64,000 nt of DNA from Boseongicola sp. H5 (GTDB taxonomy: Bacteria > Pseudomonadota > Alphaproteobacteria > Rhodobacterales > Rhodobacteraceae): contig JACNMN010000006.1 of the NCBI GenBank assembly GCA_020622165.1, forward strand, positions 217,407 to 281,406, in the 5' to 3' direction. A program made the position numbers and the translations under genes. Each line of letters opens with the position of its first letter. The stretch's first letter is position 1. The notes beneath the pieces are model-generated. The model searched no databases. It was not told the origin of the DNA and saw only the letters and a program-made list of their open reading frames with translations. Of this stretch, positions 1 to 64,000 are shown one piece after another.

Positions 1-1
1 G

Positions 2-601
2 CTTTCGCGGCTGGACCGCGCACTTCTGAAGCTGGAAGGCAACCTCAATCTGATCGGCGGGATCGTGATTTTCATGCTGGTCCTGATGGCGGTGTGGAAC
101 GTGTTCGGCCGCAAGATCTTCAATGCCCCGGTGCCGGGCTACGTGGACTGGACGGAACAGCTCATGGCGCTTTTCGCGTTTCTGGGGCTCGCCTATTGCC
201 AGCGCGAGGGGGGGCATATCCGGATGGATATCGTCGTTTCCCGCCTGCATGGGCGCATCCTGTGGTTCGCCGAATGGATCTCGATCCTGTTCATGCTGAT
301 CGTGACGACCGCGCTGGTCTATGGCACGTGGTTTCACTTCCAGCGCAGCTTCGACCTGAACGCGCCGAATTTCTCCCGCGACAGCTCCATCGATATCAGC
401 CTTCCGCTCTGGCCCGCCAAGCTGATCGTGCCCTTTGCGCTGGCCATTCTCTGGCTCCGGCTCGTCCTGCAACTCTGGGGCTACTGGCGGGCGCTTCGGA
501 CGGGCGAGGACAAACCGGTCGCCGTCCCCCTGCCCGACGATCCGATGACCCAGGCCACGCGGGAGGCCCGCACCGTCAGCGGACGGGAGGATGATACGTG
601 A
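2..601 (+). CDS. TRAP transporter small permease (DctQ-type), 5' end outside window
   Basis: This is the small membrane subunit of a tripartite ATP-independent periplasmic (TRAP) transporter, which imports organic acids or similar solutes by using an ion gradient. The reading frame is already open at base 2, so the true start lies upstream of the window. About four hydrophobic segments are visible, with the DctQ-like stretch 'RRHGRILWF'-type loop after helix two (here SRLHGRILWFAEW) and an aromatic-rich helix (LWPAKLIVPFALAILWL). The large permease follows 60 bases downstream, which fixes the family. The periplasmic binding protein gene should lie just before the window. The substrate cannot be inferred from permeases alone. 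Confidence 0.85.
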   Translation, partial: LSRLDRALLKLEGNLNLIGGIVIFMLVLMAVWNVFGRKIFNAPVPGYVDWTEQLMALFAFLGLAYCQREGGHIRMDIVVSRLHGRILWFAEWISILFMLIVTTALVYGTWFHFQRSFDLNAPNFSRDSSIDISLPLWPAKLIVPFALAILWLRLVLQLWGYWRALRTGEDKPVAVPLPDDPMTQATREARTVSGREDDT

Positions 602-661
602 TCCACCCCACCGGCCAGACATACTTGCAGACCGCACGCGCGCCCGGAAAGGCCCTCTGAA

Positions 662-2098
662 TTGGACAGCATCCTTGACATGCGCGCCCTCCTTGACGGC
701 GTCGATATCTTCACCGTTTCGCTCTGGCTCTCCGCTCTTCTGCTGGTTCTGGTTCTGATCGGCGTTCGCGTCGCCTTTGCCGCGGCCTTTGTCGGCATGC
801 TTGGCCTGTGCATCTATTTCATGCAGCGTCAGGGCTTCGACCGGGGGCTCGTGACGGCGATCAAACTGGCAGGTCAGGTCCCGCATTCCAAATCCACCGG
901 CTATGCGCTCAGCCTGATCCCGACCTTCATTCTGATCGGCTACCTGGCGTATTACGCCGGTCTGACACGAGCCCTGTTCGAGGCCGCCAAACGATGGGTC
1001 GGATGGCTTCCGGGCGGGCTGGGCGTCGCCACGGTGTTTGCAACCGCCGGGTTCGCCGCCGTCTCCGGGGCGTCGGTCGCCACTTCGGCCGTCTTCGCGC
1101 GGATCGCTATCCCCGAGATGCTGAAGATGAACTACGACAAGGCCTTTGCGGCGGGCGTGGTCGCCGCGGGCGGTACGCTTGCCTCGCTGATCCCGCCTTC
1201 CGCCATCCTCGTCATCTACGCGATCATCGTGGAGCAAAGCGTGGGCAAGCTTCTGCTGGCGGGCTTCATCCCCGGCATGGTCTCCGCGCTCATCTATGCC
1301 GGGCTGGTCATCGGGCTTGCCAAGATCCGTAAGAATCTGGGGCCACCCGTCACCGGCTTCACCTGGGGCGAGCGGTTCGCGTCTCTGCCCGGCGCAATCC
1401 CGATCCTCTTCGTCGTCTTCATAATCATCTTCTCGATCTACTACCGCGGCGAAGACGGTGCTTGGGCCACACCGACCGAGGCCGGCGCGCTTGGCGCATT
1501 CGTCGTCCTGATCATGGCGCTCTGGAAGGGCATGAAATGGGGTCAGCTGCGCTCCGCGCTGATGGAGGCGGCCAAGCTCACCGCGATGATCTTCGCGATG
1601 ATCTGGGGCGTTCTGATCTATGTGCGCTTCCTCGGCTTCGCGCAATTGCCCGATCAGTTCGCGGCCTTCATCTCGGGCCTCGAGATGTCGCCCTATCTCA
1701 TCCTGCTGATGATCCTCGGCGCCTATGTGATCCTCGGGATGTTCATGGACGCGATCGGCATGCTCATCCTGACCCTGCCGGTGACCTTCCCGGCCATCAT
1801 CGCGCTCAATGGCGGCCCCGATGTCACCCGCGAGATGTCCGCCTTCGGCATGACATCGGAGGAATGCGCCATCTGGTTCGGCATCATCGTTGTCAAGATG
1901 GCGGAGCTATGCCTGATAACACCGCCCATCGGGCTGAACTGTTTCGTGGTCGCAGGCGTCGCACAGGACAGCAAGCTGCCGATCAGCGTTCAGGATGTTT
2001 TCCGGGGCGCCACGCCCTTCTTCGGCGCGGATGTGGCCACCGTGGCCGTGCTCATCGCGTTTCCCGGCATCGTGCTCTGGTTGCCCTCATTGGTCTGA
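662..2098 (+). CDS. TRAP transporter large permease (DctM-type)
   Basis: This is the large, solute-conducting membrane subunit of the TRAP transporter, 478 residues, close to the usual 425-620 range for the family. It is strongly hydrophobic throughout, with the typical GAxVATSAVFARIAIPEM and GGTLASLIPPSAILVIYA segments seen in DctM proteins. The start used is TTG at 662, preceded by GGAAAGG at a suitable distance; an ATG 18 bases downstream (680) is the alternative. It forms an operon with the small permease upstream and is followed by a hairpin that could end transcription. Confidence 0.9.
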   Translation: MDSILDMRALLDGVDIFTVSLWLSALLLVLVLIGVRVAFAAAFVGMLGLCIYFMQRQGFDRGLVTAIKLAGQVPHSKSTGYALSLIPTFILIGYLAYYAGLTRALFEAAKRWVGWLPGGLGVATVFATAGFAAVSGASVATSAVFARIAIPEMLKMNYDKAFAAGVVAAGGTLASLIPPSAILVIYAIIVEQSVGKLLLAGFIPGMVSALIYAGLVIGLAKIRKNLGPPVTGFTWGERFASLPGAIPILFVVFIIIFSIYYRGEDGAWATPTEAGALGAFVVLIMALWKGMKWGQLRSALMEAAKLTAMIFAMIWGVLIYVRFLGFAQLPDQFAAFISGLEMSPYLILLMILGAYVILGMFMDAIGMLILTLPVTFPAIIALNGGPDVTREMSAFGMTSEECAIWFGIIVVKMAELCLITPPIGLNCFVVAGVAQDSKLPISVQDVFRGATPFFGADVATVAVLIAFPGIVLWLPSLV

Positions 2099-2123
2099 AA
2101 CGGGTCGCTTCCCGTGTCCGACC

Positions 2124-2143
2124 GGCCGGTTTTTCCGGCCTTT
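2124..2143 (+). terminator. Possible rho-independent terminator after the TRAP operon
   Basis: A 6-bp stem GGCCGG/CCGGCC (2124-2129 with 2135-2140) has a T-only loop and is followed by TTT. It lies between the converging TRAP permease and sugar dehydrogenase genes, so it may serve the plus strand. The U-tract is short, which keeps confidence moderate. Confidence 0.45.
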
Positions 2144-2176
2144 GCCGAATGGTGACAGGCTCGGCAGCGCGGCCCC

Positions 2177-3280
2177 TCACCGCCCGGCCGGCGCCATCCG
2201 GTAGAGCGTGTCGGTGTTCACCGACAGGAACCAGATCGCGCCGTCCGGGGCCACGCGCACATCGCGGACCCGTGCGGTTGCGGGGCCCGCGATCTGCTCG
2301 ACCTCCTCCATGCCCTGATCGGGGTCCAGCCGGGCGATATAGTCGAAGACCAGCGCGCCCACCAGCAGATCGCCCTGCCATTCGGGAAACAGGTCGCCCT
2401 GATAGAATGCCATGCCCGATGGCGCGATGGAGGGGTCCCAGTAATGCGCCGGTTGCGCCATTCCCGGCGCTTCGGTCCCCTGCCCGATCCGCAGCCCGGA
2501 ATAGTGCTGGCCATAGGCAATCACCGGCCATCCGTAGTTCACACCGCGCCGCACCTCGTTCACCTCGTCGCCACCGCGCGCCCCGTGTTCGACCACCCAA
2601 AGCTGGCCGGACTGATCCAGCGCCGCGCCTTGCGGATTTCGGTGGCCATAGGACCAGATCTCGGGCTGCGCGCCCTCCTGTCCGACAAAGGGGTTGTCGG
2701 CGGGCACCGATCCGTCGCGCGCCACGCGGATCACGCTGCCATTTTCGCGGGACAGATCCTGCGCCGACGGGCGATCGCCGCGGTCGCCCACGGTCACGTA
2801 AATGTATCCGTCCGCTCCTTCGACCACGCGGCTGCCGAAATGCCGCCCGCCGGAACTGCCGGGCTCCAACGCCCAGATCACGGTGACATCTTCCAGCCGC
2901 GCATCGGCCAGCCGCGCGCGGGCAAGGGCGGTCCCCGCTCCGCGCCCCTGCGGCATGGCGAAGGTAAAGAATATCTCGCCCGTCTCCGCGTGGTCGCGCG
3001 GCACCATCACATCCAGCAGGCCGCCCTGTCCGCCCACCGCGATCTCCGGCAATCCGGACAGCGAAACCGATCCGCCCGCCCCGTCAAACCGCAGCATCTG
3101 CCCCCCGCGCAGGGTCACCAGAAAGCCGCCATCGGGCAGGAAGGCCACCGACCAGGGTTCGACGAGACCGGTCGCCACCGGGGTCACATCGACCGGGCCG
3201 GCGCTGGTGTCGATCTGCTCGGCGATGGCGGGTGCGGCAAGGGAAACGGCCAAAATCGCGGCCTTGAGAAGATGTGGCAT
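2177..3280 (-). CDS. PQQ-dependent sugar dehydrogenase (Glucose/Sorbosone dehydrogenase family), secreted
   Basis: This is a predicted periplasmic soluble aldose-sugar dehydrogenase of the YliI/GSDH beta-propeller family, which oxidises aldoses using PQQ. The start at 3280 gives a clean Sec signal peptide (MPHLLKAAILAVSLAAPAIA) and has GAGGAAA about ten bases before it; the open frame extends further upstream but that part looks non-coding. Family landmarks are GLVEPWSVAFLPDGGFLVT near the N terminus, GGQGGLLDV, the GHRNPQG motif and WVVEHGARGGDEVN followed by NYGWPVI. It is 367 residues, a normal length. It stands alone, convergent with the TRAP genes and divergent from the next importer. 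Confidence 0.88.
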   Translation of the reverse strand: MPHLLKAAILAVSLAAPAIAEQIDTSAGPVDVTPVATGLVEPWSVAFLPDGGFLVTLRGGQMLRFDGAGGSVSLSGLPEIAVGGQGGLLDVMVPRDHAETGEIFFTFAMPQGRGAGTALARARLADARLEDVTVIWALEPGSSGGRHFGSRVVEGADGYIYVTVGDRGDRPSAQDLSRENGSVIRVARDGSVPADNPFVGQEGAQPEIWSYGHRNPQGAALDQSGQLWVVEHGARGGDEVNEVRRGVNYGWPVIAYGQHYSGLRIGQGTEAPGMAQPAHYWDPSIAPSGMAFYQGDLFPEWQGDLLVGALVFDYIARLDPDQGMEEVEQIAGPATARVRDVRVAPDGAIWFLSVNTDTLYRMAPAGR

Positions 3281-3485
3281 GAGACGGCTCTTTTCCTCAG
3301 ATGGCACCGGAAAACCTAGGGCGCGGGCCCATGCAGGACCAGCCCCCTGACGCAGCTGTGAAAAAACCCGGTTTTTCCCCTGTTTTCCGCATGCTGAGCG
3401 GCATAATTGCCTCTTTTCAATCCGTTTTGGCCGGACTAACCTTCCACACATGACGGATCACCGCGATCCATACAGGGAGAAAACA

Positions 3486-4682
3486 ATGAAAAAGCTTCTG
3501 CTGGCCTCAACGGCCACTGCTGTCATGGCAACCGCTGCATATGCCGACAGTCATGCCAATTCCGTAACGCTTGGCGTGATTGTGGGCTTTACCGGCCCGA
3601 TTGAATCGCTTGCCCCCGCCATGGCCGACGGAGCCGAAATGGCGATGGCCGAAGTCACCGAAAGCGGCAATCTGCTGGGCGGGATGAGCGTCACCTCGGT
3701 CCGCGCGGACAGCACCTGCATCGACAGCGCCGCCGCCCAGGCCGCGGCCGAGCGGCTGATCACCGCAGATGGCGTGGACGGGATCGTGGGGGCCGATTGC
3801 TCCGGCGTCACCACGTCGATCCTGTCCAATGTCGCGGTGCCGAACGGCATGGTCATGGTCTCGCCGTCCGCCACCTCCCCCGCATTGTCGAGCATCGAGG
3901 ATAGTGGCCTCTTCTTCCGCACTGCACCTTCCGATGCGCGTCAGGGTCAGGTGATGACGGATGTGATCATGGACCGCGGTATCTCCGAGGTCGCCGTGAC
4001 CTACACCAACAATGACTACGGCCAGGGCCTCGCCGACAGTTTCGCCGCAGCCTTCGAAGCAGCGGGCGGCACGGTGACGCTGGTCTCCGCACATGAAGAC
4101 GGCCGCGCCGATTACTCGGCCGAAGTGGGCTCGCTTGCCTCCGCGGGCGGTGATGCGCTGGTTGTCGCGGGCTATGTGGATCAGGGCGGCTCCGGCATCG
4201 TGCAATCCGCGCTCGACAGCGGCGCGTTTGACACCTTCGTCTTCCCCGACGGGATGGTCAGTCAGGCGCTCACCGATAACTTCGGCAGCGATATCGATGG
4301 CTCTTTCGGCCAGCACCCTGGCACCGACAGCGAAGGCGCCGAGATCTATCATGGCATGGCCGAAGCCGCAGGCTTCGACGGCACCTCGCCCTTCTCCAAG
4401 GAAAGCTATGATGCCGCGGCCCTGATCATGCTGGCCATGCAGGCCGCAGGCTCCACCGCGCCCGGCGATTATGCGGCCCATATCATGGATGTGGCCAACG
4501 CACCGGGCGAGCCGATCCAGCCGGGCGAGCTTGGCCGTGCGCTGGAGCTTCTCGCAGCCGGCGAGGAGATCGATTATCAGGGCGCCTCGGCGGTGGAACT
4601 GATCGGCCCTGGCGAAAGCGCGGGCAACTATCGCGAGATCTCGATCGAAGGTGGTGAGATTGTCACGGCCCGGTATCGCTGA
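3486..4682 (+). CDS. ABC transporter substrate-binding protein, LivJ-like (branched-chain amino acid/amide type)
   Basis: This is the periplasmic binding protein of a hydrophobic amino acid/amide (HAAT) ABC importer. The ATG at 3486 follows AGGGAGA and starts a signal peptide ending AAYA-DSHA. The mature part opens with VTLGVIVGFTGPIESLAPAM, the standard type I periplasmic binding fold entry, and has the expected VDGIVGADCSGVT and VAVTYTNNDYGQGLADSF segments. Length is 398 residues. The two ATPases and two permeases that complete the importer follow downstream. True ligand is unknown: members of this family bind amino acids, amides, urea, aromatic acids and others. Confidence 0.9.
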   Translation: MKKLLLASTATAVMATAAYADSHANSVTLGVIVGFTGPIESLAPAMADGAEMAMAEVTESGNLLGGMSVTSVRADSTCIDSAAAQAAAERLITADGVDGIVGADCSGVTTSILSNVAVPNGMVMVSPSATSPALSSIEDSGLFFRTAPSDARQGQVMTDVIMDRGISEVAVTYTNNDYGQGLADSFAAAFEAAGGTVTLVSAHEDGRADYSAEVGSLASAGGDALVVAGYVDQGGSGIVQSALDSGAFDTFVFPDGMVSQALTDNFGSDIDGSFGQHPGTDSEGAEIYHGMAEAAGFDGTSPFSKESYDAAALIMLAMQAAGSTAPGDYAAHIMDVANAPGEPIQPGELGRALELLAAGEEIDYQGASAVELIGPGESAGNYREISIEGGEIVTARYR

Positions 4683-4710
4683 TTGCCGATGATTTGAAAC
4701 ACAGGTAGGA

Positions 4711-4736
4711 GCAGCCCGGCGTCTGGACCGGGCTGC
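4711..4736 (+). terminator. Stem-loop between binding-protein and ATPase genes (attenuator or mRNA stabiliser)
   Basis: A perfect 9-bp inverted repeat GCAGCCCGG/CCGGGCTGC (4711-4719 and 4728-4736) with an 8-base loop is followed by TTCATTT. Such hairpins are common right after binding-protein genes, where they lower expression of the downstream ATPase and permease genes or protect the 3' end of the binding-protein mRNA. That role is inferred from position. Confidence 0.6.
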
Positions 4737-4759
4737 TTCATTTGGGGGTATCGAAAAAG

Positions 4760-5539
4760 ATGATCGTCGTTGAAGACGTCCACAAGCATTTCGGCGGGTT
4801 CCATGCGGTCGATGGCGCGACACTGACCATCGAAACCGGCTCCATCACCGGGCTGGTCGGCCCGAATGGCGCGGGAAAGACCACTCTTTTCAATGTTATC
4901 GCAGGCGTTCTTGAACCCACATCCGGGCGCGTGATCATGGATGGGGAAGACATTACCGGCCTTCCTCCGCATGAGCTTTTTTCGCGCGGGCTGTTGCGCA
5001 CCTTCCAGATCGCCCATGAATTCAGTTCGATGACCGTGCGGGAGAACCTGATGATGGTGCCCGGCGATCAATCCGGCGAAGCGCTCTGGAATGCCTGGTT
5101 TGCACGGCACCGGATCGCCAGCGAAGAGCGCGCGCTGGCCCGCAAGGCCGATGAGGTGCTGGAATTCCTCACAATCGACCATCTGAGTGACGAAAAAGCA
5201 GGCAACCTGTCCGGCGGGCAGAAAAAACTGCTGGAACTCGGCCGCACGATGATGGTCGATGCCAAGGTCGTTTTTCTGGACGAGGTCGGCGCGGGCGTGA
5301 ACCGGACGCTTCTGAACACGATCGGCGACGCGATCCAGCGTCTGAACACCGAACGGGGCTACACGTTCTGCATGATCGAACATGACATGGATTTCATCGG
5401 CCGCCTCTGCGACCCGGTGATCGTCATGGCCGAAGGTCATGTCCTTGCCAAGGGAACCATCGACGAGATCAAGGCAAACGAGCAGGTGATCGAGGCCTAT
5501 CTGGGCACAGGTCTGAAAAACAAGGCGGCCACCGCATGA
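4760..5539 (+). CDS. livG: ABC transporter ATP-binding protein, LivG-like
   Basis: This is the first of two cytoplasmic ATPases of the HAAT importer. Walker A is GPNGAGKTT near residues 35-43, the signature is NLSGGQKKLLELG, Walker B is KVVFLDEVGAGVN, and the H-loop region is FCMIEHDMDFI. The LivG hallmark insert between Walker A and the signature (RTFQIAHEFSSMTVRENLM) is present. I chose ATG at 4760; a TTG at 4742 is also open, but the GGGGG run at 4744-4748 suits the ATG as ribosome site. The stop overlaps the start of the next ATPase by four bases (ATGA), showing translational coupling. Confidence 0.88.
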   Translation: MIVVEDVHKHFGGFHAVDGATLTIETGSITGLVGPNGAGKTTLFNVIAGVLEPTSGRVIMDGEDITGLPPHELFSRGLLRTFQIAHEFSSMTVRENLMMVPGDQSGEALWNAWFARHRIASEERALARKADEVLEFLTIDHLSDEKAGNLSGGQKKLLELGRTMMVDAKVVFLDEVGAGVNRTLLNTIGDAIQRLNTERGYTFCMIEHDMDFIGRLCDPVIVMAEGHVLAKGTIDEIKANEQVIEAYLGTGLKNKAATA

Positions 5540-6366
5540 GCGGATCTCCCTATGAAGACGATCGCGGCAACAAGGACCGCTCCATAACCCGCCCCGCCGC
5601 TCCGCGAATGGGCGACCCGGTCAAACCCGGCGGCGAGCCCCGCAAGATCGAGGGCGACAATCCGTTTCTGATCGGCCGGGCGATGACCGGCGGATACGGC
5701 TCGGGCGCGGATATCCTGCATGGCTGCACGATTGCCGTGGAACCGGGTGAAATCGCCGTGATCGTCGGGCCCAACGGCGCCGGCAAATCCACCGCGATGA
5801 AGGCGGTTTTCGGCATGCTCAACCTGCGCCAGGGCGAGGTGCTGCTGGATGGCGAGGAGATCACCGAACTGACCCCGCAGGCCCGCGTGGGCAAGGGCAT
5901 GGGCTTCGTGCCGCAGACATCGAACATCTTCACCTCGCTCACCGTGGAGGAAAACCTTGAAATGGGCGCCTTCATCCGGCGCGACGATATCTCGGGCACT
6001 ATGGCGCAGGTATATGACCTGTTTCCGATCCTGAAGGAGAAACGCAATCAGGCCGCGGGCGAGTTGTCCGGCGGGCAGCGCCAGCAGGTCGCCGTGGGCC
6101 GGGCCCTGATGACCAAGCCAAAGGTGCTGATGCTGGATGAGCCGACGGCGGGCGTCTCTCCGATCGTGATGGACGAGCTGTTCGACCGGATCATCGAGGT
6201 GGCGCGCACCGGCATTCCGATCCTGATGGTCGAACAGAACGCAAGACAGGCGCTGGCGATTGCCGACAAGGGCTATGTTCTGGTCCAGGGGCGCAACGCC
6301 TTCAGCGGCACCGGCGCGGAACTGCTGGCCGATCCAGAGGTCCGCAAGAGCTTTCTGGGGGGCTGA
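5536..6366 (+). CDS. livF: ABC transporter ATP-binding protein, LivF-like
   Basis: This is the second ATPase of the HAAT importer. Walker A is VGPNGAGKST, the Q-loop area is GFVPQTSNIFTSLTVEENL (a LivF-type sequence), the signature is LSGGQRQQVAVGRAL, Walker B is VLMLDEPTAG, and the switch segment is ILMVEQNARQAL. It is 276 residues, longer than typical LivF (about 235), because of an N-terminal extension of about 45 polar residues before the ATPase fold. The extension carries no motif I recognise. It overlaps livG by four bases. Confidence 0.88.
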   Translation: MSGSPYEDDRGNKDRSITRPAAPRMGDPVKPGGEPRKIEGDNPFLIGRAMTGGYGSGADILHGCTIAVEPGEIAVIVGPNGAGKSTAMKAVFGMLNLRQGEVLLDGEEITELTPQARVGKGMGFVPQTSNIFTSLTVEENLEMGAFIRRDDISGTMAQVYDLFPILKEKRNQAAGELSGGQRQQVAVGRALMTKPKVLMLDEPTAGVSPIVMDELFDRIIEVARTGIPILMVEQNARQALAIADKGYVLVQGRNAFSGTGAELLADPEVRKSFLGG

Positions 6367-6369
6367 GGC

Positions 6370-6747
6370 GTGCGGGCCGCATATATCGCTCTTCTGGCGG
6401 GTGCGGGCCTTTTGCAGGCCGCGACCGGGGCCACTGCCGAGCCGTGGGCCTGCGAATTCACGGTGGAATGCATCACCGGCGAGCCCTGCGGCGCCGCCGC
6501 CTACCAGATTACGATCCTGGCTGCCGATCATGAGGGGCGGCTCTTTCTGTCCAGCGTCGTGGGCGACACGCCGGTCACCCGGCTCAATCCGGACGCGGCC
6601 CCGCCGGTCAGCTATGCGAGCGCCGGGCGGAACGGGTTGGCGGAAATGATCACGATCGAGGCTGACAGTACCGCGCTGATGACGGCGCATATCTTCGATG
6701 GCAGCCCGATGGCAGTCACCTATTTCGGAACATGTGAGGCTCTTTAG
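6370..6747 (+). CDS. Small predicted secreted protein inside the Liv operon
   Basis: I do not recognise this 125-residue protein. It starts with GTG at 6370, three bases after livF stops, behind GGGGGCTGAG, and has a signal peptide (AAYIALLAGAGLLQAATGATA) followed by a short mature domain. The mature part has four cysteines (CEF, VECITGEPC, and GTCEAL at the C terminus), which could form two disulfides in the periplasm. It lies four bases before the livH start, so it is translated with the importer. A role as accessory periplasmic factor is possible but unsupported. Confidence 0.6.
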   Translation: MRAAYIALLAGAGLLQAATGATAEPWACEFTVECITGEPCGAAAYQITILAADHEGRLFLSSVVGDTPVTRLNPDAAPPVSYASAGRNGLAEMITIEADSTALMTAHIFDGSPMAVTYFGTCEAL

Positions 6748-6751
6748 AGAC

Positions 6752-7762
6752 ATGGATTTCCTGAACGCGCTGGTTACGCTTCTGAATTTCGTCATCATCC
6801 CGGCCACGGCCTACGGGGCGCAGCTTGCGCTTGGCGCGTTGGGTGTGACGCTGATCTACGGCATCCTGCGGTTTTCCAATTTCGCCCATGGCGACACCAT
6901 GGCCTTTGGCGCGATGGTCACCATTCTGGTCACCTGGTTTCTGCAGGGGGCGGGCGTGTCTCTCGGGCCGTTGCCCACGGCGCTTCTGGCGCTTCCGGTG
7001 GGTATAGCCGCGACGGGGCTTCTGCTGATCGGGACGGACCGGGCGGTCTATCGCTTCTACAGGGCGCAAAAGGCCAAACCGGTGATCTATGTGATCGCCT
7101 CTCTGGGTGTGATGTTCATCATGAACGGAATCGTGCGCTTCATCATCGGTGTCGACGATCAGCGCTTTGCCGACGGGGAGCGGTTCATCATCTCCGCCCG
7201 CACCTTCCGCGAGATGACCGGGCTGGAAGAAGGGCTCGCGTTCCGCACCAGTCAGGGCATCACCATCGTCGTGGCGATCATCGCGGTGGCGCTGCTGTTC
7301 TGGTTCCTGAATCGCACCCGCACCGGCAAGTCCATGCGCGCCTTTTCCGACAACGAGGATCTGGCCTTGCTGTCGGGCATCAACCCGGAGCGCGTGGTGC
7401 TGTATACATGGCTGATCGTTGCGGCGCTGGCGACCACGGCGGGCGTGCTTTACGGGCTCGACAAGAGTTTCAAGCCCTTCACCTATTTCCAGCTTCTGCT
7501 GCCGATCTTCGCCTCGGCCATCGTCGGGGGGCTCGGCAATCCGCTTGGCGCGATTCTGGGCGGGTTCGTCATCGCGTTTTCCGAGATCACGGTCACCTAT
7601 GCCTTCCGAAGGGTGGTGAGCTATCTGGCGCCGGAAAGCTGGCAGCCGGACGGACTGTTGCAGCTTCTGTCCACCGATTACAAATTCGCGGTCAGTTTCG
7701 CGATCCTGCTGATCGTGCTTCTGTTCCGTCCGACCGGCATCATGAAAGGCAAATCGATATGA
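6752..7762 (+). CDS. livH: Branched-chain amino acid-type ABC transporter permease, LivH-like
   Basis: This is one of the two inner-membrane permeases of the HAAT importer. It has the LivH entry segment YGAQLALGALGVTLIYGILRFSNFAHGD split over the first two helices, the cytoplasmic coupling loop GKSMRAFSDNEDLALLSGIN, and the C-terminal GGLGNPLGAILGGF block. Length is 336 residues from ATG 6752. An upstream in-frame extension to 6698 overlaps the preceding gene and was not used. The stop shares four bases (ATGA) with the livM start. Confidence 0.9.
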   Translation: MDFLNALVTLLNFVIIPATAYGAQLALGALGVTLIYGILRFSNFAHGDTMAFGAMVTILVTWFLQGAGVSLGPLPTALLALPVGIAATGLLLIGTDRAVYRFYRAQKAKPVIYVIASLGVMFIMNGIVRFIIGVDDQRFADGERFIISARTFREMTGLEEGLAFRTSQGITIVVAIIAVALLFWFLNRTRTGKSMRAFSDNEDLALLSGINPERVVLYTWLIVAALATTAGVLYGLDKSFKPFTYFQLLLPIFASAIVGGLGNPLGAILGGFVIAFSEITVTYAFRRVVSYLAPESWQPDGLLQLLSTDYKFAVSFAILLIVLLFRPTGIMKGKSI

Positions 7763-9066
7763 AAACGATGCAGCCGAAACATGTGCTTTTGTTCGTTCTG
7801 GTGGGCGCGCTCTTCATCGGGACGGGGTTCGTTCAGTCCTGGAACACCGCGCTGACGATTTTCAACATGGGGCTGGTATCGGCCATCATGGCGCTCGGCG
7901 TGAACATGCAATGGGGCTATGCGGGTCTGTTCAATGTTGGTGTCATGGGGTTTGTGGCGCTTGGCGGCCTCGCCGCGGTTCTCGTATCCATGCCGCCGGT
8001 CGAAGGCGCATGGGCGGCCGGCGGGGTACAGGTGCTTCTGGGTCTGGTGCTGGGGGCGGCAACCATTGTCGGCGCCATTCTCGTCTGGGGCCGGATGCGG
8101 CCGGGACGCATGCGCGGGATTGTCATCCTGATCATTCTGGTCGCGGGGTTCTTCATTTTCCGCGCGGTGTTCGATGCGGGCGTGGCCCGGGTTGAAAGCA
8201 TCGATCCTGCGCTGACCGGGTATCTGGGCGGTCTGGGCCTGCCTGTCGTCCTGTCCTGGCCGGTCGGCGGGCTTCTTGCCGCCGGTGCGGCGTGGATCAT
8301 CGGGAAAACGGCCCTTGGCCTCAGGTCCGACTATCTGGCCATCGCCACGCTCGGCATCGCCGAAATTGTCATCGCCGTTCTGAAGAACGAGGACTGGCTG
8401 GCGCGTGGTGTGAAGAACGTCACCGGACTGCCGCGGCCCGTTCCGTTCGAAGTCGATCTGCAGGCCAATGAGCGCTTCGTCGAACTGGCGCAAGGCATCG
8501 GCGCCGATCCGGTCAGCGCCTCGACGATTGCGGTAAAGCTGGCATATGCCGGGTTGTTCATCGTGGTTCTGCTGGCCCTGATCTGGCTGAGCGAGAAGGC
8601 CCTGAACTCCCCATGGGGTCGGATGATGCGGGCGATCCGCGACAACGAGATTTCCGCCTCGGCCATGGGCAAGAACGTCAAGGCGCGGCATTTGCAGATC
8701 TTCATCCTCGGTTCGGCCGTCTGCGGGCTGGCCGGGGCGATGATGACCACGCTGGACGGCCAGCTTGTGCCCGGCACCTACCAGCCCCTGCGCTTCACCT
8801 TCCTGATCTGGGTCATGGTGATCGTCGGCGGCTCCGGCAACAACTGGGGCGCGGTTCTGGGCGGTTTCCTTGTCTGGTGGCTGTGGATTCAGGTGGAACC
8901 GATCGGCCTGATGCTGATGCAGGGCATCACCGCAGGCATGGCGGAGGACAGCGGCCTGCGTGATCACCTGCTCGATTCGGCGGCCCATATGCGGCTGCTG
9001 ACCATGGGGCTGATCCTGTTGCTGGTCCTGCGCTTCAGCCCGCGCGGGCTGATCCCCGAACGCTGA
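7759..9066 (+). CDS. livM: Branched-chain amino acid-type ABC transporter permease, LivM-like
   Basis: This is the second permease of the importer. It begins with ATG at 7759, inside the livH stop. The LivM blocks are present: LGLRSDYLAIATLGIAEI, then the coupling loop SPWGRMMRAIRDNEISASAMGKN, and GGSGNNWGAVLGGF near the C terminus, ending in LRFSPRGLIPER as usual for LivM. Length is 435 residues, longer than many LivM proteins because of an extra hydrophobic segment between residues about 85 and 150. It is the last gene of the operon. Confidence 0.9.
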   Translation: MKTMQPKHVLLFVLVGALFIGTGFVQSWNTALTIFNMGLVSAIMALGVNMQWGYAGLFNVGVMGFVALGGLAAVLVSMPPVEGAWAAGGVQVLLGLVLGAATIVGAILVWGRMRPGRMRGIVILIILVAGFFIFRAVFDAGVARVESIDPALTGYLGGLGLPVVLSWPVGGLLAAGAAWIIGKTALGLRSDYLAIATLGIAEIVIAVLKNEDWLARGVKNVTGLPRPVPFEVDLQANERFVELAQGIGADPVSASTIAVKLAYAGLFIVVLLALIWLSEKALNSPWGRMMRAIRDNEISASAMGKNVKARHLQIFILGSAVCGLAGAMMTTLDGQLVPGTYQPLRFTFLIWVMVIVGGSGNNWGAVLGGFLVWWLWIQVEPIGLMLMQGITAGMAEDSGLRDHLLDSAAHMRLLTMGLILLLVLRFSPRGLIPER

Positions 9067-9193
9067 GCGATATGCACCGGCCGGCACCGATCCCGCATTG
9101 GCCCTTGGCCCCCGCGTGGAGCGTTCCTGACAATGATGATGGGATGAGGGAACGGGCCGGGCCGCTGCGGCCCTTGCCCGGCGTGGCGGACGC

Positions 9194-9970
9194 TCAGCGC
9201 CCTTCGAAGCGGGCCGGCCGTTTTTCGAGAAAGGCCATGACACCCTCCTTGAAGTCACGGGTGCGGCCACAATCGCCCTGAAGTTTGCCTTCAAGCTTCA
9301 GTTGCTCGGCCATGGAATTGCCAAAGCTGGCCTGCAGGGCCTCTTTCACCTTGGCATAGGCGGCGGTGGGGCCTTTTGCCAGATGCGCGGCCCGGCCGCG
9401 CCAATGCTCGGAGAACTCCGCGTCCGGCACCGCTTCCCAGATCATGCCCCAATCCGCGGCCTGCTCGGCGGTGATCTTGTCGGCAAACAGCGCCGCCCCC
9501 ATGGCGCGGGCCATCCCGATCTGGCGCGGCAGCACATAGGTGCCGCCCGCGTCGGGGATCAGGCCGATCCGGCTGAACGCCTGAATGAAGCTGGCGCTGT
9601 GGCAGGCAATGACCACATCCGCGGCGAGGGCCAGATTGGCCCCCGCGCCCGCGGCCGTTCCGTTCACGGCGGAAATCGTGGGAACCGGGCAATCGACGAT
9701 CGCCATCAGCATCGGGATGTATTCGTCGCGCAGTGTCCGTTCGAGATTGATGTCGCCCACATTGGTGCGGTCGCCCAGATCCTGCCCGGAACAGAACGCC
9801 CGGCCCTCCCCCGTCAGCACGACAACCCGCGCCTCGCGCCCCGCATTTCCGACCGCATGCGTGATCTCGGCCCGCATCTGGGTGTTGAGCGCGTTCATCA
9901 CATCGGGACGCCGCAGGGTGACGGTTGCGATATCATCGGCAATGTCGAGGGTGATGGTTTCGTAAATCAT
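9194..9970 (-). CDS. Enoyl-CoA hydratase/isomerase family protein, PaaG-like
   Basis: This is a crotonase-fold enzyme of 258 residues. ATG at 9970 has GGAGACCTCC directly upstream; an in-frame extension to 10006 was not used. The CoA oxyanion-hole segment is AFCSGQDLGDR and the second is NGTAAGAGANLALAADVV. The sequence FSRIGLIPDAGGTYVLPRQIG is very like PaaG, which isomerises the epoxide of ring-1,2-phenylacetyl-CoA to the oxepin, and like other FadB-type hydratases. No other paa gene is in the window, so a general beta-oxidation hydratase remains possible. Confidence 0.82.
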   Translation of the reverse strand: MIYETITLDIADDIATVTLRRPDVMNALNTQMRAEITHAVGNAGREARVVVLTGEGRAFCSGQDLGDRTNVGDINLERTLRDEYIPMLMAIVDCPVPTISAVNGTAAGAGANLALAADVVIACHSASFIQAFSRIGLIPDAGGTYVLPRQIGMARAMGAALFADKITAEQAADWGMIWEAVPDAEFSEHWRGRAAHLAKGPTAAYAKVKEALQASFGNSMAEQLKLEGKLQGDCGRTRDFKEGVMAFLEKRPARFEGR

Positions 9971-10043
9971 GGAGGTCTCCGCTGTCCCTGTTCCGGGGCG
10001 GACCATATCAAACCGATCAGTTCAGGAAAGCGGAAACGCCGCG

Positions 10044-10502
10044 TCAGTCCTTCATTATCTCCGCCAGCCGCGTGGCTTCCGCATCGCTGAGCGCGGCCTC
10101 GCCCGGCGCGGTGGCGTGATTGCGGCGGCGCACATAGCTTGCGGCAAGACCCAGACCGACCAGCAGGATCGCGGGGCCCGCAAGCCACAGGATCAGCGTG
10201 GAGCCGCGGGCGGGCGGGTTGAGCAGCACATATTCGCCGTAGCGATCCACCACGAACTCGATCACCTCTTCATCGGTGTCGCCTTCGACCAGTCGTTCGC
10301 GCACCAGAAGACGCAGATCGCGGGCCAGTTCGGCATTGCTTTCGTCGATGCTTTCATTGCGGCAGACGAGACAACGCAGCCCGGTCGAGATATCCCGGGC
10401 GCGTTCTTCGAGAACCGGATCGTCAAGGATCTCGTCGGGTTGCACCGCCAGGGCGGCACCCGGCAGGATCAGGGTAAGAGATAGGATCAGGGCACGGATC
10501 AT
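10044..10502 (-). CDS. ccmH: Cytochrome c-type biogenesis protein CcmH
   Basis: CcmH (CycL) is a membrane-anchored periplasmic thiol oxidoreductase that keeps the apocytochrome CxxCH cysteines reduced for haem attachment. The 152-residue protein has a signal segment, the catalytic LRCLVCRNESIDESNAELA block (Cys44 and Cys47), the DEEVIEFVVDRYGEYVLLNPP segment and a C-terminal membrane helix (LILWLAGPAILLVGLGLA). Its ATG at 10502 overlaps the ccmF stop by four bases. Together with ccmF it supplies the haem lyase needed by c-type cytochromes such as the WD40-cytochrome in this window. Confidence 0.93.
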   Translation of the reverse strand: MIRALILSLTLILPGAALAVQPDEILDDPVLEERARDISTGLRCLVCRNESIDESNAELARDLRLLVRERLVEGDTDEEVIEFVVDRYGEYVLLNPPARGSTLILWLAGPAILLVGLGLAASYVRRRNHATAPGEAALSDAEATRLAEIMKD

Positions 10503-12484
10503 TCTGCCGGCACCCCGCCCGAGGCCGAGGGAACCCGCGCCTTGGCCGCACCGGCCGCCACGCGATAGCGGCGGTCCGACAGCGACAGGAACCCGCCAAG
10601 CGCCATGATGATGGCACCGCCCCAGATCCAGTTCGCAAAGGGTTTGATATAGGTGCGGACCGCCCATCCGCCGTTATCCTGCGGATCGCCGATGACCACA
10701 TAGACATCGCGGGTGAAGCCGTTGTTGATCCCGGCCTCGGTGGTGGGCATGCCCGCGACCGGGTAGATCCGGCGCTCGGGGTAAAGCAGGTCGAGAACCC
10801 GGCCATGATCGGTGACGGAAATCGTGGCCATTGTCGAGAGATAATTCGGCCCCTCGACCCGGCGCACCTCCACCAGTTCGATTTCATAGGCGCCCACCTG
10901 ATAGGGCTGCCCCTCCTGTGCGACGCGGATATCCTCGATCTGGTAAGTGGTCAGCGCCGCGATCCCGAAGAGCGTGACGCCGAAACCCGCATGGGCGACG
11001 GCCTTGCCCCAGTCGGCGCGCGGCAGACGGGTCAGCCGGCCAAGCCGGTTGCCGATCTCACCTCGCCCGGTGCGCGACCACAGATCGATCGCGGCTCCGG
11101 CAACAAGCCAGACGGACAGGCCGATCGCCAGCGGACCGATGGCCGATGAGCCGGTGAACATCGCATAGCTCAGAAGCGTCGCCGCAACAGCCAGCACGGC
11201 GGCGCCGACAAGCGGTTTCATCGCGCGACCGATCCGCCCCCGTTTCCAGGGCAGCATCGCACCGATCGGCAGGGCCACGGCCAGACCGATGACAAAGGGC
11301 GTGAAGGCCGCGTTGAAGAAGGGCGGGCCGACCGAAAGCGTACGGCCGAAGAACATGTCGGCGATCAGCGGCCAGATCGTCCCGATGAAAACGACGAAAC
11401 AGGAGACCGCAAGCAGCAGGTTGTTCACCACCAGCGCGCTTTCACGGGAGACGGTGGAGAAAACGCCCTTCGCCTCCATGATGCCCGCGCGGAACGCGAA
11501 GAGCAGCAGGGCGCCGCCCATGAAGATCGTCAGGATCGCCAGAATATAGACCCCCCGCTCCGGATCGTTCGCGAAGGCATGGACCGAGGTCAGGACGCCC
11601 GAGCGGACGATGAACGTGCCGATCAGGGAGAAGCCGAAGGCCAGGATCGCAAGCAGGATCGTCCAGCTTTTCAGCGCCTCGCGTTTTTCCACGACGATGG
11701 CGGAGTGCAGGAGTGCCGCCGAGATCAGCCAGGGCATGAAGCTGGCATTTTCCACCGGGTCCCAGAACCAGAAGCCGCCCCAGCCAAGCTCGTAATAGGC
11801 CCACCAGGAGCCAAGCCCGATGCCGATGGTCAGGAATACCCAGGCCGCCAGCGTCCAGGGACGGACCCACCGGCCCCATGCCGCATCGACCCGGCCCTCG
11901 ATCAGCGCGGCAACGGCGAAGGAGAAGGCCATGGAGAGGCCCACATAGCCGAGATAGAGAAACGGCGGATGGAAGGCCAGACCGGGATCCTGCAACAGCG
12001 GGTTCAGATCCTGGCCGTTGAAGGGCGGGATCTCCATCCGCAGGAACGGGTTGGAGGTGAAGAGGATGAAGGCGAAGAACGCGACCGCCACGGAGGATTG
12101 CACCGCCAGCACACGGGCGCGCAATGTCGGCGGCAGATTGCCCCCGAACCACGCGGCCATGGCGCCGAACAGGGTCAGGATCAGCACCCAAAGAAGCAAC
12201 GAGCCTTCGTGGTTCCCCCAGACCCCGGTGATCTTGTAGATCATCGGTTTCAGCGTGTGGGAGTTGTTGACCACCAGGCTGAGCGAGAAATCCGATGTGA
12301 CGAAAGCATAGGTCAGCGCCCCGAAACTGACGGCGGTCAACGCGAATTGCGCCGTTGCCGCCGGAGAGGCCACGGCCATCCAGCCCGCCTGCCCGCGCGC
12401 GGCGCCGATCATCGGCACGATCATCTGAAAGATCGCGACCATGAAGGCCAGGATCAGGGCGAAATGTCCGAGTTCTACAATCAT
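10499..12484 (-). CDS. ccmF: Haem lyase CcmF/NrfE family
   Basis: CcmF is the large inner-membrane subunit of the system I cytochrome c haem lyase. It has 661 residues and about 15 hydrophobic segments. The haem-handling WWD domain is clear (GWGGFWFWDPVENASFMPW), as are the early conserved TGVWGNHEGSLLLW and the SNPFLR/PPFNGQDLNPLLQDP stretches that are diagnostic for CcmF. The ATG at 12484 has no strong ribosome site, but it begins the canonical N terminus MIVELGHFALIL. ccmE, often upstream, is absent here; 210 bases without a gene precede it. Confidence 0.95.
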   Translation of the reverse strand: MIVELGHFALILAFMVAIFQMIVPMIGAARGQAGWMAVASPAATAQFALTAVSFGALTYAFVTSDFSLSLVVNNSHTLKPMIYKITGVWGNHEGSLLLWVLILTLFGAMAAWFGGNLPPTLRARVLAVQSSVAVAFFAFILFTSNPFLRMEIPPFNGQDLNPLLQDPGLAFHPPFLYLGYVGLSMAFSFAVAALIEGRVDAAWGRWVRPWTLAAWVFLTIGIGLGSWWAYYELGWGGFWFWDPVENASFMPWLISAALLHSAIVVEKREALKSWTILLAILAFGFSLIGTFIVRSGVLTSVHAFANDPERGVYILAILTIFMGGALLLFAFRAGIMEAKGVFSTVSRESALVVNNLLLAVSCFVVFIGTIWPLIADMFFGRTLSVGPPFFNAAFTPFVIGLAVALPIGAMLPWKRGRIGRAMKPLVGAAVLAVAATLLSYAMFTGSSAIGPLAIGLSVWLVAGAAIDLWSRTGRGEIGNRLGRLTRLPRADWGKAVAHAGFGVTLFGIAALTTYQIEDIRVAQEGQPYQVGAYEIELVEVRRVEGPNYLSTMATISVTDHGRVLDLLYPERRIYPVAGMPTTEAGINNGFTRDVYVVIGDPQDNGGWAVRTYIKPFANWIWGGAIIMALGGFLSLSDRRYRVAAGAAKARVPSASGGVPAE

Positions 12485-12694
12485 GTCTCTACCTTAGGCC
12501 TCCGCACGCCGTTGCGCCAATAGATAGTATGTTGAGATCACATAGGATTGTGCATTGATGTCGCGGGGGGCCGAGCCGCGCCACAGGCCACGCTCGCCCT
12601 CACCATGATTTGCTTGGCCGGATTGCGCCAACGCCCCACGGACCGGGGCGAACGGTCGCAGGGCGGCGGCGCCCAAGACACCCGCCCGCCCGGC

Positions 12695-14266
12695 CTACCG
12701 GCCGCGGAACAGCCCGCCCAGCACCCCGCGCACCAGCGCCTGGCCCGATCTCGTGCCAAGCTGGCGGGCAAAGCTCTTGGCGAAGGTGGTCGCGATGCTG
12801 TCGCTTCGGCTGGACCGCCCGCGCGTGCCCGCGCCGGATTTGCCGGTGGATGTGGACCGGCTGACGCGGGTGCCGGAATAGCGGCGCCCGGCCTGAAACT
12901 CCCGCTCCGCGGTGCTCTCGGTCTCCCGCTCCAGAGCTTCGGCCCTTTCCGCCTCCGCCGCCGCCTCTTCCGCGCGCCGGGTCAGCATCTCGAAGGCGCT
13001 GTCGCGGTCGATGGCCGCTTCGTATTTTCCGGCCACAGGCGATGCGCCGACAAGAGCCGCCCTCGTGGCCACGGCGATCGGACCAAGCTGGGACGAAGGA
13101 GGGCGGATCAGCGTCCGCTGCACCACGCCGGGCACGCCCTTGCGTTCCAGCATCGAGGTCACGGCCTCGCCCACACCCACCTCGCGGATCGCATCCTCGG
13201 TGTCGAAATCCGGGTTCTCCCGGTAATTCTCCGCCGCCTGCCGCAACTCCCGCTGATCCTTGGCCGTGAAGGCGCGAAGCGCGTGCTGAACCCGGTTGCC
13301 GAGCTGGCCCAGAATATCCTCGGGCACATCGGCCGGGTTCTGGGTGACGAAATAGACGCCGACGCCCTTGGACCGGATCAGACGGGCCACCTGCTCCACC
13401 TTGTCGATCAGGGCCTTGGGCGCGTCCTCGAACAGCAGATGTGCCTCGTCAAAGAAGAAGACCAGCTTGGGTTTGTCCGGGTCGCCCACCTCGGGCAATG
13501 TCTCGAACAGCTCCGACAACAGCCACAGCAGGAAGGTCGCATAAAGCCGGGGCGCGCCCATCAGCCTGTCGGCGGCCAGAATGTTGATCCGGCCGAACCC
13601 CTCTTCGTCGTGCAGCATCATATCGGAAAGCTCCAGCGCCGGCTCCCCGAACAGGTGGCTGCCGCCCTGCCCTTCCAGCACCAGCAGACGCCGCTGGATC
13701 GCGCCGATCGACGCGGTGGAGACATTGCCGTAGCGCAGGCTCAGCGTCTCGCGGTTCTCGCCGACCCAGACCAGAAGCGCCTGAAGGTCCCTGAGATCCA
13801 GCAGCGGCAGCGATTGCTCGTCGGCCACGCGGAAGGCGATGTTCAGGATCCCTTCCTGCGCCTCGGACAGCTCCAGCAAGCGCGACAGGAGCAGCGGCCC
13901 CATTTCGGAAATCGTGGTGCGCACCGGATGGCCCGCCTCTCCGAACAGGTCCCAGAAGGTCACCGGAAAGGCGCGATAGGCATAATCGGCAAAACCGATT
14001 GTCCCGGCCCGCGACATGAAAGCCTCATGCAGCTTGAAATCGGCCGTGCCGCTGGCGCCAAGTCCGGACAGGTCGCCCTTCACATCGGACAGGAACACCG
14101 GCACACCCCGGGCCGAGAAGCTTTCCGCCAGAATTTGCAGGGTGACCGTCTTGCCCGTGCCCGTGGCACCCGCGATCAGCCCGTGGCGGTTTGCGTATTT
14201 CAAAAGCAGGGTCTGCGGCTCCGCATATGCGTTGCCGCCACCACCGATAAAGATACCATCACTCAT
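12695..14266 (-). CDS. HerA-like ATPase, DUF853 family (YjgR-type)
   Basis: This is a cytoplasmic P-loop ATPase of the HerA/FtsK superfamily, 523 residues. The start at 14266 gives [10 protein letters not shown]; an extension to 14320 was not used. Walker A is [10 protein letters not shown] (residues 32-41), Walker B is [14 protein letters not shown], and an arginine-rich sensor region [26 protein letters not shown] follows. The C-terminal 150 residues are rich in Glu, Arg and Ser and look disordered or coiled. Family members are widespread and poorly characterised; some authors link them to DNA processing. It is separated from ccmF by 210 bases and may be a single-gene unit. Confidence 0.85.
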
Positions 14267-14391
14267 GCGTCTGAACCGTCCCAAAGAATTCCAGTCGCGA
14301 TACCATACATTCTTAACCAATCGGTGCCAGTGTGATCCGCGACGTTGCCCTCACTCCCTTGGGTGGCGTCAACTTCCTCCCTGTCAACTGG

Positions 14392-14423
14392 CCGCGTCCC
14401 TCTTGCTTGGGACGCGGTTTTTT
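14392..14423 (+). terminator. Strong rho-independent terminator without an upstream gene
   Basis: A perfect 9-bp stem CCGCGTCCC/GGGACGCGG (14392-14400, 14409-14417) with an 8-base loop is followed by TTTTTT. It points in the plus direction, but the nearest gene on its left is on the minus strand, so it must end a short plus-strand transcript (a possible small RNA) rather than a known gene. Confidence 0.7.
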
Positions 14424-14494
14424 CCATGCCTGTTGCCTGTGGAAAAAGTGAACGCTTCCCTGTTGACCTGTGGGCTGTGCTGTCATAGCGTCTG

Positions 14495-14570
14495 CGCCAC
14501 AACGTCGGCCAGTCCGACAGGGAGAGAAAAAACGCTGGAAAGGGCTCGTGTCTTCGGGCCCTTTTCGATT
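14495..14570 (+). ncRNA. Candidate small RNA with own promoter and terminator
   Basis: TTGACC at 14461-14466 and TAGCGT about 17 bases downstream (near 14484) look like a sigma-70-type promoter. About 70 bases later the stem AAAGGGC/GCCCTTT closes around a short loop and is followed by TTTTCGATTTT (stem ending near 14563). No start codon with a convincing protein lies between. The unit is therefore a candidate ~70-nt small RNA, or the leader of the IalB-like gene that starts at 14714. No known RNA family was recognised. Confidence 0.35.
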
Positions 14571-14713
14571 TTCCCGCCCCGACGTTCCAGCCCGGTCTGT
14601 GCGCGTCTTGCGCCGTTCCCCGCCAGCGGCGCATTTTGCCCCTGACACCGCCCGTTTCCCATGCTAGCCAGCGTCGCAATAGAGCAGAGCAGACTGCAAA
14701 AGGATACGTGATC

Positions 14714-15385
14714 ATGAAACCCGCATTGCCCGTCATCCCCGCCATTCTGGCCCTTCTTCTGGCCGGCCCGGCGCTGGCCCAGGATACGACGCCCGAAGCG
14801 GCCGGGTCCGAGGCTCCCGAAGCGGCGGCGCAGGATCCGACGGTCGACCCCGAAACCGGCCTGTCGCTCGGAACGCCGGTGCAGGACCCCAACGGCATTG
14901 GCACCACATATGTCGCCGAAACCCATGGCGATTGGGAAATTCGCTGCATCCGCGTGGAAGAGGGCGAGTTCGAACCCTGCCAGATGTATCAACTTCTGTC
15001 CGACGCGGAAGGCAGCCCGGTGGCGGAGTTCAACCTGTTCGACGTGCCCGATCAGGGCGAGGTCGTGGCCGGCATCACCATCGTGACGCCGCTGGACACG
15101 CTGCTGATCCCGCAACTGCGTCTCAGTGTCGATGGCAGTCAGGCGCGACAGTATCCGTTCAGCTTCTGCCAGCCCATTGGCTGCTTCGTCCGGATCGGGC
15201 TCGGAGAGGCGGATATCAACGCCTTTCGCGCGGGCGCCAATGCCACGATCAGCATCGTGCCCCTGCCGGCCCCCGATCAGGTTGTCGATCTGACAGCGTC
15301 GCTGACCGGGTTCACCGCAGGCTATAACGCCCTGACCGAGCGGACAGCGGCCTTCATGGCCACGCAGGAGGGCGCGTCGGAATAG
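14714..15385 (+). CDS. Invasion-associated locus B (IalB) family protein, secreted
   Basis: This 223-residue protein has a signal peptide (LPVIPAILALLLAGPALAQD) followed by an acidic Pro/Ala/Glu linker and an IalB domain. The domain starts at the typical HGDWEIRCIRVEEGEFEPCQMYQ block and contains FCQPIGCFVRIGL, whose cysteines are conserved in the family. The name comes from a Bartonella invasion locus, but in free-living alphaproteobacteria the protein is a periplasmic or surface protein of unknown role. ATG 14714 was chosen over an upstream extension because it begins the signal peptide. A bidirectional terminator follows. Confidence 0.88.
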   Translation: MKPALPVIPAILALLLAGPALAQDTTPEAAGSEAPEAAAQDPTVDPETGLSLGTPVQDPNGIGTTYVAETHGDWEIRCIRVEEGEFEPCQMYQLLSDAEGSPVAEFNLFDVPDQGEVVAGITIVTPLDTLLIPQLRLSVDGSQARQYPFSFCQPIGCFVRIGLGEADINAFRAGANATISIVPLPAPDQVVDLTASLTGFTAGYNALTERTAAFMATQEGASE

Positions 15386-15420
15386 ACATCCGCGCGCGAC
15401 CTGCCTTCCGGTTCACAGGC

Positions 15421-15455
15421 AAACGCCCTGCCCGCTTCGGTCAGGGCGTTTTTCG
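15421..15455. terminator. Bidirectional rho-independent terminator
   Basis: A 10-bp perfect stem AAACGCCCTG/CAGGGCGTTT (15421-15430, 15442-15451) lies between two converging genes. It is followed by TTTTCG on the plus side and preceded by A residues that act as a T-run on the minus side, so it can stop both the IalB and the ketoacyl synthase transcripts. Confidence 0.8.
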
Positions 15456-15478
15456 TTTCGGCCATGTTTGGTTTCGGC

Positions 15479-16690
15479 TCAGGCCACCGCACGCAGCGCC
15501 AGCACCGCATTCAGCCCGCCAAACGCAAACGCATTCGACAGAACCGCGCCAACCTTGGCGTCCCGCGCGACATTCGGCACCACGTCCAGCGCGCATTCCG
15601 GATCGGGCTCCTCATAGCCGATCGTCGGGGCGATGACGCCCTCGCGCAGCGCCATGATACAGGCCAGAAGTTCCACGGCTCCGGTCCCGCCGATCAAATG
15701 GCCATGCATGGATTTGGTGGAGGAGATCATCAGATCGTTGGCGTGATGCCCGAACGCATCGGCCACCGCGGCGCATTCCGTCTTGTCATTCGCGGCCGTG
15801 CCGGTTCCATGGGCATTGATATAGCCGATGTCCTCGGGGTTCAGCCCGGCATCGCGCATGGCGCCCGAAATCGCACGCGCCGCCCCCTGTTTCGACGGCA
15901 TGACGATATCGGCGGCATCCGAGGTCATGGCGAAACCGACCAGCTCGGCAAGGATCTCCGCGCCGCGGGCCCGGGCATGCTCGTATTCCTCGAACACGAA
16001 TACCGCCGCGCCTTCGCCTTGCACCATCCCGTTGCGGGTGGCGGAAAACGGGCGGCACGCGTCCTTGGACATCACGCGCAACCCTTCCCAGGCCTTGACC
16101 CCGCCAAAGGTCAGCATCGCCTCGGACCCGCCGGTCACCATCGCATCGCAAAGCCCGGTGCGGATCATCTGAAACGCCTGCCCCATCGCATGGTTCGACG
16201 ATGCGCAGGCGGTGGCGACCGAAAAGGACGGGCCCTTGAGATTGTATTCCATGCTCACATGGCTGGCGGCCGCATTGTTCATCAGCTTGGGCACAACGAA
16301 CGGATGGACCCGGTTCTTGCCCTCCTCGTAGACGCTGCGGTAATTCTCGTCCCAGGTGTTCACACCGCCACCGGCCGTGCCGAACACGACGCCCGACCGT
16401 GCCGCCAGTTCACCCGCGAAAGTCAGCCCCGACTGCGCCAGCGCCTCCTTCGTGGCGATCAGGGTGAATTGGGTGAACCGGTCGTAAAGCGCGATCTGCT
16501 GGCGGTTGAACAGCGCCTCGGGCTCGTAGCCCTTGACCTGACCGCCGATCTTGACCGACAGGCGGTCCACGTCGCGCAATTCCAGATCGGCGATGCCGCA
16601 GCGTCCTTCGCGCATCGCATCCAGCGTCGTCGCCACATCCTGCCCCAGGGCATTGATGGTGCCTTGCCCGGTGATTACGACCCGTCTCAT
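15479..16690 (-). CDS. Beta-ketoacyl-ACP synthase (FabF/KAS II type)
   Basis: This condensing enzyme elongates acyl-ACP with malonyl-ACP. It is 403 residues. The active-site cysteine lies in VATACASSNHAMG, and the two catalytic histidines in NAHGTGTAANDKTE and HGHLIGGTGAVE; the N terminus RRVVITGQGTINALG is standard. It is the last gene of an lpxD-ACP-KAS operon and its ATG overlaps the ACP stop by four bases. Sitting beside its own ACP and an LpxD paralog suggests a dedicated acyl chain, perhaps for lipid A, rather than bulk fatty acid synthesis; that is inference. Confidence 0.9.
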   Translation of the reverse strand: MRRVVITGQGTINALGQDVATTLDAMREGRCGIADLELRDVDRLSVKIGGQVKGYEPEALFNRQQIALYDRFTQFTLIATKEALAQSGLTFAGELAARSGVVFGTAGGGVNTWDENYRSVYEEGKNRVHPFVVPKLMNNAAASHVSMEYNLKGPSFSVATACASSNHAMGQAFQMIRTGLCDAMVTGGSEAMLTFGGVKAWEGLRVMSKDACRPFSATRNGMVQGEGAAVFVFEEYEHARARGAEILAELVGFAMTSDAADIVMPSKQGAARAISGAMRDAGLNPEDIGYINAHGTGTAANDKTECAAVADAFGHHANDLMISSTKSMHGHLIGGTGAVELLACIMALREGVIAPTIGYEEPDPECALDVVPNVARDAKVGAVLSNAFAFGGLNAVLALRAVA

Positions 16691-16950
16691 TTCTGATCGG
16701 CCACCAGTCCTTCGACGGCTTTCACGATTGCGGCCACGCTTGAGATGTCGAACGCGCTCTGCTCGGGTTCATTGGCGTTGAACGGCACCTGAATATCGAA
16801 GGCCTCTTCTATCGCAAAGATGGATTCCACCAGTCCAAGGCTATCGATGCCCAGATCTTCCAGCGAGTTGTCCATGGCGACATCGCCCGGCTCCAGCACT
16901 GCCTGTTCCGCTATGATCGCAATCACCCTGTCCTGAACGCTGTCGGCCAT
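16687..16950 (-). CDS. Dedicated acyl carrier protein
   Basis: This is an 87-residue acyl carrier protein. The phosphopantetheine-accepting serine lies in LGIDSLGLVE (Ser37), within the standard four-helix fold, and the protein is acidic. The start at 16950 has GAGGG eight bases upstream; the open frame reaches 16977 but with a weak ribosome site. It ends with a longer, variable tail than housekeeping AcpP and shares its operon with a ketoacyl synthase and LpxD. It is thus probably a specialised ACP, functionally comparable to AcpXL of rhizobia though not obviously the same subfamily. Confidence 0.88.
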   Translation of the reverse strand: MADSVQDRVIAIIAEQAVLEPGDVAMDNSLEDLGIDSLGLVESIFAIEEAFDIQVPFNANEPEQSAFDISSVAAIVKAVEGLVADQK

Positions 16951-16984
16951 CTGGTCTGCCCTCGGATCGTTTCTCATCGCTCAC

Positions 16985-18079
16985 TTAGTCATTCTGGCCG
17001 CGGTTGAAAACGGCTTTCTGCAATGCCTCGACGGTCTTCATGACGCGGGGCAGACGGCGCATCGCTTTGTAGATCTCCACCTGCGTATCCATTTTCACGG
17101 CGGGAGAGCCCATAAGCATCCGCCCCGACGGCACATTGGAGAAGATCTTGGTGGCCCCGGCCGCAACCACATCGTCGCCGATGACGATATTGTCCGACAG
17201 CCCGCATTGCCCGCCGAGAACCACCCGGTCGCCGATCACCGTCGATCCGGCGCTGCCGACCTGCCCGCAAATCAGACAGTCCCGCCCGATGCGCACGTTG
17301 TGGCCGATATGGACAAGGTTATCGAGCTTGGTGCCGTCGCCGATTTCCGTGTTGGCGATCGTGCCGCGGTCGATGGCGGTGTTGGCGCCGATCTCCACAT
17401 CGTCGCCCAGAACGACCGAGCCGAGCGAGTGGATGCGCGTCCAGCTTTGCGACGCCGCGGGCGCGGCGGCCTTGCCAAGTGTCTCGCGCGCCCTCTCGAC
17501 CGTCGATTTCTCCGGCGTGACGAAGGAGAATCCGTCGCCCCCGATCACCGCGCCCGGCTGGATGAACACCCGGTCCCCGATCCGCACCCGCGCGCCGATG
17601 CGGACGCCGGCATGGATCACCGCGTCATCGCCGATTGCCGCCTCGGCCCCGATGCTTGCATGTGCGTCGATCCGGGCATTTGCGCCGATCCGCGCGCCGC
17701 GCCCGATCACCACGAAGGGCCCGATGGCCGCACCCGCGCCGATCCGGGCGCTGGCGTCGATCACCGCCGTGGCGTGAACGCCCGCCGCGATCCCGGGCCC
17801 ACGATCCATCGCCGCGGTCAGCCCGGCCAGCGCATAGCGCGGGCGCGGCGCGATGATGGCCGCCTTGAGCCCAAGCGCCTGCCAGTCGCTTCCGGCGCCC
17901 AGAACGGCGGCCCGCGCCGCGCCGTTGGACAGATCGGCCAGGAACTTCTCGGACATGGCCAATGCCAGCTGATCCGGCCCCGCGCGGGCGGGCTCCGCCA
18001 GTCCGGTCACCTCAAGATCGACGGCGCCCAGGGCTTCCGCCCCGAGCGCCGCTGCAATCTGTTCAATCGTATGGCCCAT
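16985..18079 (-). CDS. lpxD: UDP-3-O-(3-hydroxyacyl)glucosamine N-acyltransferase LpxD
   Basis: LpxD adds the second hydroxyacyl chain in lipid A synthesis, taking it from acyl-ACP. The 364-residue protein has the N-terminal uridine-binding domain (residues about 1-100, with [10 protein letters not shown]), then a long run of hexapeptide repeats ([22 protein letters not shown] and so on) forming a left-handed beta helix. The catalytic histidine is in [18 protein letters not shown], and the C-terminal helix ends it. The genes usually next to lpxD (bamA, fabZ, lpxA) are absent; instead an ACP and a ketoacyl synthase follow. A second lpxD elsewhere in the genome would be expected if this is a specialised copy. 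Confidence 0.92.
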
Positions 18080-18115
18080 GGCCCGCCGCCTCGCCTAATG
18101 CATGCGGCGAGAGGT

Positions 18116-19720
18116 TTAGCTTGTGACGGCGCGCACCGCCACCCCTGCGTCCAGCATCGCCTGCCAGAGCAACGTGTTCCGGCCATAGACATCGTCGCGG
18201 TAGTTCACCCGGCCCTCCGGCGTGATCCACGCGGTCCAGTACACCAGATGCACCGGGATCTGCGTCTCCAGATTGACCTGCGTTTCCCGGCCCGAGCGGC
18301 GATAGGTCTGGTACAGCGCCTCGGGGTCCTCCTCCTGCGGGGCCAGCAGATGATAGGCCAATTCCTGCGGCCGGTGGACCCGCACGCAGCCGTGGGAATA
18401 GGCCCGCACCTGACGCTCGAACAGGTTCCGCGACGGCGTGTCGTGGAGGTAGATGTTCCAGCGGTTCGGGAACATGAACTTCACCTCGCCAAGCGCATTC
18501 TGGCTGCCCGGGGGCTGGCGCAGATCAAAAGGGAAGTTCCGCGCCGTGTACTGGCTGAAATCGATTCCCTGGCGGCTGACGACCCGGCCACCACGCAGCA
18601 ATTGCAGATGGCCGGCCGCGGCGGGGTTGCTGCGCATCTGCGGCAGGTACTCGCCCACCGCGATCGAGCGGGGCACATTCCAGCTTGGATTGATGACAAT
18701 GTGCTCCATCACATCCGAAAACTCGGGGGTGCGCCGATCGCTGTCACGATGGCCGACGACGACCCGGGTTTCGAACGTGACCCGCTCGCCATCGATCACA
18801 TAGGCGTGGAAGTCCGCGATGTTGACCAGAATGTGCCGGTCGCCCCGCTCCCGATTCATCCAGCGCTGGCGTTCCATCGCAAGAATGATCTGCCCAAGGC
18901 GCGTTTCGACACCCACATTGATCTCGGCCATGGTGTCGGCGCCGGCCTCTCCGTCTGCGGTCAGCCCGTGATCATCCTGAAAGCGCTGCACGGCGGCCTG
19001 CAGGGTGGCGTCATAGGTCGCGCTGGCCGAGCGCTCCAGATATCCCATGGCGATCAGACGGTTCCGGAGCGCGATCACCGGCTCTCCGCTATCGCCCGGC
19101 GCCAACGCCCCGGCCTGAACCGTCGGGCCCCATCCACCCGCACCCAGCACACGCTCCAGCCGGAGCTTTTCGCGCATCAGGCGAACGTATTCCGGGTGGC
19201 TGGGCGGCAATGCCCGCATGAATTCGTGGGGGTTGGAGGATGCAAAGCTGTGGATCTGTTCCAGCGGATCGCGCCGCGGCAGGTCCTTCACGATGTCGGA
19301 GACCACATCATCGGGCTCCAGCAGACCGGATTGCACATCGCGGGCATATTGCAGGAACATCCGGGAGGCGAGCACCTCGGCCTGGCCGCGCGCATAAGGG
19401 TTATCCGCATCGCGGAACGTGGCGCGCAGCAGATCGGCCTCGTAGCGCGAGACAGGCAGCCCGTGATCCTCGGCTCTGTCGAGCGCGGTGAGCAGCGCGT
19501 TGCGCCGGTCCGCCGCCTCGGTCGTTGTCCAGATCGGTTCGAAATTCCGTTCGCGATAGAATGTCGCCAGCGCGTCGTTCGACGACGCGGCCTCCGCAAT
19601 CGCCTGCCTGAGCGCGGTGACCTGCTGCGCGCTTGCGCTGTGTGTCACCAGCAGACCGTTCAAAAACACCAGCCCCACGACCAATAGAGGAGCAGCCGAC
19701 CTGAAAATCCGTAGCCTCAT
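18116..19720 (-). CDS. L,D-transpeptidase, YcbB-like
   Basis: This periplasmic enzyme makes 3-3 crosslinks in peptidoglycan. It is 534 residues, like the large YcbB/LdtD type. A signal peptide (residues 1-32) is followed by a scaffold domain, a peptidoglycan-binding domain (ALRNRLIAMGYLE ... AVQRFQDDHGLTADGEAG) and the YkuD catalytic domain with the Cys nucleophile in YSHGCVRVHRP around residue 440. The ATG at 19720 begins the signal peptide. A DUF882 (YcbK-like) gene lies divergently 370 bases away, echoing the ycbB-ycbK neighbourhood of Escherichia coli. Confidence 0.92.
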   Translation of the reverse strand: MRLRIFRSAAPLLVVGLVFLNGLLVTHSASAQQVTALRQAIAEAASSNDALATFYRERNFEPIWTTTEAADRRNALLTALDRAEDHGLPVSRYEADLLRATFRDADNPYARGQAEVLASRMFLQYARDVQSGLLEPDDVVSDIVKDLPRRDPLEQIHSFASSNPHEFMRALPPSHPEYVRLMREKLRLERVLGAGGWGPTVQAGALAPGDSGEPVIALRNRLIAMGYLERSASATYDATLQAAVQRFQDDHGLTADGEAGADTMAEINVGVETRLGQIILAMERQRWMNRERGDRHILVNIADFHAYVIDGERVTFETRVVVGHRDSDRRTPEFSDVMEHIVINPSWNVPRSIAVGEYLPQMRSNPAAAGHLQLLRGGRVVSRQGIDFSQYTARNFPFDLRQPPGSQNALGEVKFMFPNRWNIYLHDTPSRNLFERQVRAYSHGCVRVHRPQELAYHLLAPQEEDPEALYQTYRRSGRETQVNLETQIPVHLVYWTAWITPEGRVNYRDDVYGRNTLLWQAMLDAGVAVRAVTS

Positions 19721-20090
19721 GTTCTCAATACCTGTTTGCAACCAGTCCACACCGTCGTGACCACCCTGCTGTCAAAGCCTCGGCGCTGTCCATTCACAAT
19801 ATCGCAAGGCCTGTAGGTTAAACAGCAATTCACCACGACCTGTTCCCGGCCTGCAACGGCCGGTGACGGTGCTGGCGATACCGCGTTGTCGGCGCCGATT
19901 CTGCGAAAGCTGGGCGGAATTCTGCCGAAATGACACGGCATGTCGGTAAATCGGAAAGGCGGCACTTTAAGATTTCTCTCGTTTGTGTCATCAACAGCAC
20001 ATCTGAGGGGATAGATACGCAGAATAGCTGCAAAAAGCGGCATAAGACGTGTGACGGAACGAGCAGAGACGAGATGGGGCACAGACCTAT
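19721..20090. other. 370-base divergent promoter region
   Basis: No protein-coding sequence is convincing here. The stretch separates the L,D-transpeptidase (minus) from the DUF882 gene (plus), so it should hold both promoters. It is less GC-rich near 19780-19830 and 19970-20030. I see no clear operator repeats. Confidence 0.5.
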
Positions 20091-20651
20091 ATGACCAAGT
20101 CAACGTTTACGCGGCGCGCTTTGTTGCGCGTTTTCGCCGCCAGCGCTGTGAGCGCCGCACCGGTGATGGCAAATGCTTTCGGGTTTCTCCGCGGGGCCGG
20201 CGATATCCGCAAACTCTCCATGTATAACGGTCGCACCGGCGAAAGCATGGACATGATTTACTGGATCGATGGCGACTATATCGGCCCGGCTCTGGACGAG
20301 GTGAACCACTTCATGCGCGACTGGCGCCAGAACGAGGTGCGCCGGATCGACACCCGCACCATCGACATTATGGCCGCAGCCCACAACCTGCTGGAAACCT
20401 CCGAACCCTATACGCTTCTGTCGGGATACCGCTCCGCCGCAACGAATGCGATGCTCCGCTCCCGCTCCCGCGGGGTCGCCCGCCACTCCCGCCACATGAC
20501 CGGCGAAGCGGCGGATCTGCGGATCAACTCGCGCAGCGTCAGCCAGATCGCCCGCGCCGCCGCGGCCTGCAACGCCGGTGGCGTCGGCCGGTACTCCGGC
20601 TCGAACTTCGTGCACATGGATTGCGGCCCGGTCCGCACCTGGGGTCGCTAG
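20091..20651 (+). CDS. DUF882 (YcbK/peptidase M15-like) protein with Tat-type signal
   Basis: This 186-residue protein begins with a twin-arginine-like signal ([22 protein letters not shown]) and has the DUF882 domain, which shares the zinc-binding fold of D,D-peptidases such as MepK. Metal-ligand segments are [20 protein letters not shown] (here [17 protein letters not shown]) and the terminal [12 protein letters not shown]. MepK of E. coli cleaves 3-3 crosslinks made by L,D-transpeptidases; the divergent L,D-transpeptidase gene here fits the same remodelling pair. A terminator follows. Confidence 0.88.
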
Positions 20652-20699
20652 GCACGACCCCCGCCGCCCCCGGCATCTCTCTTTTCGTTCCGCATCCGG

Positions 20700-20726
20700 C
20701 CCCGCATCTGGCGGGGTCTTTGTTTT
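20700..20726 (+). terminator. Rho-independent terminator after DUF882 gene
   Basis: A 6-bp GC-only stem CCCCGC/GCGGGG (20700-20705, 20711-20716) with a 5-base loop is followed by TCTTTGTTTTT. It separates the DUF882 gene from the msrB-msrA pair. Confidence 0.7.
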
Positions 20727-20797
20727 TAGCGTCGATGGACTTCGCGCCACGGGCCCCCATATCATGGGTCGACGCGACAAACCTGCAGGAGGATCAG

Positions 20798-21247
20798 ATG
20801 GGCAGCTATGCCAGAACCGAAGAGGCCATCGCAGCGCTCAGTCCCGAGGAATACCGGGTGACGCAGGAGAACGGAACCGAGCGTCCCGGCACCGGCGCGC
20901 TGCTTGGCAACAAGGAGCCCGGCATCTACGTGGACATCGTTTCGGGCGAGCCGCTTTTCGCCTCGGCCGACAAATACGAAAGCGGCTGCGGCTGGCCCAG
21001 TTTCACCAAACCGATCGAGCCAGCCCATATCAACGAATTGACCGACACCACCCATGGCATGATCCGGACCGAGGTGCGCTCGACCCATGGAGACAGTCAT
21101 CTGGGCCATGTCTTCCCCGATGGTCCCCAGGACCGTGGCGGCCTGCGCTATTGCATCAATTCGGCATCCCTGCGGTTCGTCCATCGTGACGACATGGAGG
21201 CGCAAGGCTACGGCGCCTATCTGGATCAGGTGGAGGATGTGGCATGA
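20798..21247 (+). CDS. msrB: Peptide-methionine (R)-S-oxide reductase MsrB
   Basis: MsrB repairs the R form of methionine sulfoxide in proteins. The ATG at 20798 is preceded by AGGAGGA. The 149-residue protein contains the family blocks [12 protein letters not shown] and the catalytic [12 protein letters not shown] near the C terminus. The usual zinc-binding CxxC pairs are missing: the place where CxxCG normally stands reads [11 protein letters not shown], so this is a non-zinc MsrB. An unneeded longer frame to 20621 overlaps the preceding gene. msrA starts inside its stop codon. Confidence 0.93.
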
Positions 21248-21750
21248 GCGCGCGCGCAGTTCTGGCCGGCGGCTGCTTCTGGGGCATGCAGGATCTTATC
21301 CGCAAGCGCGCCGGGGTCGTGTCGACGCGGGTGGGGTATACCGGCGGCGACGTTCCGAACGCCACCTATCGCAACCATGGCACCCATGCCGAAGCGATCG
21401 AGATCATCTTCGATCCGACGCAGGTCAGCTATCGCGATCTGCTGGAGCTGTTCTTCCAGATCCACGACCCCACCACACTGAACCGTCAGGGGAACGACCG
21501 GGGCCTCTCCTACCGCTCGGCGATCTACTACGTGGACGAGGAGCAGCGGCAGGTGGCCCATGACACCATCGCCGATGTGAATGCCTCGGGTCTCTGGCCC
21601 GGCCCGGTGGTGACCGAGGTCGAACCGGTCGGCGATTTCTGGGAAGCGGAGCCGGAACATCAGGATTATCTGGAACGGATCCCGAACGGCTATACCTGCC
21701 ATTTTCCGCGCCCCGACTGGGTCCTGCCGAAACGCGCCGCCGCCGAGTGA
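21244..21750 (+). CDS. msrA: Peptide-methionine (S)-S-oxide reductase MsrA
   Basis: MsrA repairs the S form of methionine sulfoxide. The 168-residue protein has the catalytic [11 protein letters not shown] motif at residues 8-18, the [12 protein letters not shown] block, and [10 protein letters not shown] near the end. Its ATG overlaps the msrB stop by four bases, so the two are co-translated and together cover both sulfoxide isomers. There is no fusion of the two domains as seen in some bacteria. Confidence 0.95.
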
Positions 21751-21887
21751 GACCCGGGGGCCCGCGCCCGGCCTGCCGGCGTGGCTCCCGCGACGGGATC
21801 CCGGTTCAAGCCTGTTCCCGGGCCCGTCATGACCCTGGCGCAGATCGGCGACAGGGGTCTGCACCCTTTTACGGGATGCGGCGTGGG

Positions 21888-22856
21888 CTACACGTGCCCC
21901 GCCACCGGTTTCGGCCTGTAGGCGGCTTCCAGTTTCGCGACCTCGTCCTCCGAAAGCGCGATCTCAAGGGCTGCGATCGCGTCGTCGAACAGCTCGACCC
22001 GTGAAATTCCGATCAGCGGGGCCGTGATACCGGGCCGCGTCGCCACCCATGCATAGGCGATCTGGGCCATGGAGACGCCGCGCGCCTCCGCCAGCTCCGA
22101 AACGGCCCTGGCAATCTGGTCATCCTGCGCGCGGGAGGCGTCATAAAGCTGGTTCGCCACGCCATCGGACCCGGCGCGGACCGATTTTCGCGCCCCCGCA
22201 AGCACCCCGCGGGCAAGCGGACTCCATGGCAGGACGCCGATCCCCTCGGCGCGGCAGAGGGGCAGCATCTCGCGCTCCTCTTCCCGATAGATGAGGTTGT
22301 AATGCGGCTGCATCGACACGAACTCGGCCCATCCATTGGCACGTTGCAAGCCGATTGCCTTCATGAACTGCCAGGCGAACATGGATGACGCCCCCAGATA
22401 GCGCACCTTGCCCGCGCGCACGACGTCGTTCAGCGCGTCCAGCGTCTCCTCCAGCGGCGTTTCATAGTCGAAACGGTGCAGTTGCAGCAGGTCGATATGG
22501 TCGGTCTTGAGACGTCTGAGGCTGCCCTCCACCGAATCCATGACATGCTTGCGCGACAGCCCCCGGTCATTGGGGTCGTCGCTCATCGGATTGTAGAGCT
22601 TCGTCGCCAGAACAATATTGTGCCGCGGCAGCATCGGAAGAAGAACCTCCGCCAGAACCTCTTCGCTTGCCCCGCGTGAATACATGTCCGCGGTGTCGAA
22701 CAGGTTGATGCCCAGTTCCACCGCTCTGGCGATGATCGGGCGGGAGGCCGCCTTGTCCAGAACCCACGGCGCCCAGTCCGGCGACCCGAACGTCATGCAG
22801 CCAAGACCGATCCGCGAAACCTTCAGCCCGGTCCGGCCAAGATTGACATATTCCAT
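21888..22856 (-). CDS. Aldo/keto reductase
   Basis: This is an NADPH-dependent TIM-barrel oxidoreductase of 322 residues. ATG at 22856 follows AGGGGAG and starts the family N terminus MEYVNLGRTGLKVSRIGLGCM. The catalytic set is visible: Asp in NLFDTADMYSRG, Tyr in the same segment, Lys in VLATKLYNP, and His in DLLQLHRFDYETP. The cofactor end is LIGISRVELFDDAI. It resembles the YajO/YghZ-like broad-specificity group; the natural substrate is unknown. It is transcribed alone, away from the GntR regulator. Confidence 0.9.
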   Translation of the reverse strand: MEYVNLGRTGLKVSRIGLGCMTFGSPDWAPWVLDKAASRPIIARAVELGINLFDTADMYSRGASEEVLAEVLLPMLPRHNIVLATKLYNPMSDDPNDRGLSRKHVMDSVEGSLRRLKTDHIDLLQLHRFDYETPLEETLDALNDVVRAGKVRYLGASSMFAWQFMKAIGLQRANGWAEFVSMQPHYNLIYREEEREMLPLCRAEGIGVLPWSPLARGVLAGARKSVRAGSDGVANQLYDASRAQDDQIARAVSELAEARGVSMAQIAYAWVATRPGITAPLIGISRVELFDDAIAALEIALSEDEVAKLEAAYRPKPVAGHV

Positions 22857-23043
22857 AGTTACACTCCCCTTTCCGCCGATCTTCGGCGCTTTGGCCCGCA
22901 AACAGGCATCCTTGCCCACCGATGAAACGCCGGGTTGGGCGCCCGCCCGGTCCGCTCCCGAGAATCACCCATAAACTTATAATGATCGCGCAAGGACCCG
23001 GCGTGCCCGGCTCCGGCGACCAAAAACACAGGCCATTTCAAGC

Positions 23044-23137
23044 GTTATACTCATCCATAACACTGATGGTCCAGAAAATCCTTGCTTCGTGCCGATCATT
23101 GTTACTAGGGTTCAAGTGATCTAAACGAGTATATCAC
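23044..23137 (+). promoter_or_regulatory. Promoter/operator region of the GntR regulator operon
   Basis: Two short inverted repeats lie just before the regulator: GTTAT/ATAAC (23044-23048, 23057-23061) and GTGAT/ATCAC (23116-23120, 23133-23137). A TTGTTA (23099-23104) and TAAACG (from 23122) with about 17 bases between them form a possible promoter overlapping the second repeat. GntR-family proteins bind such repeats, so autoregulation is plausible. This is pattern reading only. Confidence 0.35.
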
Positions 23138-23138
23138 T

Positions 23139-24191
23139 TTGGCCCTCGCATTCGACCCAAGTTACATCGACAAATCCCTGCCGGTTCCGGTTGGCCGGCA
23201 GCTTTACGGATTGATGAGCTACCTGCTGTCCCATGGCGATCTGCCGAAGGGGACCAAGCTGCCATCGGTGCGGCAGATGGCGCGGGATGTTGGCATCGCG
23301 CAGGCAACGGTTTCGCAGGTGTATCAGGATCTGCGCGACGCGGGCCTGCTTGAGATGCGCAAGGGCAGCGGCGCCTATACCTGCCTGTCGATCCCGCAGC
23401 AGTCCGACCACGGCCGCGGCTCCCTGCGCACCGATATCGAGATCCTGCTGAACAAGGCGGAGCGGCTTGGCATCAACCGCATGACCCTGGTGGCCATGGT
23501 CAACGCGCAGGCGCAGCTTCGTCGCACCAGATCGGGGCTGAAGATCGTCTTCGTGGCCGTGTTCGAAGGACCCGGTGCGGATTACGTGGATGAAATCCGT
23601 CCGGTGCTGTCGCCAAGCGACCGCATCTCGATCGTCACCTTCGATCACCTGCGGGAAAACGAAGATGCCCGCAAACGCTGCCTTGACGCCGATATCGTGC
23701 TGACCTTCCTGCATCGGGAAACCGAGCTGACGGCGATCATCGGCGGCGCCAACATTCTGGGCCTGCGGTTCATTCCGTCGAACAACACCCGCAAGGCGCT
23801 GGCGTCGATCGACCCCAGGGCACGGGTTGCCGCGATCACGCAGCTTGAGGATTACATCGCCATCATGCGCCCGAGCGTCCAGCGTTTCGCGCCGCATGTC
23901 GCCGATATTCGCGTGGGCTGGTCCTACGCGCCCGATGTGGAGGCGGTGATCACCGAATCCGACGTCGTCATCTACGCCACCGGGGCCGATCATATCACCC
24001 GCCTCGTCCGGCCCGGCGTGCCCTGTTTCGAATATCGCCACACCCCCGATCCGGCAGTGTTGGAGAACGAACTCGTGCCCAGACTCACCAAGCTGCGCGA
24101 GGCCCTTGAGCGGCCCGACATACGCACGCGCGGGGGTGAAGGTGAAGGCGAACGATCAACAGAACTACATCAAGGGGAGATGAAACAATGA
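23139..24191 (+). CDS. GntR-family transcriptional regulator with ligand-sensing C-terminal domain
   Basis: The N-terminal ~75 residues form a GntR winged helix (LPVPVGRQLYGLMSYL, then KGTKLPSVRQMARDVGIAQATVSQVYQDLRDAGLLEMRKGSG split over two elements). The remaining ~250 residues look like an alpha/beta ligand-binding domain rather than the usual FadR or UTRA sensor. The best start is TTG at 23139: a stop codon sits at 23106 in frame, no ATG lies between, and later starts would cut the DNA-binding domain. There is no clear ribosome site. The stop overlaps the binding-protein start by four bases, so it probably controls the transporter operon that follows. Confidence 0.82.
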   Translation: MALAFDPSYIDKSLPVPVGRQLYGLMSYLLSHGDLPKGTKLPSVRQMARDVGIAQATVSQVYQDLRDAGLLEMRKGSGAYTCLSIPQQSDHGRGSLRTDIEILLNKAERLGINRMTLVAMVNAQAQLRRTRSGLKIVFVAVFEGPGADYVDEIRPVLSPSDRISIVTFDHLRENEDARKRCLDADIVLTFLHRETELTAIIGGANILGLRFIPSNNTRKALASIDPRARVAAITQLEDYIAIMRPSVQRFAPHVADIRVGWSYAPDVEAVITESDVVIYATGADHITRLVRPGVPCFEYRHTPDPAVLENELVPRLTKLREALERPDIRTRGGEGEGERSTELHQGEMKQ

Positions 24192-25726
24192 AAAAGAAAC
24201 TCATGACCGGCGTCGCCATCGCTGCGCTGACGGCGCTGACGGCGACGGCCACAACGGCTCAGGAAAGCCTCGTCATCGGCGCGGATGTCGATGTGGGCAC
24301 GCTTGACCCGCGGCTGGCGCGGGACACGACAGCCTATCGGGTGGCCAACCTGATCTCGGCGGGACTGGTACACATGACGCCCTCGCTGGAAGCGGTGCCC
24401 GATCTGGCCGAAAGCTGGGAAAGCCCCAGCCCTACAACCGTGGTGTTCACGCTGCGCGACGGGCTGACCTTCTCGGACGGCTCGCCGCTCACCGCGGAGG
24501 ATGTGGCCTATACATTCGAGACGATCACCGATCCCGATTTCAACTCGCCGGCGCGGGGGCTGTTCACGCCCATCGAAAGCATCGATGTCGTGGATGACCT
24601 GACGGTCCGGTTCAACCTTTCGACCCCCTACGCGCCGCTGCTGAGCTATCTCGACATCGGCATCGTCCCGTCTGATTACGCGGAGAATGGCGGCGACATG
24701 GCGCTGGAGCCGATTGGCGCCGGACCCATGGTTCTGCAAAGCTGGACCCGTGGCAGCGAAATCGTGCTGGCCGCGTCGGACAGTTACTGGGCCGGTGCAC
24801 CGGAGGTCGGCGAACTGACGCTTCAGGTCGTCGGCGACAACTCGGCCCGCGCCCAGGCCTTCGAAGCCGGGGATCTGGATGTGATCCAGTCGCCGCTGTC
24901 GCCCAATGACATCCAGCGCTATGCCGCCGATGAAAGCGTGGGCTCCGAGATCATGGCCGGGCTTGGCGTGACCTATCTGAACTTCAACACCGCCGATCCG
25001 CTTCTGGCCGACCCGCAGATGCGTCAGGCGCTGGCGATGCTGGTCGATCAGGACACGATCGTGAACCAGATCTATCAGGGTGTGGATCAGGTCGCCTCCT
25101 CCGTCATCCTGCCCTCGTCCTGGGCGTTCGATGCCGAAGTCCGACAGCCCACATTCGATATGGCGGGCGCGGTGGCGATGCTGGCAGAGCTGGGCTGGAC
25201 CGACAGCGACGGCGACGGGTTGCTCGACCGGGACGGGGAAACGCTCTCCATCGAACTCTCGACACATAGCGAAGATCCGAACCGCGTTCAGTCGGTCGAG
25301 TATCTTCAGGCGGTGTTCCAGTCCGCGGGCATCGACACAAACGTGCGCATCACCGACTGGCCCTCCTTCTCCACCGGCTACGTCCAGCAAAGCGAGCATC
25401 AGATCGCGCTTCTGGGCTGGCTGCGCATCACCGACCCCGACCGGATGCTGTTTTCGCAGCTGACCACCGGGGGCGGGCTCAACTGGGGCGGATATTCCAA
25501 TGCCCGGGTCGACGAGCTGCTTCTGACCGGGCGCACCGCGCTTGATCAGGATGCCCGCGCCGCGGCTTATCGGGAGGCGGCCCAGATCATCGCCGAGGAA
25601 CTGCCTTATTACATCATTTCCTATCAGGGCTATCAGCTCTTCTATGATCCCGAGACAGTATCCGTCGTTGAAACCTCTCCCCGCGGCGGGTTTCGTGGCC
25701 TGATTGGAATGGGCGCGTCCGAATAG
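24188..25726 (+). CDS. Dipeptide/oligopeptide-type ABC transporter substrate-binding protein
   Basis: This is a family 5 extracellular solute-binding protein (DppA/OppA type), 512 residues. The ATG at 24188 follows AGGGGAGATG and starts a signal peptide ending ATTAQ. Family segments are DVDVGTLDPRLARDTT, LAESWESPSPTTVVFTLRDGLTFSDGSPLTAEDV (split by a turn) and LMVDQDTIVNQIYQG-like helix with ALAMLVDQDTIV. Such proteins bind peptides, but also opines, nickel or sugars. The downstream hydrolases suggest an amide-bonded substrate. A stem-loop follows it. Confidence 0.92.
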   Translation: MKKKLMTGVAIAALTALTATATTAQESLVIGADVDVGTLDPRLARDTTAYRVANLISAGLVHMTPSLEAVPDLAESWESPSPTTVVFTLRDGLTFSDGSPLTAEDVAYTFETITDPDFNSPARGLFTPIESIDVVDDLTVRFNLSTPYAPLLSYLDIGIVPSDYAENGGDMALEPIGAGPMVLQSWTRGSEIVLAASDSYWAGAPEVGELTLQVVGDNSARAQAFEAGDLDVIQSPLSPNDIQRYAADESVGSEIMAGLGVTYLNFNTADPLLADPQMRQALAMLVDQDTIVNQIYQGVDQVASSVILPSSWAFDAEVRQPTFDMAGAVAMLAELGWTDSDGDGLLDRDGETLSIELSTHSEDPNRVQSVEYLQAVFQSAGIDTNVRITDWPSFSTGYVQQSEHQIALLGWLRITDPDRMLFSQLTTGGGLNWGGYSNARVDELLLTGRTALDQDARAAAYREAAQIIAEELPYYIISYQGYQLFYDPETVSVVETSPRGGFRGLIGMGASE

Positions 25727-25740
25727 GATATGCTCACGGA

Positions 25741-25769
25741 GGCCGGCCGTGGAGTGCCCGCGGCCGGCC
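25741..25769 (+). terminator. Stem-loop after binding-protein gene (attenuator)
   Basis: A perfect 9-bp GC-only stem GGCCGGCCG/CGGCCGGCC (25741-25749, 25761-25769) with an 11-base loop stands in the 181-base gap before the permease genes. There is no T-run, so it more likely stabilises the binding-protein mRNA or reduces read-through than stops transcription fully. A similar hairpin follows the LivJ-like gene at 4711. Confidence 0.55.
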
Positions 25770-25907
25770 AACGACCTCGTACCACCGCCCGGGCGCGATG
25801 CCGGCATCACCCGGCGGTGACCGCCCGCGCCCGGCGGATCGCCGGTAAACCCGTCTTGACCAGCCGATGACACCACAGCCTATCCGCCCCGAACCGAGAG
25901 CGCCCCG

Positions 25908-26888
25908 ATGACAGATTATGTGATCCGCCGGCTTCTGCTTTTCGTGCCCATGGCGATCGGCATCGTGATCGTGACCTTCTGCCTGCTGCTGCTGATCCCG
26001 GGCGATCCGGCGGCGGTGCTGCTCGGCCAGGACGCCACGCCCGAAGGCATCGCGACCCTGCGCGAGGCATTGGGCCTGAACGACCCGTGGTACATCCGGC
26101 TTGGCAGCTATTTCGCGAACCTCCTGCGCGGAGATATGGGGTACTCTATCTTCCAGAGCGCCCCGGTCTCCGACATCATTCTGGGCCGCCTCGGCGCGAC
26201 GATAGAGCTGGCCGTCGTGGCCTTGCTGATCTCGATCGTTTTCGGTGTGACGCTCGGTGTGCTTGCCGCAAACCGGCAAGGCGGCATCGTTGACGCCATC
26301 GCGATGCTGATCGCGCAGATCGGCATTTCGATGCCGGTCTACTGGCTTGCGCTGCTCCTGATGCTTGGCTTTGCGGTCCATCTGGGATGGCTGCCCGCCA
26401 TCGGCCGCGAAGAGCCGCTGATCAGCGCGCTCGGCATGGCGCTGACGGGAAATGTGCAGCCCCTGCTCGACTCGCTGGCGCATATCGCGCTGCCGGCTAT
26501 CTCTCTAGCGCTCAATTCCGCGGCGATCATATCGCGGCTGGTGCGCACCTCCATGCTGGAAGTCCTGCGGGAGGATTTCGTGCGCACCGCCAAGGCCAAG
26601 GGTGTCCGCCGCGGGACGGTGATCTGGCGCCACGCCCTGCGCAACGCGCTGTTGCCGGTGGTGTCGGTAATCGGTCTGAGGTTCGGCGCGCTTCTGGGCG
26701 GCGCGATCCTGACCGAAACGATTTTCGCGTGGCCCGGCCTTGGCCAGTTGACGATCTCGGCGATCTCGCAGCGGGATCTGCCGCTGATCCAGGGGATCGT
26801 TCTGACCTTCGCGCTGATCTATGCCAGCGTCACCCTGCTGGTGGATCTGCTTTACGCCGCGGTCGACCCCCGCATCCGCCTCAGGTGA
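25908..26888 (+). CDS. Peptide-type ABC transporter permease, DppB-like
   Basis: This inner-membrane permease has 326 residues and six hydrophobic segments. The N terminus DYVIRRLLLFVPMAIGIVIV is typical of DppB, as are the LIPGDPAAVLLG block, LNDPWYIRLGSYFANLLRGDMGYS, and the coupling loop REDFVRTAKAKGVRRGTVIWRHALRNALLP (shown here in part). It pairs with the next gene to form the membrane channel. Confidence 0.93.
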   Translation: MTDYVIRRLLLFVPMAIGIVIVTFCLLLLIPGDPAAVLLGQDATPEGIATLREALGLNDPWYIRLGSYFANLLRGDMGYSIFQSAPVSDIILGRLGATIELAVVALLISIVFGVTLGVLAANRQGGIVDAIAMLIAQIGISMPVYWLALLLMLGFAVHLGWLPAIGREEPLISALGMALTGNVQPLLDSLAHIALPAISLALNSAAIISRLVRTSMLEVLREDFVRTAKAKGVRRGTVIWRHALRNALLPVVSVIGLRFGALLGGAILTETIFAWPGLGQLTISAISQRDLPLIQGIVLTFALIYASVTLLVDLLYAAVDPRIRLR

Positions 26889-26892
26889 TCCG

Positions 26893-27780
26893 ATGACAGA
26901 TGCCACACCGAAACCCGCCGCCGCCACCCGTAGGACAAGGCGGTTCCGTCTGCCCCGGATGTTCCGCAACGCGTCCCTGCTGATCGGGGCGACGATCACG
27001 GCAAGCATCCTGCTGCTGGCGATCTTCGCGCCGCTGGTGGCAACCCATGACCTGATGCAGATGGACATGCCCAACCGGTTCTCGGGCCCCTCCTCCGAAC
27101 ACATTCTGGGCACGGACAATTTCGGCCGCGACCTGTGGAGCCGTCTGGTCCATGGCGCGCGGATCTCGCTCTCGATCGCGGTGATCGCGGTTCTGGCCTC
27201 GGCCGTCATCGGCACGATCGTCGGCCTGATTTCGGGGTATTTCGGCGGCTGGATCGATTTGCTCCTGATGCGGATCACCGACGTCTTTCTGGGATTTCCG
27301 CCGCTGGTGCTGGTGCTGGCCGTGGTCGCGGTGATGGGCCCCGGGCTGGTCAATGTGGCGGTCTCTCTCATCATCGTGTCCTGGACCGAATATGCGCGCG
27401 TCGTGCGCTCCACCACCTTGTCCCTGCGGGAGCAGAACTACGTGCAGGCCGCGCGCGCCCTTGGCGCCTCATGGCCGCGCATCCTCTTCCGGGAAATCCT
27501 GCCCAATTCTCTGGGGCCGATCATCGTTCTGGCCTCGCTCGGGCTCGGAACCGCGATCATCTGGGAAAGCGCCCTCAGCTTTCTGGGCTTCGGATTGCCG
27601 CCCCCTGCCCCCACCTGGGGCTGGTCGCTGAGCTATGGCACGCGGTTCATCCGGGATGAGCCATGGATGTCCATCATCTCCGGCGCGGCGATCATGATCA
27701 CCGTGCTGGGCTTCAACCTGCTGGGGGACGGGTTGCGCGACATACTCGACCCCCGACAGCAAACCCGCGGCAAGGGCTGA
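26893..27780 (+). CDS. Peptide-type ABC transporter permease, DppC-like
   Basis: This is the second permease, 295 residues from ATG at 26893. An upstream in-frame extension overlaps the DppB-like gene and was dropped. It has the DppC N-terminal cytoplasmic tail, the HILGTDNFGRDLWSRLVHGAR motif that is diagnostic for DppC, and the coupling loop EQNYVQAARALGASWPRILF. The C terminus LLGDGLRDILDPR is standard. It lies four bases after the first permease. Confidence 0.93.
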   Translation: MTDATPKPAAATRRTRRFRLPRMFRNASLLIGATITASILLLAIFAPLVATHDLMQMDMPNRFSGPSSEHILGTDNFGRDLWSRLVHGARISLSIAVIAVLASAVIGTIVGLISGYFGGWIDLLLMRITDVFLGFPPLVLVLAVVAVMGPGLVNVAVSLIIVSWTEYARVVRSTTLSLREQNYVQAARALGASWPRILFREILPNSLGPIIVLASLGLGTAIIWESALSFLGFGLPPPAPTWGWSLSYGTRFIRDEPWMSIISGAAIMITVLGFNLLGDGLRDILDPRQQTRGKG

Positions 27781-27820
27781 CACACCCGATCCGATCCGCA
27801 AGACACCAACAGGAGCGAAC

Positions 27821-28758
27821 ATGGTCAAAGAAATTGTCAGGCACACGCCGAAGGTCACCACCCTTGCCGACGGCACGGATGCCGTCCTGCACATGACGGA
27901 TCTGGTCGGGGAGGAAGCCGGCCCCCTTGTCGGGATCTCGGCATCCGTTCACGGCAATGAAAACTGCGGCAGCCAGGCCATCCTCGATCTCTTCCGCATC
28001 CTGCAGACCATGAAGATCAAGGGCCGGATCCGGCTGCTGCCGGTGGTCAATGCCCGCGCGATGACGGTGAATGCGCGGTTCAACCCCATCGATCATCTCG
28101 ATCTCAACCGGCAGTTTCCAGGAGATCCGAACGGCACGTTTTCGCAGCAGCTTGCCGCAGCCCTGACGCGGGAGTTTCTGGGCAAGATCGACATGCATAT
28201 CGACCTGCATTCGGGAACCGACCGGCCCACCGTGGACTATGTCTACCTGCTCAATGACGAGGGGTTGAGCCGCGCCTTCGGTTCGAAACTGCTCTACCGC
28301 CCCGATGACGGCAAGCAGGGCACCACCTTCAGCGGCACCACCAAGGAGGTCACCATGCCCCGCGGCATTCCCGCCGCTGTGATCGAGCTTGGCGGCGGCA
28401 TCGTCGATCAGGGCCCCTATATCGAACGGATCGTTGCGGGCGTGCTGAACATGCTGCGCCATGCCGGAGTGATCGATGGCGAAGAGACCGCCCCCGGCGA
28501 ACAGATCGTCGTGAACGAGATCGCCGGCATCCGCCCGACCACCGGCGGCTGGATCGAGCCGCTTTCGCCCCCGCTAGGAGAGCCCGTCAATGGCGGCACG
28601 CCGCTGTTCCGGGTTGTCAGCCCCTACACGTTCGAGGTGCTGGAAGAGGTCAGCGCGCCTTTCGAGAACGGCATCATGATCATGGGCCACCTGACCCGCA
28701 ACCTCGTCGAAGCGGGGGATTATGGCTGGATGGTCGGCAATCTGGAGGGATCGACGCT

Positions 28759-28762
<4 letters not shown>
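27821..28762 (+). CDS. Succinylglutamate desuccinylase/aspartoacylase-family zinc deacylase
   Basis: This 313-residue M14-like zinc enzyme cleaves N-acyl amino acids or related amides. The zinc motif is SVHGNENCGSQ (His and Glu ligands), with the third ligand in MHIDLHSGT; LNRQFPG supplies the arginine-type substrate contact and the terminal EVIEL-like glutamate is AAVIELGGG. The C-terminal ~80 residues form the beta domain typical of AstE/AspA-like proteins. Its ATG follows CAGGAGC. It is inserted between the permease and ATPase genes of the importer, which strongly ties it to the imported substrate. Confidence 0.85.
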
Positions 28763-29761
<999 letters not shown>

Positions 29762-29772
<11 letters not shown>

Positions 29773-30748
29773 CACCTCCGACATCAACGGGCCCGTCCTG
29801 TCGGTCCGCGATCTGAAGGTTCACTTCCCGATCCGGAAGGGTGTCTTTCAGCGTCAGGTTGGCACCGTGCGCGCGGTCGACGGGGTCAGCTTCGATATCG
29901 GGCGCTCGGAAACGGTGGGGCTGGTCGGCGAAAGCGGCTGCGGCAAATCCACAACCGGGCTGGCACTTGCCGGGCTGGTGGAGGCGACCGAAGGCAAGGT
30001 GATGTTCGACGGCGCGCGCGTCGGAAGCAAGACTGGGCGCGATCTGGCGATGTATCGCCAGCGGATGCAGATCGTCTTTCAGGATCCGTTCTCCTCCCTC
30101 AACCCGCGCCAGCGGGTCCGCGATATCCTGCGCGCGCCGCTCGACATCCACGGGATCGGCGCGCCTGCGGAACGCCCGCAGATGGTGCTCGACATGATGG
30201 CGCGGGTCGGCCTGCGCCCGGATCAGTCGGCCAGCTTTCCGCACCAGTTTTCCGGCGGGCAGCGGCAGCGGATCGGCATCGCCCGGGCGCTGATGCTGAA
30301 ACCCGACGTGATTGTCTGCGACGAGCCCGTCTCGGCACTGGATGTCTCGGTTCAGGCGCAGATTCTCAATCTTCTCAACGATCTGCAAGCCGAACTTGGG
30401 GTTTCGTTCCTGTTCATCAGCCATGATCTGGGCGTCGTCGAGCATATCTCTCACAAGGTGGCGGTGATGTATCTGGGCAAGATCGTGGAGATGGCCGACA
30501 GGCAGGCGATCTTCGCCAATCCGACACATCCCTATACCGAGCTTCTGCTCAGCTCCACGCCGTCTCTCGATCCGCGGAAGCGCCGCAATTTCAGCGTGAG
30601 CCATGACGATGTGCCCTCGGCCACGTCGATCCCCGCAGGATGCGCCTTCCGCACCCGGTGCCCGCTTGCCACCGAGATCTGCGTGCGCGAGGCGCCGCCG
30701 CTGAGCCTGCGCGACGGAACCCGCCTTGTCGCCTGCCACAACCGATGA
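29762..30748 (+). CDS. Peptide-type ABC transporter ATP-binding protein, DppF-like
   Basis: This is the second ATPase, 328 residues, overlapping the first by 11 bases. Walker A is VGESGCGKSTTGLALAGL, the Q-loop block is MQIVFQDPFSSLNPRQRV, the signature is FSGGQRQRIGIARAL, and Walker B is VIVCDEPVSALD. The C-terminal GCAFRTRCPLATEICVREAP motif matches the DppD/DppF type. Its stop overlaps the start of the amidohydrolase by four bases. Confidence 0.93.
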
Positions 30749-32007
30749 GCCACGACATGACCGCACGCCCCCTCCTCCTCACCGGCGCCCGCCTTCTCGA
30801 CCCGGAGGCCGGCCGTCTGCGCGACAACATCTCGATCCTGATCAGCAGAGACCGCATCGCCGATATCGGGACCGGCATTCCCGCAGCCGAGGGTGCAAGA
30901 CAGATCGCGCTTGACGGCAAGGTCGTCATGCCCGGGATGATCGACTGCCATATGCATGTCGTCGCCTGGTCGCTTGATCTCTGGGGCAACATGATCGCCC
31001 CCTCCTCTCTTGCGGCCTTGCGCGCGGCGGAGGTGTTGAGGGAAACACTGGGGCGCGGCTTCACCACCATCCGCGATCTGGGCGGCGCCGATCACGGCCT
31101 TGTCCGCGCGGTCGAGGACGGTCTGGTTGCGGGACCGAGGCTGGTGATCTGCGGCAAGGGCCTGTCCACCACCGGTGGCCATTGCGACCTGCGCCACCGC
31201 ACCGATGACCGGCCCGGTATCCTGTCCGATCGCGTCGGCTCCATGGGTGTGCTGGTGGACGGGGTGGATGCGGTGCGCCGGGTCTGCCGCACCTATATCA
31301 AGGAGGGGGCCGCGTTCATCAAGATCATGGCAAATGGCGGGGTCAGTTCGCCCAACGACCCGATCCATTCCCTGCAATTCTCCCGCGCGGAGATCGCGGC
31401 GGCGGTGGAGGAGGCCGAGAATGCCGGGCTCTATGTGGCCGCCCATGTCTATACCGACGCGGCGATCCGCCGTTGCGTCGATCTTGGCGTGCGCTCGCTG
31501 GAACATTGCAATCTGATCGAAGCTGAAACCGCGGCCGAGGCGGCCAGCCGGGGCTGTATCGCCGTGCCGACCCTTGTCGCCTACGAAGCGCTCGCCCGCG
31601 AGGGCGAGGCGCTTGGCCTCGGCCCCGAGAGCGTCGCCAAGATCGACAAGGTGCGCGAAGGCGGCCGCCGCTCCCTGTCGATCATGCAGCAGGCGGGCCT
31701 ACCGATGGCGTTCGGTTCGGACCTGCTGGGAGAACTGCGCAAGTATCATTGCCTCGAACTGGAGCTGCTGGCCGAGGTTCTGCCCGCGGCGGAGATCATC
31801 CGCTCACTGACGAGCATCGGCGCGGAACTTTGCGGCTTGACCGGGCGCGCCGGTGTGATCGCACCGGGCGCCTCGGCCGATCTGCTGATCCTGGATGACG
31901 ACCCGCTTGCCGACATCGGGCTTCTGGGCGGCGACGGCGCGCATTTCCGGGCGATCATGGCGCGGGGCGCTTTTGCGAAGAACACTCTTCAGGAGGGAAC
32001 GACATGA
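30745..32007 (+). CDS. Metal-dependent amidohydrolase (imidazolonepropionase/prolidase-like)
   Basis: This is a cytoplasmic amidohydrolase-superfamily enzyme of 420 residues. The start at 30745 overlaps the DppF-like stop (ATGA). The first metal motif is DCHMHVVAW, the carboxylated-lysine position is FIKIMANGG, further ligands lie in AAHVYTDAAIR and SLEHCNLIE, and the last aspartate is FGSDLLGELRKYH. It belongs to the group of Xaa-Pro dipeptidase-like and N-acyl hydrolases often found beside peptide importers. The exact bond cleaved is unknown. Confidence 0.85.
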   Translation: MSHDMTARPLLLTGARLLDPEAGRLRDNISILISRDRIADIGTGIPAAEGARQIALDGKVVMPGMIDCHMHVVAWSLDLWGNMIAPSSLAALRAAEVLRETLGRGFTTIRDLGGADHGLVRAVEDGLVAGPRLVICGKGLSTTGGHCDLRHRTDDRPGILSDRVGSMGVLVDGVDAVRRVCRTYIKEGAAFIKIMANGGVSSPNDPIHSLQFSRAEIAAAVEEAENAGLYVAAHVYTDAAIRRCVDLGVRSLEHCNLIEAETAAEAASRGCIAVPTLVAYEALAREGEALGLGPESVAKIDKVREGGRRSLSIMQQAGLPMAFGSDLLGELRKYHCLELELLAEVLPAAEIIRSLTSIGAELCGLTGRAGVIAPGASADLLILDDDPLADIGLLGGDGAHFRAIMARGAFAKNTLQEGTT

Positions 32008-33167
32008 AACTCGGGCGCGATCTTGCGGAAATCACGGCAGGTGTCGACCTGCTCTATCGTGAAGGGCTGTCGGACGGCGACGTGCTGGATGCCGAAGGCC
32101 TGATCCCCGTGGCCGTGGCGCCGGTTGTGCCGCGCCGCTTCCGTGACTGGCCGGAGGCGGAGGCCGCGATCAGCGCCCTGCTCGCCCGCATTCCCGGCGA
32201 GGCGGAAAATGCGCAGCGGAAGGGCTGGCTGACCGAGATGACGCTGTCCCTCGCATCGCTGGCGCGCATGTTCTCGGGCCGGAAACTCGGCTTCGCGGAG
32301 CGGCTGCGGGACCAGCTTCGGGTCACGCCCGCGCCGATCCCGGCCCCTTTGCTGGACGGCTACCGCGCCGAGCTGCGCGACGCGCTTGACGAACTGGGCC
32401 ATCGGAGCGGGGATCTGAGCGCCGATGTCGCGACGTGGGAGGCATCCATTGCCGTGCCATCGGAGGAGGTCCTCTCCCGCCTCTCATCGCTCCAGCGGGA
32501 GGCGCAGGCACGCTCCCACCGGCTTGTCTTCGACATCGGTGACGACTGGATCAGCCCCGAAGCGGTCTACGACAAACCCTATGCCGCCTATTGCGACTAT
32601 CCCGGCCGTCATCTGTGGCTGAACCTTGAGTTCAGCTATACGCTCGCCGATCTGAAACACCTCGCCACCCACGAGGCATTTCCCGGCCATCTGGTGCATC
32701 TCGCCCGGCGGGAGGCGCTGGTGGCCCGCGGGGAAATGCCGCTCGACGGCGCACAGGTGGTGACGAACTCCGCCTCCAGCGCGCTCTTCGAGGGGATCGC
32801 GGATAACGGGATCGAGCTTCTGGAATGGATCGACGGCCCCGCGGATGTCGCCGGGATCGCCTTGCAGCGGATTCGCAGCGCCCTGCGATGCAACGCCGCC
32901 TGGATGGTGTTCGAGGAAGGCGCGTCGATCGAGGAGGCCGCCGCCGCAACCGCCGCCCCGTCGTTCCAGAGCGCAAAGGTCACGCGCCGCCGCCTCGCCT
33001 TTCTGTCCCACGAGTTGCGTGCGCCTTTCCTCTTCGCCTATTGGTGCGGCGATCACGCGGTGCATGAGTTCCTCAAAGCCACCCGCGACTGGGATCGCGA
33101 GACGGTGATGCGCACTCTTTACGACCAGATGCACACGCCAACGACCCTCGCCGCCGCAGCCGCGTAA
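32004..33167 (+). CDS. Predicted metallopeptidase with HEAFPGH motif (DUF885-like)
   Basis: This 387-residue protein has a zinc-binding HEAFPGHLVHL motif near residue 225, the form seen in DUF885 and related gluzincin-like peptidases (HExxPGH). A glutamate-bearing helix downstream (SSALFEGIADNGIELLEW) would supply the third ligand. No signal peptide is visible, so it is probably cytoplasmic. It overlaps the amidohydrolase by four bases and closes the regulator-importer-hydrolase operon, suggesting a final degradation step after import. Close family is uncertain. Confidence 0.65.
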   Translation: MKLGRDLAEITAGVDLLYREGLSDGDVLDAEGLIPVAVAPVVPRRFRDWPEAEAAISALLARIPGEAENAQRKGWLTEMTLSLASLARMFSGRKLGFAERLRDQLRVTPAPIPAPLLDGYRAELRDALDELGHRSGDLSADVATWEASIAVPSEEVLSRLSSLQREAQARSHRLVFDIGDDWISPEAVYDKPYAAYCDYPGRHLWLNLEFSYTLADLKHLATHEAFPGHLVHLARREALVARGEMPLDGAQVVTNSASSALFEGIADNGIELLEWIDGPADVAGIALQRIRSALRCNAAWMVFEEGASIEEAAAATAAPSFQSAKVTRRRLAFLSHELRAPFLFAYWCGDHAVHEFLKATRDWDRETVMRTLYDQMHTPTTLAAAAA

Positions 33168-33239
33168 GGCGCCTTGATTTCCGCCCGCGTGCTTGCGGGA
33201 TGCCTACTTGAAAACCGGGCGCAGACGAGGATCAGGAGC

Positions 33240-33461
33240 ATGTCGAAGCTCACGAATCCATGTGTCGAAGCAGTCTAGCCGCAAACCAAAGGTCAGGCGA
33301 TCTGGGATGCCGAACTGCCGGGTTTCGGACTTCGCATCTATCCGTCCGGCAAACGCGGTTCCATCGTCCAGCAGCGCGCAGGAGGACGGTCCCGCTCCTA
33401 CACGATCGGCCTTCACGGCGTCTGGCCTCCCGAGGCCGCACGACGCGGGGCGAAAGCTATG
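33240..33461 (+). pseudogene. Decayed, truncated tyrosine-integrase gene (N-terminal arm domain only)
   Basis: Reading from ATG at 33240 gives MSKLTNPCVEAV, then a TAG stop at 33276-33278, then in the same frame IWDAELPGFGLRIYPSGKRG and SRSYTIGLHGVWPPEAARRG. This matches the N-terminal DUF4102 (arm DNA-binding) domain of the intact integrase at 50895 (VWDDELPGFGLRVYPSGKRS, RRYTIGIHGVWTPETARRE) residue for residue over about 70 codons. The core-binding and catalytic domains are gone. The leader also matches the intact gene: both share CGCCTTGATTTCC and CGCGTGCTTGCG about 60-70 bases before the ATG. This marks an old integration event at the left edge of the formate dehydrogenase module. Confidence 0.85.
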
Positions 33462-33545
33462 CCCGGGCGCGTCGCACTTCATGGCGTCACGCAGAGCCGC
33501 ACCGTTCGCCCGGCACCGTTCCGTCAGCCGCCGCCCGCGCCCCGC

Positions 33546-35573
33546 TCAGTGGAGTTTGCGCGCGTCCTCCTCGGCGATGTGGTCCTCGATCGTGCGGACG
33601 CGGCGGGTGTCTTCGGAATGCGGGTCGAAACCCTCGTTGACAACGGCCTCCACGCGGCAATCCTCGCACATTTCCAGCACCTTCATGCGCTTCTCCCCGT
33701 CGGGACCACCGAACATCCAGTGCGATGCCAGTTTCTCCTGGATCCGGGAGATCGCGCTTTGTGTGGCAAAAGGCTTGCCGCAGGACGTGCAGCAGAACGG
33801 AGGCTCTTCGTTCAGGATGCGTTTCGGCGCGGCCCAGGCCTCGAAATCAATCTGCGGCGCCAGCGTGATCGCGTTTTCCGGGCAGGTCTGTTCGCAGAGG
33901 CCACATTGCACGCAGGCCGATTCCGTGAAGCGCAGCATCGGGGCTTCGGGGTTGTCCAGAAGGGCATTCGCCGGGCAGGCACCGGTGCAGGCCATGCACA
34001 AGGTGCAGGCATCGGTATCGACAATGACGGCGCCGAACGGGGCGCCTTTTTGCAGCGGCAGCGATGTGGTCGGCGTCGGCGCGGCACGGTTCATCTCGGC
34101 AAAGGCCGTGACCAGCAGCCCGCGCTTGTCTTCCGGCGGCAAAAACCCGGACGGTGCTTCGCGGCGCAGGCTGGTCGGCAAAGCGGCCAAGGCGGCTTCC
34201 AGCTGATCCGGGTCATCGGTTTCGATCAGCGTGCAGGACCCGTGACCGGTGGCGGCCGCAACCTCGGACACCAGCGCCAGGCCGTCCCGCAGCCCCGTCA
34301 GGTCATGCAACGGGCGGCTGCGCCCCAGAAGCGCCACGGCGCCCGCGCCATAGGCCATCGCGGCGGCCATGATTTCAGGGCCGACCTGCGAGATTTCATT
34401 CACGGCAAACGGGATGACATGGGCCGGAAGGCCTTTGCCGAAACGGGCGGCGGCGTCGATGAGCGGCTCGCCGTGATCGGCGTCATGAAACAGCACATGG
34501 GGCGCCAGCTTGCCCCCCGCGTCGTGCCACGCCCGAAGGCCCGCGCGGATCTGACTGGCCACCGTCGCCACATCCGGCAGCGCGTAGGATGCCGCCCCGG
34601 TCGGACATGCGGCGGCGCATTGGCCGCAACCGGCGCAGATATTCGGGTCGATCGCCACGCTGTCGCCGGCCGGTTCGATGGCGCCCGTCGGACAGAGCGA
34701 CAGGCAGCGGGTGCAGCCGGTGATCTCGTTGCGGGAATGCGCGCAGAGATCGGCGGCGAAATCGATGAAAACCGGCTTGTCGAAGGTCCCCACCATTTGC
34801 CCGGCTGCGGTCACCAGACGGGCCACCGCTAGCGGATCGCGCGGATCGGCGCGGTGGTATCCGGGGCGCAGGCTGTCGGCGGGGAAAAGCGGCGTGTCGC
34901 CGGTCAGGTCGATGATCAGGTCGGCGCGCGACACCGCCCCGTCGCGGGCCGCGCCGAAGCTCAGAACACGCCGCGACGATGGCTCTGGCGCGGCGTAGTC
35001 GTCGACACGCAGCGTGAACGCGCCAAGATGGCCTTCGGCGTTGCGGATCGCGCCCTGAAGCACCGGAAACAGCGTCTGTCGCGGCGGCACGACCTCGGCA
35101 CCCGGCTTCAGCAGGACCGTGATGTCAAGCGTCGCGGCCAGCTCAGTGGCCGCCTCAAGCGCAACGTCGTCGCGCCCGAGGATCAGGGCGATGCCGTTGC
35201 TTTCCATTGTTGTATAAGAAAAGTCTGCAGGCCGCACCCCCGCCGCCGCAACCAACGCCGCCATTTTCGGCCCGCTTTGTGCGGCGTCCGCCGTCCAGCC
35301 TGCGGTTTCGCGGATATTGGCAAAGCGCAGATCGACATCCGGCGCCTCGGCTTCGGCGATCTCCCGAAACAGCGGCGCCTCCTGCGTGCAGGTCACCGTG
35401 ACCGGCCCACCGGCGGCAAGTGCGGCCTGAAATCTGTCAAGATTTGCACGGCACAATTGATGCGCCGCGGGATCACCGCCGCACCCAGCCTTTTGCAGCG
35501 CGGCGCCGTCCGGGTTCATCGTCCCTTCGCAGGTACAAGTCAGAATCGTCCGTGTGCGCGCGCCATATTCCAT
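33546..35573 (-). CDS. Multi-cluster 4Fe-4S ferredoxin-type protein of the formate dehydrogenase cluster
   Basis: This 675-residue protein starts at 35573 (MEYGARTRTILTCTCEGTM). It carries two paired 4Fe-4S sites in the middle (CTRCLSLCPTGA, CAGCGQCAAACPTGA), two more near the C terminus (CTLCMACTGACPANA, CVQCGLCEQTCPENA), and further cysteine pairs (PFCCTSCGKPF, CEDCRVEAV). No signal or membrane segment is seen, so it is cytoplasmic. It is transcribed divergently from the DUF operon. In related genomes such proteins accompany formate dehydrogenase genes; an electron-transfer or maturation role is inferred. Confidence 0.82.
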   Translation of the reverse strand: MEYGARTRTILTCTCEGTMNPDGAALQKAGCGGDPAAHQLCRANLDRFQAALAAGGPVTVTCTQEAPLFREIAEAEAPDVDLRFANIRETAGWTADAAQSGPKMAALVAAAGVRPADFSYTTMESNGIALILGRDDVALEAATELAATLDITVLLKPGAEVVPPRQTLFPVLQGAIRNAEGHLGAFTLRVDDYAAPEPSSRRVLSFGAARDGAVSRADLIIDLTGDTPLFPADSLRPGYHRADPRDPLAVARLVTAAGQMVGTFDKPVFIDFAADLCAHSRNEITGCTRCLSLCPTGAIEPAGDSVAIDPNICAGCGQCAAACPTGAASYALPDVATVASQIRAGLRAWHDAGGKLAPHVLFHDADHGEPLIDAAARFGKGLPAHVIPFAVNEISQVGPEIMAAAMAYGAGAVALLGRSRPLHDLTGLRDGLALVSEVAAATGHGSCTLIETDDPDQLEAALAALPTSLRREAPSGFLPPEDKRGLLVTAFAEMNRAAPTPTTSLPLQKGAPFGAVIVDTDACTLCMACTGACPANALLDNPEAPMLRFTESACVQCGLCEQTCPENAITLAPQIDFEAWAAPKRILNEEPPFCCTSCGKPFATQSAISRIQEKLASHWMFGGPDGEKRMKVLEMCEDCRVEAVVNEGFDPHSEDTRRVRTIEDHIAEEDARKLH

Positions 35574-35702
35574 AAGATCGTTGCTTCCCTGTTTGTGCTG
35601 CTGGCGCAAGCAGTTGGCGGTGTACAAGGCCAATCCTTGCGCTTGCTGAGTTTCCCTGTAGGACTCTCCTGAAATTCAAACTTATGCAAGGCAGGTTCTG
35701 TT

Positions 35703-36413
35703 TTGGACGTCGTCACTCCTCCAAGATCGCTCGTGTTGCCGCCGCCCTATACCGCCCATTGGCTGCCCTCCGGCGACCCGTTCGATGATGCACAACGCCG
35801 CGCTGTGGATGAGGGTGCAGGCACGCTTGTCTGGCGCGGCTCCGTTGGTCACGACGGCCCGGGGCGACTGGATTTCGCCGTGGTGCTGGAGCCCGACATG
35901 CCACTTTCCGAGGCGCGCAAAGCGGTGCTGGCGGGCATGGTCGCGCTGGCCGATGCGGTGGCCGCCCACGCGCCGCCGGAGCGTGACATCCGGTTCGACT
36001 GGCCGACGGGGCTGGTGCTTGACGGGGGCCGTCTGGGCGGGATGCGCTTTGCGGTTGCCCCTGACACGCCGGACGACGTGCCGCCCGACTGGATGGTTCT
36101 GGGCGTCGAGTTGATCGCGGATCGCGACCATCTGGAACAGGCGGGCATGCATCCCGGCTCGGTATCGCTGAAGGAGGAGGAGTTCCTCGACCCGCCGGCC
36201 ATCATCGAAAGCTTCGCGGCACATCTCATGCTGAATATCGACCGCTGGACGCATGCCGGCTTCGACACCATCGCGCAGACCTATGCGGGGCGGCTGACCG
36301 AAGACGCCGCTCTGGGCGACGCGGGCGAACTGGTCCATGACGGCAATGTGGAAAGCCTGGAGACCGGGTTGGCCAAGGCCGATTGGCGCGACGCGCAGGG
36401 CCCGAGATTGTGA
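35703..36413 (+). CDS. Biotin/lipoate-protein-ligase-like protein (DUF4444-type)
   Basis: This 236-residue protein resembles the BPL/LplA/LipB catalytic fold with a C-terminal DUF4444-like part. Visible features are GTLVWRGSVGHDGPGRLDFAVVLEPD, the KWPND-equivalent segment DIRFDWPTGLVLDGGRLGG, and VLGVELIADRD. The lysine that normally binds the adenylate (KWPND) is replaced in FDWPTGL, so ordinary ligase activity is doubtful. The best start is TTG at 35703, close after a short leader. It is the first gene of a tightly overlapping operon of five small genes before the formate dehydrogenase. Confidence 0.7.
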   Translation: MDVVTPPRSLVLPPPYTAHWLPSGDPFDDAQRRAVDEGAGTLVWRGSVGHDGPGRLDFAVVLEPDMPLSEARKAVLAGMVALADAVAAHAPPERDIRFDWPTGLVLDGGRLGGMRFAVAPDTPDDVPPDWMVLGVELIADRDHLEQAGMHPGSVSLKEEEFLDPPAIIESFAAHLMLNIDRWTHAGFDTIAQTYAGRLTEDAALGDAGELVHDGNVESLETGLAKADWRDAQGPRL

Positions 36414-36988
36414 TGCGCTTGCTCAGGACGATCCAGCTTGATCAATCCGACAAGGTTGTCTTCGCGCAAGCCGCTGAACCGGGGGAATGGGCGGTGCCCG
36501 GCACATTCGTTTTTGCGGGGCGCCCGCCCGAGAGCCTCGGCCGCAAGGAACAGATCGCGTTCCGCTCGGGCTTTTTGGGGGTAACGAGTTTCGGATGGTC
36601 CACCTTGGCCGTGGTCACCGAGACGCGGGGCGACGATCACGATCAGGCGGTCACGGCGCTGGCGCATCAACTGGTCCAGCAGCTGGGCGCCCCGGATCTG
36701 GGCGCGGCGCTGCCTGCGGCCCAGGAGGAAATTGCACTGGCGGCCGATCTCTGTCGGGGGCATGATGAGGGGACATTGATCGCGCTGCACCGGCGCATCG
36801 ACGAGACCGGCGCGCTGCGCGAACAGTTCCGATCCCTGAAACCGCGGGAGGAAACGGCCTTTTCCGCGGGCCACCTGCAAGGCCACGACAAAGCGTTCCA
36901 TTTCGTTGAAACCGAAGACGATCAGGAAGACGAACCGGGGATGCAGATCGATCTGACCGCCTTCGGCCGCAGGGAGGGAGAGCCATGA
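36413..36988 (+). CDS. DUF6505 family protein
   Basis: This 191-residue protein begins MRLLRTIQLDQSDKVVFAQAAEPGEWAVPG and matches my memory of the DUF6505 family that occurs in alphaproteobacterial formate dehydrogenase clusters. Other conserved-looking parts are RSGFLGVTSFGWSTLAVV and LREQFRSLKPREE. It has no signal, membrane segment or cysteine motif. Its ATG shares one base with the preceding stop (TGATG) and its stop overlaps the next start by four bases. Function is unknown. Confidence 0.7.
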   Translation: MRLLRTIQLDQSDKVVFAQAAEPGEWAVPGTFVFAGRPPESLGRKEQIAFRSGFLGVTSFGWSTLAVVTETRGDDHDQAVTALAHQLVQQLGAPDLGAALPAAQEEIALAADLCRGHDEGTLIALHRRIDETGALREQFRSLKPREETAFSAGHLQGHDKAFHFVETEDDQEDEPGMQIDLTAFGRREGEP

Positions 36989-38001
36989 GAGAGTTCTGGG
37001 TAGCGTCGGGCCATCATCTGACGCAGTTGGGCGTCGACACCCGCATGCGGGTGACCGACGAGCTGATCCTGGCCTGGCTTGCGCGCCCGGAAGTGGTGCC
37101 GCCCGAAGAGGCGTGCGCGGCGGAGCTTGCCCTGTTCGGCAAGCTAAAGGCGACGCCGCAGGCGCCCGTTGCGCAATCCGAAATCGACGCGATGGACGAC
37201 GAGGATGCCCGGGAGAACTGGACGTTTCTGATCACGCTGCGCGACACGCTTGTCGAGGCCGGCAGCATCGAGGCCGGTTATCTGGCGCTTCTGCGCGACA
37301 GCGTCCGCTTGCCGGTGCTTTTTTACAATCAGCTTGTGCAGTTGATCCTGCGCAACGCGCTCGACGGCTGCGACGACACCCGTGTTCTGCGCGCGGCGGA
37401 GCTTTTCTTCCGGCCGCAGCGCGCCTTTGTCAAGGATGGCGGTCTGATGCTGGCCGATGACGAACTTGTCGAAGACCTTGAGGCGGAAAAGCATAGTTCG
37501 CCGCTGACCGCGATGCTGGGCGGCGGGGTCGAAGGGCTGGACGTTCTCAACGAGGAAAACGGCTGGACCTACTGGAGCCGGTCGGACGCGCATTCGATGG
37601 TGTTGCCGTTCGGATCGGATCTGAAGGCCCGGGCCGCGCTTGGTGCGGTGATCGAGCGCTTCGTGATGCATCTTCTGGGTCAAGCCGTCGTCGTCACCCC
37701 CCTGATCGAAACCCGGGATGTCGATCTGCGCTGGTTTGTCGGGCTGGACCCGGTCGGCACGGATATCGGCAATGCGCTTTGGAACGGTGCGACGCCAAAG
37801 GGCACCCTTGTGGGGATCTATGCGCTCAACTTCCTGTCGGACGCGGCGCTTTTGCCTGCCGCCGCGGGCCATCCGGTCTATGTGCTGGTCGGGATGGGCG
37901 ATGACAACGTGATCCGCTGCAAGCCGCAGAACCTGGTCATGGGCCTGCCCCTGGTTGCACCGCCGCCTGCCCGCGCCGCCGCCGTACCGGAGGATGTGTG
38001 A
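36985..38001 (+). CDS. DUF6352 family protein
   Basis: This 338-residue protein starts MREFWVASGHHLTQLGVDTRM and looks like the DUF6352 family, again known mainly from formate dehydrogenase neighbourhoods. It is a soluble, mostly helical protein with a central acidic region (VEDLEAEKHSSPL) and no metal motif that I can identify. It overlaps the genes on both sides, so the cell makes it together with the DUF6505 and DUF3305 proteins. Function is unknown. Confidence 0.7.
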   Translation: MREFWVASGHHLTQLGVDTRMRVTDELILAWLARPEVVPPEEACAAELALFGKLKATPQAPVAQSEIDAMDDEDARENWTFLITLRDTLVEAGSIEAGYLALLRDSVRLPVLFYNQLVQLILRNALDGCDDTRVLRAAELFFRPQRAFVKDGGLMLADDELVEDLEAEKHSSPLTAMLGGGVEGLDVLNEENGWTYWSRSDAHSMVLPFGSDLKARAALGAVIERFVMHLLGQAVVVTPLIETRDVDLRWFVGLDPVGTDIGNALWNGATPKGTLVGIYALNFLSDAALLPAAAGHPVYVLVGMGDDNVIRCKPQNLVMGLPLVAPPPARAAAVPEDV

Positions 38002-38537
38002 TGCCGAAGGTTATCCTGCGTCTGGGCATCGTGGCGATGTCGCGCCCGCCGGTCACCCGGTGGTCGGGCCGCGTTCTGCGCCCGGTCTCCGCGATGATCG
38101 ACCTTCCGCCGCTTGAGGCGGGCGCGCTGATGACTGATCGTGACGGCGTGCAGACCGTGTATCTGGGCGATCACGAACTGGCGCTGCATTCCGGGGAGAC
38201 ACGGCATTACATCGACAACCTGACGGCGCGGCAGCCCTCGGTCTGGGTTGCCATGGACAATGATCGTATCGCCGTCGTCACCGCCGACCCGTATGAGGGC
38301 GAGGCACTGGCCAGCGATCCCGAGCGCATGGTCGAAGCGGTGCCGATGCCCACGGCGCTGGCCGCACGGCTGGATACATTCATCAAGGAGCATCACGTCG
38401 AAGAGGTGTTTCACAAGCGCAAACGGGTGCCGGCGACCTCGACCGATGCCCCCCGGGCGCCACGGATCCTGCAGCCCGAGGCCAAATGGGTCCAGACCCG
38501 GGGCCGGTCCGGGCGCGGCCCGCTCGGGAAAGGGTAA
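38001..38537 (+). CDS. DUF3305 family protein
   Basis: This 178-residue protein has the DUF3305 N terminus (LRLGIVAMSRPPVTRWSGRV) and the middle blocks YLGDHELALHSGETRHYIDNL and PSVWVAMD. The C-terminal third is basic and proline-rich and looks disordered. I used ATG at 38001, which overlaps the preceding stop as TGATG, instead of the GTG three bases earlier. DUF3305 and DUF3306 are nearly always neighbours next to formate dehydrogenase genes; no biochemical role is known to me. Confidence 0.85.
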   Translation: MPKVILRLGIVAMSRPPVTRWSGRVLRPVSAMIDLPPLEAGALMTDRDGVQTVYLGDHELALHSGETRHYIDNLTARQPSVWVAMDNDRIAVVTADPYEGEALASDPERMVEAVPMPTALAARLDTFIKEHHVEEVFHKRKRVPATSTDAPRAPRILQPEAKWVQTRGRSGRGPLGKG

Positions 38538-38540
38538 GCG

Positions 38541-39287
38541 ATGTCCGGAGAAGAGAAGGAACGCCGCGACGGAGAAGGGTTTCTGGCCGCGTGGTCGCGC
38601 CGCAAAAGCCGCGTCGCGCGGGCAGAAGCCCAGGCGACGGACGCGGACAAACAGGCGGCCGAGCCGGATACAGTGCCCGAGATCGACGCCGACCCGGTGC
38701 CAGAGGCGGAGCCGGACATCAGTGTAGAAGAACTTGCCGCGCTGCCCCCGATCGACGAGGTCAGCGGCGCAACCGATCTGCAACCCTTCATGAAACCCGG
38801 GGTGCCCGAAACCCTGCGCAAGGCGGCCATGAGAAAGGTCTGGCTCAGCAACGCGTTGATCTGCGATCACGACGACCCGGCCGTCGACTACGCCTGGGAT
38901 TGGAACGCGCCTGAAGGCGTACCGGGCGCCGGCCGCGTTTTGCAGGGGGACAAGGTCTCCAAGATGATGGGCGACCTGATCAATCGCAACAATCATGAGG
39001 ACGCGCAAAAAGAGCCTGAGAACGAAGCGCGGGACATGGCGGAACTCGCGCCGGAGGACGGAAAGGATGCAGTGTCGGATGCGACGCAAGCGGACACGGA
39101 ACCCGATGCAATCTCGCAGGCCGAGCCCGCGTTGCCGACAGACCCGGTGCGCCGTGGCGGCCAGCCCGACCATACGGATGCACGCAGCGAAGGCGGGTCC
39201 GACCCCGGCGAGTCGCGGATGGAGCGGGACGAAACACCCCCCACGTCAATGCCGCCGCGCCGACACGGCGGCGCGATCCCCGAATAG
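38541..39287 (+). CDS. DUF3306 family protein
   Basis: This 248-residue protein has the DUF3306 core: an N-terminal EGFLAAWSRRKSRV segment, then LPPIDEVSGATDLQPFMKPGVPE and LRKAAMRKVWLSNALICDHDD ending with DYAWDWNAPEG. The C-terminal ~90 residues are acidic, repetitive in Glu, Asp and Ala, and probably disordered. It follows the DUF3305 gene by three bases. It likely partners DUF3305 in formate dehydrogenase assembly, by context only. Confidence 0.85.
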   Translation: MSGEEKERRDGEGFLAAWSRRKSRVARAEAQATDADKQAAEPDTVPEIDADPVPEAEPDISVEELAALPPIDEVSGATDLQPFMKPGVPETLRKAAMRKVWLSNALICDHDDPAVDYAWDWNAPEGVPGAGRVLQGDKVSKMMGDLINRNNHEDAQKEPENEARDMAELAPEDGKDAVSDATQADTEPDAISQAEPALPTDPVRRGGQPDHTDARSEGGSDPGESRMERDETPPTSMPPRRHGGAIPE

Positions 39288-39525
39288 GACAAGGACGGCA
39301 TGGCTGGCGGCGAGATAGTTTTTCCGTATGATCCTGATAGACCTTTTACAAGAAAGCCTTTTTTCGACCCTGACGCTAGGAAAACACCGTTGCCTGTTGT
39401 AGGTAAGATCAGAACAATAATCAGTCTGTCGGGGCGTGGAATCATGCTACGCTCATCGACAGCACATAAAAGCGCTGTTTTTCGGGTGTACTAGCCATAA
39501 CACTCGTCTGACAGGGGAGATTCGG
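39288..39525 (+). promoter_or_regulatory. 238-base gap before torD, probable promoter region of the fdh genes
   Basis: This stretch is clearly less GC-rich than its surroundings (for example TTTTTCCGTATGATCCTGAT and the A/T-rich run around 39408-39422), as expected for a promoter region. No protein or hairpin terminator is convincing. It separates the DUF operon from torD-fdhABC, so the structural genes may have their own promoter here. Confidence 0.4.
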
Positions 39526-40185
39526 TTGAGTGGTCTAAGCAAGGGTAAAACCGAGCCAGCCAGTGACAGTCAGAATGAACAGAGGGCCCAACACTGGGGC
39601 TTGCTGTCATCGTTGCTCGTGGCGCCGCCGGAAAAGGACCTGCTTGCGGCGATTGCCGGGCTCCACGGGGACGACACGGCCTTGGGACAGGCCTATCGGC
39701 GGCTGGCCAAGGCCGCGCAAACCGCGGATCCCGCCGCGGTCAAGCGCGAATTCTTCGAGCTTTTCATCGGGGTCGGCCGGGGTGAGCTGCTCCCCTATGC
39801 ATCCTTCTACATCACCGGCTTCCTGAACGAGCGACCGCTGGCCGATCTGCGCCGCGACCTCGCCGTGATAGGGGTCGAACGCGCCCAGGGGCGCCACGAG
39901 CCCGAAGACCATATCGCAAGCCTGGCGGAGATCATGGCCGGTCTGGCGTCGGGCCAGTTCAGCGCCGATGCGCTGGGTTGCGGTGCCGCCGGTGAGGCCG
40001 GGTTCTTTGCCCGTCACCTGCAGCCATGGGCGCCGCAGTTCTTCGACGATCTTGCCGTCGCGCCAAGCGCGAATTTCTTCCGCCACGTGGCGGAGATCGG
40101 CAGCGTGTTCACAGACATCGAAATTCGCGCGTTTGAGTTGGCGCGCAAACAGGAAGGCCCCGCTTCGGCGGCGGCCGCACATTAG
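39526..40185 (+). CDS. TorD/DmsD-family molecular chaperone for formate dehydrogenase
   Basis: TorD-like proteins bind the Tat signal and guide cofactor loading of molybdenum or tungsten enzymes. The all-helical 219-residue protein has the family features LSSLLVAPPEKDLL, EFFELFIGVGRGELLPYASFYITGF (the E...YxSxY block) and a C-terminal FFDDLAVAPSANFFRHVAEIG. I chose TTG at 39526, which has GGGGAG eight bases before it; the longer frame from 39436 lacks one. It directly precedes the Tat-signal peptide protein and FdhA, its expected client. Confidence 0.87.
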   Translation: MSGLSKGKTEPASDSQNEQRAQHWGLLSSLLVAPPEKDLLAAIAGLHGDDTALGQAYRRLAKAAQTADPAAVKREFFELFIGVGRGELLPYASFYITGFLNERPLADLRRDLAVIGVERAQGRHEPEDHIASLAEIMAGLASGQFSADALGCGAAGEAGFFARHLQPWAPQFFDDLAVAPSANFFRHVAEIGSVFTDIEIRAFELARKQEGPASAAAAH

Positions 40186-40247
40186 TGCATTCATCACGAT
40201 CCAAAGCGGGTGCGTCATCGCCGTACCCGCTGACCAGGGAGGACGAC

Positions 40248-40457
40248 ATGGTAGAGAAAAAGGCGAAACCTCAGGAGATCACGCGCCGCGGATTCGTGGG
40301 CGCAGTGGCCGGTGTGTCCGTCGGCGCGGTTGCCGCGGGCTCGGCGCGCCCGGCATTTGCCGAAGAGGTCGGCGATGAGCGCACGAAACAGCGTTATCAG
40401 GAAACCGAACACGTCCTCGCCTTCTACCGCACCAATCGGTACTACACGGGAGAATAA
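40248..40457 (+). CDS. Small Tat-signal protein upstream of fdhA (formate dehydrogenase region Tat target)
   Basis: This 69-residue protein begins with a twin-arginine signal (ITRRGFVGAVAGVSVGAVAAGSARPAFA) given here in part, followed by a ~30-residue tail EVGDERTKQRYQETEHVLAFYRTNRYY. ATG at 40248 has AGGGAGG just before it. Such tiny Tat-targeted proteins occur next to FdhA in many proteobacteria, but their role is unknown; they may be assembly partners that travel with FdhA. It sits six bases before fdhA. Confidence 0.85.
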   Translation: MVEKKAKPQEITRRGFVGAVAGVSVGAVAAGSARPAFAEEVGDERTKQRYQETEHVLAFYRTNRYYTGE

Positions 40458-40462
40458 CAAAA

Positions 40463-43426
40463 ATGCTTGTCAAACGCAGACAACGCGATGCCGCGCGTGG
40501 CGGCCTTCAGGGTTTTGCAACCTCCGTCGCGGCCCGCCCGGTTGACCGTCGGTCCTTCCTGCGGGGCTCTGGCCTGGCCGTTGGTGGCCTCGCCGCCGTG
40601 ACCGCCTTTGGCGCAGGCACGGTTCGCAAGGCCGAAGCCGGCCCCACGGATTTCAGCCAGCCGATCGAGGTGAAAACCAACATCTGCACCCACTGTTCGG
40701 TTGGGTGCACCGTCAAGGCCGAGGTTCAGAACGGCGTCTGGGTTGGCCAGGAGCCCGCCTGGAAAAGCCCGATCAACCGCGGCACGCATTGCGCCAAGGG
40801 CGCGTCCGTGCGCGAACTGGTCCATGGCGACCGTCGCCTGAAATACCCGATGAAGAAAGAGAACGGCGCATGGGTCCGGATCTCGTGGGATCAGGCCATC
40901 GACGAAATCGGCGAGAAGATGCTGGAGGTGCGCGAGCGCAGCGGCGCGGATGCCGCCTACCTGCTCGGCTCGGCGAAATTCTCGAACGAGGGCGCCTATC
41001 TGTTCCGCAAATTCGCGGCCTTCTGGGGCACCAACAACGTCGACCACCAGGCGCGGATCTGTCACTCCACCACGGTTGCAGGTGTTGCCAACACCTGGGG
41101 CTACGGCGCGATGACGAACTCCTACAACGACATCCGCAACTCCAAGACGATTGTCTTCATGGGCTCGAACGCGGCCGAGGCGCATCCGGTGTCGCTGCAG
41201 CACATCCTGACCGGCAAGGAAACCAACCGCGCCAACGTGATCGTGCTGGACCCCCGCTTCACACGGACGGCGGCGCATGCCACCGACTATATCCGCATGC
41301 GTCCCGGCACCGATATCGCGGTCATCTGGGGCATCATGTGGCACATCTTTGAAAACGGATGGGAAGACACCGAATTCATCGATCAGCGCGTCTGGGGCAT
41401 GGATCAGATCCGGGAGGCCGTGCGGGCCTACCACCCCGAAGAGGTCGAGCGCATCACCGGGATCCCCGGCGTGACGCTGGAGCGTGTGGCGCAGACCTTC
41501 GCGACCCAGAAACCATCAACCTTCATCTGGTGCATGGGCGGGACGCAGCATACCGTGGGCACCGCCAATGTGCGGACCTATTGCAACCTGCTTCTGGCCA
41601 CCGGCAATGTGGGCAATATCGGCAACGGCGCCAACATCTTCCGCGGCCACTGCAACGTGCAGGGCGCCACGGATTTCGGCCTCGATATCGGCTCGCTGCC
41701 TTGCTACTACGGCCTGTCCGAGGGCGGCTGGCGGCACTGGTCGCGCGTCTGGGAAGTCGATTACGAGTATCTCCAAAGCCAATTCGACGCAGTTCCGGCC
41801 AAAGGCGGCCGCGATGCGCGGACCCCGCAGGAGAACATGAGCGTTCCCGGCATCCCATCGACCCGCTGGTTCGATGCGGCCACCCTGGACGCCGAAGATG
41901 TCGATCAGCGCGACAACATCAAGGCGATGATCGTGTTCGGGCATGGCGGCAACACCGTGCCGCGCATGGGGGCGTCGAAAATCGGGATGGAAGCGTTGGA
42001 CCTGCTGGTCGTCGCCGACCCGCATCCGACCACATTTGCCGCCTTGCATGATCGCACGGACAACACCTACCTGTTGCCGATCTCGACCCAGTTCGAATGC
42101 CATGGCAGCCGGACGGCCTCGAACCGTTCGGTCCAGTGGGGCGAAAAAGTTGTCGAACCGATCTTCGAAAGCGACAATGACTACGCCGTGATCTACCGCC
42201 TGGCGCAGCGCCTGGGCTTTGCCGACGAGATGTTCAAGAACTACGAGATGGTTCAGGGCAAGTTCAGCATGGAGCCGACGGCGGAATCGATCCTGGAAGA
42301 GATCAACCGTGGGGGCTGGTCGACCGGGTATACCGGTCAGTCGCCAGAGCGTCTCAAGGCCCATATGCAGCATCAGGACCAGTTCGATCTGGTCACGCTG
42401 CGCGCCTATGACGGTGCCCCGGAGGAAATCGCGGGCGATTACTACGGGCTGCCCTGGCCCTGTTGGGGCACGCCGGAGATGCGGCACCCCGGCACGCATA
42501 TCCTCTACAACCCGAATATCCCGGTTGCAGATGGCGGCGGCGGCTTCCGTCCGCGCTTTGGCCTCGAACGCGACGGTCAGACACTGCTGGCCGAGGGCAG
42601 CTACCCGCCCGGATCGGATATCGAGGACGGTTACCCGCAGTTCACCTATGGCGTTCTGCAGAGCCTCGGATGGGACAGCGAACTGACACCGGATGAGCTT
42701 GCCACGATCCAGCGCATCGGTGGCAACGACCCCGAAGCCATGGCCGCGGTCAGCTGGTCGCTCGATCTGTCGGGCGGCATCCAGCGGGTCGCGATATCCC
42801 ATGGCTGTGTGCCCTTCGGCAACGGCAAGGCCCGTGCGGTGGCGTGGAACCTGCCCGATCCGATCCCGGTTCACCGGGAGCCGATATACAGCCCGCGTCC
42901 CGATCTGGTCGCCGACTATCCGACCCGCGAAGATGGTCGCCAGTTCCGCGTGCCGAATATCGGGCACACGGTCCAGGCCTCGGCGGTGGACCGTAATATC
43001 GCCCGCGACTTCCCGATCGTGCTCACCTCGGGCCGGCTCGTGGAATACGAAGGGGGCGGCGAGGAAACACGGTCCAACCCGTGGCTGGCAGAACTGCAGC
43101 AGGACATGTTCGTCGAGGTGAACCCGGCGGATGCGGAAAGCCGCGGCATTGTCGATGGATCCTGGGTCTGGGTACGCGGTCCGGAAATGGACAGCCGCAC
43201 CCGCGTCAAGGCGCTGGTGACAGAACGTGTCGCCCCGGGCGTCGCCTTCATGCCGTTCCACTTCGCCGGCTGGTTCCAGGGCGAGGATCAGCGCGACAAA
43301 TACCCGGAGGGCACCGACCCGGTGGTTCTGGGCGAAAGCGTCAACACCGTAACCACCTATGGCTACGATCCGGTGACCGGCATGCACGAAGGCAAAGTGA
43401 CCCTTTGCGAAATCGTGTCCGCGTAA
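40463..43426 (+). CDS. fdhA: Formate dehydrogenase alpha subunit (Mo/W-bisPGD, cysteine type)
   Basis: This is the periplasmic catalytic subunit that oxidises formate to CO2, 987 residues. A Tat signal (RRSFLRGSGLAVGGL) lies at residues 29-43. The 4Fe-4S site is formed by Cys75, Cys78, Cys82 (NICTHCSVGC) and Cys110 (GTHCAKGASV). The metal ligand is Cys200 in ARICHSTTVAG where selenocysteine stands in FdnG; the following His201 is the conserved catalytic partner. The C terminus has the typical cofactor-binding blocks (VLTSGRLVEYEGGGEETRSN). Close linkage to a tungstate importer suggests tungsten as the metal, though this is inference. Confidence 0.95.
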   Translation: MLVKRRQRDAARGGLQGFATSVAARPVDRRSFLRGSGLAVGGLAAVTAFGAGTVRKAEAGPTDFSQPIEVKTNICTHCSVGCTVKAEVQNGVWVGQEPAWKSPINRGTHCAKGASVRELVHGDRRLKYPMKKENGAWVRISWDQAIDEIGEKMLEVRERSGADAAYLLGSAKFSNEGAYLFRKFAAFWGTNNVDHQARICHSTTVAGVANTWGYGAMTNSYNDIRNSKTIVFMGSNAAEAHPVSLQHILTGKETNRANVIVLDPRFTRTAAHATDYIRMRPGTDIAVIWGIMWHIFENGWEDTEFIDQRVWGMDQIREAVRAYHPEEVERITGIPGVTLERVAQTFATQKPSTFIWCMGGTQHTVGTANVRTYCNLLLATGNVGNIGNGANIFRGHCNVQGATDFGLDIGSLPCYYGLSEGGWRHWSRVWEVDYEYLQSQFDAVPAKGGRDARTPQENMSVPGIPSTRWFDAATLDAEDVDQRDNIKAMIVFGHGGNTVPRMGASKIGMEALDLLVVADPHPTTFAALHDRTDNTYLLPISTQFECHGSRTASNRSVQWGEKVVEPIFESDNDYAVIYRLAQRLGFADEMFKNYEMVQGKFSMEPTAESILEEINRGGWSTGYTGQSPERLKAHMQHQDQFDLVTLRAYDGAPEEIAGDYYGLPWPCWGTPEMRHPGTHILYNPNIPVADGGGGFRPRFGLERDGQTLLAEGSYPPGSDIEDGYPQFTYGVLQSLGWDSELTPDELATIQRIGGNDPEAMAAVSWSLDLSGGIQRVAISHGCVPFGNGKARAVAWNLPDPIPVHREPIYSPRPDLVADYPTREDGRQFRVPNIGHTVQASAVDRNIARDFPIVLTSGRLVEYEGGGEETRSNPWLAELQQDMFVEVNPADAESRGIVDGSWVWVRGPEMDSRTRVKALVTERVAPGVAFMPFHFAGWFQGEDQRDKYPEGTDPVVLGESVNTVTTYGYDPVTGMHEGKVTLCEIVSA

Positions 43427-43442
43427 GGGAGGAAAAAGAAAA

Positions 43443-44039
43443 ATGGCAAGAATGAAGTTTCTTTGCGATGCGGACCGGTGCATCGAATGCAACGCCTGCG
43501 TGACGGCCTGCAAGAACGAGCACGAGGTGCCCTGGGGCATCAACCGGCGTCGCGTGGTGACCATCAATGACGGTCTGCCGGGCGAACGCTCGGTGTCGAT
43601 GGCCTGCATGCACTGCACCGACGCGCCCTGCGCGGCGGTGTGCCCGGTGGATTGCTTCTACACCACCGAGGACGCCGTGGTGCTGCACTCCAAGGACACC
43701 TGCATCGGTTGCGGCTATTGCTTCTACGCGTGCCCGTTCGGCGCGCCGCAGTATCCGCGGGTCGGCAATTTCGGGACACGCGGCAAGATGGACAAATGTA
43801 CCTATTGCGCCGGTGGCCCCGAGGCCGACATGACCGAAGCGGAATATGTCAAATACGGGTCCAACCGTCTGGCCGAAGGCAAACTGCCGCTCTGCGCAGA
43901 GATGTGCTCGACCAAATCTCTGCTTGCAGGCGACGGGGATATTATCGCCGACATCTATCGTGAGCGTGTCGTGACGCGGGGTTATGGCTCCGGGGCATGG
44001 GGCTGGCGCAGCGCCTATGGCGAAACCGTGTCTGTCTGA
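43443..44039 (+). CDS. fdhB: Formate dehydrogenase beta subunit (four 4Fe-4S clusters)
   Basis: This 198-residue iron-sulfur protein passes electrons from FdhA to the membrane subunit. Cysteine motifs for four clusters are visible: CDADRCIECNACVTACKNEH, CMHCTDAPCAAVCPVDC, CIGCGYCFYACPFGAPQYP and CTYC with LCAEMCSTKS. It has no signal of its own and is probably carried out by the Tat signal of FdhA. It lies 17 bases after fdhA behind GGGAGG. Confidence 0.94.
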   Translation: MARMKFLCDADRCIECNACVTACKNEHEVPWGINRRRVVTINDGLPGERSVSMACMHCTDAPCAAVCPVDCFYTTEDAVVLHSKDTCIGCGYCFYACPFGAPQYPRVGNFGTRGKMDKCTYCAGGPEADMTEAEYVKYGSNRLAEGKLPLCAEMCSTKSLLAGDGDIIADIYRERVVTRGYGSGAWGWRSAYGETVSV

Positions 44040-44051
44040 GGGGGGCGACAA

Positions 44052-45080
44052 ATGACAATTTTCACCAAGATGAGCCGTGTCATCGCGGTGCTGGCACTGG
44101 GGCTGTTTGCGATGATCGCGCAGCCGCAGGCGTCGCAGGCGCAAGACATCATCAACCCGACCGCAGAGTCGGTGACCGAAGACGCGCTGATGGAGGCGCT
44201 CAACGGCGATGCACAGGTCCAGGGCCGGGTGTCGATCCCGGACGATCTGTCCTCGGGGCTGATCAAACCCGCAAACCGCGGTTGGGCCGATACCCATGGC
44301 GGGCCGGTCCGCACCGTCAATCTGATTGCGGTGGTCGGCATGATCGTTTTGCTGGTGGCGTTCTACGCGATCCGCGGCAAGATCCGGATCGATTCAGGCC
44401 CCTCCTCCGAGCGTATTCAGCGGTTTAGTGCGACGGAGCGCTTTGCGCACTGGCTGATGGCGGTGTCGTTCATCGTATTGGCGCTGACCGGCCTGAATCT
44501 CGTGTTCGGGCGCGCGGTGATCCTGCCGGTCTTTGGCGAAGACGCGTTCGGAACGCTGTCGGCCTGGGGCAAGATTGCCCATAACTACATGGGCTTTGCG
44601 TTCATGCTCGGGCTGATCCTGTCCTTCGTTTACTGGATCGCGCACAACATCCCCGACAAGGTGGACATGCACTGGCTCAGCAAGGGCGGCGGGCTGTTCG
44701 TGAAAGGCGTGCATCCGCCTGCCAAGAAGTTCAACGCCGGTCAGAAAGGCATTTTCTGGTCCGTGACCCTCGGCGGTGCGGCGCTGTCCTTCACCGGTGT
44801 CATGCTCCTCTTCCCCGAACTCGCGGGCGGTGAAGCCGGATGGCAGCTCTATCAGGTCATTCACGGCGTTGTGGCCGCCATCCTGACCGCGATCGTCATC
44901 GCACATATCTATATCGGCTCGGTCGGTATGGAAGGCGCCTACGATGCCATGGGGTCGGGTGAGGTCGATTTGAACTGGGCCAAGGAGCACCATTCCCTCT
45001 GGGTCGAAGAGGTGCAGGGCAAATCGTCCGACGGCACCGATGATGGGTCTGCACGGCCCGGCACGCAGCCGGCGGAATAA
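44052..45080 (+). CDS. fdhC: Formate dehydrogenase gamma subunit (cytochrome b556 type)
   Basis: This membrane cytochrome b delivers electrons from FdhB to the quinone pool. Of its 342 residues the first ~100 form a signal peptide plus a periplasmic stretch and one membrane helix (TVNLIAVVGMIVLLVAFYAI), an N-terminal extension typical of these alphaproteobacterial gamma subunits. Then comes the four-helix cytochrome domain: RFSATERFAHWLMAVSFIVLALTG, IAHNYMGFAFMLGLILSFV, and ILTAIVIAHIYIGSVGMEGAY-like helices with the haem-ligand histidines. It ends the fdhABC genes before a large hairpin. Confidence 0.93.
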   Translation: MTIFTKMSRVIAVLALGLFAMIAQPQASQAQDIINPTAESVTEDALMEALNGDAQVQGRVSIPDDLSSGLIKPANRGWADTHGGPVRTVNLIAVVGMIVLLVAFYAIRGKIRIDSGPSSERIQRFSATERFAHWLMAVSFIVLALTGLNLVFGRAVILPVFGEDAFGTLSAWGKIAHNYMGFAFMLGLILSFVYWIAHNIPDKVDMHWLSKGGGLFVKGVHPPAKKFNAGQKGIFWSVTLGGAALSFTGVMLLFPELAGGEAGWQLYQVIHGVVAAILTAIVIAHIYIGSVGMEGAYDAMGSGEVDLNWAKEHHSLWVEEVQGKSSDGTDDGSARPGTQPAE

Positions 45081-45086
45081 TGATCA

Positions 45087-45126
45087 GGTGCACGGCCGGG
45101 GCAGTCCCCTGCCCCGGCCGTGCACC
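45087..45126 (+). terminator. 18-bp perfect hairpin after fdhC
   Basis: An uninterrupted 18-bp inverted repeat, GGTGCACGGCCGGGGCAG paired with CTGCCCCGGCCGTGCACC (45087-45104 and 45109-45126), has only four bases (TCCC) in the loop. No T-run follows, so it may end transcription in a rho-dependent way, block exonuclease decay of the fdh mRNA, or set a lower level of the mrp-like gene downstream. It is the longest perfect hairpin noted in the window. Confidence 0.75.
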
Positions 45127-45179
45127 CATCGCAGGCCAGATCGGCCTGCTTTCGCAGGACATGCATAAAGACCTTCACC

Positions 45180-46301
45180 ATGGATGACGCCGATCTTCTA
45201 GCCGCTGCCCGCGAGGCGTTGGCCGGGCTGGCCTTGCCGGACGGGACGCCGCTTCTGGAGGCGGGAACCGTTTCCGGTCCGGTTGTGTCGAGCGGACGCA
45301 TTTCTCTGGCCATCTCGATCACCGCCGAAGACGCCGCTTCCTTTGCCGATATCCGCAGCCGCGCAGAAACAGCGCTGCGCGCGATGCCGGGGGGAGATGG
45401 CGCCATCGTGGTCCTGACGGCGGAAAAGCAAAGCGCCGCAAAGCAGAGCGCCGCAGCACCGCCGGATCTGGGCACCGGCAAGGCGCCGGTTACAAAACCC
45501 CCTGTCCTCTCCGGCGTCCGCCATGTGGTCGCGGTGGCGTCGGGCAAAGGCGGCGTCGGCAAATCCACGACCTCTGTCAACCTCGCCCTGGGTCTGCGCA
45601 GCCTCGGCCTGAAGGTTGGCATCCTCGACGCGGATATTCACGGGCCGTCGCTGCCCACATTGCTGGCGCTGCACGGGCGGCCACGCCTCGGCAAGGACCG
45701 CCGGCTGCGCCCGATGCAGGCCTTCGGGCTGCAGGCGATGTCCATGGGGCTGATGGTCGATCAGGAAACCGCCATGGTCTGGCGCGGCCCGATGGTGATG
45801 TCCGCGATCACGCAGATGCTGTCGGATGTGGATTGGGGCACGCTGGACGTCCTGATCATCGACATGCCGCCGGGGACCGGTGATGCACAGCTTGCCATTG
45901 CCCAGGGCACCGATCTGGCGGGCGCGGTGATCGTGTCGACCCCGCAAGACCTTGCGCTGATCGATGCGCGTCGCGGGATCGCCATGTTCCGCAAGGTCGA
46001 TGTCCCGATCCTGGGCGTGATCGAGAACATGGCGCATTTCATCTGCCCCGATTGCGGCGGACGGCACGCGCTGTTCGGCGAAGGCGGCGCGCAGGCCGAA
46101 GCCCGGCGCCTCGGGGCGCCCTATCTCGGCGCCGTGCCGCTGACGATGGAGTTGCGCAGGGCCTCCGACAGCGGCCAGCCGATCGTGGCGCTTGATCCCG
46201 ATGGACCGCTTGGACAGCTCTATGCCGGGATGGCCAGAACACTCTGGAGCGCGCTCGAAGCGGCTCCGCATACAGATCAGAAAACCCTAAAGGGAGTTTA
46301 A
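45180..46301 (+). CDS. Mrp/NBP35-family iron-sulfur carrier ATPase
   Basis: This 373-residue protein has an N-terminal DUF59-like domain (residues 1-80), an Ala/Pro/Lys linker, and the deviant Walker A of Mrp proteins, VASGKGGVGKST (119-130). The P-loop partner blocks are VGILDADIHGPSLP, MPPGTGDAQLAIAQ, and the cluster-binding CxxC FICPDCGG. Mrp proteins carry 4Fe-4S clusters; next to a five-cluster enzyme a role in cluster supply is likely. The start is ATG 45180; a longer frame from 45120 is entirely upstream of it. The following small gene is three bases away. Confidence 0.9.
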   Translation: MDDADLLAAAREALAGLALPDGTPLLEAGTVSGPVVSSGRISLAISITAEDAASFADIRSRAETALRAMPGGDGAIVVLTAEKQSAAKQSAAAPPDLGTGKAPVTKPPVLSGVRHVVAVASGKGGVGKSTTSVNLALGLRSLGLKVGILDADIHGPSLPTLLALHGRPRLGKDRRLRPMQAFGLQAMSMGLMVDQETAMVWRGPMVMSAITQMLSDVDWGTLDVLIIDMPPGTGDAQLAIAQGTDLAGAVIVSTPQDLALIDARRGIAMFRKVDVPILGVIENMAHFICPDCGGRHALFGEGGAQAEARRLGAPYLGAVPLTMELRRASDSGQPIVALDPDGPLGQLYAGMARTLWSALEAAPHTDQKTLKGV

Positions 46302-46304
46302 CCC

Positions 46305-46460
46305 ATGAAAGCATTCCTCGCATCCGTTGTCGTCGGCATCGTCATTGCCGTCGCGGCCTCCTTCGTGCTGAACGACAATTTCCAGACGGATTCCCATTCC
46401 GCCTTTGCCACCGAAGGCGCGCGCGTCGGCACTCCCGGCGACAACCTGATCAATTACTGA
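46305..46460 (+). CDS. 51-residue single-membrane-segment protein
   Basis: This short gene has AAGGGAG at a good distance and encodes MKAFLASVVVGIVIAVAASF followed by a short polar tail ending PGDNLINY. The N-terminal part is a single membrane helix or uncleaved signal. It sits three bases after the mrp-like stop and one base before the next gene's start, so it is tightly co-translated. I do not recognise the family. It could be a small accessory subunit of the electron-transfer complex, by position only. Confidence 0.7.
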   Translation: MKAFLASVVVGIVIAVAASFVLNDNFQTDSHSAFATEGARVGTPGDNLINY

Positions 46461-46461
46461 C

Positions 46462-47700
46462 TTGGCAGGCCCCGCCACCTCGCGCGGCACCGCTTTTGCG
46501 GCGCTGATGGCTTTTGCGCTCGGCGGGTCGGCGCCCGCCTGGGCGCAGGATCTTCGCGGCCACGGAGGCCCCGTGCGGGCCCTTGCGGTGGACGGAGACC
46601 GGGTGATCTCGGGCTCTTTCGACACCCGCGCCATCGTCTGGGATGGCGTCATCGCCCGCCAGATCACCCGCGCCCATGCCGGTGCGGTGACAGCTGTCCT
46701 GCCGCTGGCGGACGGGCGGTTCGCCTCGGGCGGTCAGGACGGCCATGTCGCGATCTGGGGCAGCGGTGCCGAGCCGATCCGGTTCGAACCCTTGCACGAT
46801 ATGCCGGTGGCCGATCTGGCAGCCTGGACAGGCGGGATCGCGTCGGGGTCCTGGAACGGGGAAATCGCCCTCTGGGACGGGGAACAGGCGCCCCGCTACC
46901 TTGATGGGCACCAGGGACAGATCACAGGCCTTGTGGCCTATCGGGACGGTCTGGCCAGCGTCGGATCGGATCTGCGCCTTCGTTTGTGGACCGCCGATGG
47001 CAGCCCCGCCGATGTAATCGCGGTATCGGCACCACCCAGTGATCTGGCCCAATTCGGGGACGCGATCTTTGTCGCCGGGGCCGATGGCGTCCTGCGCCGC
47101 GTGGTGCCCGGGCAACCGATGCAAATGCTGGAACTGACGACACGGCCGCTTCTGGCCGTGGCGGCGGGCGGCGGACAGGTTGCGGTGTCGGACACGACCG
47201 GAGCCGTATGGCTCATTGATCCGCAGACGCTGGACATCACCGCCCAGATCGCCACCGGTCAGGGTGCGATCTGGGCAGTGGCGCTCAATGATGACGGCGT
47301 GTGGACCGGCGGCAGTGACGGCTGGATACGGCGCTGGTCGGTCACCGGAGAACCGCTTGGCGAAGGCGCAGGCACACCGCCGCCGACATTGACCAATCCG
47401 CGCGGGGCCGAAGTGTTCCGGGCCTGTGCGGTGTGCCACGCACTGACCCCCGATGACGAGCAGCGCGCGGGCCCGACGCTCCACGGTGTGTTTGGTCGCC
47501 GGATCGGCACCGCCCCGGGCTTCGATTACTCCGATGCCCTGCTGTCCCTCGATATCATCTGGACCCCGCAGACCGTGTCGGAACTGTTCGAATTTGGGCC
47601 CGACGCCTATACCCCCGGCAGCCGAATGCCCGAGCAGCGCATACCCAGTGCATCCGATCGCGCCGCATTGATCCAATTCCTTGAAACGGCGACGCGGTAA
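46462..47700 (+). CDS. Periplasmic WD40-repeat protein fused to a c-type cytochrome
   Basis: This 412-residue protein has a signal peptide ending APAWAQ, then about seven WD40-like repeats forming a beta propeller (for example GHGGPVRALAVDGDRVISGSFDTRAIVWDG in two parts, and GGQDGHVAIWG, GSWNGEIALWDG, GSDGWIRRWS), and a C-terminal mono-haem cytochrome c domain with CAVCH in VFRACAVCHALTPDD and a distal Met in PGSRMPEQRIP. The start is TTG at 46462, a weak site; ATG at 46507 is the alternative. It stands in the fdh operon, suggesting an extra electron carrier or sensor, and depends on the ccm system. Confidence 0.85.
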   Translation: MAGPATSRGTAFAALMAFALGGSAPAWAQDLRGHGGPVRALAVDGDRVISGSFDTRAIVWDGVIARQITRAHAGAVTAVLPLADGRFASGGQDGHVAIWGSGAEPIRFEPLHDMPVADLAAWTGGIASGSWNGEIALWDGEQAPRYLDGHQGQITGLVAYRDGLASVGSDLRLRLWTADGSPADVIAVSAPPSDLAQFGDAIFVAGADGVLRRVVPGQPMQMLELTTRPLLAVAAGGGQVAVSDTTGAVWLIDPQTLDITAQIATGQGAIWAVALNDDGVWTGGSDGWIRRWSVTGEPLGEGAGTPPPTLTNPRGAEVFRACAVCHALTPDDEQRAGPTLHGVFGRRIGTAPGFDYSDALLSLDIIWTPQTVSELFEFGPDAYTPGSRMPEQRIPSASDRAALIQFLETATR

Positions 47701-47736
47701 GCAGCGCCACAACAGCAGAAAAACCGGAGACATCTC

Positions 47737-47943
47737 ATGAGCGATGACTACAACATGTCGATGCGGAAATTCCTCAAGCAGGTCGGCGTGACGTCACAAC
47801 AGGCCATCGACGACGCCATGCGCGCGGCAGGATCCGAGGTGACCGCCGGCAAGAGCTTCACGGCGACCATGGTGCTGAAGGTGGACGGGCTGGACCTGGA
47901 ACATCGGGTTGAGGGGACGATCCACGGCCGGGGCGACGACTAG
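47737..47943 (+). CDS. DUF6494 family protein
   Basis: This is a small soluble protein of 68 residues with MSMRKFLKQVGVTSQQAIDD at the start, VTAGKSFTATMVLKVDGLDL in the middle and HRVEGTIHGRG at the end, which fits the DUF6494 family as I remember it. ATG at 47737 follows a weak ribosome site. It is the last gene of the plus-strand formate dehydrogenase block and is followed by a strong terminator. Function is unknown. Confidence 0.7.
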   Translation: MSDDYNMSMRKFLKQVGVTSQQAIDDAMRAAGSEVTAGKSFTATMVLKVDGLDLEHRVEGTIHGRGDD

Positions 47944-47987
47944 ACCGACTGCGCCATCACCGGGTGTCATTAGATGCCTGGGCAAGA

Positions 47988-48021
47988 AAAACGCCGCCCG
48001 GTGAGACCAGGGCGGCGTTTT
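47988..48021. terminator. Bidirectional rho-independent terminator
   Basis: A perfect 12-bp stem AAAACGCCGCCC/GGGCGGCGTTTT (47988-47999, 48010-48021) with a 10-base loop stands between the DUF6494 gene and the converging tupA gene. A-rich sequence on the left and T-rich on the right allow termination in both directions. Confidence 0.88.
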
Positions 48022-48052
48022 ACGTTCGGCTCGGATATTCGGCGCTTCGTCC

Positions 48053-48859
48053 CTATTGCGGGACGGCGCTGTGCACAAAGAGGGTCTGACCCTCCACGGT
48101 ATACGCATTGATCAGCTCTTCGCCACGGGGGCCCACAAGCCAGTCTTCAAGCTGCATGACAGCGGCGTTGTTGACATGCGGGTGACGATCCGGGTTCACC
48201 GGCAGCAGCGAATAAGGGTTGAACATTTCCGGATCGCCGGAAAACAGCAGCGCCAGGTCGGCCTGGTTTCCGAAGGTCAGCCATGTCGCGCGATCCGACA
48301 GAATATAGGCGTTCAGCCCCGACGCCGTGTTCAACGCCGCCCCCATGCCCGCGCCAACGGCATTATAGGCGCGGCCAAGGTCTTCCGGGTCGACACCGGC
48401 GCTGGTCCAGAGCGCCAGTTCTTTCTGATGCGTGCCGCTGTTGTCCCCGCGTGACACGAACAGCGCCTCGGCCTCGGCGATCCGCGCCAGAGCGTCGGCG
48501 GCGGTTTGGGCAGAGGCAATGCGTGCCGGGTCATCAGATGGGCCGATCAGCACGAAGTCGTTATACATGATTTCCCGCCAATGCGTCGCGTGACCGGCCT
48601 CCACGAAAGCGATCTCTGCGGGTCGCGAATGCACCAGCACCGCATCGACATCGCCCGCTTCCCCCAATCGGAGCGCCTGGCCCGTTCCGACCACCAGAAG
48701 CTCCACCTCGATCCCAAGTTCGGCCTGGATTTCCGGCAGAAGCACATCGGCAAGGCCGGAGTTTTCAAAGGATGTGGTGACGGCCATGCGCACCGTTTCC
48801 GCCATGGCAGGCAAGGTGGAAAGGGCGAAGGCGCAGGCAAGCAGGGCTCGGGTTATCAT
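48053..48859 (-). CDS. tupA: Tungstate ABC transporter substrate-binding protein TupA
   Basis: TupA binds tungstate in the periplasm with very high selectivity. The 268-residue protein has a signal peptide (ITRALLACAFALSTLPAMA), and the TupA signature segments VRMAVTTSFENSGLADVLLPE, VVGTGQALRLGEAGDVDAVLVHSR (in part) and SRGDNSGTHQKELALW. These separate it from molybdate-binding ModA. It is the last gene of a tupB-tupC-tupA unit, unlike the more common tupA-first order. It sits convergent with the formate dehydrogenase genes. Confidence 0.93.
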   Translation of the reverse strand: MITRALLACAFALSTLPAMAETVRMAVTTSFENSGLADVLLPEIQAELGIEVELLVVGTGQALRLGEAGDVDAVLVHSRPAEIAFVEAGHATHWREIMYNDFVLIGPSDDPARIASAQTAADALARIAEAEALFVSRGDNSGTHQKELALWTSAGVDPEDLGRAYNAVGAGMGAALNTASGLNAYILSDRATWLTFGNQADLALLFSGDPEMFNPYSLLPVNPDRHPHVNNAAVMQLEDWLVGPRGEELINAYTVEGQTLFVHSAVPQ

Positions 48860-48863
48860 TGGG

Positions 48864-49580
48864 TTACTCCACGATCTGACCGTTCAGGAAGGCGTGCGCT
48901 TCGGGCGTTGCAGGTTTTTCAAAGAACGTCTCCGCCCCATTTAATTCTCGCACGCAACCATTGAGCATGAAGACTATCTCGTCTGCAAGCCTTGCCGCCT
49001 GTCCAAGATCATGGGTCGACATGACAATGCGGGTGCCGCGGGATCTTGCGTCGGTCAGGATGGTTTCGATCTCGCGCGTGGCCCGCCCGTCAAGATTGGC
49101 GCAAGGCTCGTCGAGAAACAGCACTTCGGGGTCGCGGATCAGGGCGCGGGCAAGCGCAAGTTTCTGTTTTTCGCCACCGGAGAGCACCTGCGCAGAGCGG
49201 TCGAGAGCGTGCCTCAGCCCGACATGGGTGGCCACCTCCCGCGCCCGGGCCCGCGCCTCGGCACGTTTTGTCCCGGCCACGCGCAGGGCGTAGGCAATGC
49301 AATCGGTCACGCTGCGGCGCATCATCGTCGGCGTCTGAAACACGAACGAGCGGCTGCCTCGGGCCTCCTCTTCCGGGATCGACCAGTCGAGGCCACCATG
49401 GGCCGGACGTTCAAGCCCATGCATCAGCCGCAAGAGGGTTGTCTTGCCGGACCCGTTGGGGCCCAGAACGATGGTGATCCCGGTGCCGCCCAGGGTCAGG
49501 TCGATCGGCCCGATGAGACGGGTCCCACGCCGTTTCACCTCGGCGGCATGGATGCGCAGCGGCAGGATTGAGCTCACCAT
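48864..49580 (-). CDS. tupC: Tungstate ABC transporter ATP-binding protein TupC
   Basis: This 238-residue ATPase drives tungstate import. Walker A is LGPNGSGKTTLLRLMHGLE, the Q-loop region is FVFQTPTMMRRSVTDC, the signature is LSGGEKQKLALARAL, Walker B is VLFLDEPCANLD, and the H-loop is STHDLGQAARL. The start overlaps the tupB stop by seven bases, and tupA begins four bases after its stop, so all three are co-translated. Confidence 0.92.
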   Translation of the reverse strand: MVSSILPLRIHAAEVKRRGTRLIGPIDLTLGGTGITIVLGPNGSGKTTLLRLMHGLERPAHGGLDWSIPEEEARGSRSFVFQTPTMMRRSVTDCIAYALRVAGTKRAEARARAREVATHVGLRHALDRSAQVLSGGEKQKLALARALIRDPEVLFLDEPCANLDGRATREIETILTDARSRGTRIVMSTHDLGQAARLADEIVFMLNGCVRELNGAETFFEKPATPEAHAFLNGQIVE

Positions 49581-50278
49581 GTCCCCGACCTTTCGGTGCG
49601 CGACAACGAATGCATCAGCAGATTGACCGCGATGGCGAGCGCGATCAGCACGAAGCCAAGCCCGAGCGCCAGCGCGAAATTGCCTTTGCCGGTCTCCAGC
49701 GCGATGGCCGTGGTCAGCACGCGTGTGGCGTTATCGATGTTCCCGCCGACAATCATGATCGCCCCGACCTCGCCGATGCCGCGGCCAAAACCCGCAAGAC
49801 AGGCGGTCAGAAGCGCGCGCCGTGCATCCCAGAGCAGTGTCGCCACGCGTTGGCGCTTGGTCGTGTTCAGCGAAATCAGCAGATCATGGTATTCCGACCA
49901 CAGGTCACGGATGGCCTGATGCGCGATCGACGCAATGAGCGGGGTGACGATAATCACCTGCGCGATGATCATCGCCGTCGGGGTGAACAGCAGCCCGAGT
50001 ACGCCGAACGGCCCGGACCGGCTCAGCAGCACATAGACGATCAGACCGACGACCACCGGCGGCAACCCCATCAAGGCGTTCAGGAGGGCAATCACCAGGC
50101 GCCGCGAGCGGAAGCGCATCACCGCCAGCCACGCGCCAAGCGGCAGGCCAATCGCCGCCGCAATGACGACCGCCGTGATGGTGACCTGCAACGAGCGCAG
50201 CGTGATTTCGACGAGTTCCGGGTCGAACGCCGCGATCAGTTTTGCGGCCTCGACCAGCCCTTCCAGAATCTCGTTCAT
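49574..50278 (-). CDS. tupB: Tungstate ABC transporter permease TupB
   Basis: This 234-residue permease starts at 50278 (MNEILEGLVEAAKLI); the longer open frame upstream is not supported. Five to six hydrophobic segments are present, with the TupB features GLPPVVVGLIVYVLLSRSGP and the coupling region RALLTACLAGFGRGIGEVGAIMIVGGN, which closely follows the known TupB/YebM pattern. It is the first gene of the tup unit, so its promoter should lie in 50279-50500. Confidence 0.92.
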   Translation of the reverse strand: MNEILEGLVEAAKLIAAFDPELVEITLRSLQVTITAVVIAAAIGLPLGAWLAVMRFRSRRLVIALLNALMGLPPVVVGLIVYVLLSRSGPFGVLGLLFTPTAMIIAQVIIVTPLIASIAHQAIRDLWSEYHDLLISLNTTKRQRVATLLWDARRALLTACLAGFGRGIGEVGAIMIVGGNIDNATRVLTTAIALETGKGNFALALGLGFVLIALAIAVNLLMHSLSRTERSGTW

Positions 50279-50671
50279 CGGCAGCGGCGTTTCTTTGTGC
50301 TTGGCGTCGAAAACATTGGCACGTGATACCATTCTGGCCGATGGGCGAAAGGGCATTCTGACGCTGGTCCTCCCCCGCCGGACGGCATGCGCCCCGGCGC
50401 CAACCCGAGCCGCAGAGCCGTCGAAGCATGGGATATCATGGCGCCCAAGTTGAACGGCTACGTTCTGAACTCCCAAAAGTCGCCGAGCGCGCACCATCCG
50501 ACGCCCGTCACATTCCATGCGCATTCAATCGGAATGTGACGTAAAAGGTTTGCTAGGCTGGCGATACATTTTGAGCACAGTGCAATGACCCGGTCGCTGA
50601 CGCGATTTCCCCGCGCAGGCAACAGTTTCTTAAATAGGTGCAAGCTTAAGTGTTTGATACACAGATATAAT
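50279..50671. other. 393-base gap upstream of tupB up to the island edge
   Basis: No convincing gene is present. A 50-codon frame from about 50388 has no recognisable similarity or ribosome site. The gap should hold the tup promoter on the minus strand and contains an 11-bp perfect inverted repeat (50506-50516 with 50531-50541). From about 50540 to 50670 the sequence becomes A/T-richer as the island edge approaches. Confidence 0.5.
50506..50541. repeat. 11-bp perfect inverted repeat upstream of tupB
   Basis: CGTCACATTCC (50506-50516) pairs with GGAATGTGACG (50531-50541) across a 14-base spacer. The length and spacing suit a dimeric or tetrameric repressor operator, or a hairpin in a transcript. 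It lies about 230 bases from the tupB start on the promoter side. No known metal-regulator box was recognised. Confidence 0.5.
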
Positions 50672-50717
50672 TGGCGCACCCGAGAGGATTCGAACCTCTG
50701 ACCTCCGCCTTCGGAGC
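50672..50717 (-). tRNA. 3' fragment of tRNA-Arg(CCG): attachment site at the left end of the island
   Basis: Read on the minus strand this is CTCCGAA-GGCGG-AGGTC-AGAGG-TTCGAAT-CCTCT-CGGGTGC-G-CCA: anticodon loop with CCG, 3' half of the anticodon stem, variable loop, a full T arm, the 3' acceptor strand and CCA. The sequence before it (CCAG) cannot pair with GGCGG, and no D arm or 5' acceptor strand follows, so the gene is cut at the anticodon loop, a usual crossover place for tyrosine integrases. The intact tRNA gene with a restored 3' end is expected at the other end of the island, beyond the window. Confidence 0.85.
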
Positions 50718-50894
50718 TGGTTAAAGGACCCATCCGAATTGCACGATAGGGTACGCTAGAGCACACTAACAGCCTGAAATATATTGCTTTTCAGAAGCGA
50801 AGCTCCGAAGTCTCTATCCGAGAATACGCCTTGATTTCCTTCCGCGTGCTTGCGTGGTGCTTACTCGAAATCGGGGCTTCCGAGGGACGGGAGC

Positions 50895-52262
50895 ATGACC
50901 AAACTGACCAAACGGTTTGTAGAGGCAGTCGAGCCGAAGAGCAAAGGCCACGTTGTATGGGATGATGAACTGCCGGGCTTTGGTCTGCGCGTCTACCCCT
51001 CGGGGAAGCGTAGCTACCTCATCCAGTACAGAGCGAAAGGTCGCTCGCGGCGCTACACGATTGGAATCCATGGTGTGTGGACACCTGAAACTGCTCGTCG
51101 TGAAGCGAAGGCATTGCTTGGCCAGATCGCTCAGGGAGAAGACCCCGCTGCCGAAAGAGAAGAGGAACGCCGTGCGGTGACCGTGCGGGAGCTCTGCGAA
51201 CAGTACATCGCCGACATGGAAGCGGGCCTTGTTCTCGGAAAAGGAGGCCGCCCAAAGAAGGCGACCACCGTCGCGACAGACGTCGGTCGCATCCGCCGGC
51301 ACATCATCCCCTTGCTCGGCACGCGGAGGATCAAGGACATCACCAAACCAGACATGAACAATCTGATGAAGGATATTATCGCCGGCAAAACGCGCGTTGT
51401 GATGAAAACGGAGAAGTTACGCGGCAAAGCAATCGTCACGGGCGGTCCAGGCACTGCCATCCGTACCATGGGTCTTCTCGGCGGTATCTTCACTTATGCG
51501 ATTGAGGTGGGGATCATTGATCAGAACCCAACCCACGGTCTCAAGAAGCCGAGATACAAGGTGCGAGACCGGCGGCTGAGCGAGGCGGAATATCGGACGC
51601 TGGGTCGCCTTCTCAAAGACGTACAGCATGACAACCATTATGGCATCCACGCTGAAATCCTCCGACTCATCGCCCTGACCGGCTGCAGGCGTGGCGAAAT
51701 TATTGGTCTACGCTGGAGCGAAGTCGACATCGAGGGTAGCTGCCTGCGGTTGAAAGACAGCAAGGAAGGTGCATCAGTGCGACCCGTCGGCCTTCCGGTC
51801 ATCGACTATCTTGAAGCCGCGCGCCTTAAGCGGAACGGTACATTTGTCTTCCCCGGTCAAGGCGAGGACAACGCCGTCGGAAATTTCCCTCAGAGTTGGA
51901 AGAAGCTCTTCGCTGACACACCGCTCTGGGATGTGACCCCGCATGTCCTGCGGCACAGCTTCGCCAGCATCGCCAATGACCTTGGCTTCACGGAGATCAC
52001 CATCGCAGCACTCATCGGGCACGCCAAAGGATCGGTCACAAGCAAATACGTGCACACGCTTGACTCGACCTTGATAATGGCTGCGGACACCGTGTCGGGC
52101 TACATCAAAGCGCTTCTGGAAGGGGTTGAGTTCAGACGGAACACCTACACGTTGGATCATCAGACAAGGCGAAACACGATCAACGACATGTTGATAGATG
52201 CAAGGCCTAGCCATGAAGACACTTCATTTCCGCATGTCGAACACTCTAACCGTCAGATATGA
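50895..52262 (+). CDS. Tyrosine-type site-specific integrase with DUF4102 arm-binding domain
   Basis: This 455-residue recombinase integrates and excises the island. The start at 50895 follows GGGACGGGAG; an upstream extension was not used. The N-terminal arm domain (residues 1-90) includes DDELPGFGLRVYPSGKRSYL, the core-binding domain follows, and the catalytic domain carries the first Arg in LTGCRRGEIIGLRW, HVLRHSFAS with His and Arg, the second His in IAALIGHAKGS, and the nucleophile Tyr in SKYVHT. All catalytic residues are present, so it should be active. It points into the island, next to the tRNA fragment. Confidence 0.95.
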   Translation: MTKLTKRFVEAVEPKSKGHVVWDDELPGFGLRVYPSGKRSYLIQYRAKGRSRRYTIGIHGVWTPETARREAKALLGQIAQGEDPAAEREEERRAVTVRELCEQYIADMEAGLVLGKGGRPKKATTVATDVGRIRRHIIPLLGTRRIKDITKPDMNNLMKDIIAGKTRVVMKTEKLRGKAIVTGGPGTAIRTMGLLGGIFTYAIEVGIIDQNPTHGLKKPRYKVRDRRLSEAEYRTLGRLLKDVQHDNHYGIHAEILRLIALTGCRRGEIIGLRWSEVDIEGSCLRLKDSKEGASVRPVGLPVIDYLEAARLKRNGTFVFPGQGEDNAVGNFPQSWKKLFADTPLWDVTPHVLRHSFASIANDLGFTEITIAALIGHAKGSVTSKYVHTLDSTLIMAADTVSGYIKALLEGVEFRRNTYTLDHQTRRNTINDMLIDARPSHEDTSFPHVEHSNRQI

Positions 52263-52299
52263 CGTCTATATCGGCATTAGCAGTCAGATATGACGGTTA
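52247..52299. repeat. Operator-like repeats at the integrase end / hipBA upstream region
   Basis: A 13-bp direct repeat GTCAGATATGACG occurs at 52252-52264 and 52283-52295, 31 bases apart (three helix turns). Each copy is itself an imperfect palindrome, and the pair is framed by the 9-bp inverted repeat TAACCGTCA/TGACGGTTA (52247-52255, 52291-52299). It overlaps the last codons of the integrase and lies 230 bases before hipB. It looks like a cooperative protein-binding site, for example for an excisionase-like factor or HipB. Confidence 0.6.
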
Positions 52300-52529
52300 A
52301 AGGCAATTTGATTGATCGGGTTCTATGTCCGAAATCTGCTACCTTTTTCGGACATGGGTGCGATTTTTGATCCTGTGTCGTGGCCGTTTTGAAGCAGTTT
52401 TCCATTCGAGCGTTGTTACTCACAGCGCAGGCATAGCCTGTCGAGACGCTCAGGGGGCTCAGGTCGCTAGACAAAATGTAATCTTCCTGCTACATAAAGA
52501 CCTATTTTGTAGCGCGAAGAGCCCAAATT
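52300..52529 (+). promoter_or_regulatory. hipBA promoter region
   Basis: This A/T-richer stretch before hipB includes ACAAAAT and ATTTTGT (7-bp arms about 26 bases apart, near 52472 and 52504) close to the hipB start, which could be an antitoxin operator. No protein is convincing on either strand. HipB proteins usually repress their own operon from such sites. Confidence 0.35.
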
Positions 52530-52865
52530 ATGCCAACACCTCATCGCCCCCCTGTCGCTGTACGCCGCACGCTGCGTAAGCTGGGCTCCGACATACGCGA
52601 CGCGCGCAGGCGCCGCAAACTGCCCATGGCGGTCGTAGCCGAGCGCGCTTTCACATCACGTTCGACACTTCAAAAAATCGAAGCAGGCGATGCGAATGTC
52701 GGCATCGGTATCTATGCATCAGTGCTTCAAGCGCTTGGTCTGCTCGATGGCCTCGGGAACATTGCCGACATCGGAAACGATGAAGTAGGCCAGTCTCTAG
52801 CGAGCGCCAACCTGCCCAAACGTGTCCGCCTCAAGAGCAAGGCGGGGTCGCCGTCTCGTGAGTGA
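52530..52865 (+). CDS. hipB: HipB-type antitoxin, helix-turn-helix (XRE) regulator
   Basis: This 111-residue protein has a helix-turn-helix domain (LGSDIRDARRRRKLPMAVVAERAF-type region followed by TSRSTLQKIEAGDANVGIGIYASVLQALG, given here in pieces). This is the arrangement of HipB antitoxins, which neutralise HipA and repress the operon. The C-terminal tail is basic (LPKRVRLKSKAGSPSRE). Its end overlaps the hipA start by eight bases. Confidence 0.87.
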   Translation: MPTPHRPPVAVRRTLRKLGSDIRDARRRRKLPMAVVAERAFTSRSTLQKIEAGDANVGIGIYASVLQALGLLDGLGNIADIGNDEVGQSLASANLPKRVRLKSKAGSPSRE

Positions 52866-54105
52866 CATCGAAGTACACATCGATCTCAATGGGCAGTGTC
52901 GGCAGATCGGGATCGCCCGCGCAAATCAGGTGCGCGGCAACGAGACGGTCTTGTTCGAGTATGTTGATGATTGGCTCGATGATCCCGAGCGTTTTTCCAT
53001 CGAGCCTGCCCTCGCGCTTACGCGCGGCGGCTTTGCACCGCCACAAGGCCAAGCCATGTTTGGATCTCTAGGAGATTCAGCACCAGACACCTGGGGGCGG
53101 CGCCTGATGCAGCGTGCCGAGCGCCGTCTTGCAGACCAAGAAGAACGACGAGTTCGGACACTGACGGAAACCGACTATCTTCTCGGTGTAGCCGACGAGA
53201 CCCGTCTTGGCGCACTCCGCTTTCGAAGAGTCGGTGAAGAGATCTTCCAAGCGCCGGTTCGTGCCGGTATCCCGGCACTCATAGAACTCGGCCGATTGCT
53301 GCAAGTCTCGGAGCGCATCCTGCGGGATGAAGAGACGGACGAGGACCTCCAGCTAATCTTCGCCCCGGGATCATCGCTCGGTGGTGCACGCCCGAAAGCA
53401 TCGATCATTGATCAGCACGGTCACCTTTCGATCGCAAAGTTTCCAAAGGAAACCGATGAATACAGCATGGAAACCTGGGAAGAGATAGCGCTTCGTTTAG
53501 CCGCGCGGGCCGGAATAACAACGCCACATCACGAGTTGGTGGAGGTCGCAGGCAAAGCTGTCTTGCTCTCGCGCCGCTTTGACCGTGATGGTCAGGTACG
53601 AACCCCATTTCTCTCCGCCATGGCGATGACCGGCTCCAAGGACGGCGAACGCGGAAGTTACCCAGAGATTGTCGACGCCCTCTCTCAACATGGCGCACGC
53701 GCAAAAACGGATGCAATCGAACTCTATCGCCGGGTAGCTTTCAGCGTGCTAATTTCCAACGTGGATGATCATCTGCGTAACCATGGTTTCTTGTGGACGG
53801 GTAAGGATGGTTGGACCTTGTCTCCGGCCTACGACCTCAACCCAGTTCCAGTCGATCTGAAAGCCCGCGTTCTCACCACCAACATCGATCTTGACGAAGG
53901 GACCTGTTCGCTCGACCTACTGCAGGCATCCGCAGAATATTTTGGCTTGGGGATCGATGATGCTCAGTCCGTCATCAAAGACGTTGCCGCAGCCACGTCC
54001 ACTTGGCGCGAAACGGCCCGAGAGGTTGGCGCGCGTACTGGCGAAATCAATCGCATGGCCAGCGCGTTCGAACACGATGATCTGACACGGGCGTTGGCTC
54101 TATGA
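52858..54105 (+). CDS. hipA: HipA-type serine/threonine kinase toxin
   Basis: HipA kinases phosphorylate aminoacyl-tRNA synthetases and cause growth arrest. The 415-residue protein (GTG start at 52858, inside hipB) has the HipA N-subdomain, the glycine-rich ATP loop LGGARPKASI, and the catalytic segment ISNVDDHLRNHGFL with the active-site Asp, then SPAYDLNPVP with the metal-binding Asp. SRRFDRDG is the usual activation-site neighbourhood. All key residues are present, so it should be an active toxin. It stabilises the island or contributes to phage defence by dormancy. Confidence 0.92.
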   Translation: MSDIEVHIDLNGQCRQIGIARANQVRGNETVLFEYVDDWLDDPERFSIEPALALTRGGFAPPQGQAMFGSLGDSAPDTWGRRLMQRAERRLADQEERRVRTLTETDYLLGVADETRLGALRFRRVGEEIFQAPVRAGIPALIELGRLLQVSERILRDEETDEDLQLIFAPGSSLGGARPKASIIDQHGHLSIAKFPKETDEYSMETWEEIALRLAARAGITTPHHELVEVAGKAVLLSRRFDRDGQVRTPFLSAMAMTGSKDGERGSYPEIVDALSQHGARAKTDAIELYRRVAFSVLISNVDDHLRNHGFLWTGKDGWTLSPAYDLNPVPVDLKARVLTTNIDLDEGTCSLDLLQASAEYFGLGIDDAQSVIKDVAAATSTWRETAREVGARTGEINRMASAFEHDDLTRALAL

Positions 54106-54232
54106 GATACACTGTAATTCATCTTGTTGCACCGGCTGGACACTGTCAGCCCAGCCATACCGGCACCAGCATATCCACTGATTCACCTAAGACAAAAAAG
54201 TCGCCAAGATTCACTAATTCACGAGGCGTGCA

Positions 54233-56506
54233 TTGAGACTTGAATTCATCGAATTGCGGAACTACCGCAAGCTCAAATCAACTCGCATCGATTTCGATGA
54301 AAAACGTACGCTTTTCGTTGGCGCGAACAATAGCGGCAAGACGTCTGCTATGCTGGCTCTTCGCACCTTTCTGGGAGATACGAAAAAGCTGACGCTACGC
54401 GACGTTTCCATCGCGAACTGGGCGGCTTTGGACCTGATCGGTGAAGCATGGGAGGCGGACGGTGAACCCGCCAATACGTTTGCCGAACTTCTTCCCTCGC
54501 TCGATCTCTGGCTTGATGTCCCCGCGAGTGAGATTCACCACGTCGTTCACATCATTCCGACGATAGATTGGGCCAGTGGATTGCTCGGCGTGCGCCTGCA
54601 ATATGACATCGACAATGAAGATCAGCTCAAAGAGCACTATCTGGAGGCCCGAAACAAAGCCCAAATAAGGAACAAAAAAGCGGAAGATGGCCGACCCAAG
54701 CCGCAGATTAGGCCGGAAAGCCTAACTGACTTCCTAGACGGGGCATTCAGAAAGTATCTGACCGTTAACTGCTTCCCGCTAGACCCCGTGAAGAACAAGA
54801 CGCCTAAGCCAACCGGCGCCGCCCGGCCTCAACTGCTTCCCGAAGATACTCTTCCCCTGGACGACCGTCCATTCGCGAATCTTATCAAAGTCGACGAAAT
54901 TCCCGCTAGCCCACTTGAGCAAAGCGATTCGTCGGGAGATACGTCAGATGGCTCGGCAGGCCCTAGATTGAGGCGGCGTCTCTCAGATCAAGTTCGCAGC
55001 TATTATGACCGCCATCTCGACAATGCTGATGACCTATCGCCCGACGATATTGCGGCGCTCGGTTCGATTTATGACGCCGAACAAGCGTTCGACGGTCGCC
55101 TTAAATCTGGTTTTGAAGGAGCGCTTGATGAGCTGGCTGAGTTGAACGTACCAGGCGTTCACAATCCGTCGATTGCTTTCAACACGCAGCTGCGGGGCGA
55201 AGAAGGTCTGAAGCACGGAACCGCGATCCAATATCAAGTTTCAAATCCGGCCAGCTCTGGCGATCCAGTCCGCCACCTTCCCGAGTCCTATGCGGGTCTT
55301 GGCTATCAGCGTCTGATTTCGATGATCTTCTTGCTGATGCAGTTTCGCCAAGACTGGACCTCGCCGCCAGCGACTATTTCCATCAATGCCGCGCCTACGC
55401 CCCTAATTCATCTCGTGCTGATTGAGGAGCCGGAGGCACACCTGCATGCTCAAGTCCAACAAGTCTTTATCAACAAGGCCTATGACGTTCTTAGGAACCA
55501 CCCGCGTCTAGGCAATAAGACAGACCTGACGACACAGATGATCGTGAGCACGCATTCTAGTCATGTGGCTCACGAAGTAGATTTTGCTAATTTGCGTTAC
55601 TTCCGGCGACATCCATCGGACACCCCTGGAAGTGCTCCAACGACAACCGTTGCCAATCTCTCAAATGTATTTGGTGAGGACGAAGAGACCGAGCGTTTCG
55701 TCAAACGGTACCTCAAGTCTACCGACTGTGATCTCTTCTTCGCAGACGGCGCGATTTTTGTGGAGGGCCAAGCCGAGCGCATTTTGGTACCGCACTTTAT
55801 CCGGCATCATTTTCCATCTCTCTGGCGTCGCTACACCAGTCTGATTGACCTTGGTGGTGCCCATGCACATAGGCTCGAACCTCTGGTTAGAACCCTTGGA
55901 CTGACAGTTCTAGTAATTAGCGACCTCGACGCCGCCCAACCAACGCAGATTACAAAAAGTGATGGGGTCAAAACCAAAGTGAATCGCGCCGCCAAGCCAT
56001 CCGTTGGCAACGGACAAGTCACCAGCAATGCAGTCCTCAAAAAATGGCACCCCAAGAAAACCAAAATCGACGAACTCGTTTCACTGCCGGCAGATGGACA
56101 TGAGGTGCGCGTTGAAGAAGCGTATGATCTCTTTGTGGCCTTTCAAAAGGCAGTGCCCGACCCGACCGGTGCGAATAATGCGTCCTTGATACCGCGCACA
56201 TTCGAGGACGCGATTGTCTATGCCAACTTTGAGAACATCACTTGCGTCACTGGTGGTTCAACAACGACGAAGATCGCCAAACTTGTAGAGACCGGATTGA
56301 CTGGAGAGGGTCTTGAAGCTGAACTGTTCGAGCTACTCAGGAGCGCTGAAAAGGCAAGCTTTGCGCTTGATTGCCTTCTCGCCTTTGACAACCCCGAAAC
56401 ACTTCAACCGCCACCCTATATCAGTTCCGGCCTGGCGTGGCTCGACGCCAAACTTGCCTCCGAAACAAACACGGTCCTTAAAAAGAACGAGGTTCAGGGT
56501 GGCTAA
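54233..56506 (+). CDS. OLD-family ATP-dependent nuclease, GajA-like (Gabija-like / class 2 OLD)
   Basis: This 757-residue protein has an SMC-like ABC ATPase with Walker A GANNSGKTS (residues 30-38), a signature-like ESYAGLGYQRLISMIF segment, Walker B LVLIEEPEAHLHAQ and the H-loop STHSSHVAHEV. A C-terminal TOPRIM nuclease domain follows, with its glutamate in FVEGQAERILVP and the Asp pair in LVISDLDAAQ. It starts with TTG at 54233 and overlaps a UvrD-like helicase by eight bases. This pairing is the definition of class 2 OLD and of Gabija defence; the protein is about 180 residues longer than typical GajA, with insertions between the ATPase halves and after TOPRIM. Confidence 0.87.
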   Translation: MRLEFIELRNYRKLKSTRIDFDEKRTLFVGANNSGKTSAMLALRTFLGDTKKLTLRDVSIANWAALDLIGEAWEADGEPANTFAELLPSLDLWLDVPASEIHHVVHIIPTIDWASGLLGVRLQYDIDNEDQLKEHYLEARNKAQIRNKKAEDGRPKPQIRPESLTDFLDGAFRKYLTVNCFPLDPVKNKTPKPTGAARPQLLPEDTLPLDDRPFANLIKVDEIPASPLEQSDSSGDTSDGSAGPRLRRRLSDQVRSYYDRHLDNADDLSPDDIAALGSIYDAEQAFDGRLKSGFEGALDELAELNVPGVHNPSIAFNTQLRGEEGLKHGTAIQYQVSNPASSGDPVRHLPESYAGLGYQRLISMIFLLMQFRQDWTSPPATISINAAPTPLIHLVLIEEPEAHLHAQVQQVFINKAYDVLRNHPRLGNKTDLTTQMIVSTHSSHVAHEVDFANLRYFRRHPSDTPGSAPTTTVANLSNVFGEDEETERFVKRYLKSTDCDLFFADGAIFVEGQAERILVPHFIRHHFPSLWRRYTSLIDLGGAHAHRLEPLVRTLGLTVLVISDLDAAQPTQITKSDGVKTKVNRAAKPSVGNGQVTSNAVLKKWHPKKTKIDELVSLPADGHEVRVEEAYDLFVAFQKAVPDPTGANNASLIPRTFEDAIVYANFENITCVTGGSTTTKIAKLVETGLTGEGLEAELFELLRSAEKASFALDCLLAFDNPETLQPPPYISSGLAWLDAKLASETNTVLKKNEVQGG

Positions 56507-58409
56507 TCTCGCTGAAACCGCCGAACCGGATGCCGATTCTGATGTCGACATGATCATTGCCGAGTGTCTCACGCCGACAGCCCCAAAGAGTTTCTTTCTC
56601 TATGCCGGCGCGGGATCGGGTAAGACCTATTCGCTTGTTAAAGGTTTGAAGCACATTGCCCAAGAACATGATGAACATCTGCGTGCCTCCCAGCAGCGCA
56701 TCGCCGTGATCACCTACACGAATGCCGCCAGCGACGAGATAGTCGATCGTGTCGAGGAAAACCCACTGTTCGACATCCGGACCATCCATAGCTTTTGCTG
56801 GTCGCAAATATCAATGCTGCACTCAGACATTCGCAAATGGTTACTCGCGACGCTGCCCGCTGACATTGCCGAGCTCGAAGAAGCAGAGGCAAAAGGTCGT
56901 CAAGGAACCAAGACCTCGATCGCGCGCCAGCGTAGTATCGCGGATAAAAACAAACGTCTGGAATGGCTGCAGAAGCCCCGTCACTTCACCTATGATCCCA
57001 ATGGCGACAATATCGGACGCGCGTCTTTATCCCATAGCGAGGTATTAAAGATCACGGCCGATTTCCTTCGGAACAGCCCGTCCTTTCAGGCCATTCTAGT
57101 TAACCGTTATCCGTTTCTTCTGATAGATGAGAGCCAAGACACCAATGCGAATTTACTCGACGCATTCTTTGATCTGGAAGAAGCAATGCAGGGGCACTTT
57201 GGCCTCGGGCTGATTGGTGACATGATGCAGCGTATATATGCCGATGGGAAAGCTGATCTCGACGCAGCACTCCCTGACCGTTGGGTCAAACCGGTGAAGA
57301 AACTCAATCGTCGCTGTCCAAAGCGTATCGTGGGATTGGCCAACACGATCAGAAACACGACGGATCAACAGGTCCAACACGCCTTGAACAACAGCCCAAA
57401 CGGCGAGCTCCGACTGTTCGTCGTAAACAGCGGACGGGACGATAAAGCCGACATAGAGAATGACGTAAGACACCGCATGGCTGAACTTACAGGAGACACG
57501 GCATGGCAAAAGCAGACCGATGTGAAGTCCCTGACGCTAGAACACCGAATGTCGGCCCGGCGCATGGGCTTCGACGAGATGTTTGCGCCCCTGTACGGTA
57601 GCTCAAGGCTATCGACGGGCGCGATGGACGGAACGTTGTCCGCCATCCGCCTTTTCACGGAGAATGTCCGACCCGTCCTCGAGGCCTACAACGCCGACGA
57701 CAAATATCGCGTCATGGCTCTCTTGCGATCGCTTAAGTCTCCCTTGCTTGAGCGGGACGCTCTCCTGAATACGCCGTCCCCGACCGACCCTCTCACACCG
57801 GTCCGCAACGCGCTGGAACAGCTTCAGGCCCTTTGTACAGGCAACCGGGCTCCGAGCTTCCTGAATGTGTTGCAGCTAGTCGCAACCACGCGCGTCTTTC
57901 GCATTCCCAAACCGCTGCTGTCGTTCGCCGAGACAATGGACGTCACCGAAACGGAAGAAGAGCCCGAAACACCGGAAGATACGTCGGCCCATCCAGAGAG
58001 CGAATCAGCGACGCTCAGAGCCCTCGGCGACTTCCTTGAGGCGCCTTACGATCAAATCCACGCCTACCGGGAATATATCGACGATGCCGGCCCTTTCGAC
58101 ACGCATCAGGGCGTGAAAGGGCGTGAGTTCGAGAGAGTGATGGTTATCATGGATGACGAAGAAGCTCGCGGATTCATGTTTTCCTACGATAAACTATTTT
58201 CGGTGAAACCACCAACACCGGGGGATCTTAAAAAGATGGCCGAGGGCGAGGAAACCGGAATTGATCGCACTAAGCGGCTCTTTTATGTCACCTGTACCAG
58301 AGCTGAGAAAAGCCTGTGCTTCCTCGCTTACACCGACGATCCCATGGCTTTGCAGGCGAACGTCACAAAAAATGGATGGTTTTCCGAAGAAGAAGTCGTC
58401 CTGCTTTGA
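56499..58409 (+). CDS. UvrD/PcrA-like superfamily 1 helicase, GajB-like
   Basis: This 636-residue helicase starts with GTG at 56499 within the nuclease gene. Motif I is AGAGSGKTYS (36-45), Ia TYTNAASDEI, II LLIDESQDTNA, III GLIGDMMQRIY, IV RRCPKRIVGLAN, V HQGVKGREFERVMVIMDDEE and VI KRLFYVTCTRAEKS. All SF1A motifs are there, so it should be active. GajB is usually about 500 residues; this one has an extra insertion between motifs IV and V. It is the partner of the OLD nuclease and together they are predicted to sense and cut phage DNA. Confidence 0.87.
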   Translation: MANLAETAEPDADSDVDMIIAECLTPTAPKSFFLYAGAGSGKTYSLVKGLKHIAQEHDEHLRASQQRIAVITYTNAASDEIVDRVEENPLFDIRTIHSFCWSQISMLHSDIRKWLLATLPADIAELEEAEAKGRQGTKTSIARQRSIADKNKRLEWLQKPRHFTYDPNGDNIGRASLSHSEVLKITADFLRNSPSFQAILVNRYPFLLIDESQDTNANLLDAFFDLEEAMQGHFGLGLIGDMMQRIYADGKADLDAALPDRWVKPVKKLNRRCPKRIVGLANTIRNTTDQQVQHALNNSPNGELRLFVVNSGRDDKADIENDVRHRMAELTGDTAWQKQTDVKSLTLEHRMSARRMGFDEMFAPLYGSSRLSTGAMDGTLSAIRLFTENVRPVLEAYNADDKYRVMALLRSLKSPLLERDALLNTPSPTDPLTPVRNALEQLQALCTGNRAPSFLNVLQLVATTRVFRIPKPLLSFAETMDVTETEEEPETPEDTSAHPESESATLRALGDFLEAPYDQIHAYREYIDDAGPFDTHQGVKGREFERVMVIMDDEEARGFMFSYDKLFSVKPPTPGDLKKMAEGEETGIDRTKRLFYVTCTRAEKSLCFLAYTDDPMALQANVTKNGWFSEEEVVLL

Positions 58410-58546
58410 GGATCTTCATTCCACCCCATACGATCACCTGGAAATACATCCACTCGCTCGATAGCCTGCTTGTCCTGGCGGTGGACACGGTGCCGGGCTG
58501 TGCTCAGGGCTTGCTGGACGGCACTACGTTCGAGCATTTACAGAGT

Positions 58547-59302
58547 TCAACCAAGGAGTTCACGCAGGTTATCTGAGATCAGAGCGTCGATCTCTTCTGC
58601 ACCCATCTGGAAAAGCTTAGCCAACCCATCCCGCGCGGGTCTCACATCTGCGGGACCATCATGACCCACAGCGTTATCTGTGAAGGGGCCGTCCGTCTCG
58701 GTCAGGATGCGCTCTTTTGGGAGCGATCGTACCAGCGCCACTGAGCGCTCATTGCGGATCATCGCGGCATTGATCGAAAAATAGCACCCCATCTCAGCAG
58801 CGCGCCGTGCCTCGGGTAATGACCCTGTAAACCAATGCAATACCACGCGCCCTCTGCCGACCGGCATTCTTGCGTCAATCGTATCGAGTACGACCTTCGC
58901 GCAGCGCACGCTGTGGACCGAGAGAATCTTACCGCGTGCCTCAGCACAGGCGCTGAGTATCTCCGCGAAAACAACTTTCTGTTCGTCGAATGAAGAATAG
59001 AAACGTCGTCCGGCATCGAGGCCAACTTCGCCGACATATCGGGTCGATGGGAGATAGTCCTTCCAGATCGACAGCTCCTTCGCACGGTCGGCCACGAGCT
59101 GCGGATGCAGGCCAAGTGCTGCCCTTACGTACTTTGTGCGATCCGCGAGTTCCTTGTTCCGCGGAAAGGCTCTCGGCGTCGTAGTCACCGTCAGCGTGAA
59201 CACACGCTCGCGCTCTCGTTGTTGAATGGCGGCGGCATGGTCCGGATAGAGATCGAGATGGCAATGGAAGTCGACGAGCCGTGCAGTCTGACGAATGGTC
59301 AT
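58547..59302 (-). CDS. qatD: QatD: TatD-family metal-dependent nuclease of the Qat system
   Basis: This 251-residue TIM-barrel hydrolase has the TatD metal motifs: FHCHLD (residues 12-17), VGEVGLD with the Glu ligand, VHSVRC, VLHWFTG and TETDGPF. Its ATG overlaps the qatC stop by four bases. It is the last gene of the QatABCD operon, a known anti-phage system (Gao et al., Science 2020), in which QatD may cut DNA. It converges on the helicase gene across 137 bases that hold no gene. Confidence 0.9.
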   Translation of the reverse strand: MTIRQTARLVDFHCHLDLYPDHAAAIQQRERERVFTLTVTTTPRAFPRNKELADRTKYVRAALGLHPQLVADRAKELSIWKDYLPSTRYVGEVGLDAGRRFYSSFDEQKVVFAEILSACAEARGKILSVHSVRCAKVVLDTIDARMPVGRGRVVLHWFTGSLPEARRAAEMGCYFSINAAMIRNERSVALVRSLPKERILTETDGPFTDNAVGHDGPADVRPARDGLAKLFQMGAEEIDALISDNLRELLG

Positions 59303-60648
59303 GACGGCCCCGTCTTCACGCCCTTCAATACTTCCCCGACCTCTTCTAGGCCCCGGCGATAGACATTTGCATAGGCATCGACCCTGTCAGGGTAGTCAGT
59401 TAATGGGCCGGGCTTATGGATGAGCAGCTTCGCGAGTTCGGGACGCCGTGCCAGTCGGTGTATGGCCAATTGAAATGACCGGACCTGCTGTCCCTCAGCT
59501 TGACGTGTATCCAATGAATAGGCCGTTAGATCGGGAACGCCGTAAACCGTCGGATCGTTATCGGCCAATGATGCCCTCCGGATCAGACATGGGAGACAGT
59601 ATCCACAATGCCCTTGCGGTTCACCCTTCCAACGCGCCTTCGCGGGAGAGGAGCATGACAAGGAGTGGATCGCTGCCTTGTCCAGCACATCGGTGTTGGC
59701 ACATTCGGCGGCCATCTCCCCCTTCGTCTTATCCCAATATGGATTTACGAGTTCGCCATCGATCCCCAATGCTTCCAATAGCTCGTTCCAACGCGCCATA
59801 TAAAATGGATGGGTAGTACGCGTGCTCAACGCACCTAGTCGGAGCGGATCCAATGGCACGTTCAAGGCGATGAGGCCGTTCTCCGGAACTCGTAGGAGGA
59901 ACTTGTTACCCAAACCCGCCCCCGCCGCTACGCCCAGCGAGAAGAACAGGAACGATCGCCCACGTGTCGTGCTCTCGGATTCGACGCCGTCGATCAGGCC
60001 ATCCCCGAACGCCATCCAGATTCGCAATCGGTCGAAGGATGAATCCGGATACGCGTCCTTCAAGACGTCGTAGCATCCCTCCTGAGATTTGCTGACAGCG
60101 CCTTCGCCAGCATGACTCACCAGGAGCGGTGACCCACCTTCTTGCAAGTTGTCGATCGCGCCAATCAGGCTGTCGAGCCCGCCCGAAAACAAATTCACCG
60201 CGTCGAAGGGGACGGGAAGCAGAGGCTTTGGACGTGGTTTTGAAAGGGTAGCGAACTTCTTCGGTCGAGACCGAAACCCAATCTGCCAACGATCCCCCGT
60301 CAAGAAATCGAGCGCCCGTTTCACGATGGCCGCCGCATCCGTCCATAATGCCGGATCGCTGACTGGCACGACCAGTCTGATCTCTCGCGACCAACCATCT
60401 TGCGATTCCGTCGAGCGCGAGAGGCGTGTGTCGGCCGCATGGATATGCGCGGCAAGCACCATAAGGTCTATCGCGACTTCGCCGGGCGCTAGGTTCAAAT
60501 CAGCCATGTCTGAGAGGGCGTAGCCAATGCCGTGCGCGAGACGGTCGCCGACTAACAAACCGAGTTCGGACACTTGTTCATCACTCGCCGCGGGGATCTC
60601 TATGGTGTCCTTCGGCCCAAATCTTCCCACCAGTAAATGTCGTCTCAT
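59299..60648 (-). CDS. qatC: QatC: QueC-like protein of the Qat system
   Basis: QatC is a QueC-related enzyme; QueC makes preQ0 in queuosine synthesis, but in Qat the substrate is unknown. The 449-residue protein has the ATP pyrophosphatase motif NLFSGGLDSLIG near residue 152, and a zinc-type cysteine cluster HSLSCSSPAK ... GHCGYCLPCLIRR as in QueC. It has an N-terminal extension of about 140 residues and a C-terminal tail, neither found in housekeeping QueC. It overlaps both neighbours by four bases. Confidence 0.9.
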   Translation of the reverse strand: MRRHLLVGRFGPKDTIEIPAASDEQVSELGLLVGDRLAHGIGYALSDMADLNLAPGEVAIDLMVLAAHIHAADTRLSRSTESQDGWSREIRLVVPVSDPALWTDAAAIVKRALDFLTGDRWQIGFRSRPKKFATLSKPRPKPLLPVPFDAVNLFSGGLDSLIGAIDNLQEGGSPLLVSHAGEGAVSKSQEGCYDVLKDAYPDSSFDRLRIWMAFGDGLIDGVESESTTRGRSFLFFSLGVAAGAGLGNKFLLRVPENGLIALNVPLDPLRLGALSTRTTHPFYMARWNELLEALGIDGELVNPYWDKTKGEMAAECANTDVLDKAAIHSLSCSSPAKARWKGEPQGHCGYCLPCLIRRASLADNDPTVYGVPDLTAYSLDTRQAEGQQVRSFQLAIHRLARRPELAKLLIHKPGPLTDYPDRVDAYANVYRRGLEEVGEVLKGVKTGPS

Positions 60649-61547
60649 GACTCCGCCTCACTCTCACCCAGCGCTTCGAGCATCTCAAAGGCCGCTTCAT
60701 ACACGCTATCTACGAAACCCGAGACCTGGTCCTGCGAGAGCGCACCGATGTCGACGCCCGATGCGTTCACCGCGTCGCTTACGCCGCGCTGGATGAATTC
60801 GGACAATTGAGCTTCGATCCGTTCGACCGTTCGAGTATCTGAAGGCATCGTCACGACCCTCGTACCGATATCGTTGCAGATCCGAGCCTCGATGGCGTGA
60901 GATGCATATAGCTCGAAGACGGTCTGGATCTGTTCCGAGGTCAGGCCGTCAATATCCGTTATTCCCGCATCCGCGAGATCGGCGATTGTCTCTATGAACG
61001 CGTCGCGTGCGATGCCCTCATCGACCGATCCCCCATCGGGGCAGATATAGTCCGCGAGGCCGGCGAAGACCTCTTCGACCGGACGGCCCGCGAGACTCTC
61101 CAAGTTGAGTGATCGGAGCGCCTCACGAACACCGTTAGCACTCGCATTCCCGAGGAAGCTGACCAGTCCCGACGCCGTGCCACGGGACGATCCCATCCGC
61201 CTCGCAGCGGAACCGGCTCCGCCAGACGATCGCGAGACGTATTGGGAAACCGCCCGCCCCAAACTTCGGCGATCACTCCCACCCGATCCCGCGAACCGTG
61301 TGAAGTTGCTGCGCGCCGAACGGAAACGATCACTCGTCGGAGGTTGCACCACGGGCGGTCGTTCTGCTGGAGCAGCGGGCGGTGTCTGTGGCGTATCATC
61401 GGAAGGTTTGCTATCGCCAGCATCATCCGGGCCTGCGCCATCGCCAGGCGGATTCCTATCGGCCGCATCACTGTCGCCCCCGTCAAGCCAAGTCGGGACC
61501 AGTGGCGTTCCCCCTGATGCCCCGCCGAATGCATTCGAAGTTCCCAT
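60645..61547 (-). CDS. qatB: QatB: uncharacterised protein of the Qat system
   Basis: This 300-residue protein starts MGTSNAFGGASGGTPLVPTW, a start typical of QatB, followed by a low-complexity Asp/Pro/Gly region (residues ~25-80), a Ser/Gly/Arg-rich patch, and a helical C-terminal half with a conserved-looking RICNDIGTRVVTMPSD stretch. No catalytic motif is visible. In other Qat operons QatB always lies between QatA and QatC, as here. Its short flexible N terminus could be a substrate for QatC; this idea rests on position and sequence character only. Confidence 0.85.
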   Translation of the reverse strand: MGTSNAFGGASGGTPLVPTWLDGGDSDAADRNPPGDGAGPDDAGDSKPSDDTPQTPPAAPAERPPVVQPPTSDRFRSARSNFTRFAGSGGSDRRSLGRAVSQYVSRSSGGAGSAARRMGSSRGTASGLVSFLGNASANGVREALRSLNLESLAGRPVEEVFAGLADYICPDGGSVDEGIARDAFIETIADLADAGITDIDGLTSEQIQTVFELYASHAIEARICNDIGTRVVTMPSDTRTVERIEAQLSEFIQRGVSDAVNASGVDIGALSQDQVSGFVDSVYEAAFEMLEALGESEAES

Positions 61548-63496
61548 CAGCGTCCCCCTTTACCCGTTCGCGTTGCCGCTCCAGCCGCCGCCTTGAGCGT
61601 CGACGATCCACTTTCTGACCAGCCAACCAAGAGCCCGTCGAGCCTAGCGACGAACTCACCGTCCCTGATGACTCCGGCCCAGCCTGACGCGACCCACGGG
61701 CCGCATCTATCGGCCGGCAGGCTTTCCAACATATCTAGAAGGTTGGACTGCAAGAAATCATGCGCGCGCACCAAGACCGTCATCCCAGCGACACCGGCAG
61801 GAGCTGTCTCGAAAGAGTCCCCACCCATGATCCGGCCCCGCAGTTCTTCGAAAACCTGACCGGCTTCGGCGGGTGCCAATTGTCGGAGTTCGCCGTCAAA
61901 GGTTTGAACAGCCAGCTTCGAGCCCATCAATTTCTCGACTACGGCACTCAATCGACCCAGCACGGACGCCGCCCCGAAGTAGTCCTTCCGATCCTTCGCC
62001 ACGAACAGATATGGGCGCAGATCTTCCTCGCCGATCTTTGGAGAAAGGTTCGCCCAGGACCTGATGGCATCGGAGCCCTTCCATTCGGACAGCATCGCAC
62101 TGTCCGGGTCCGGTTTCTCCCTCGGTCCGTCCAAGGTTGAGATTTTCGAACCCTTCTTACGAGATTTCTTCGGTGCCTCCGCAGGAATATCGCCCATTTC
62201 CAAGAGCGCGAGATCCTCGCAGCGCCCGTTGTCATTTTTTGCCGCAGCACTGGCGATCTGATCGAACAGGCGAGACATAAACCTCTCCGCCAACATGAGC
62301 TTCGCCAGCACGGGCAATCTTACATCACGACCGAAGCCACGCGCCTGCGCGGTCTGGTTGCGCAGCAATAAAGTGTTCAGGAAGCGCTTGATCTGTCTCG
62401 GATTACCCTGCGTACCGCTCGCGAGGATTGGGCCGATCTGGTCGCTCAGTGTCAGAGCGTTGGTAACTCCGTTCCCTAGATCTCCCAAGGTGTCCTTGAC
62501 CGTCGCCGCGTCGAGCCCGCCGGCTTGCCAGGGCCGTTCGAGCTGTTTGCGTGCGACCGCTATGAGCTTCGCATAGCCTTCGTCATTCTCTCCCAGCTCT
62601 GCGCCGATCAACAAGAGCGTTACATAAATGCGCGTCTCTGTCTCGCCCAAAGCCGGTATACGGAACGGGACCTGAATCAGCTTCTCGAGATAATTACGCG
62701 CATAGTCTCGGGGCCCCGTCGTATCAGGCAGCTCCGGGAAATGTTTGCGGACGGAATACTCGATCATCGCCTCATCGGCTGCGACGATAAAGGCCGTGCG
62801 ATCGGTGAAGACGAACAAACGGACAGCCTCCAATGTCTCGATGGCGATATCCGGCAAGCACCGATCGAGATCGTCGATCAGAACGACGAGTTGTTTGACA
62901 CCGGCCTTGTCAAGCAGCTCGTCGAAGGCTTTCCGGAACGCGCCGATCTCCTCCGGCAAGCGTTTCGACTCGTCCGGCTTCAACAAGTCCTGGACGCCGT
63001 CGAGCGCGGCGTCGTAGTTCTCCTTCGTGGCGAGTTCGCCGGGATCGTCGATCAACCCTTTCACGCCGCCAACAGCGGCGCGTATCTGGTCAGATGTCGG
63101 GATGCCCGTGAGGGCCGTGAATGCGAGGCCGCCACCATGCCGCGCGACCTTGAGCCAGTCGATCCGTTTGAAGATATTCTTGACCGCTTCACCGGCCTCG
63201 GTCGCCAATGAACGCTGCTCGATCAGCTCCGTGACGATGCCTTCGATGAGCGCGATTTTCGCGTCTTCGAAACCTTGAAAGCGCCATCCATTGAATTTGA
63301 TACACAAGACGTCGTCGTCGCCGTCGAGTGACGCATCGATCATCTCCAGCACGCTCGATTTACCCGCGCCCCAGTCACCGTGCACACCGATCGTAATAGC
63401 CTGATCGGGCCGCTTTGAAAGTAATTGGATAATTGTCGACGCGATCGCTTCGTTATTGAGCAGGTCCACTTTTGTTTCGTTATCTGGAAGTATCAA
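61547..63496 (-). CDS. qatA: QatA: KAP-family P-loop ATPase of the Qat system
   Basis: This 649-residue KAP NTPase starts the Qat operon. It begins with TTG at 63496 (ILPDNETKVDLLNNE); no ATG is close. Walker A is GDWGAGKSSVLEM (residues 40-52), the KAP-specific IKFNGWRFQGFEDAK follows, and Walker B is LVVLIDDLDRCLPD. Some KAP ATPases have inserted membrane helices; here the segment GGLAFTALTGIPT near residue 125 is only weakly hydrophobic. The stop shares a base with the qatB start (TGATG). A promoter-like TATAGAAT lies about 35 bases upstream. Confidence 0.9.
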   Translation of the reverse strand: MILPDNETKVDLLNNEAIASTIIQLLSKRPDQAITIGVHGDWGAGKSSVLEMIDASLDGDDDVLCIKFNGWRFQGFEDAKIALIEGIVTELIEQRSLATEAGEAVKNIFKRIDWLKVARHGGGLAFTALTGIPTSDQIRAAVGGVKGLIDDPGELATKENYDAALDGVQDLLKPDESKRLPEEIGAFRKAFDELLDKAGVKQLVVLIDDLDRCLPDIAIETLEAVRLFVFTDRTAFIVAADEAMIEYSVRKHFPELPDTTGPRDYARNYLEKLIQVPFRIPALGETETRIYVTLLLIGAELGENDEGYAKLIAVARKQLERPWQAGGLDAATVKDTLGDLGNGVTNALTLSDQIGPILASGTQGNPRQIKRFLNTLLLRNQTAQARGFGRDVRLPVLAKLMLAERFMSRLFDQIASAAAKNDNGRCEDLALLEMGDIPAEAPKKSRKKGSKISTLDGPREKPDPDSAMLSEWKGSDAIRSWANLSPKIGEEDLRPYLFVAKDRKDYFGAASVLGRLSAVVEKLMGSKLAVQTFDGELRQLAPAEAGQVFEELRGRIMGGDSFETAPAGVAGMTVLVRAHDFLQSNLLDMLESLPADRCGPWVASGWAGVIRDGEFVARLDGLLVGWSESGSSTLKAAAGAATRTGKGGR

Positions 63497-63815
63497 AAGT
63501 AAAAGTCCTGTGTTTATTCTATAACTATTATTCGTGCCCAGTCAGCACCTTAGCTAAGTCGAAGGTATCAATCCAGAGCGAACGGTGGGTGCAGATTCGT
63601 TGGCATCGGAATGGTCTATCGAGAGCATGGTTTTTCGTAACAAGAACGGTCTTTTAGGGGAAAGCCTTCCCCTGCGGTCGAGCCTGTAGTCTCGCCCTAC
63701 CCTTCTGCGGGGAGACCCCGCAACGCCCCCGAGAGTGAGAGACCTGCGGCTGTCGCCGTGACGGGTTTGGAGGTCGAGAGAGAGGCTCTCGGACCGCCCG
63801 TCATGGAGATCAGCC
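63497..63815. promoter_or_regulatory. 319-base gap: qatA promoter and structured leader of the next gene
   Basis: No gene is convincing. The left part is A/T-rich and should hold the qatA promoter (minus strand). The right part is GC-rich and carries three hairpins on the plus strand: AGGGGAA/TTCCCCT (63656-63673), TGCGGGG/CCCCGCA (63706-63722) and CGAGAG/CTCTCG (63775-63791), with GGAGATC just before the start codon at 63816. It resembles a conserved structured leader for the gene that follows. Confidence 0.5.
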
Positions 63816-63879
63816 ATGACAGCGATTGAGATCATGAACGGCCGCCCCGAGAGCGGCGGCTACAAGGTGGATGTGGACC
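63816..63879 (+). pseudogene. 5' fragment of an accessory-element gene interrupted by an insertion sequence
   Basis: ATG at 63816 (after TGGAGATC) begins a frame reading MTAIEIMNGRPESGGYKVDV, which then runs into insertion-sequence DNA. The segment GGYKVDV is reminiscent of the N terminus of DUF932-type proteins common in alphaproteobacterial plasmids and integrative elements; this match is from memory and weak. The rest of the gene should be found on the far side of the insertion. Confidence 0.5.
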
Positions 63880-64000
63880 TGTCACGGATTTGTGCCGCTC
63901 CTTTGACTACGTATCGTGTCGCAAAGGAGAACACAGATGGCATCACGACCAACCGAGGAATTTCGTTCAGAAGCAGTGCGGGTGGCTTTAACCAGCGGGT
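63880..64000 (+). mobile_element. Left end of an IS3-type insertion sequence
   Basis: From about 63880 the sequence TGTCACGGATTTGTGCCGCTC looks like an insertion-sequence end, followed about 35 bases later by AAGGAGAACACAG and a transposase start. The element breaks the gene that begins at 63816. Its exact end and target duplication cannot be set because the right end is outside the window. Confidence 0.65.
63937..64000 (+). CDS. IS3-family transposase OrfA (partial, start only)
   Basis: ATG at 63937 follows AAGGAGA and reads MASRPTEEFRSEAVRVALTSG before the window ends. This is the usual beginning of the small helix-turn-helix OrfA of IS3-family transposases (family pattern RR/EEFRxEAVRLAxxSG). 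Only 21 codons are visible. Confidence 0.75.
   Translation, partial: MASRPTEEFRSEAVRVALTSG

Follow-up and report, generated by a model that had tools for sequence, protein, structure and literature searches.

A long-form Gabija pair with conserved GajA insertions in Boseongicola sp. H5

Over 15% of sequenced genomes are reported to carry Gabija (PMC10781630), and among the known systems closest to the pair described here is that of B. cereus VD045 (GajA, 578 aa; GajB, 494 aa; PDB 8sm3, 8x5i, 8tjy and others). Class 2 OLD proteins of Xanthomonas and Burkholderia (TOPRIM structures 6njv and 6nk8) have in common with this pair a helicase partner and a metal/catalytic set, defined in PMC6755086 as E, E, DxD, TxE and K. 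One review treats class 2 OLD and GajA as synonymous, and gives class 1 OLD of Thermus scotoductus (6p74) as a single gene without a helicase partner (PMC10568477). Class 3 OLD, the effector of Retron-Eco8 (9lpa, 9lp9), is retron-bound, unlike gajAB. In PADLOC, the groups PDLC00093/PDLC00095 and PDLC00111/PDLC00143 are profile clusters under one Gabija label, and the accessible part of the PADLOC description (PMC8565338) names no long-form Gabija subtype.

The window, a stretch of 64 kb of Boseongicola sp. H5 DNA, carries on its forward strand gajA (54233..56506; TTG start; 757 aa), encoding a class 2 OLD nuclease, and gajB (56499..58409; GTG start; 636 aa), encoding a UvrD-like SF1A helicase. 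The first assignment draws on the open reading frame, PADLOC, Pfam and Foldseek, the second on the open reading frame, PADLOC, Pfam and motifs I-VI. Direct reading of the sequence shows the gajA stop and the gajB start within an 8-base overlap (56499..56506, + strand), with lengths and overlap exactly as given in the initial annotation. GajA consists of an ABC-type ATPase domain followed by a C-terminal TOPRIM nuclease in the same chain. Its ATPase motifs are Walker A (GANNSGKT, residues 30-37; 54320..54343, + strand), signature G357, Walker B E399 and H441. Its TOPRIM/metal set comprises E511/E515, D564xD566, T656xE658 and K707, of which E511, E515, D564 and D566 lie in the TOPRIM core (residues 502-566; 55736..55930, + strand). 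Hence, all residues of the class 2 OLD definition are present. In an alignment of 120 sequences, G357, E399, H441, E511, E515, D564 and D566 are invariant, while K36, T656, E658 and K707 are at least 90% conserved. Among the 29 long-form GajA rows defined below, T656 is kept in 28 (Ser in one) and the remaining metal/catalytic residues in all 29. In GajB, the SF1 motifs I, Ia, II, III, IV, V and VI start at residues 36, 72, 210, 240, 270, 535 and 597. Motif reading and alignment of both proteins thus confirm an OLD-helicase pair with complete catalytic motifs, as had been claimed.

Both genes match curated Gabija models. GajA matches PDLC00093 over residues 1-752 (E 9.4e-253) and GajB matches PDLC00111 over residues 8-635 (E 4.3e-234); the matches of the two proteins to these models and to PDLC00095 are at E 4e-218 or better, and that to PDLC00143 is at 6.7e-218. 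The GajA models PDLC00093/PDLC00095, with 736 and 752 positions, and the GajB models PDLC00111/PDLC00143, with 625 and 632 positions, cover their targets almost end to end, and another long-form locus (L041) likewise has its best matches in PDLC00093 and PDLC00143. Pfam places AAA_15 (PF13175) at 1-446 and OLD-like_TOPRIM (PF20469) at 502-566 of GajA, and UvrD-helicase (PF00580) on GajB, all above cut-off. The initial annotation had suggested a subtype between class 2 OLD and Gabija. There is no such gap, because the two terms are synonymous in PMC10568477 and near full-length Gabija models, which span this size class, match the pair. Judged by these matches, the pair is Gabija, and its size class is already labelled as such.

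Two neighbouring families were considered and rejected. PARIS (AriA/AriB) has an ATPase without a fused TOPRIM domain and a separate AriB nuclease gene; in GajA the TOPRIM domain is fused, and the AriA model reaches 155.4 bits versus 839.2 for GajA. A class 3 OLD (retron) assignment was discarded since a scan of nine proteins of the window (50850-63496) showed no reverse transcriptase family; the NCBIfam Eco8 model scores 57.6 bits, with a cut-off of 250.

Structure predictions covered single chains of GajA and GajB. With the predicted GajA chain, the best Foldseek match is GajA 8x5i_D, so the whole chain has a GajA fold, with moderate TM-scores of 0.41/0.54 to solved GajA. For the ATPase domain, SMC heads almost tie with GajA by Z, and for GajB, the folds of UvrD, PcrA and Rep all outscore B. 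cereus GajB. By sequence, the nearest solved chain is B. cereus GajA, a weak match (E 2.2e-6, best stretch 394-567). The pair resembles that of B. cereus VD045 in gene order, domain order, catalytic residues of the ATPase and TOPRIM domains, SF1 helicase motifs and overall GajA fold. In contrast, both chains are longer than the solved ones, by about 180 aa in the case of GajA, which carries conserved insertions.

Spacing and alignment confirm the extra sequence claimed in the ATPase domain of GajA and after the TOPRIM DxD. Segments 143-158, 170-192, 201-207 and 230-239 are gaps in at least 70% of the 34 GajA/OLD rows of other lineages, and residues 143-239 (54659..54949, + strand) hold most of the long-form ATPase-domain insertions, as the gap pattern and spacing indicate. 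Between DxD and TxE, a further insertion (residues 581-650; 55973..56182, + strand), recognized by gap pattern and conservation, contains W605, P607 and Q638; the DxD-TxE distance is 92 residues versus 49 in Burkholderia class 2 OLD (D457 to T506; PMC6755086). Four residues distinguish the long-form rows from the others: P88 (28/29 versus 1/34), W605 (26/29 versus 2/34), P607 (26/29 versus 1/34) and Q638 (28/29 versus 1/34). The distance from Walker A to the signature is 301-328 residues in 24 of the 29 long-form rows; of the remaining five, three have shorter spacings (given below) and two lack the N terminus. Length was rejected as a subtype marker, since 11 of the 34 rows from other lineages also reach at least 680 aa, although the start codons of some are doubtful.

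The helicase tells a different story from that proposed. Its motif IV-V spacing is 265 residues, and an insertion between these motifs, as initially annotated, exists with respect to the B. cereus type but not to most other lineages, where the spacing is 233-269 in 21 of 24 helicases, 197-202 in two B. cereus-like ones and 156 in one short row. GajB is therefore not enlarged. As far as spacing indicates, it is the B. cereus-type GajB that is compact, and that of Boseongicola sp. H5 is ordinary in size.

Trees were built from columns mostly without insertions. Long-form GajA forms one side of a branch with support of 99 in the quick tree and 100/99 in the careful tree, and its GajB partners form one side of a branch with support of 96 in a tree obtained by quick search only; all are unrooted. 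B. cereus-like sequences lie far from the long form in both the GajA and GajB trees. In the careful tree, no stem is longer than that of the B. cereus-like GajA rows, which are relatives with 66% and 48% identity over a 152-residue piece. Phylogeny and structure, proposed initially as the means to place the pair, put it inside Gabija, yet it has insertions of its own. Judged from the alignment and trees, these GajA insertions are real and conserved, and mark a well-supported lineage of long-form Gabija.

The loci compared include 40 hand-picked stretches: the strongest matches, some weaker ones taken as a sample, and the other OLD gene, the second in the Boseongicola sp. H5 genome itself. Among 299 genomes of the phylum, 11 have strong matches, and a pattern search of genome contigs, with patterns from a single sequence, returned one relative. 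In all 15 fetched tree loci where adjacency could be judged, gajB adjoins gajA. A helicase also adjoins the OLD gene in L052, L059, L060, L061 and L062 despite their '_n' tree labels, which stand for no helicase, and L063, with the same label, has a partial P-loop frame at the contig end, read by eye. Inspection by eye of L064, L066, L067, L070 and L071 revealed no helicase frame beside the OLD gene; these five were dropped from the careful tree, as were eight rows closely related to ones that were retained. In L042 the sequence breaks off directly behind gajA, in L039 and L040 the beginning of gajA is missing, and L072, one of the 40 stretches, gave no GajA frame and entered the GajB tree only. 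One long-form pair lies on a P. aeruginosa plasmid (L074).

A complete Qat system stands next to gajAB, and an integrase lies in the neighbourhood. In addition, an 11.4-kb hipBA-gajAB-qatDCBA module is common to the window and an Erythrobacter. The genome encodes a second Gabija, of ordinary length. An Rfam scan of 47000-64000 gave no match at gathering score, and a tRNA search of the 64-kb window found none. Overall, what the window holds is mostly ordinary: a defence pair of a known kind within a mobile defence island.

We conclude that gajAB is probably a two-gene Gabija of the long-form lineage, combining a class 2 OLD GajA with an SF1A helicase GajB, that likely protects the cell by cutting invading phage DNA. 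By analogy with work in B. cereus and P. aeruginosa, four GajA subunits would assemble and bind GajB, and with nucleotide on its ATPase domain GajA would hold TOPRIM closed. Once engaged on single strands or on DNA ends that are exposed, GajB would consume NTP, and DNA cleavage by GajA, through two-metal catalysis, would follow. The ATPase-domain inserts may alter the nucleotide gate or how the complex assembles, and the one containing W605-x-P607, between DxD and TxE, may alter which DNA is chosen; the extra protein segments would probably influence the timing or the place of cleavage. Transfer of the B. cereus mechanism to this pair is an assumption, because both trees put the B. cereus-like type far away.

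A less probable alternative is that the long form is a second structural Gabija type with an assembly and trigger different from those of the B. cereus type. The ATPase-domain inserts and the W-x-P insert next to the metal site of the nuclease would then take over from the nucleotide switch or the tetramer contacts of B. cereus, with DNA ends or another signal, not NTP loss, as the trigger. The branch support of 100/99 with mostly insert-free columns points this way, as do the insert residues P88, W605, P607 and Q638, which the lineage conserves and other rows seldom have. According to the review PMC12796447, ATP binding stabilises the B. cereus ATPase-domain insertion region that holds TOPRIM closed, and P. 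aeruginosa PA14 Gabija, whose GajA may or may not be long-form, is reported to act on DNA ends, before replication (PMC12407980). However, all tested catalytic residues are retained, and three long-form rows (L041, L042 and Phaeobacter) have a Walker A-signature spacing of 274-275 and a DxD-TxE spacing of 77, inside the range of other lineages. If such a second type were real, the B. cereus rules (gating by nucleotide, nicking at specific sites, inhibition by Gad1 of phages) would not be transferable.

Silencing or decay of the pair in Boseongicola sp. H5 is improbable: some relatives do have a split gajA (L076, L084, L085) or gajB (L092), but here neither frame is interrupted and the motifs are intact, and a relative (L002), inside DNA that is 92% identical, is open as well. 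A main role in DNA repair or recombination, on which Schiltz et al. speculated, as repair/replication, from the helicase association (PMC6755086) and with which SbcD/SbcC-like genes flanking 3 of 73 searched Gabija loci would agree, is very improbable given the Qat neighbour, the integrase, the shared mobile module, the patchy presence and the phages blocked by other Gabija systems (PMC10781630, PMC12407980, PMC11559045).

The pair is thus best regarded as long-form Gabija, while the GajA-GajB structures that we encountered are of the distant B. cereus type. Because the long form is spread over many Pseudomonadota, on plasmids and in viral contigs, the validity of the B. cereus rules in this lineage is a clean and testable question, for which the conserved inserts name the residues.

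The overlapping genes gajA (54233-56506, + strand, TTG start, 757 aa) and gajB (56499-58409, + strand, GTG start, 636 aa) have eight bases in common (56499-56506). Direct reading of the sequence confirmed the frames, positions and overlap of the initial annotation, and the alignments of relatives, together with motif reading, showed all catalytic motifs to be present in GajA and GajB, as it had stated. Starts and lengths are identical in an uncultured Erythrobacter (locus L002; gajA 8001-10274, gajB 10267-12177). The best PADLOC models are PDLC00093 for GajA (736 positions, spanning residues 1-752, E 9.4e-253), followed by PDLC00095 (752 positions, residues 1-751), and PDLC00111 for GajB (625 positions, residues 8-635, E 4.3e-234), followed by PDLC00143 (632 positions, residues 11-635). 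Pfam matches above cut-off in the pair are AAA_15, OLD-like_TOPRIM and UvrD-helicase. In addition, the class 2 OLD metal set E, E, DxD, TxE, K, as described by Schiltz et al. (PMC6755086), corresponds to E511, E515, D564, D566, T656, E658 and K707 in the window GajA. Since class 2 OLD and GajA are called synonymous in a review (PMC10568477), these matches identify the pair, as judged from its sequence, as an intact Gabija system, ordinary by kind. The intermediate position between class 2 OLD and Gabija proposed initially is thus ruled out by this reported synonymy and by the Gabija models, which cover both proteins nearly end to end.

The further proposal of a distinct subtype held for GajA, which has its own branch and insertions, and failed for GajB. 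We aligned 63 GajA/OLD proteins (window, L002, 38 from 38 other genomes, the second OLD of the window's genome, 10 plasmid-encoded proteins and 12 homologues from databases). In the resulting tree, the 29 rows of the long form, a GajA lineage with extra segments, make up one side of a branch (SH-aLRT 99). Columns filled in less than 70% of rows were removed from the trees, so that the insert columns had little say in them. A careful GajA tree of 50 rows, without 5 solo OLD proteins and 8 close relatives of retained rows, gave the long-form branch (24/50 rows) a support of 100/99, and a quick-search GajB tree recovered the same split (support 96; 24/48 rows on the long-form side). Because the long-form rows were designated in advance, by length and match score, the trees test the cohesion of the set, not its completeness. 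The nearest outsider is locus L043. Equally deep groups exist besides the long form; in the careful GajA tree the longest stem, of 2.88 changes per column, leads to the two B. cereus-like rows. Hence, on these sequences, the long form appears as one lineage among several, with the structurally solved B. cereus type itself far out. None of the solved chains found is close to the long form. No description of the long-form lineage was found in titles or abstract openings of the Gabija/GajA/GajB and class 2 OLD literature; a published OLD tree is reported to have 11 uncharacterised clades (PMC12796447), to one of which the long form may correspond.

The insertions initially noted in GajA, in the ATPase domain and after TOPRIM, are borne out by the gap pattern and motif spacing of the 63-row alignment. 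Stretches of 5 or more residues where 70% or more of the non-long-form rows have gaps lie at 62-73, 82-88, 143-158, 170-192, 201-207, 230-239 and 301-312 in the first half of the protein, and at 379-383, 423-431, 479-484, 581-590, 610-616, 627-650 and the C terminus (751-757) in the second. Within them or at their edges sit the lineage markers P88 (28/29 long-form rows vs 1/34 others), W605 (26/29 vs 2/34), P607 (26/29 vs 1/34) and Q638 (28/29 vs 1/34). Walker A and signature are 321 residues apart in the window GajA, 301-328 in 24 of the 29 long-form rows, 274-275 in long-form L041, L042 and Phaeobacter, and 200-291 in the 34 non-long-form rows; L039 and L040, which lack the gajA start, are outside this measurement. 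The DxD to TxE spacing is 92 in the window, 83-133 in 26/29 long-form rows, 77 in 3/29, and 26-77 in the non-long-form rows. Part of the long form therefore overlaps other lineages in motif spacing, as its values of 274-275 and 77 fall inside their ranges.

GajB was expected to be enlarged by an insertion between helicase motifs IV and V. This spacing is 265 in the window GajB, 244-273 in the long form and 233-269 in 21/24 others; the protein is of usual size. The sole spacing marker of long-form GajB is V-VI (63-64 in 22/24 rows vs 34-60 in others). By eye, no Q motif resembling the consensus LNxxQ was seen upstream of motif I in the window GajB. This agrees with B. cereus GajB, reported to lack the motif (PMC10822852).

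The pair sits in a mobile defence island. A tyrosine integrase (50850-52262) lies upstream of gajA; directly upstream, on the same strand, are a hipB-like small HTH gene and a hipA-like gene (PF07804, 152.8 bits), together at 52530-54105 (+). Downstream of gajB is a complete Qat anti-phage system (58547-63496, - strand), with qatA (61547-63496), qatB (60645-61547), qatC (59299-60648) and qatD (58547-59302) all above NCBIfam equivalog cut-offs. Positions 52470-63874, which include the hipB/hipA-like pair, match L002 6238-17628 at 92% identity along 11.4 kb, and the gene order hipBA-gajAB-qatDCBA is the same in both. Only 50662-50868 (integrase start) and 58428-58536 are otherwise similar to the 18.3 kb of L002. 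The identity of the module, while its flanks mostly differ, suggests that it moved as one unit. The 109 bases just 3' of gajB (58428-58536, +) share 77% identity with part of the L002 integrase-like gene, close to its end. They are probably what remains of an older integrase, left behind when gajAB and qat became neighbours. Before the integrase, three frames (48053-50524, -) resemble by eye the substrate-binding, ABC ATPase and permease components of an anion (perhaps tungstate) transporter.

The long-form lineage is widespread and already carries the Gabija label in PADLOC. PDLC00093 matches at 640 bits or more in 11 of 299 genomes of Pseudomonadota, the window's genome counted. Among plasmids, 342 records match and 70 span at least 80% of the query, though not every one is of the long form. 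Of 19 IMG/VR loci returned, 13 have near-complete long-form GajA with GajB adjoining (gajB split in L092), and L096 stops just after gajA. gajB directly follows in 15/15 long-form tree loci with enough DNA. Homologue searches, in which about 8000 candidates were scored for each protein, gave at least 4764 GajA-like and at least 5855 GajB-like sequences, counts that are lower bounds and not family sizes. gajA lies in separate frames in relatives L076, L084 and L085, as does gajB in L092; intact relatives exist.

The window's genome has a second Gabija of ordinary length (L052 2333-9814, contig C18; 606 and 582 aa), matching PDLC00100 and PDLC00149. Upstream of it are SbcD/SbcC-like metallophosphatase and Rad50/SMC-like ATPase genes. 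SbcCD-like genes for a metallophosphatase and a large AAA_27 ATPase follow long-form gajAB at L041 (11991-16579) and L080 (8000-10067), whose pairs are related to each other. Such genes adjoin Gabija in 3/73 loci searched (these three), from two unlike gene pairs, and may be recurring partners of a system that senses DNA ends. On a Priestia megaterium plasmid (L073 3044-7841), a 708-aa GajA of another lineage and a helicase come directly before a gene that has an annotated Shedu SduA domain.

Gabija systems are reported to differ in behaviour. B. cereus GajA tetramers bind GajB (PMC10781630), and ATP binding is said to stabilise an insertion region in the ATPase domain, keeping TOPRIM closed (PMC12796447, citing Li et al. 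2024). P. aeruginosa PA14 Gabija is described as depending on both genes, each with its active site, and as acting on DNA ends that RecBCD does not process (PMC12407980, preprint), and GajA of a lactic acid bacterium as a non-specific nuclease (PMC13304284). By analogy, GajB would sense DNA ends or single strands and consume NTP, upon which GajA would be released and cut DNA. Judged from position and conservation only, the extra ATPase-domain segments of the long form may modify this gating, and the W-x-P insert may affect which DNA is cut.
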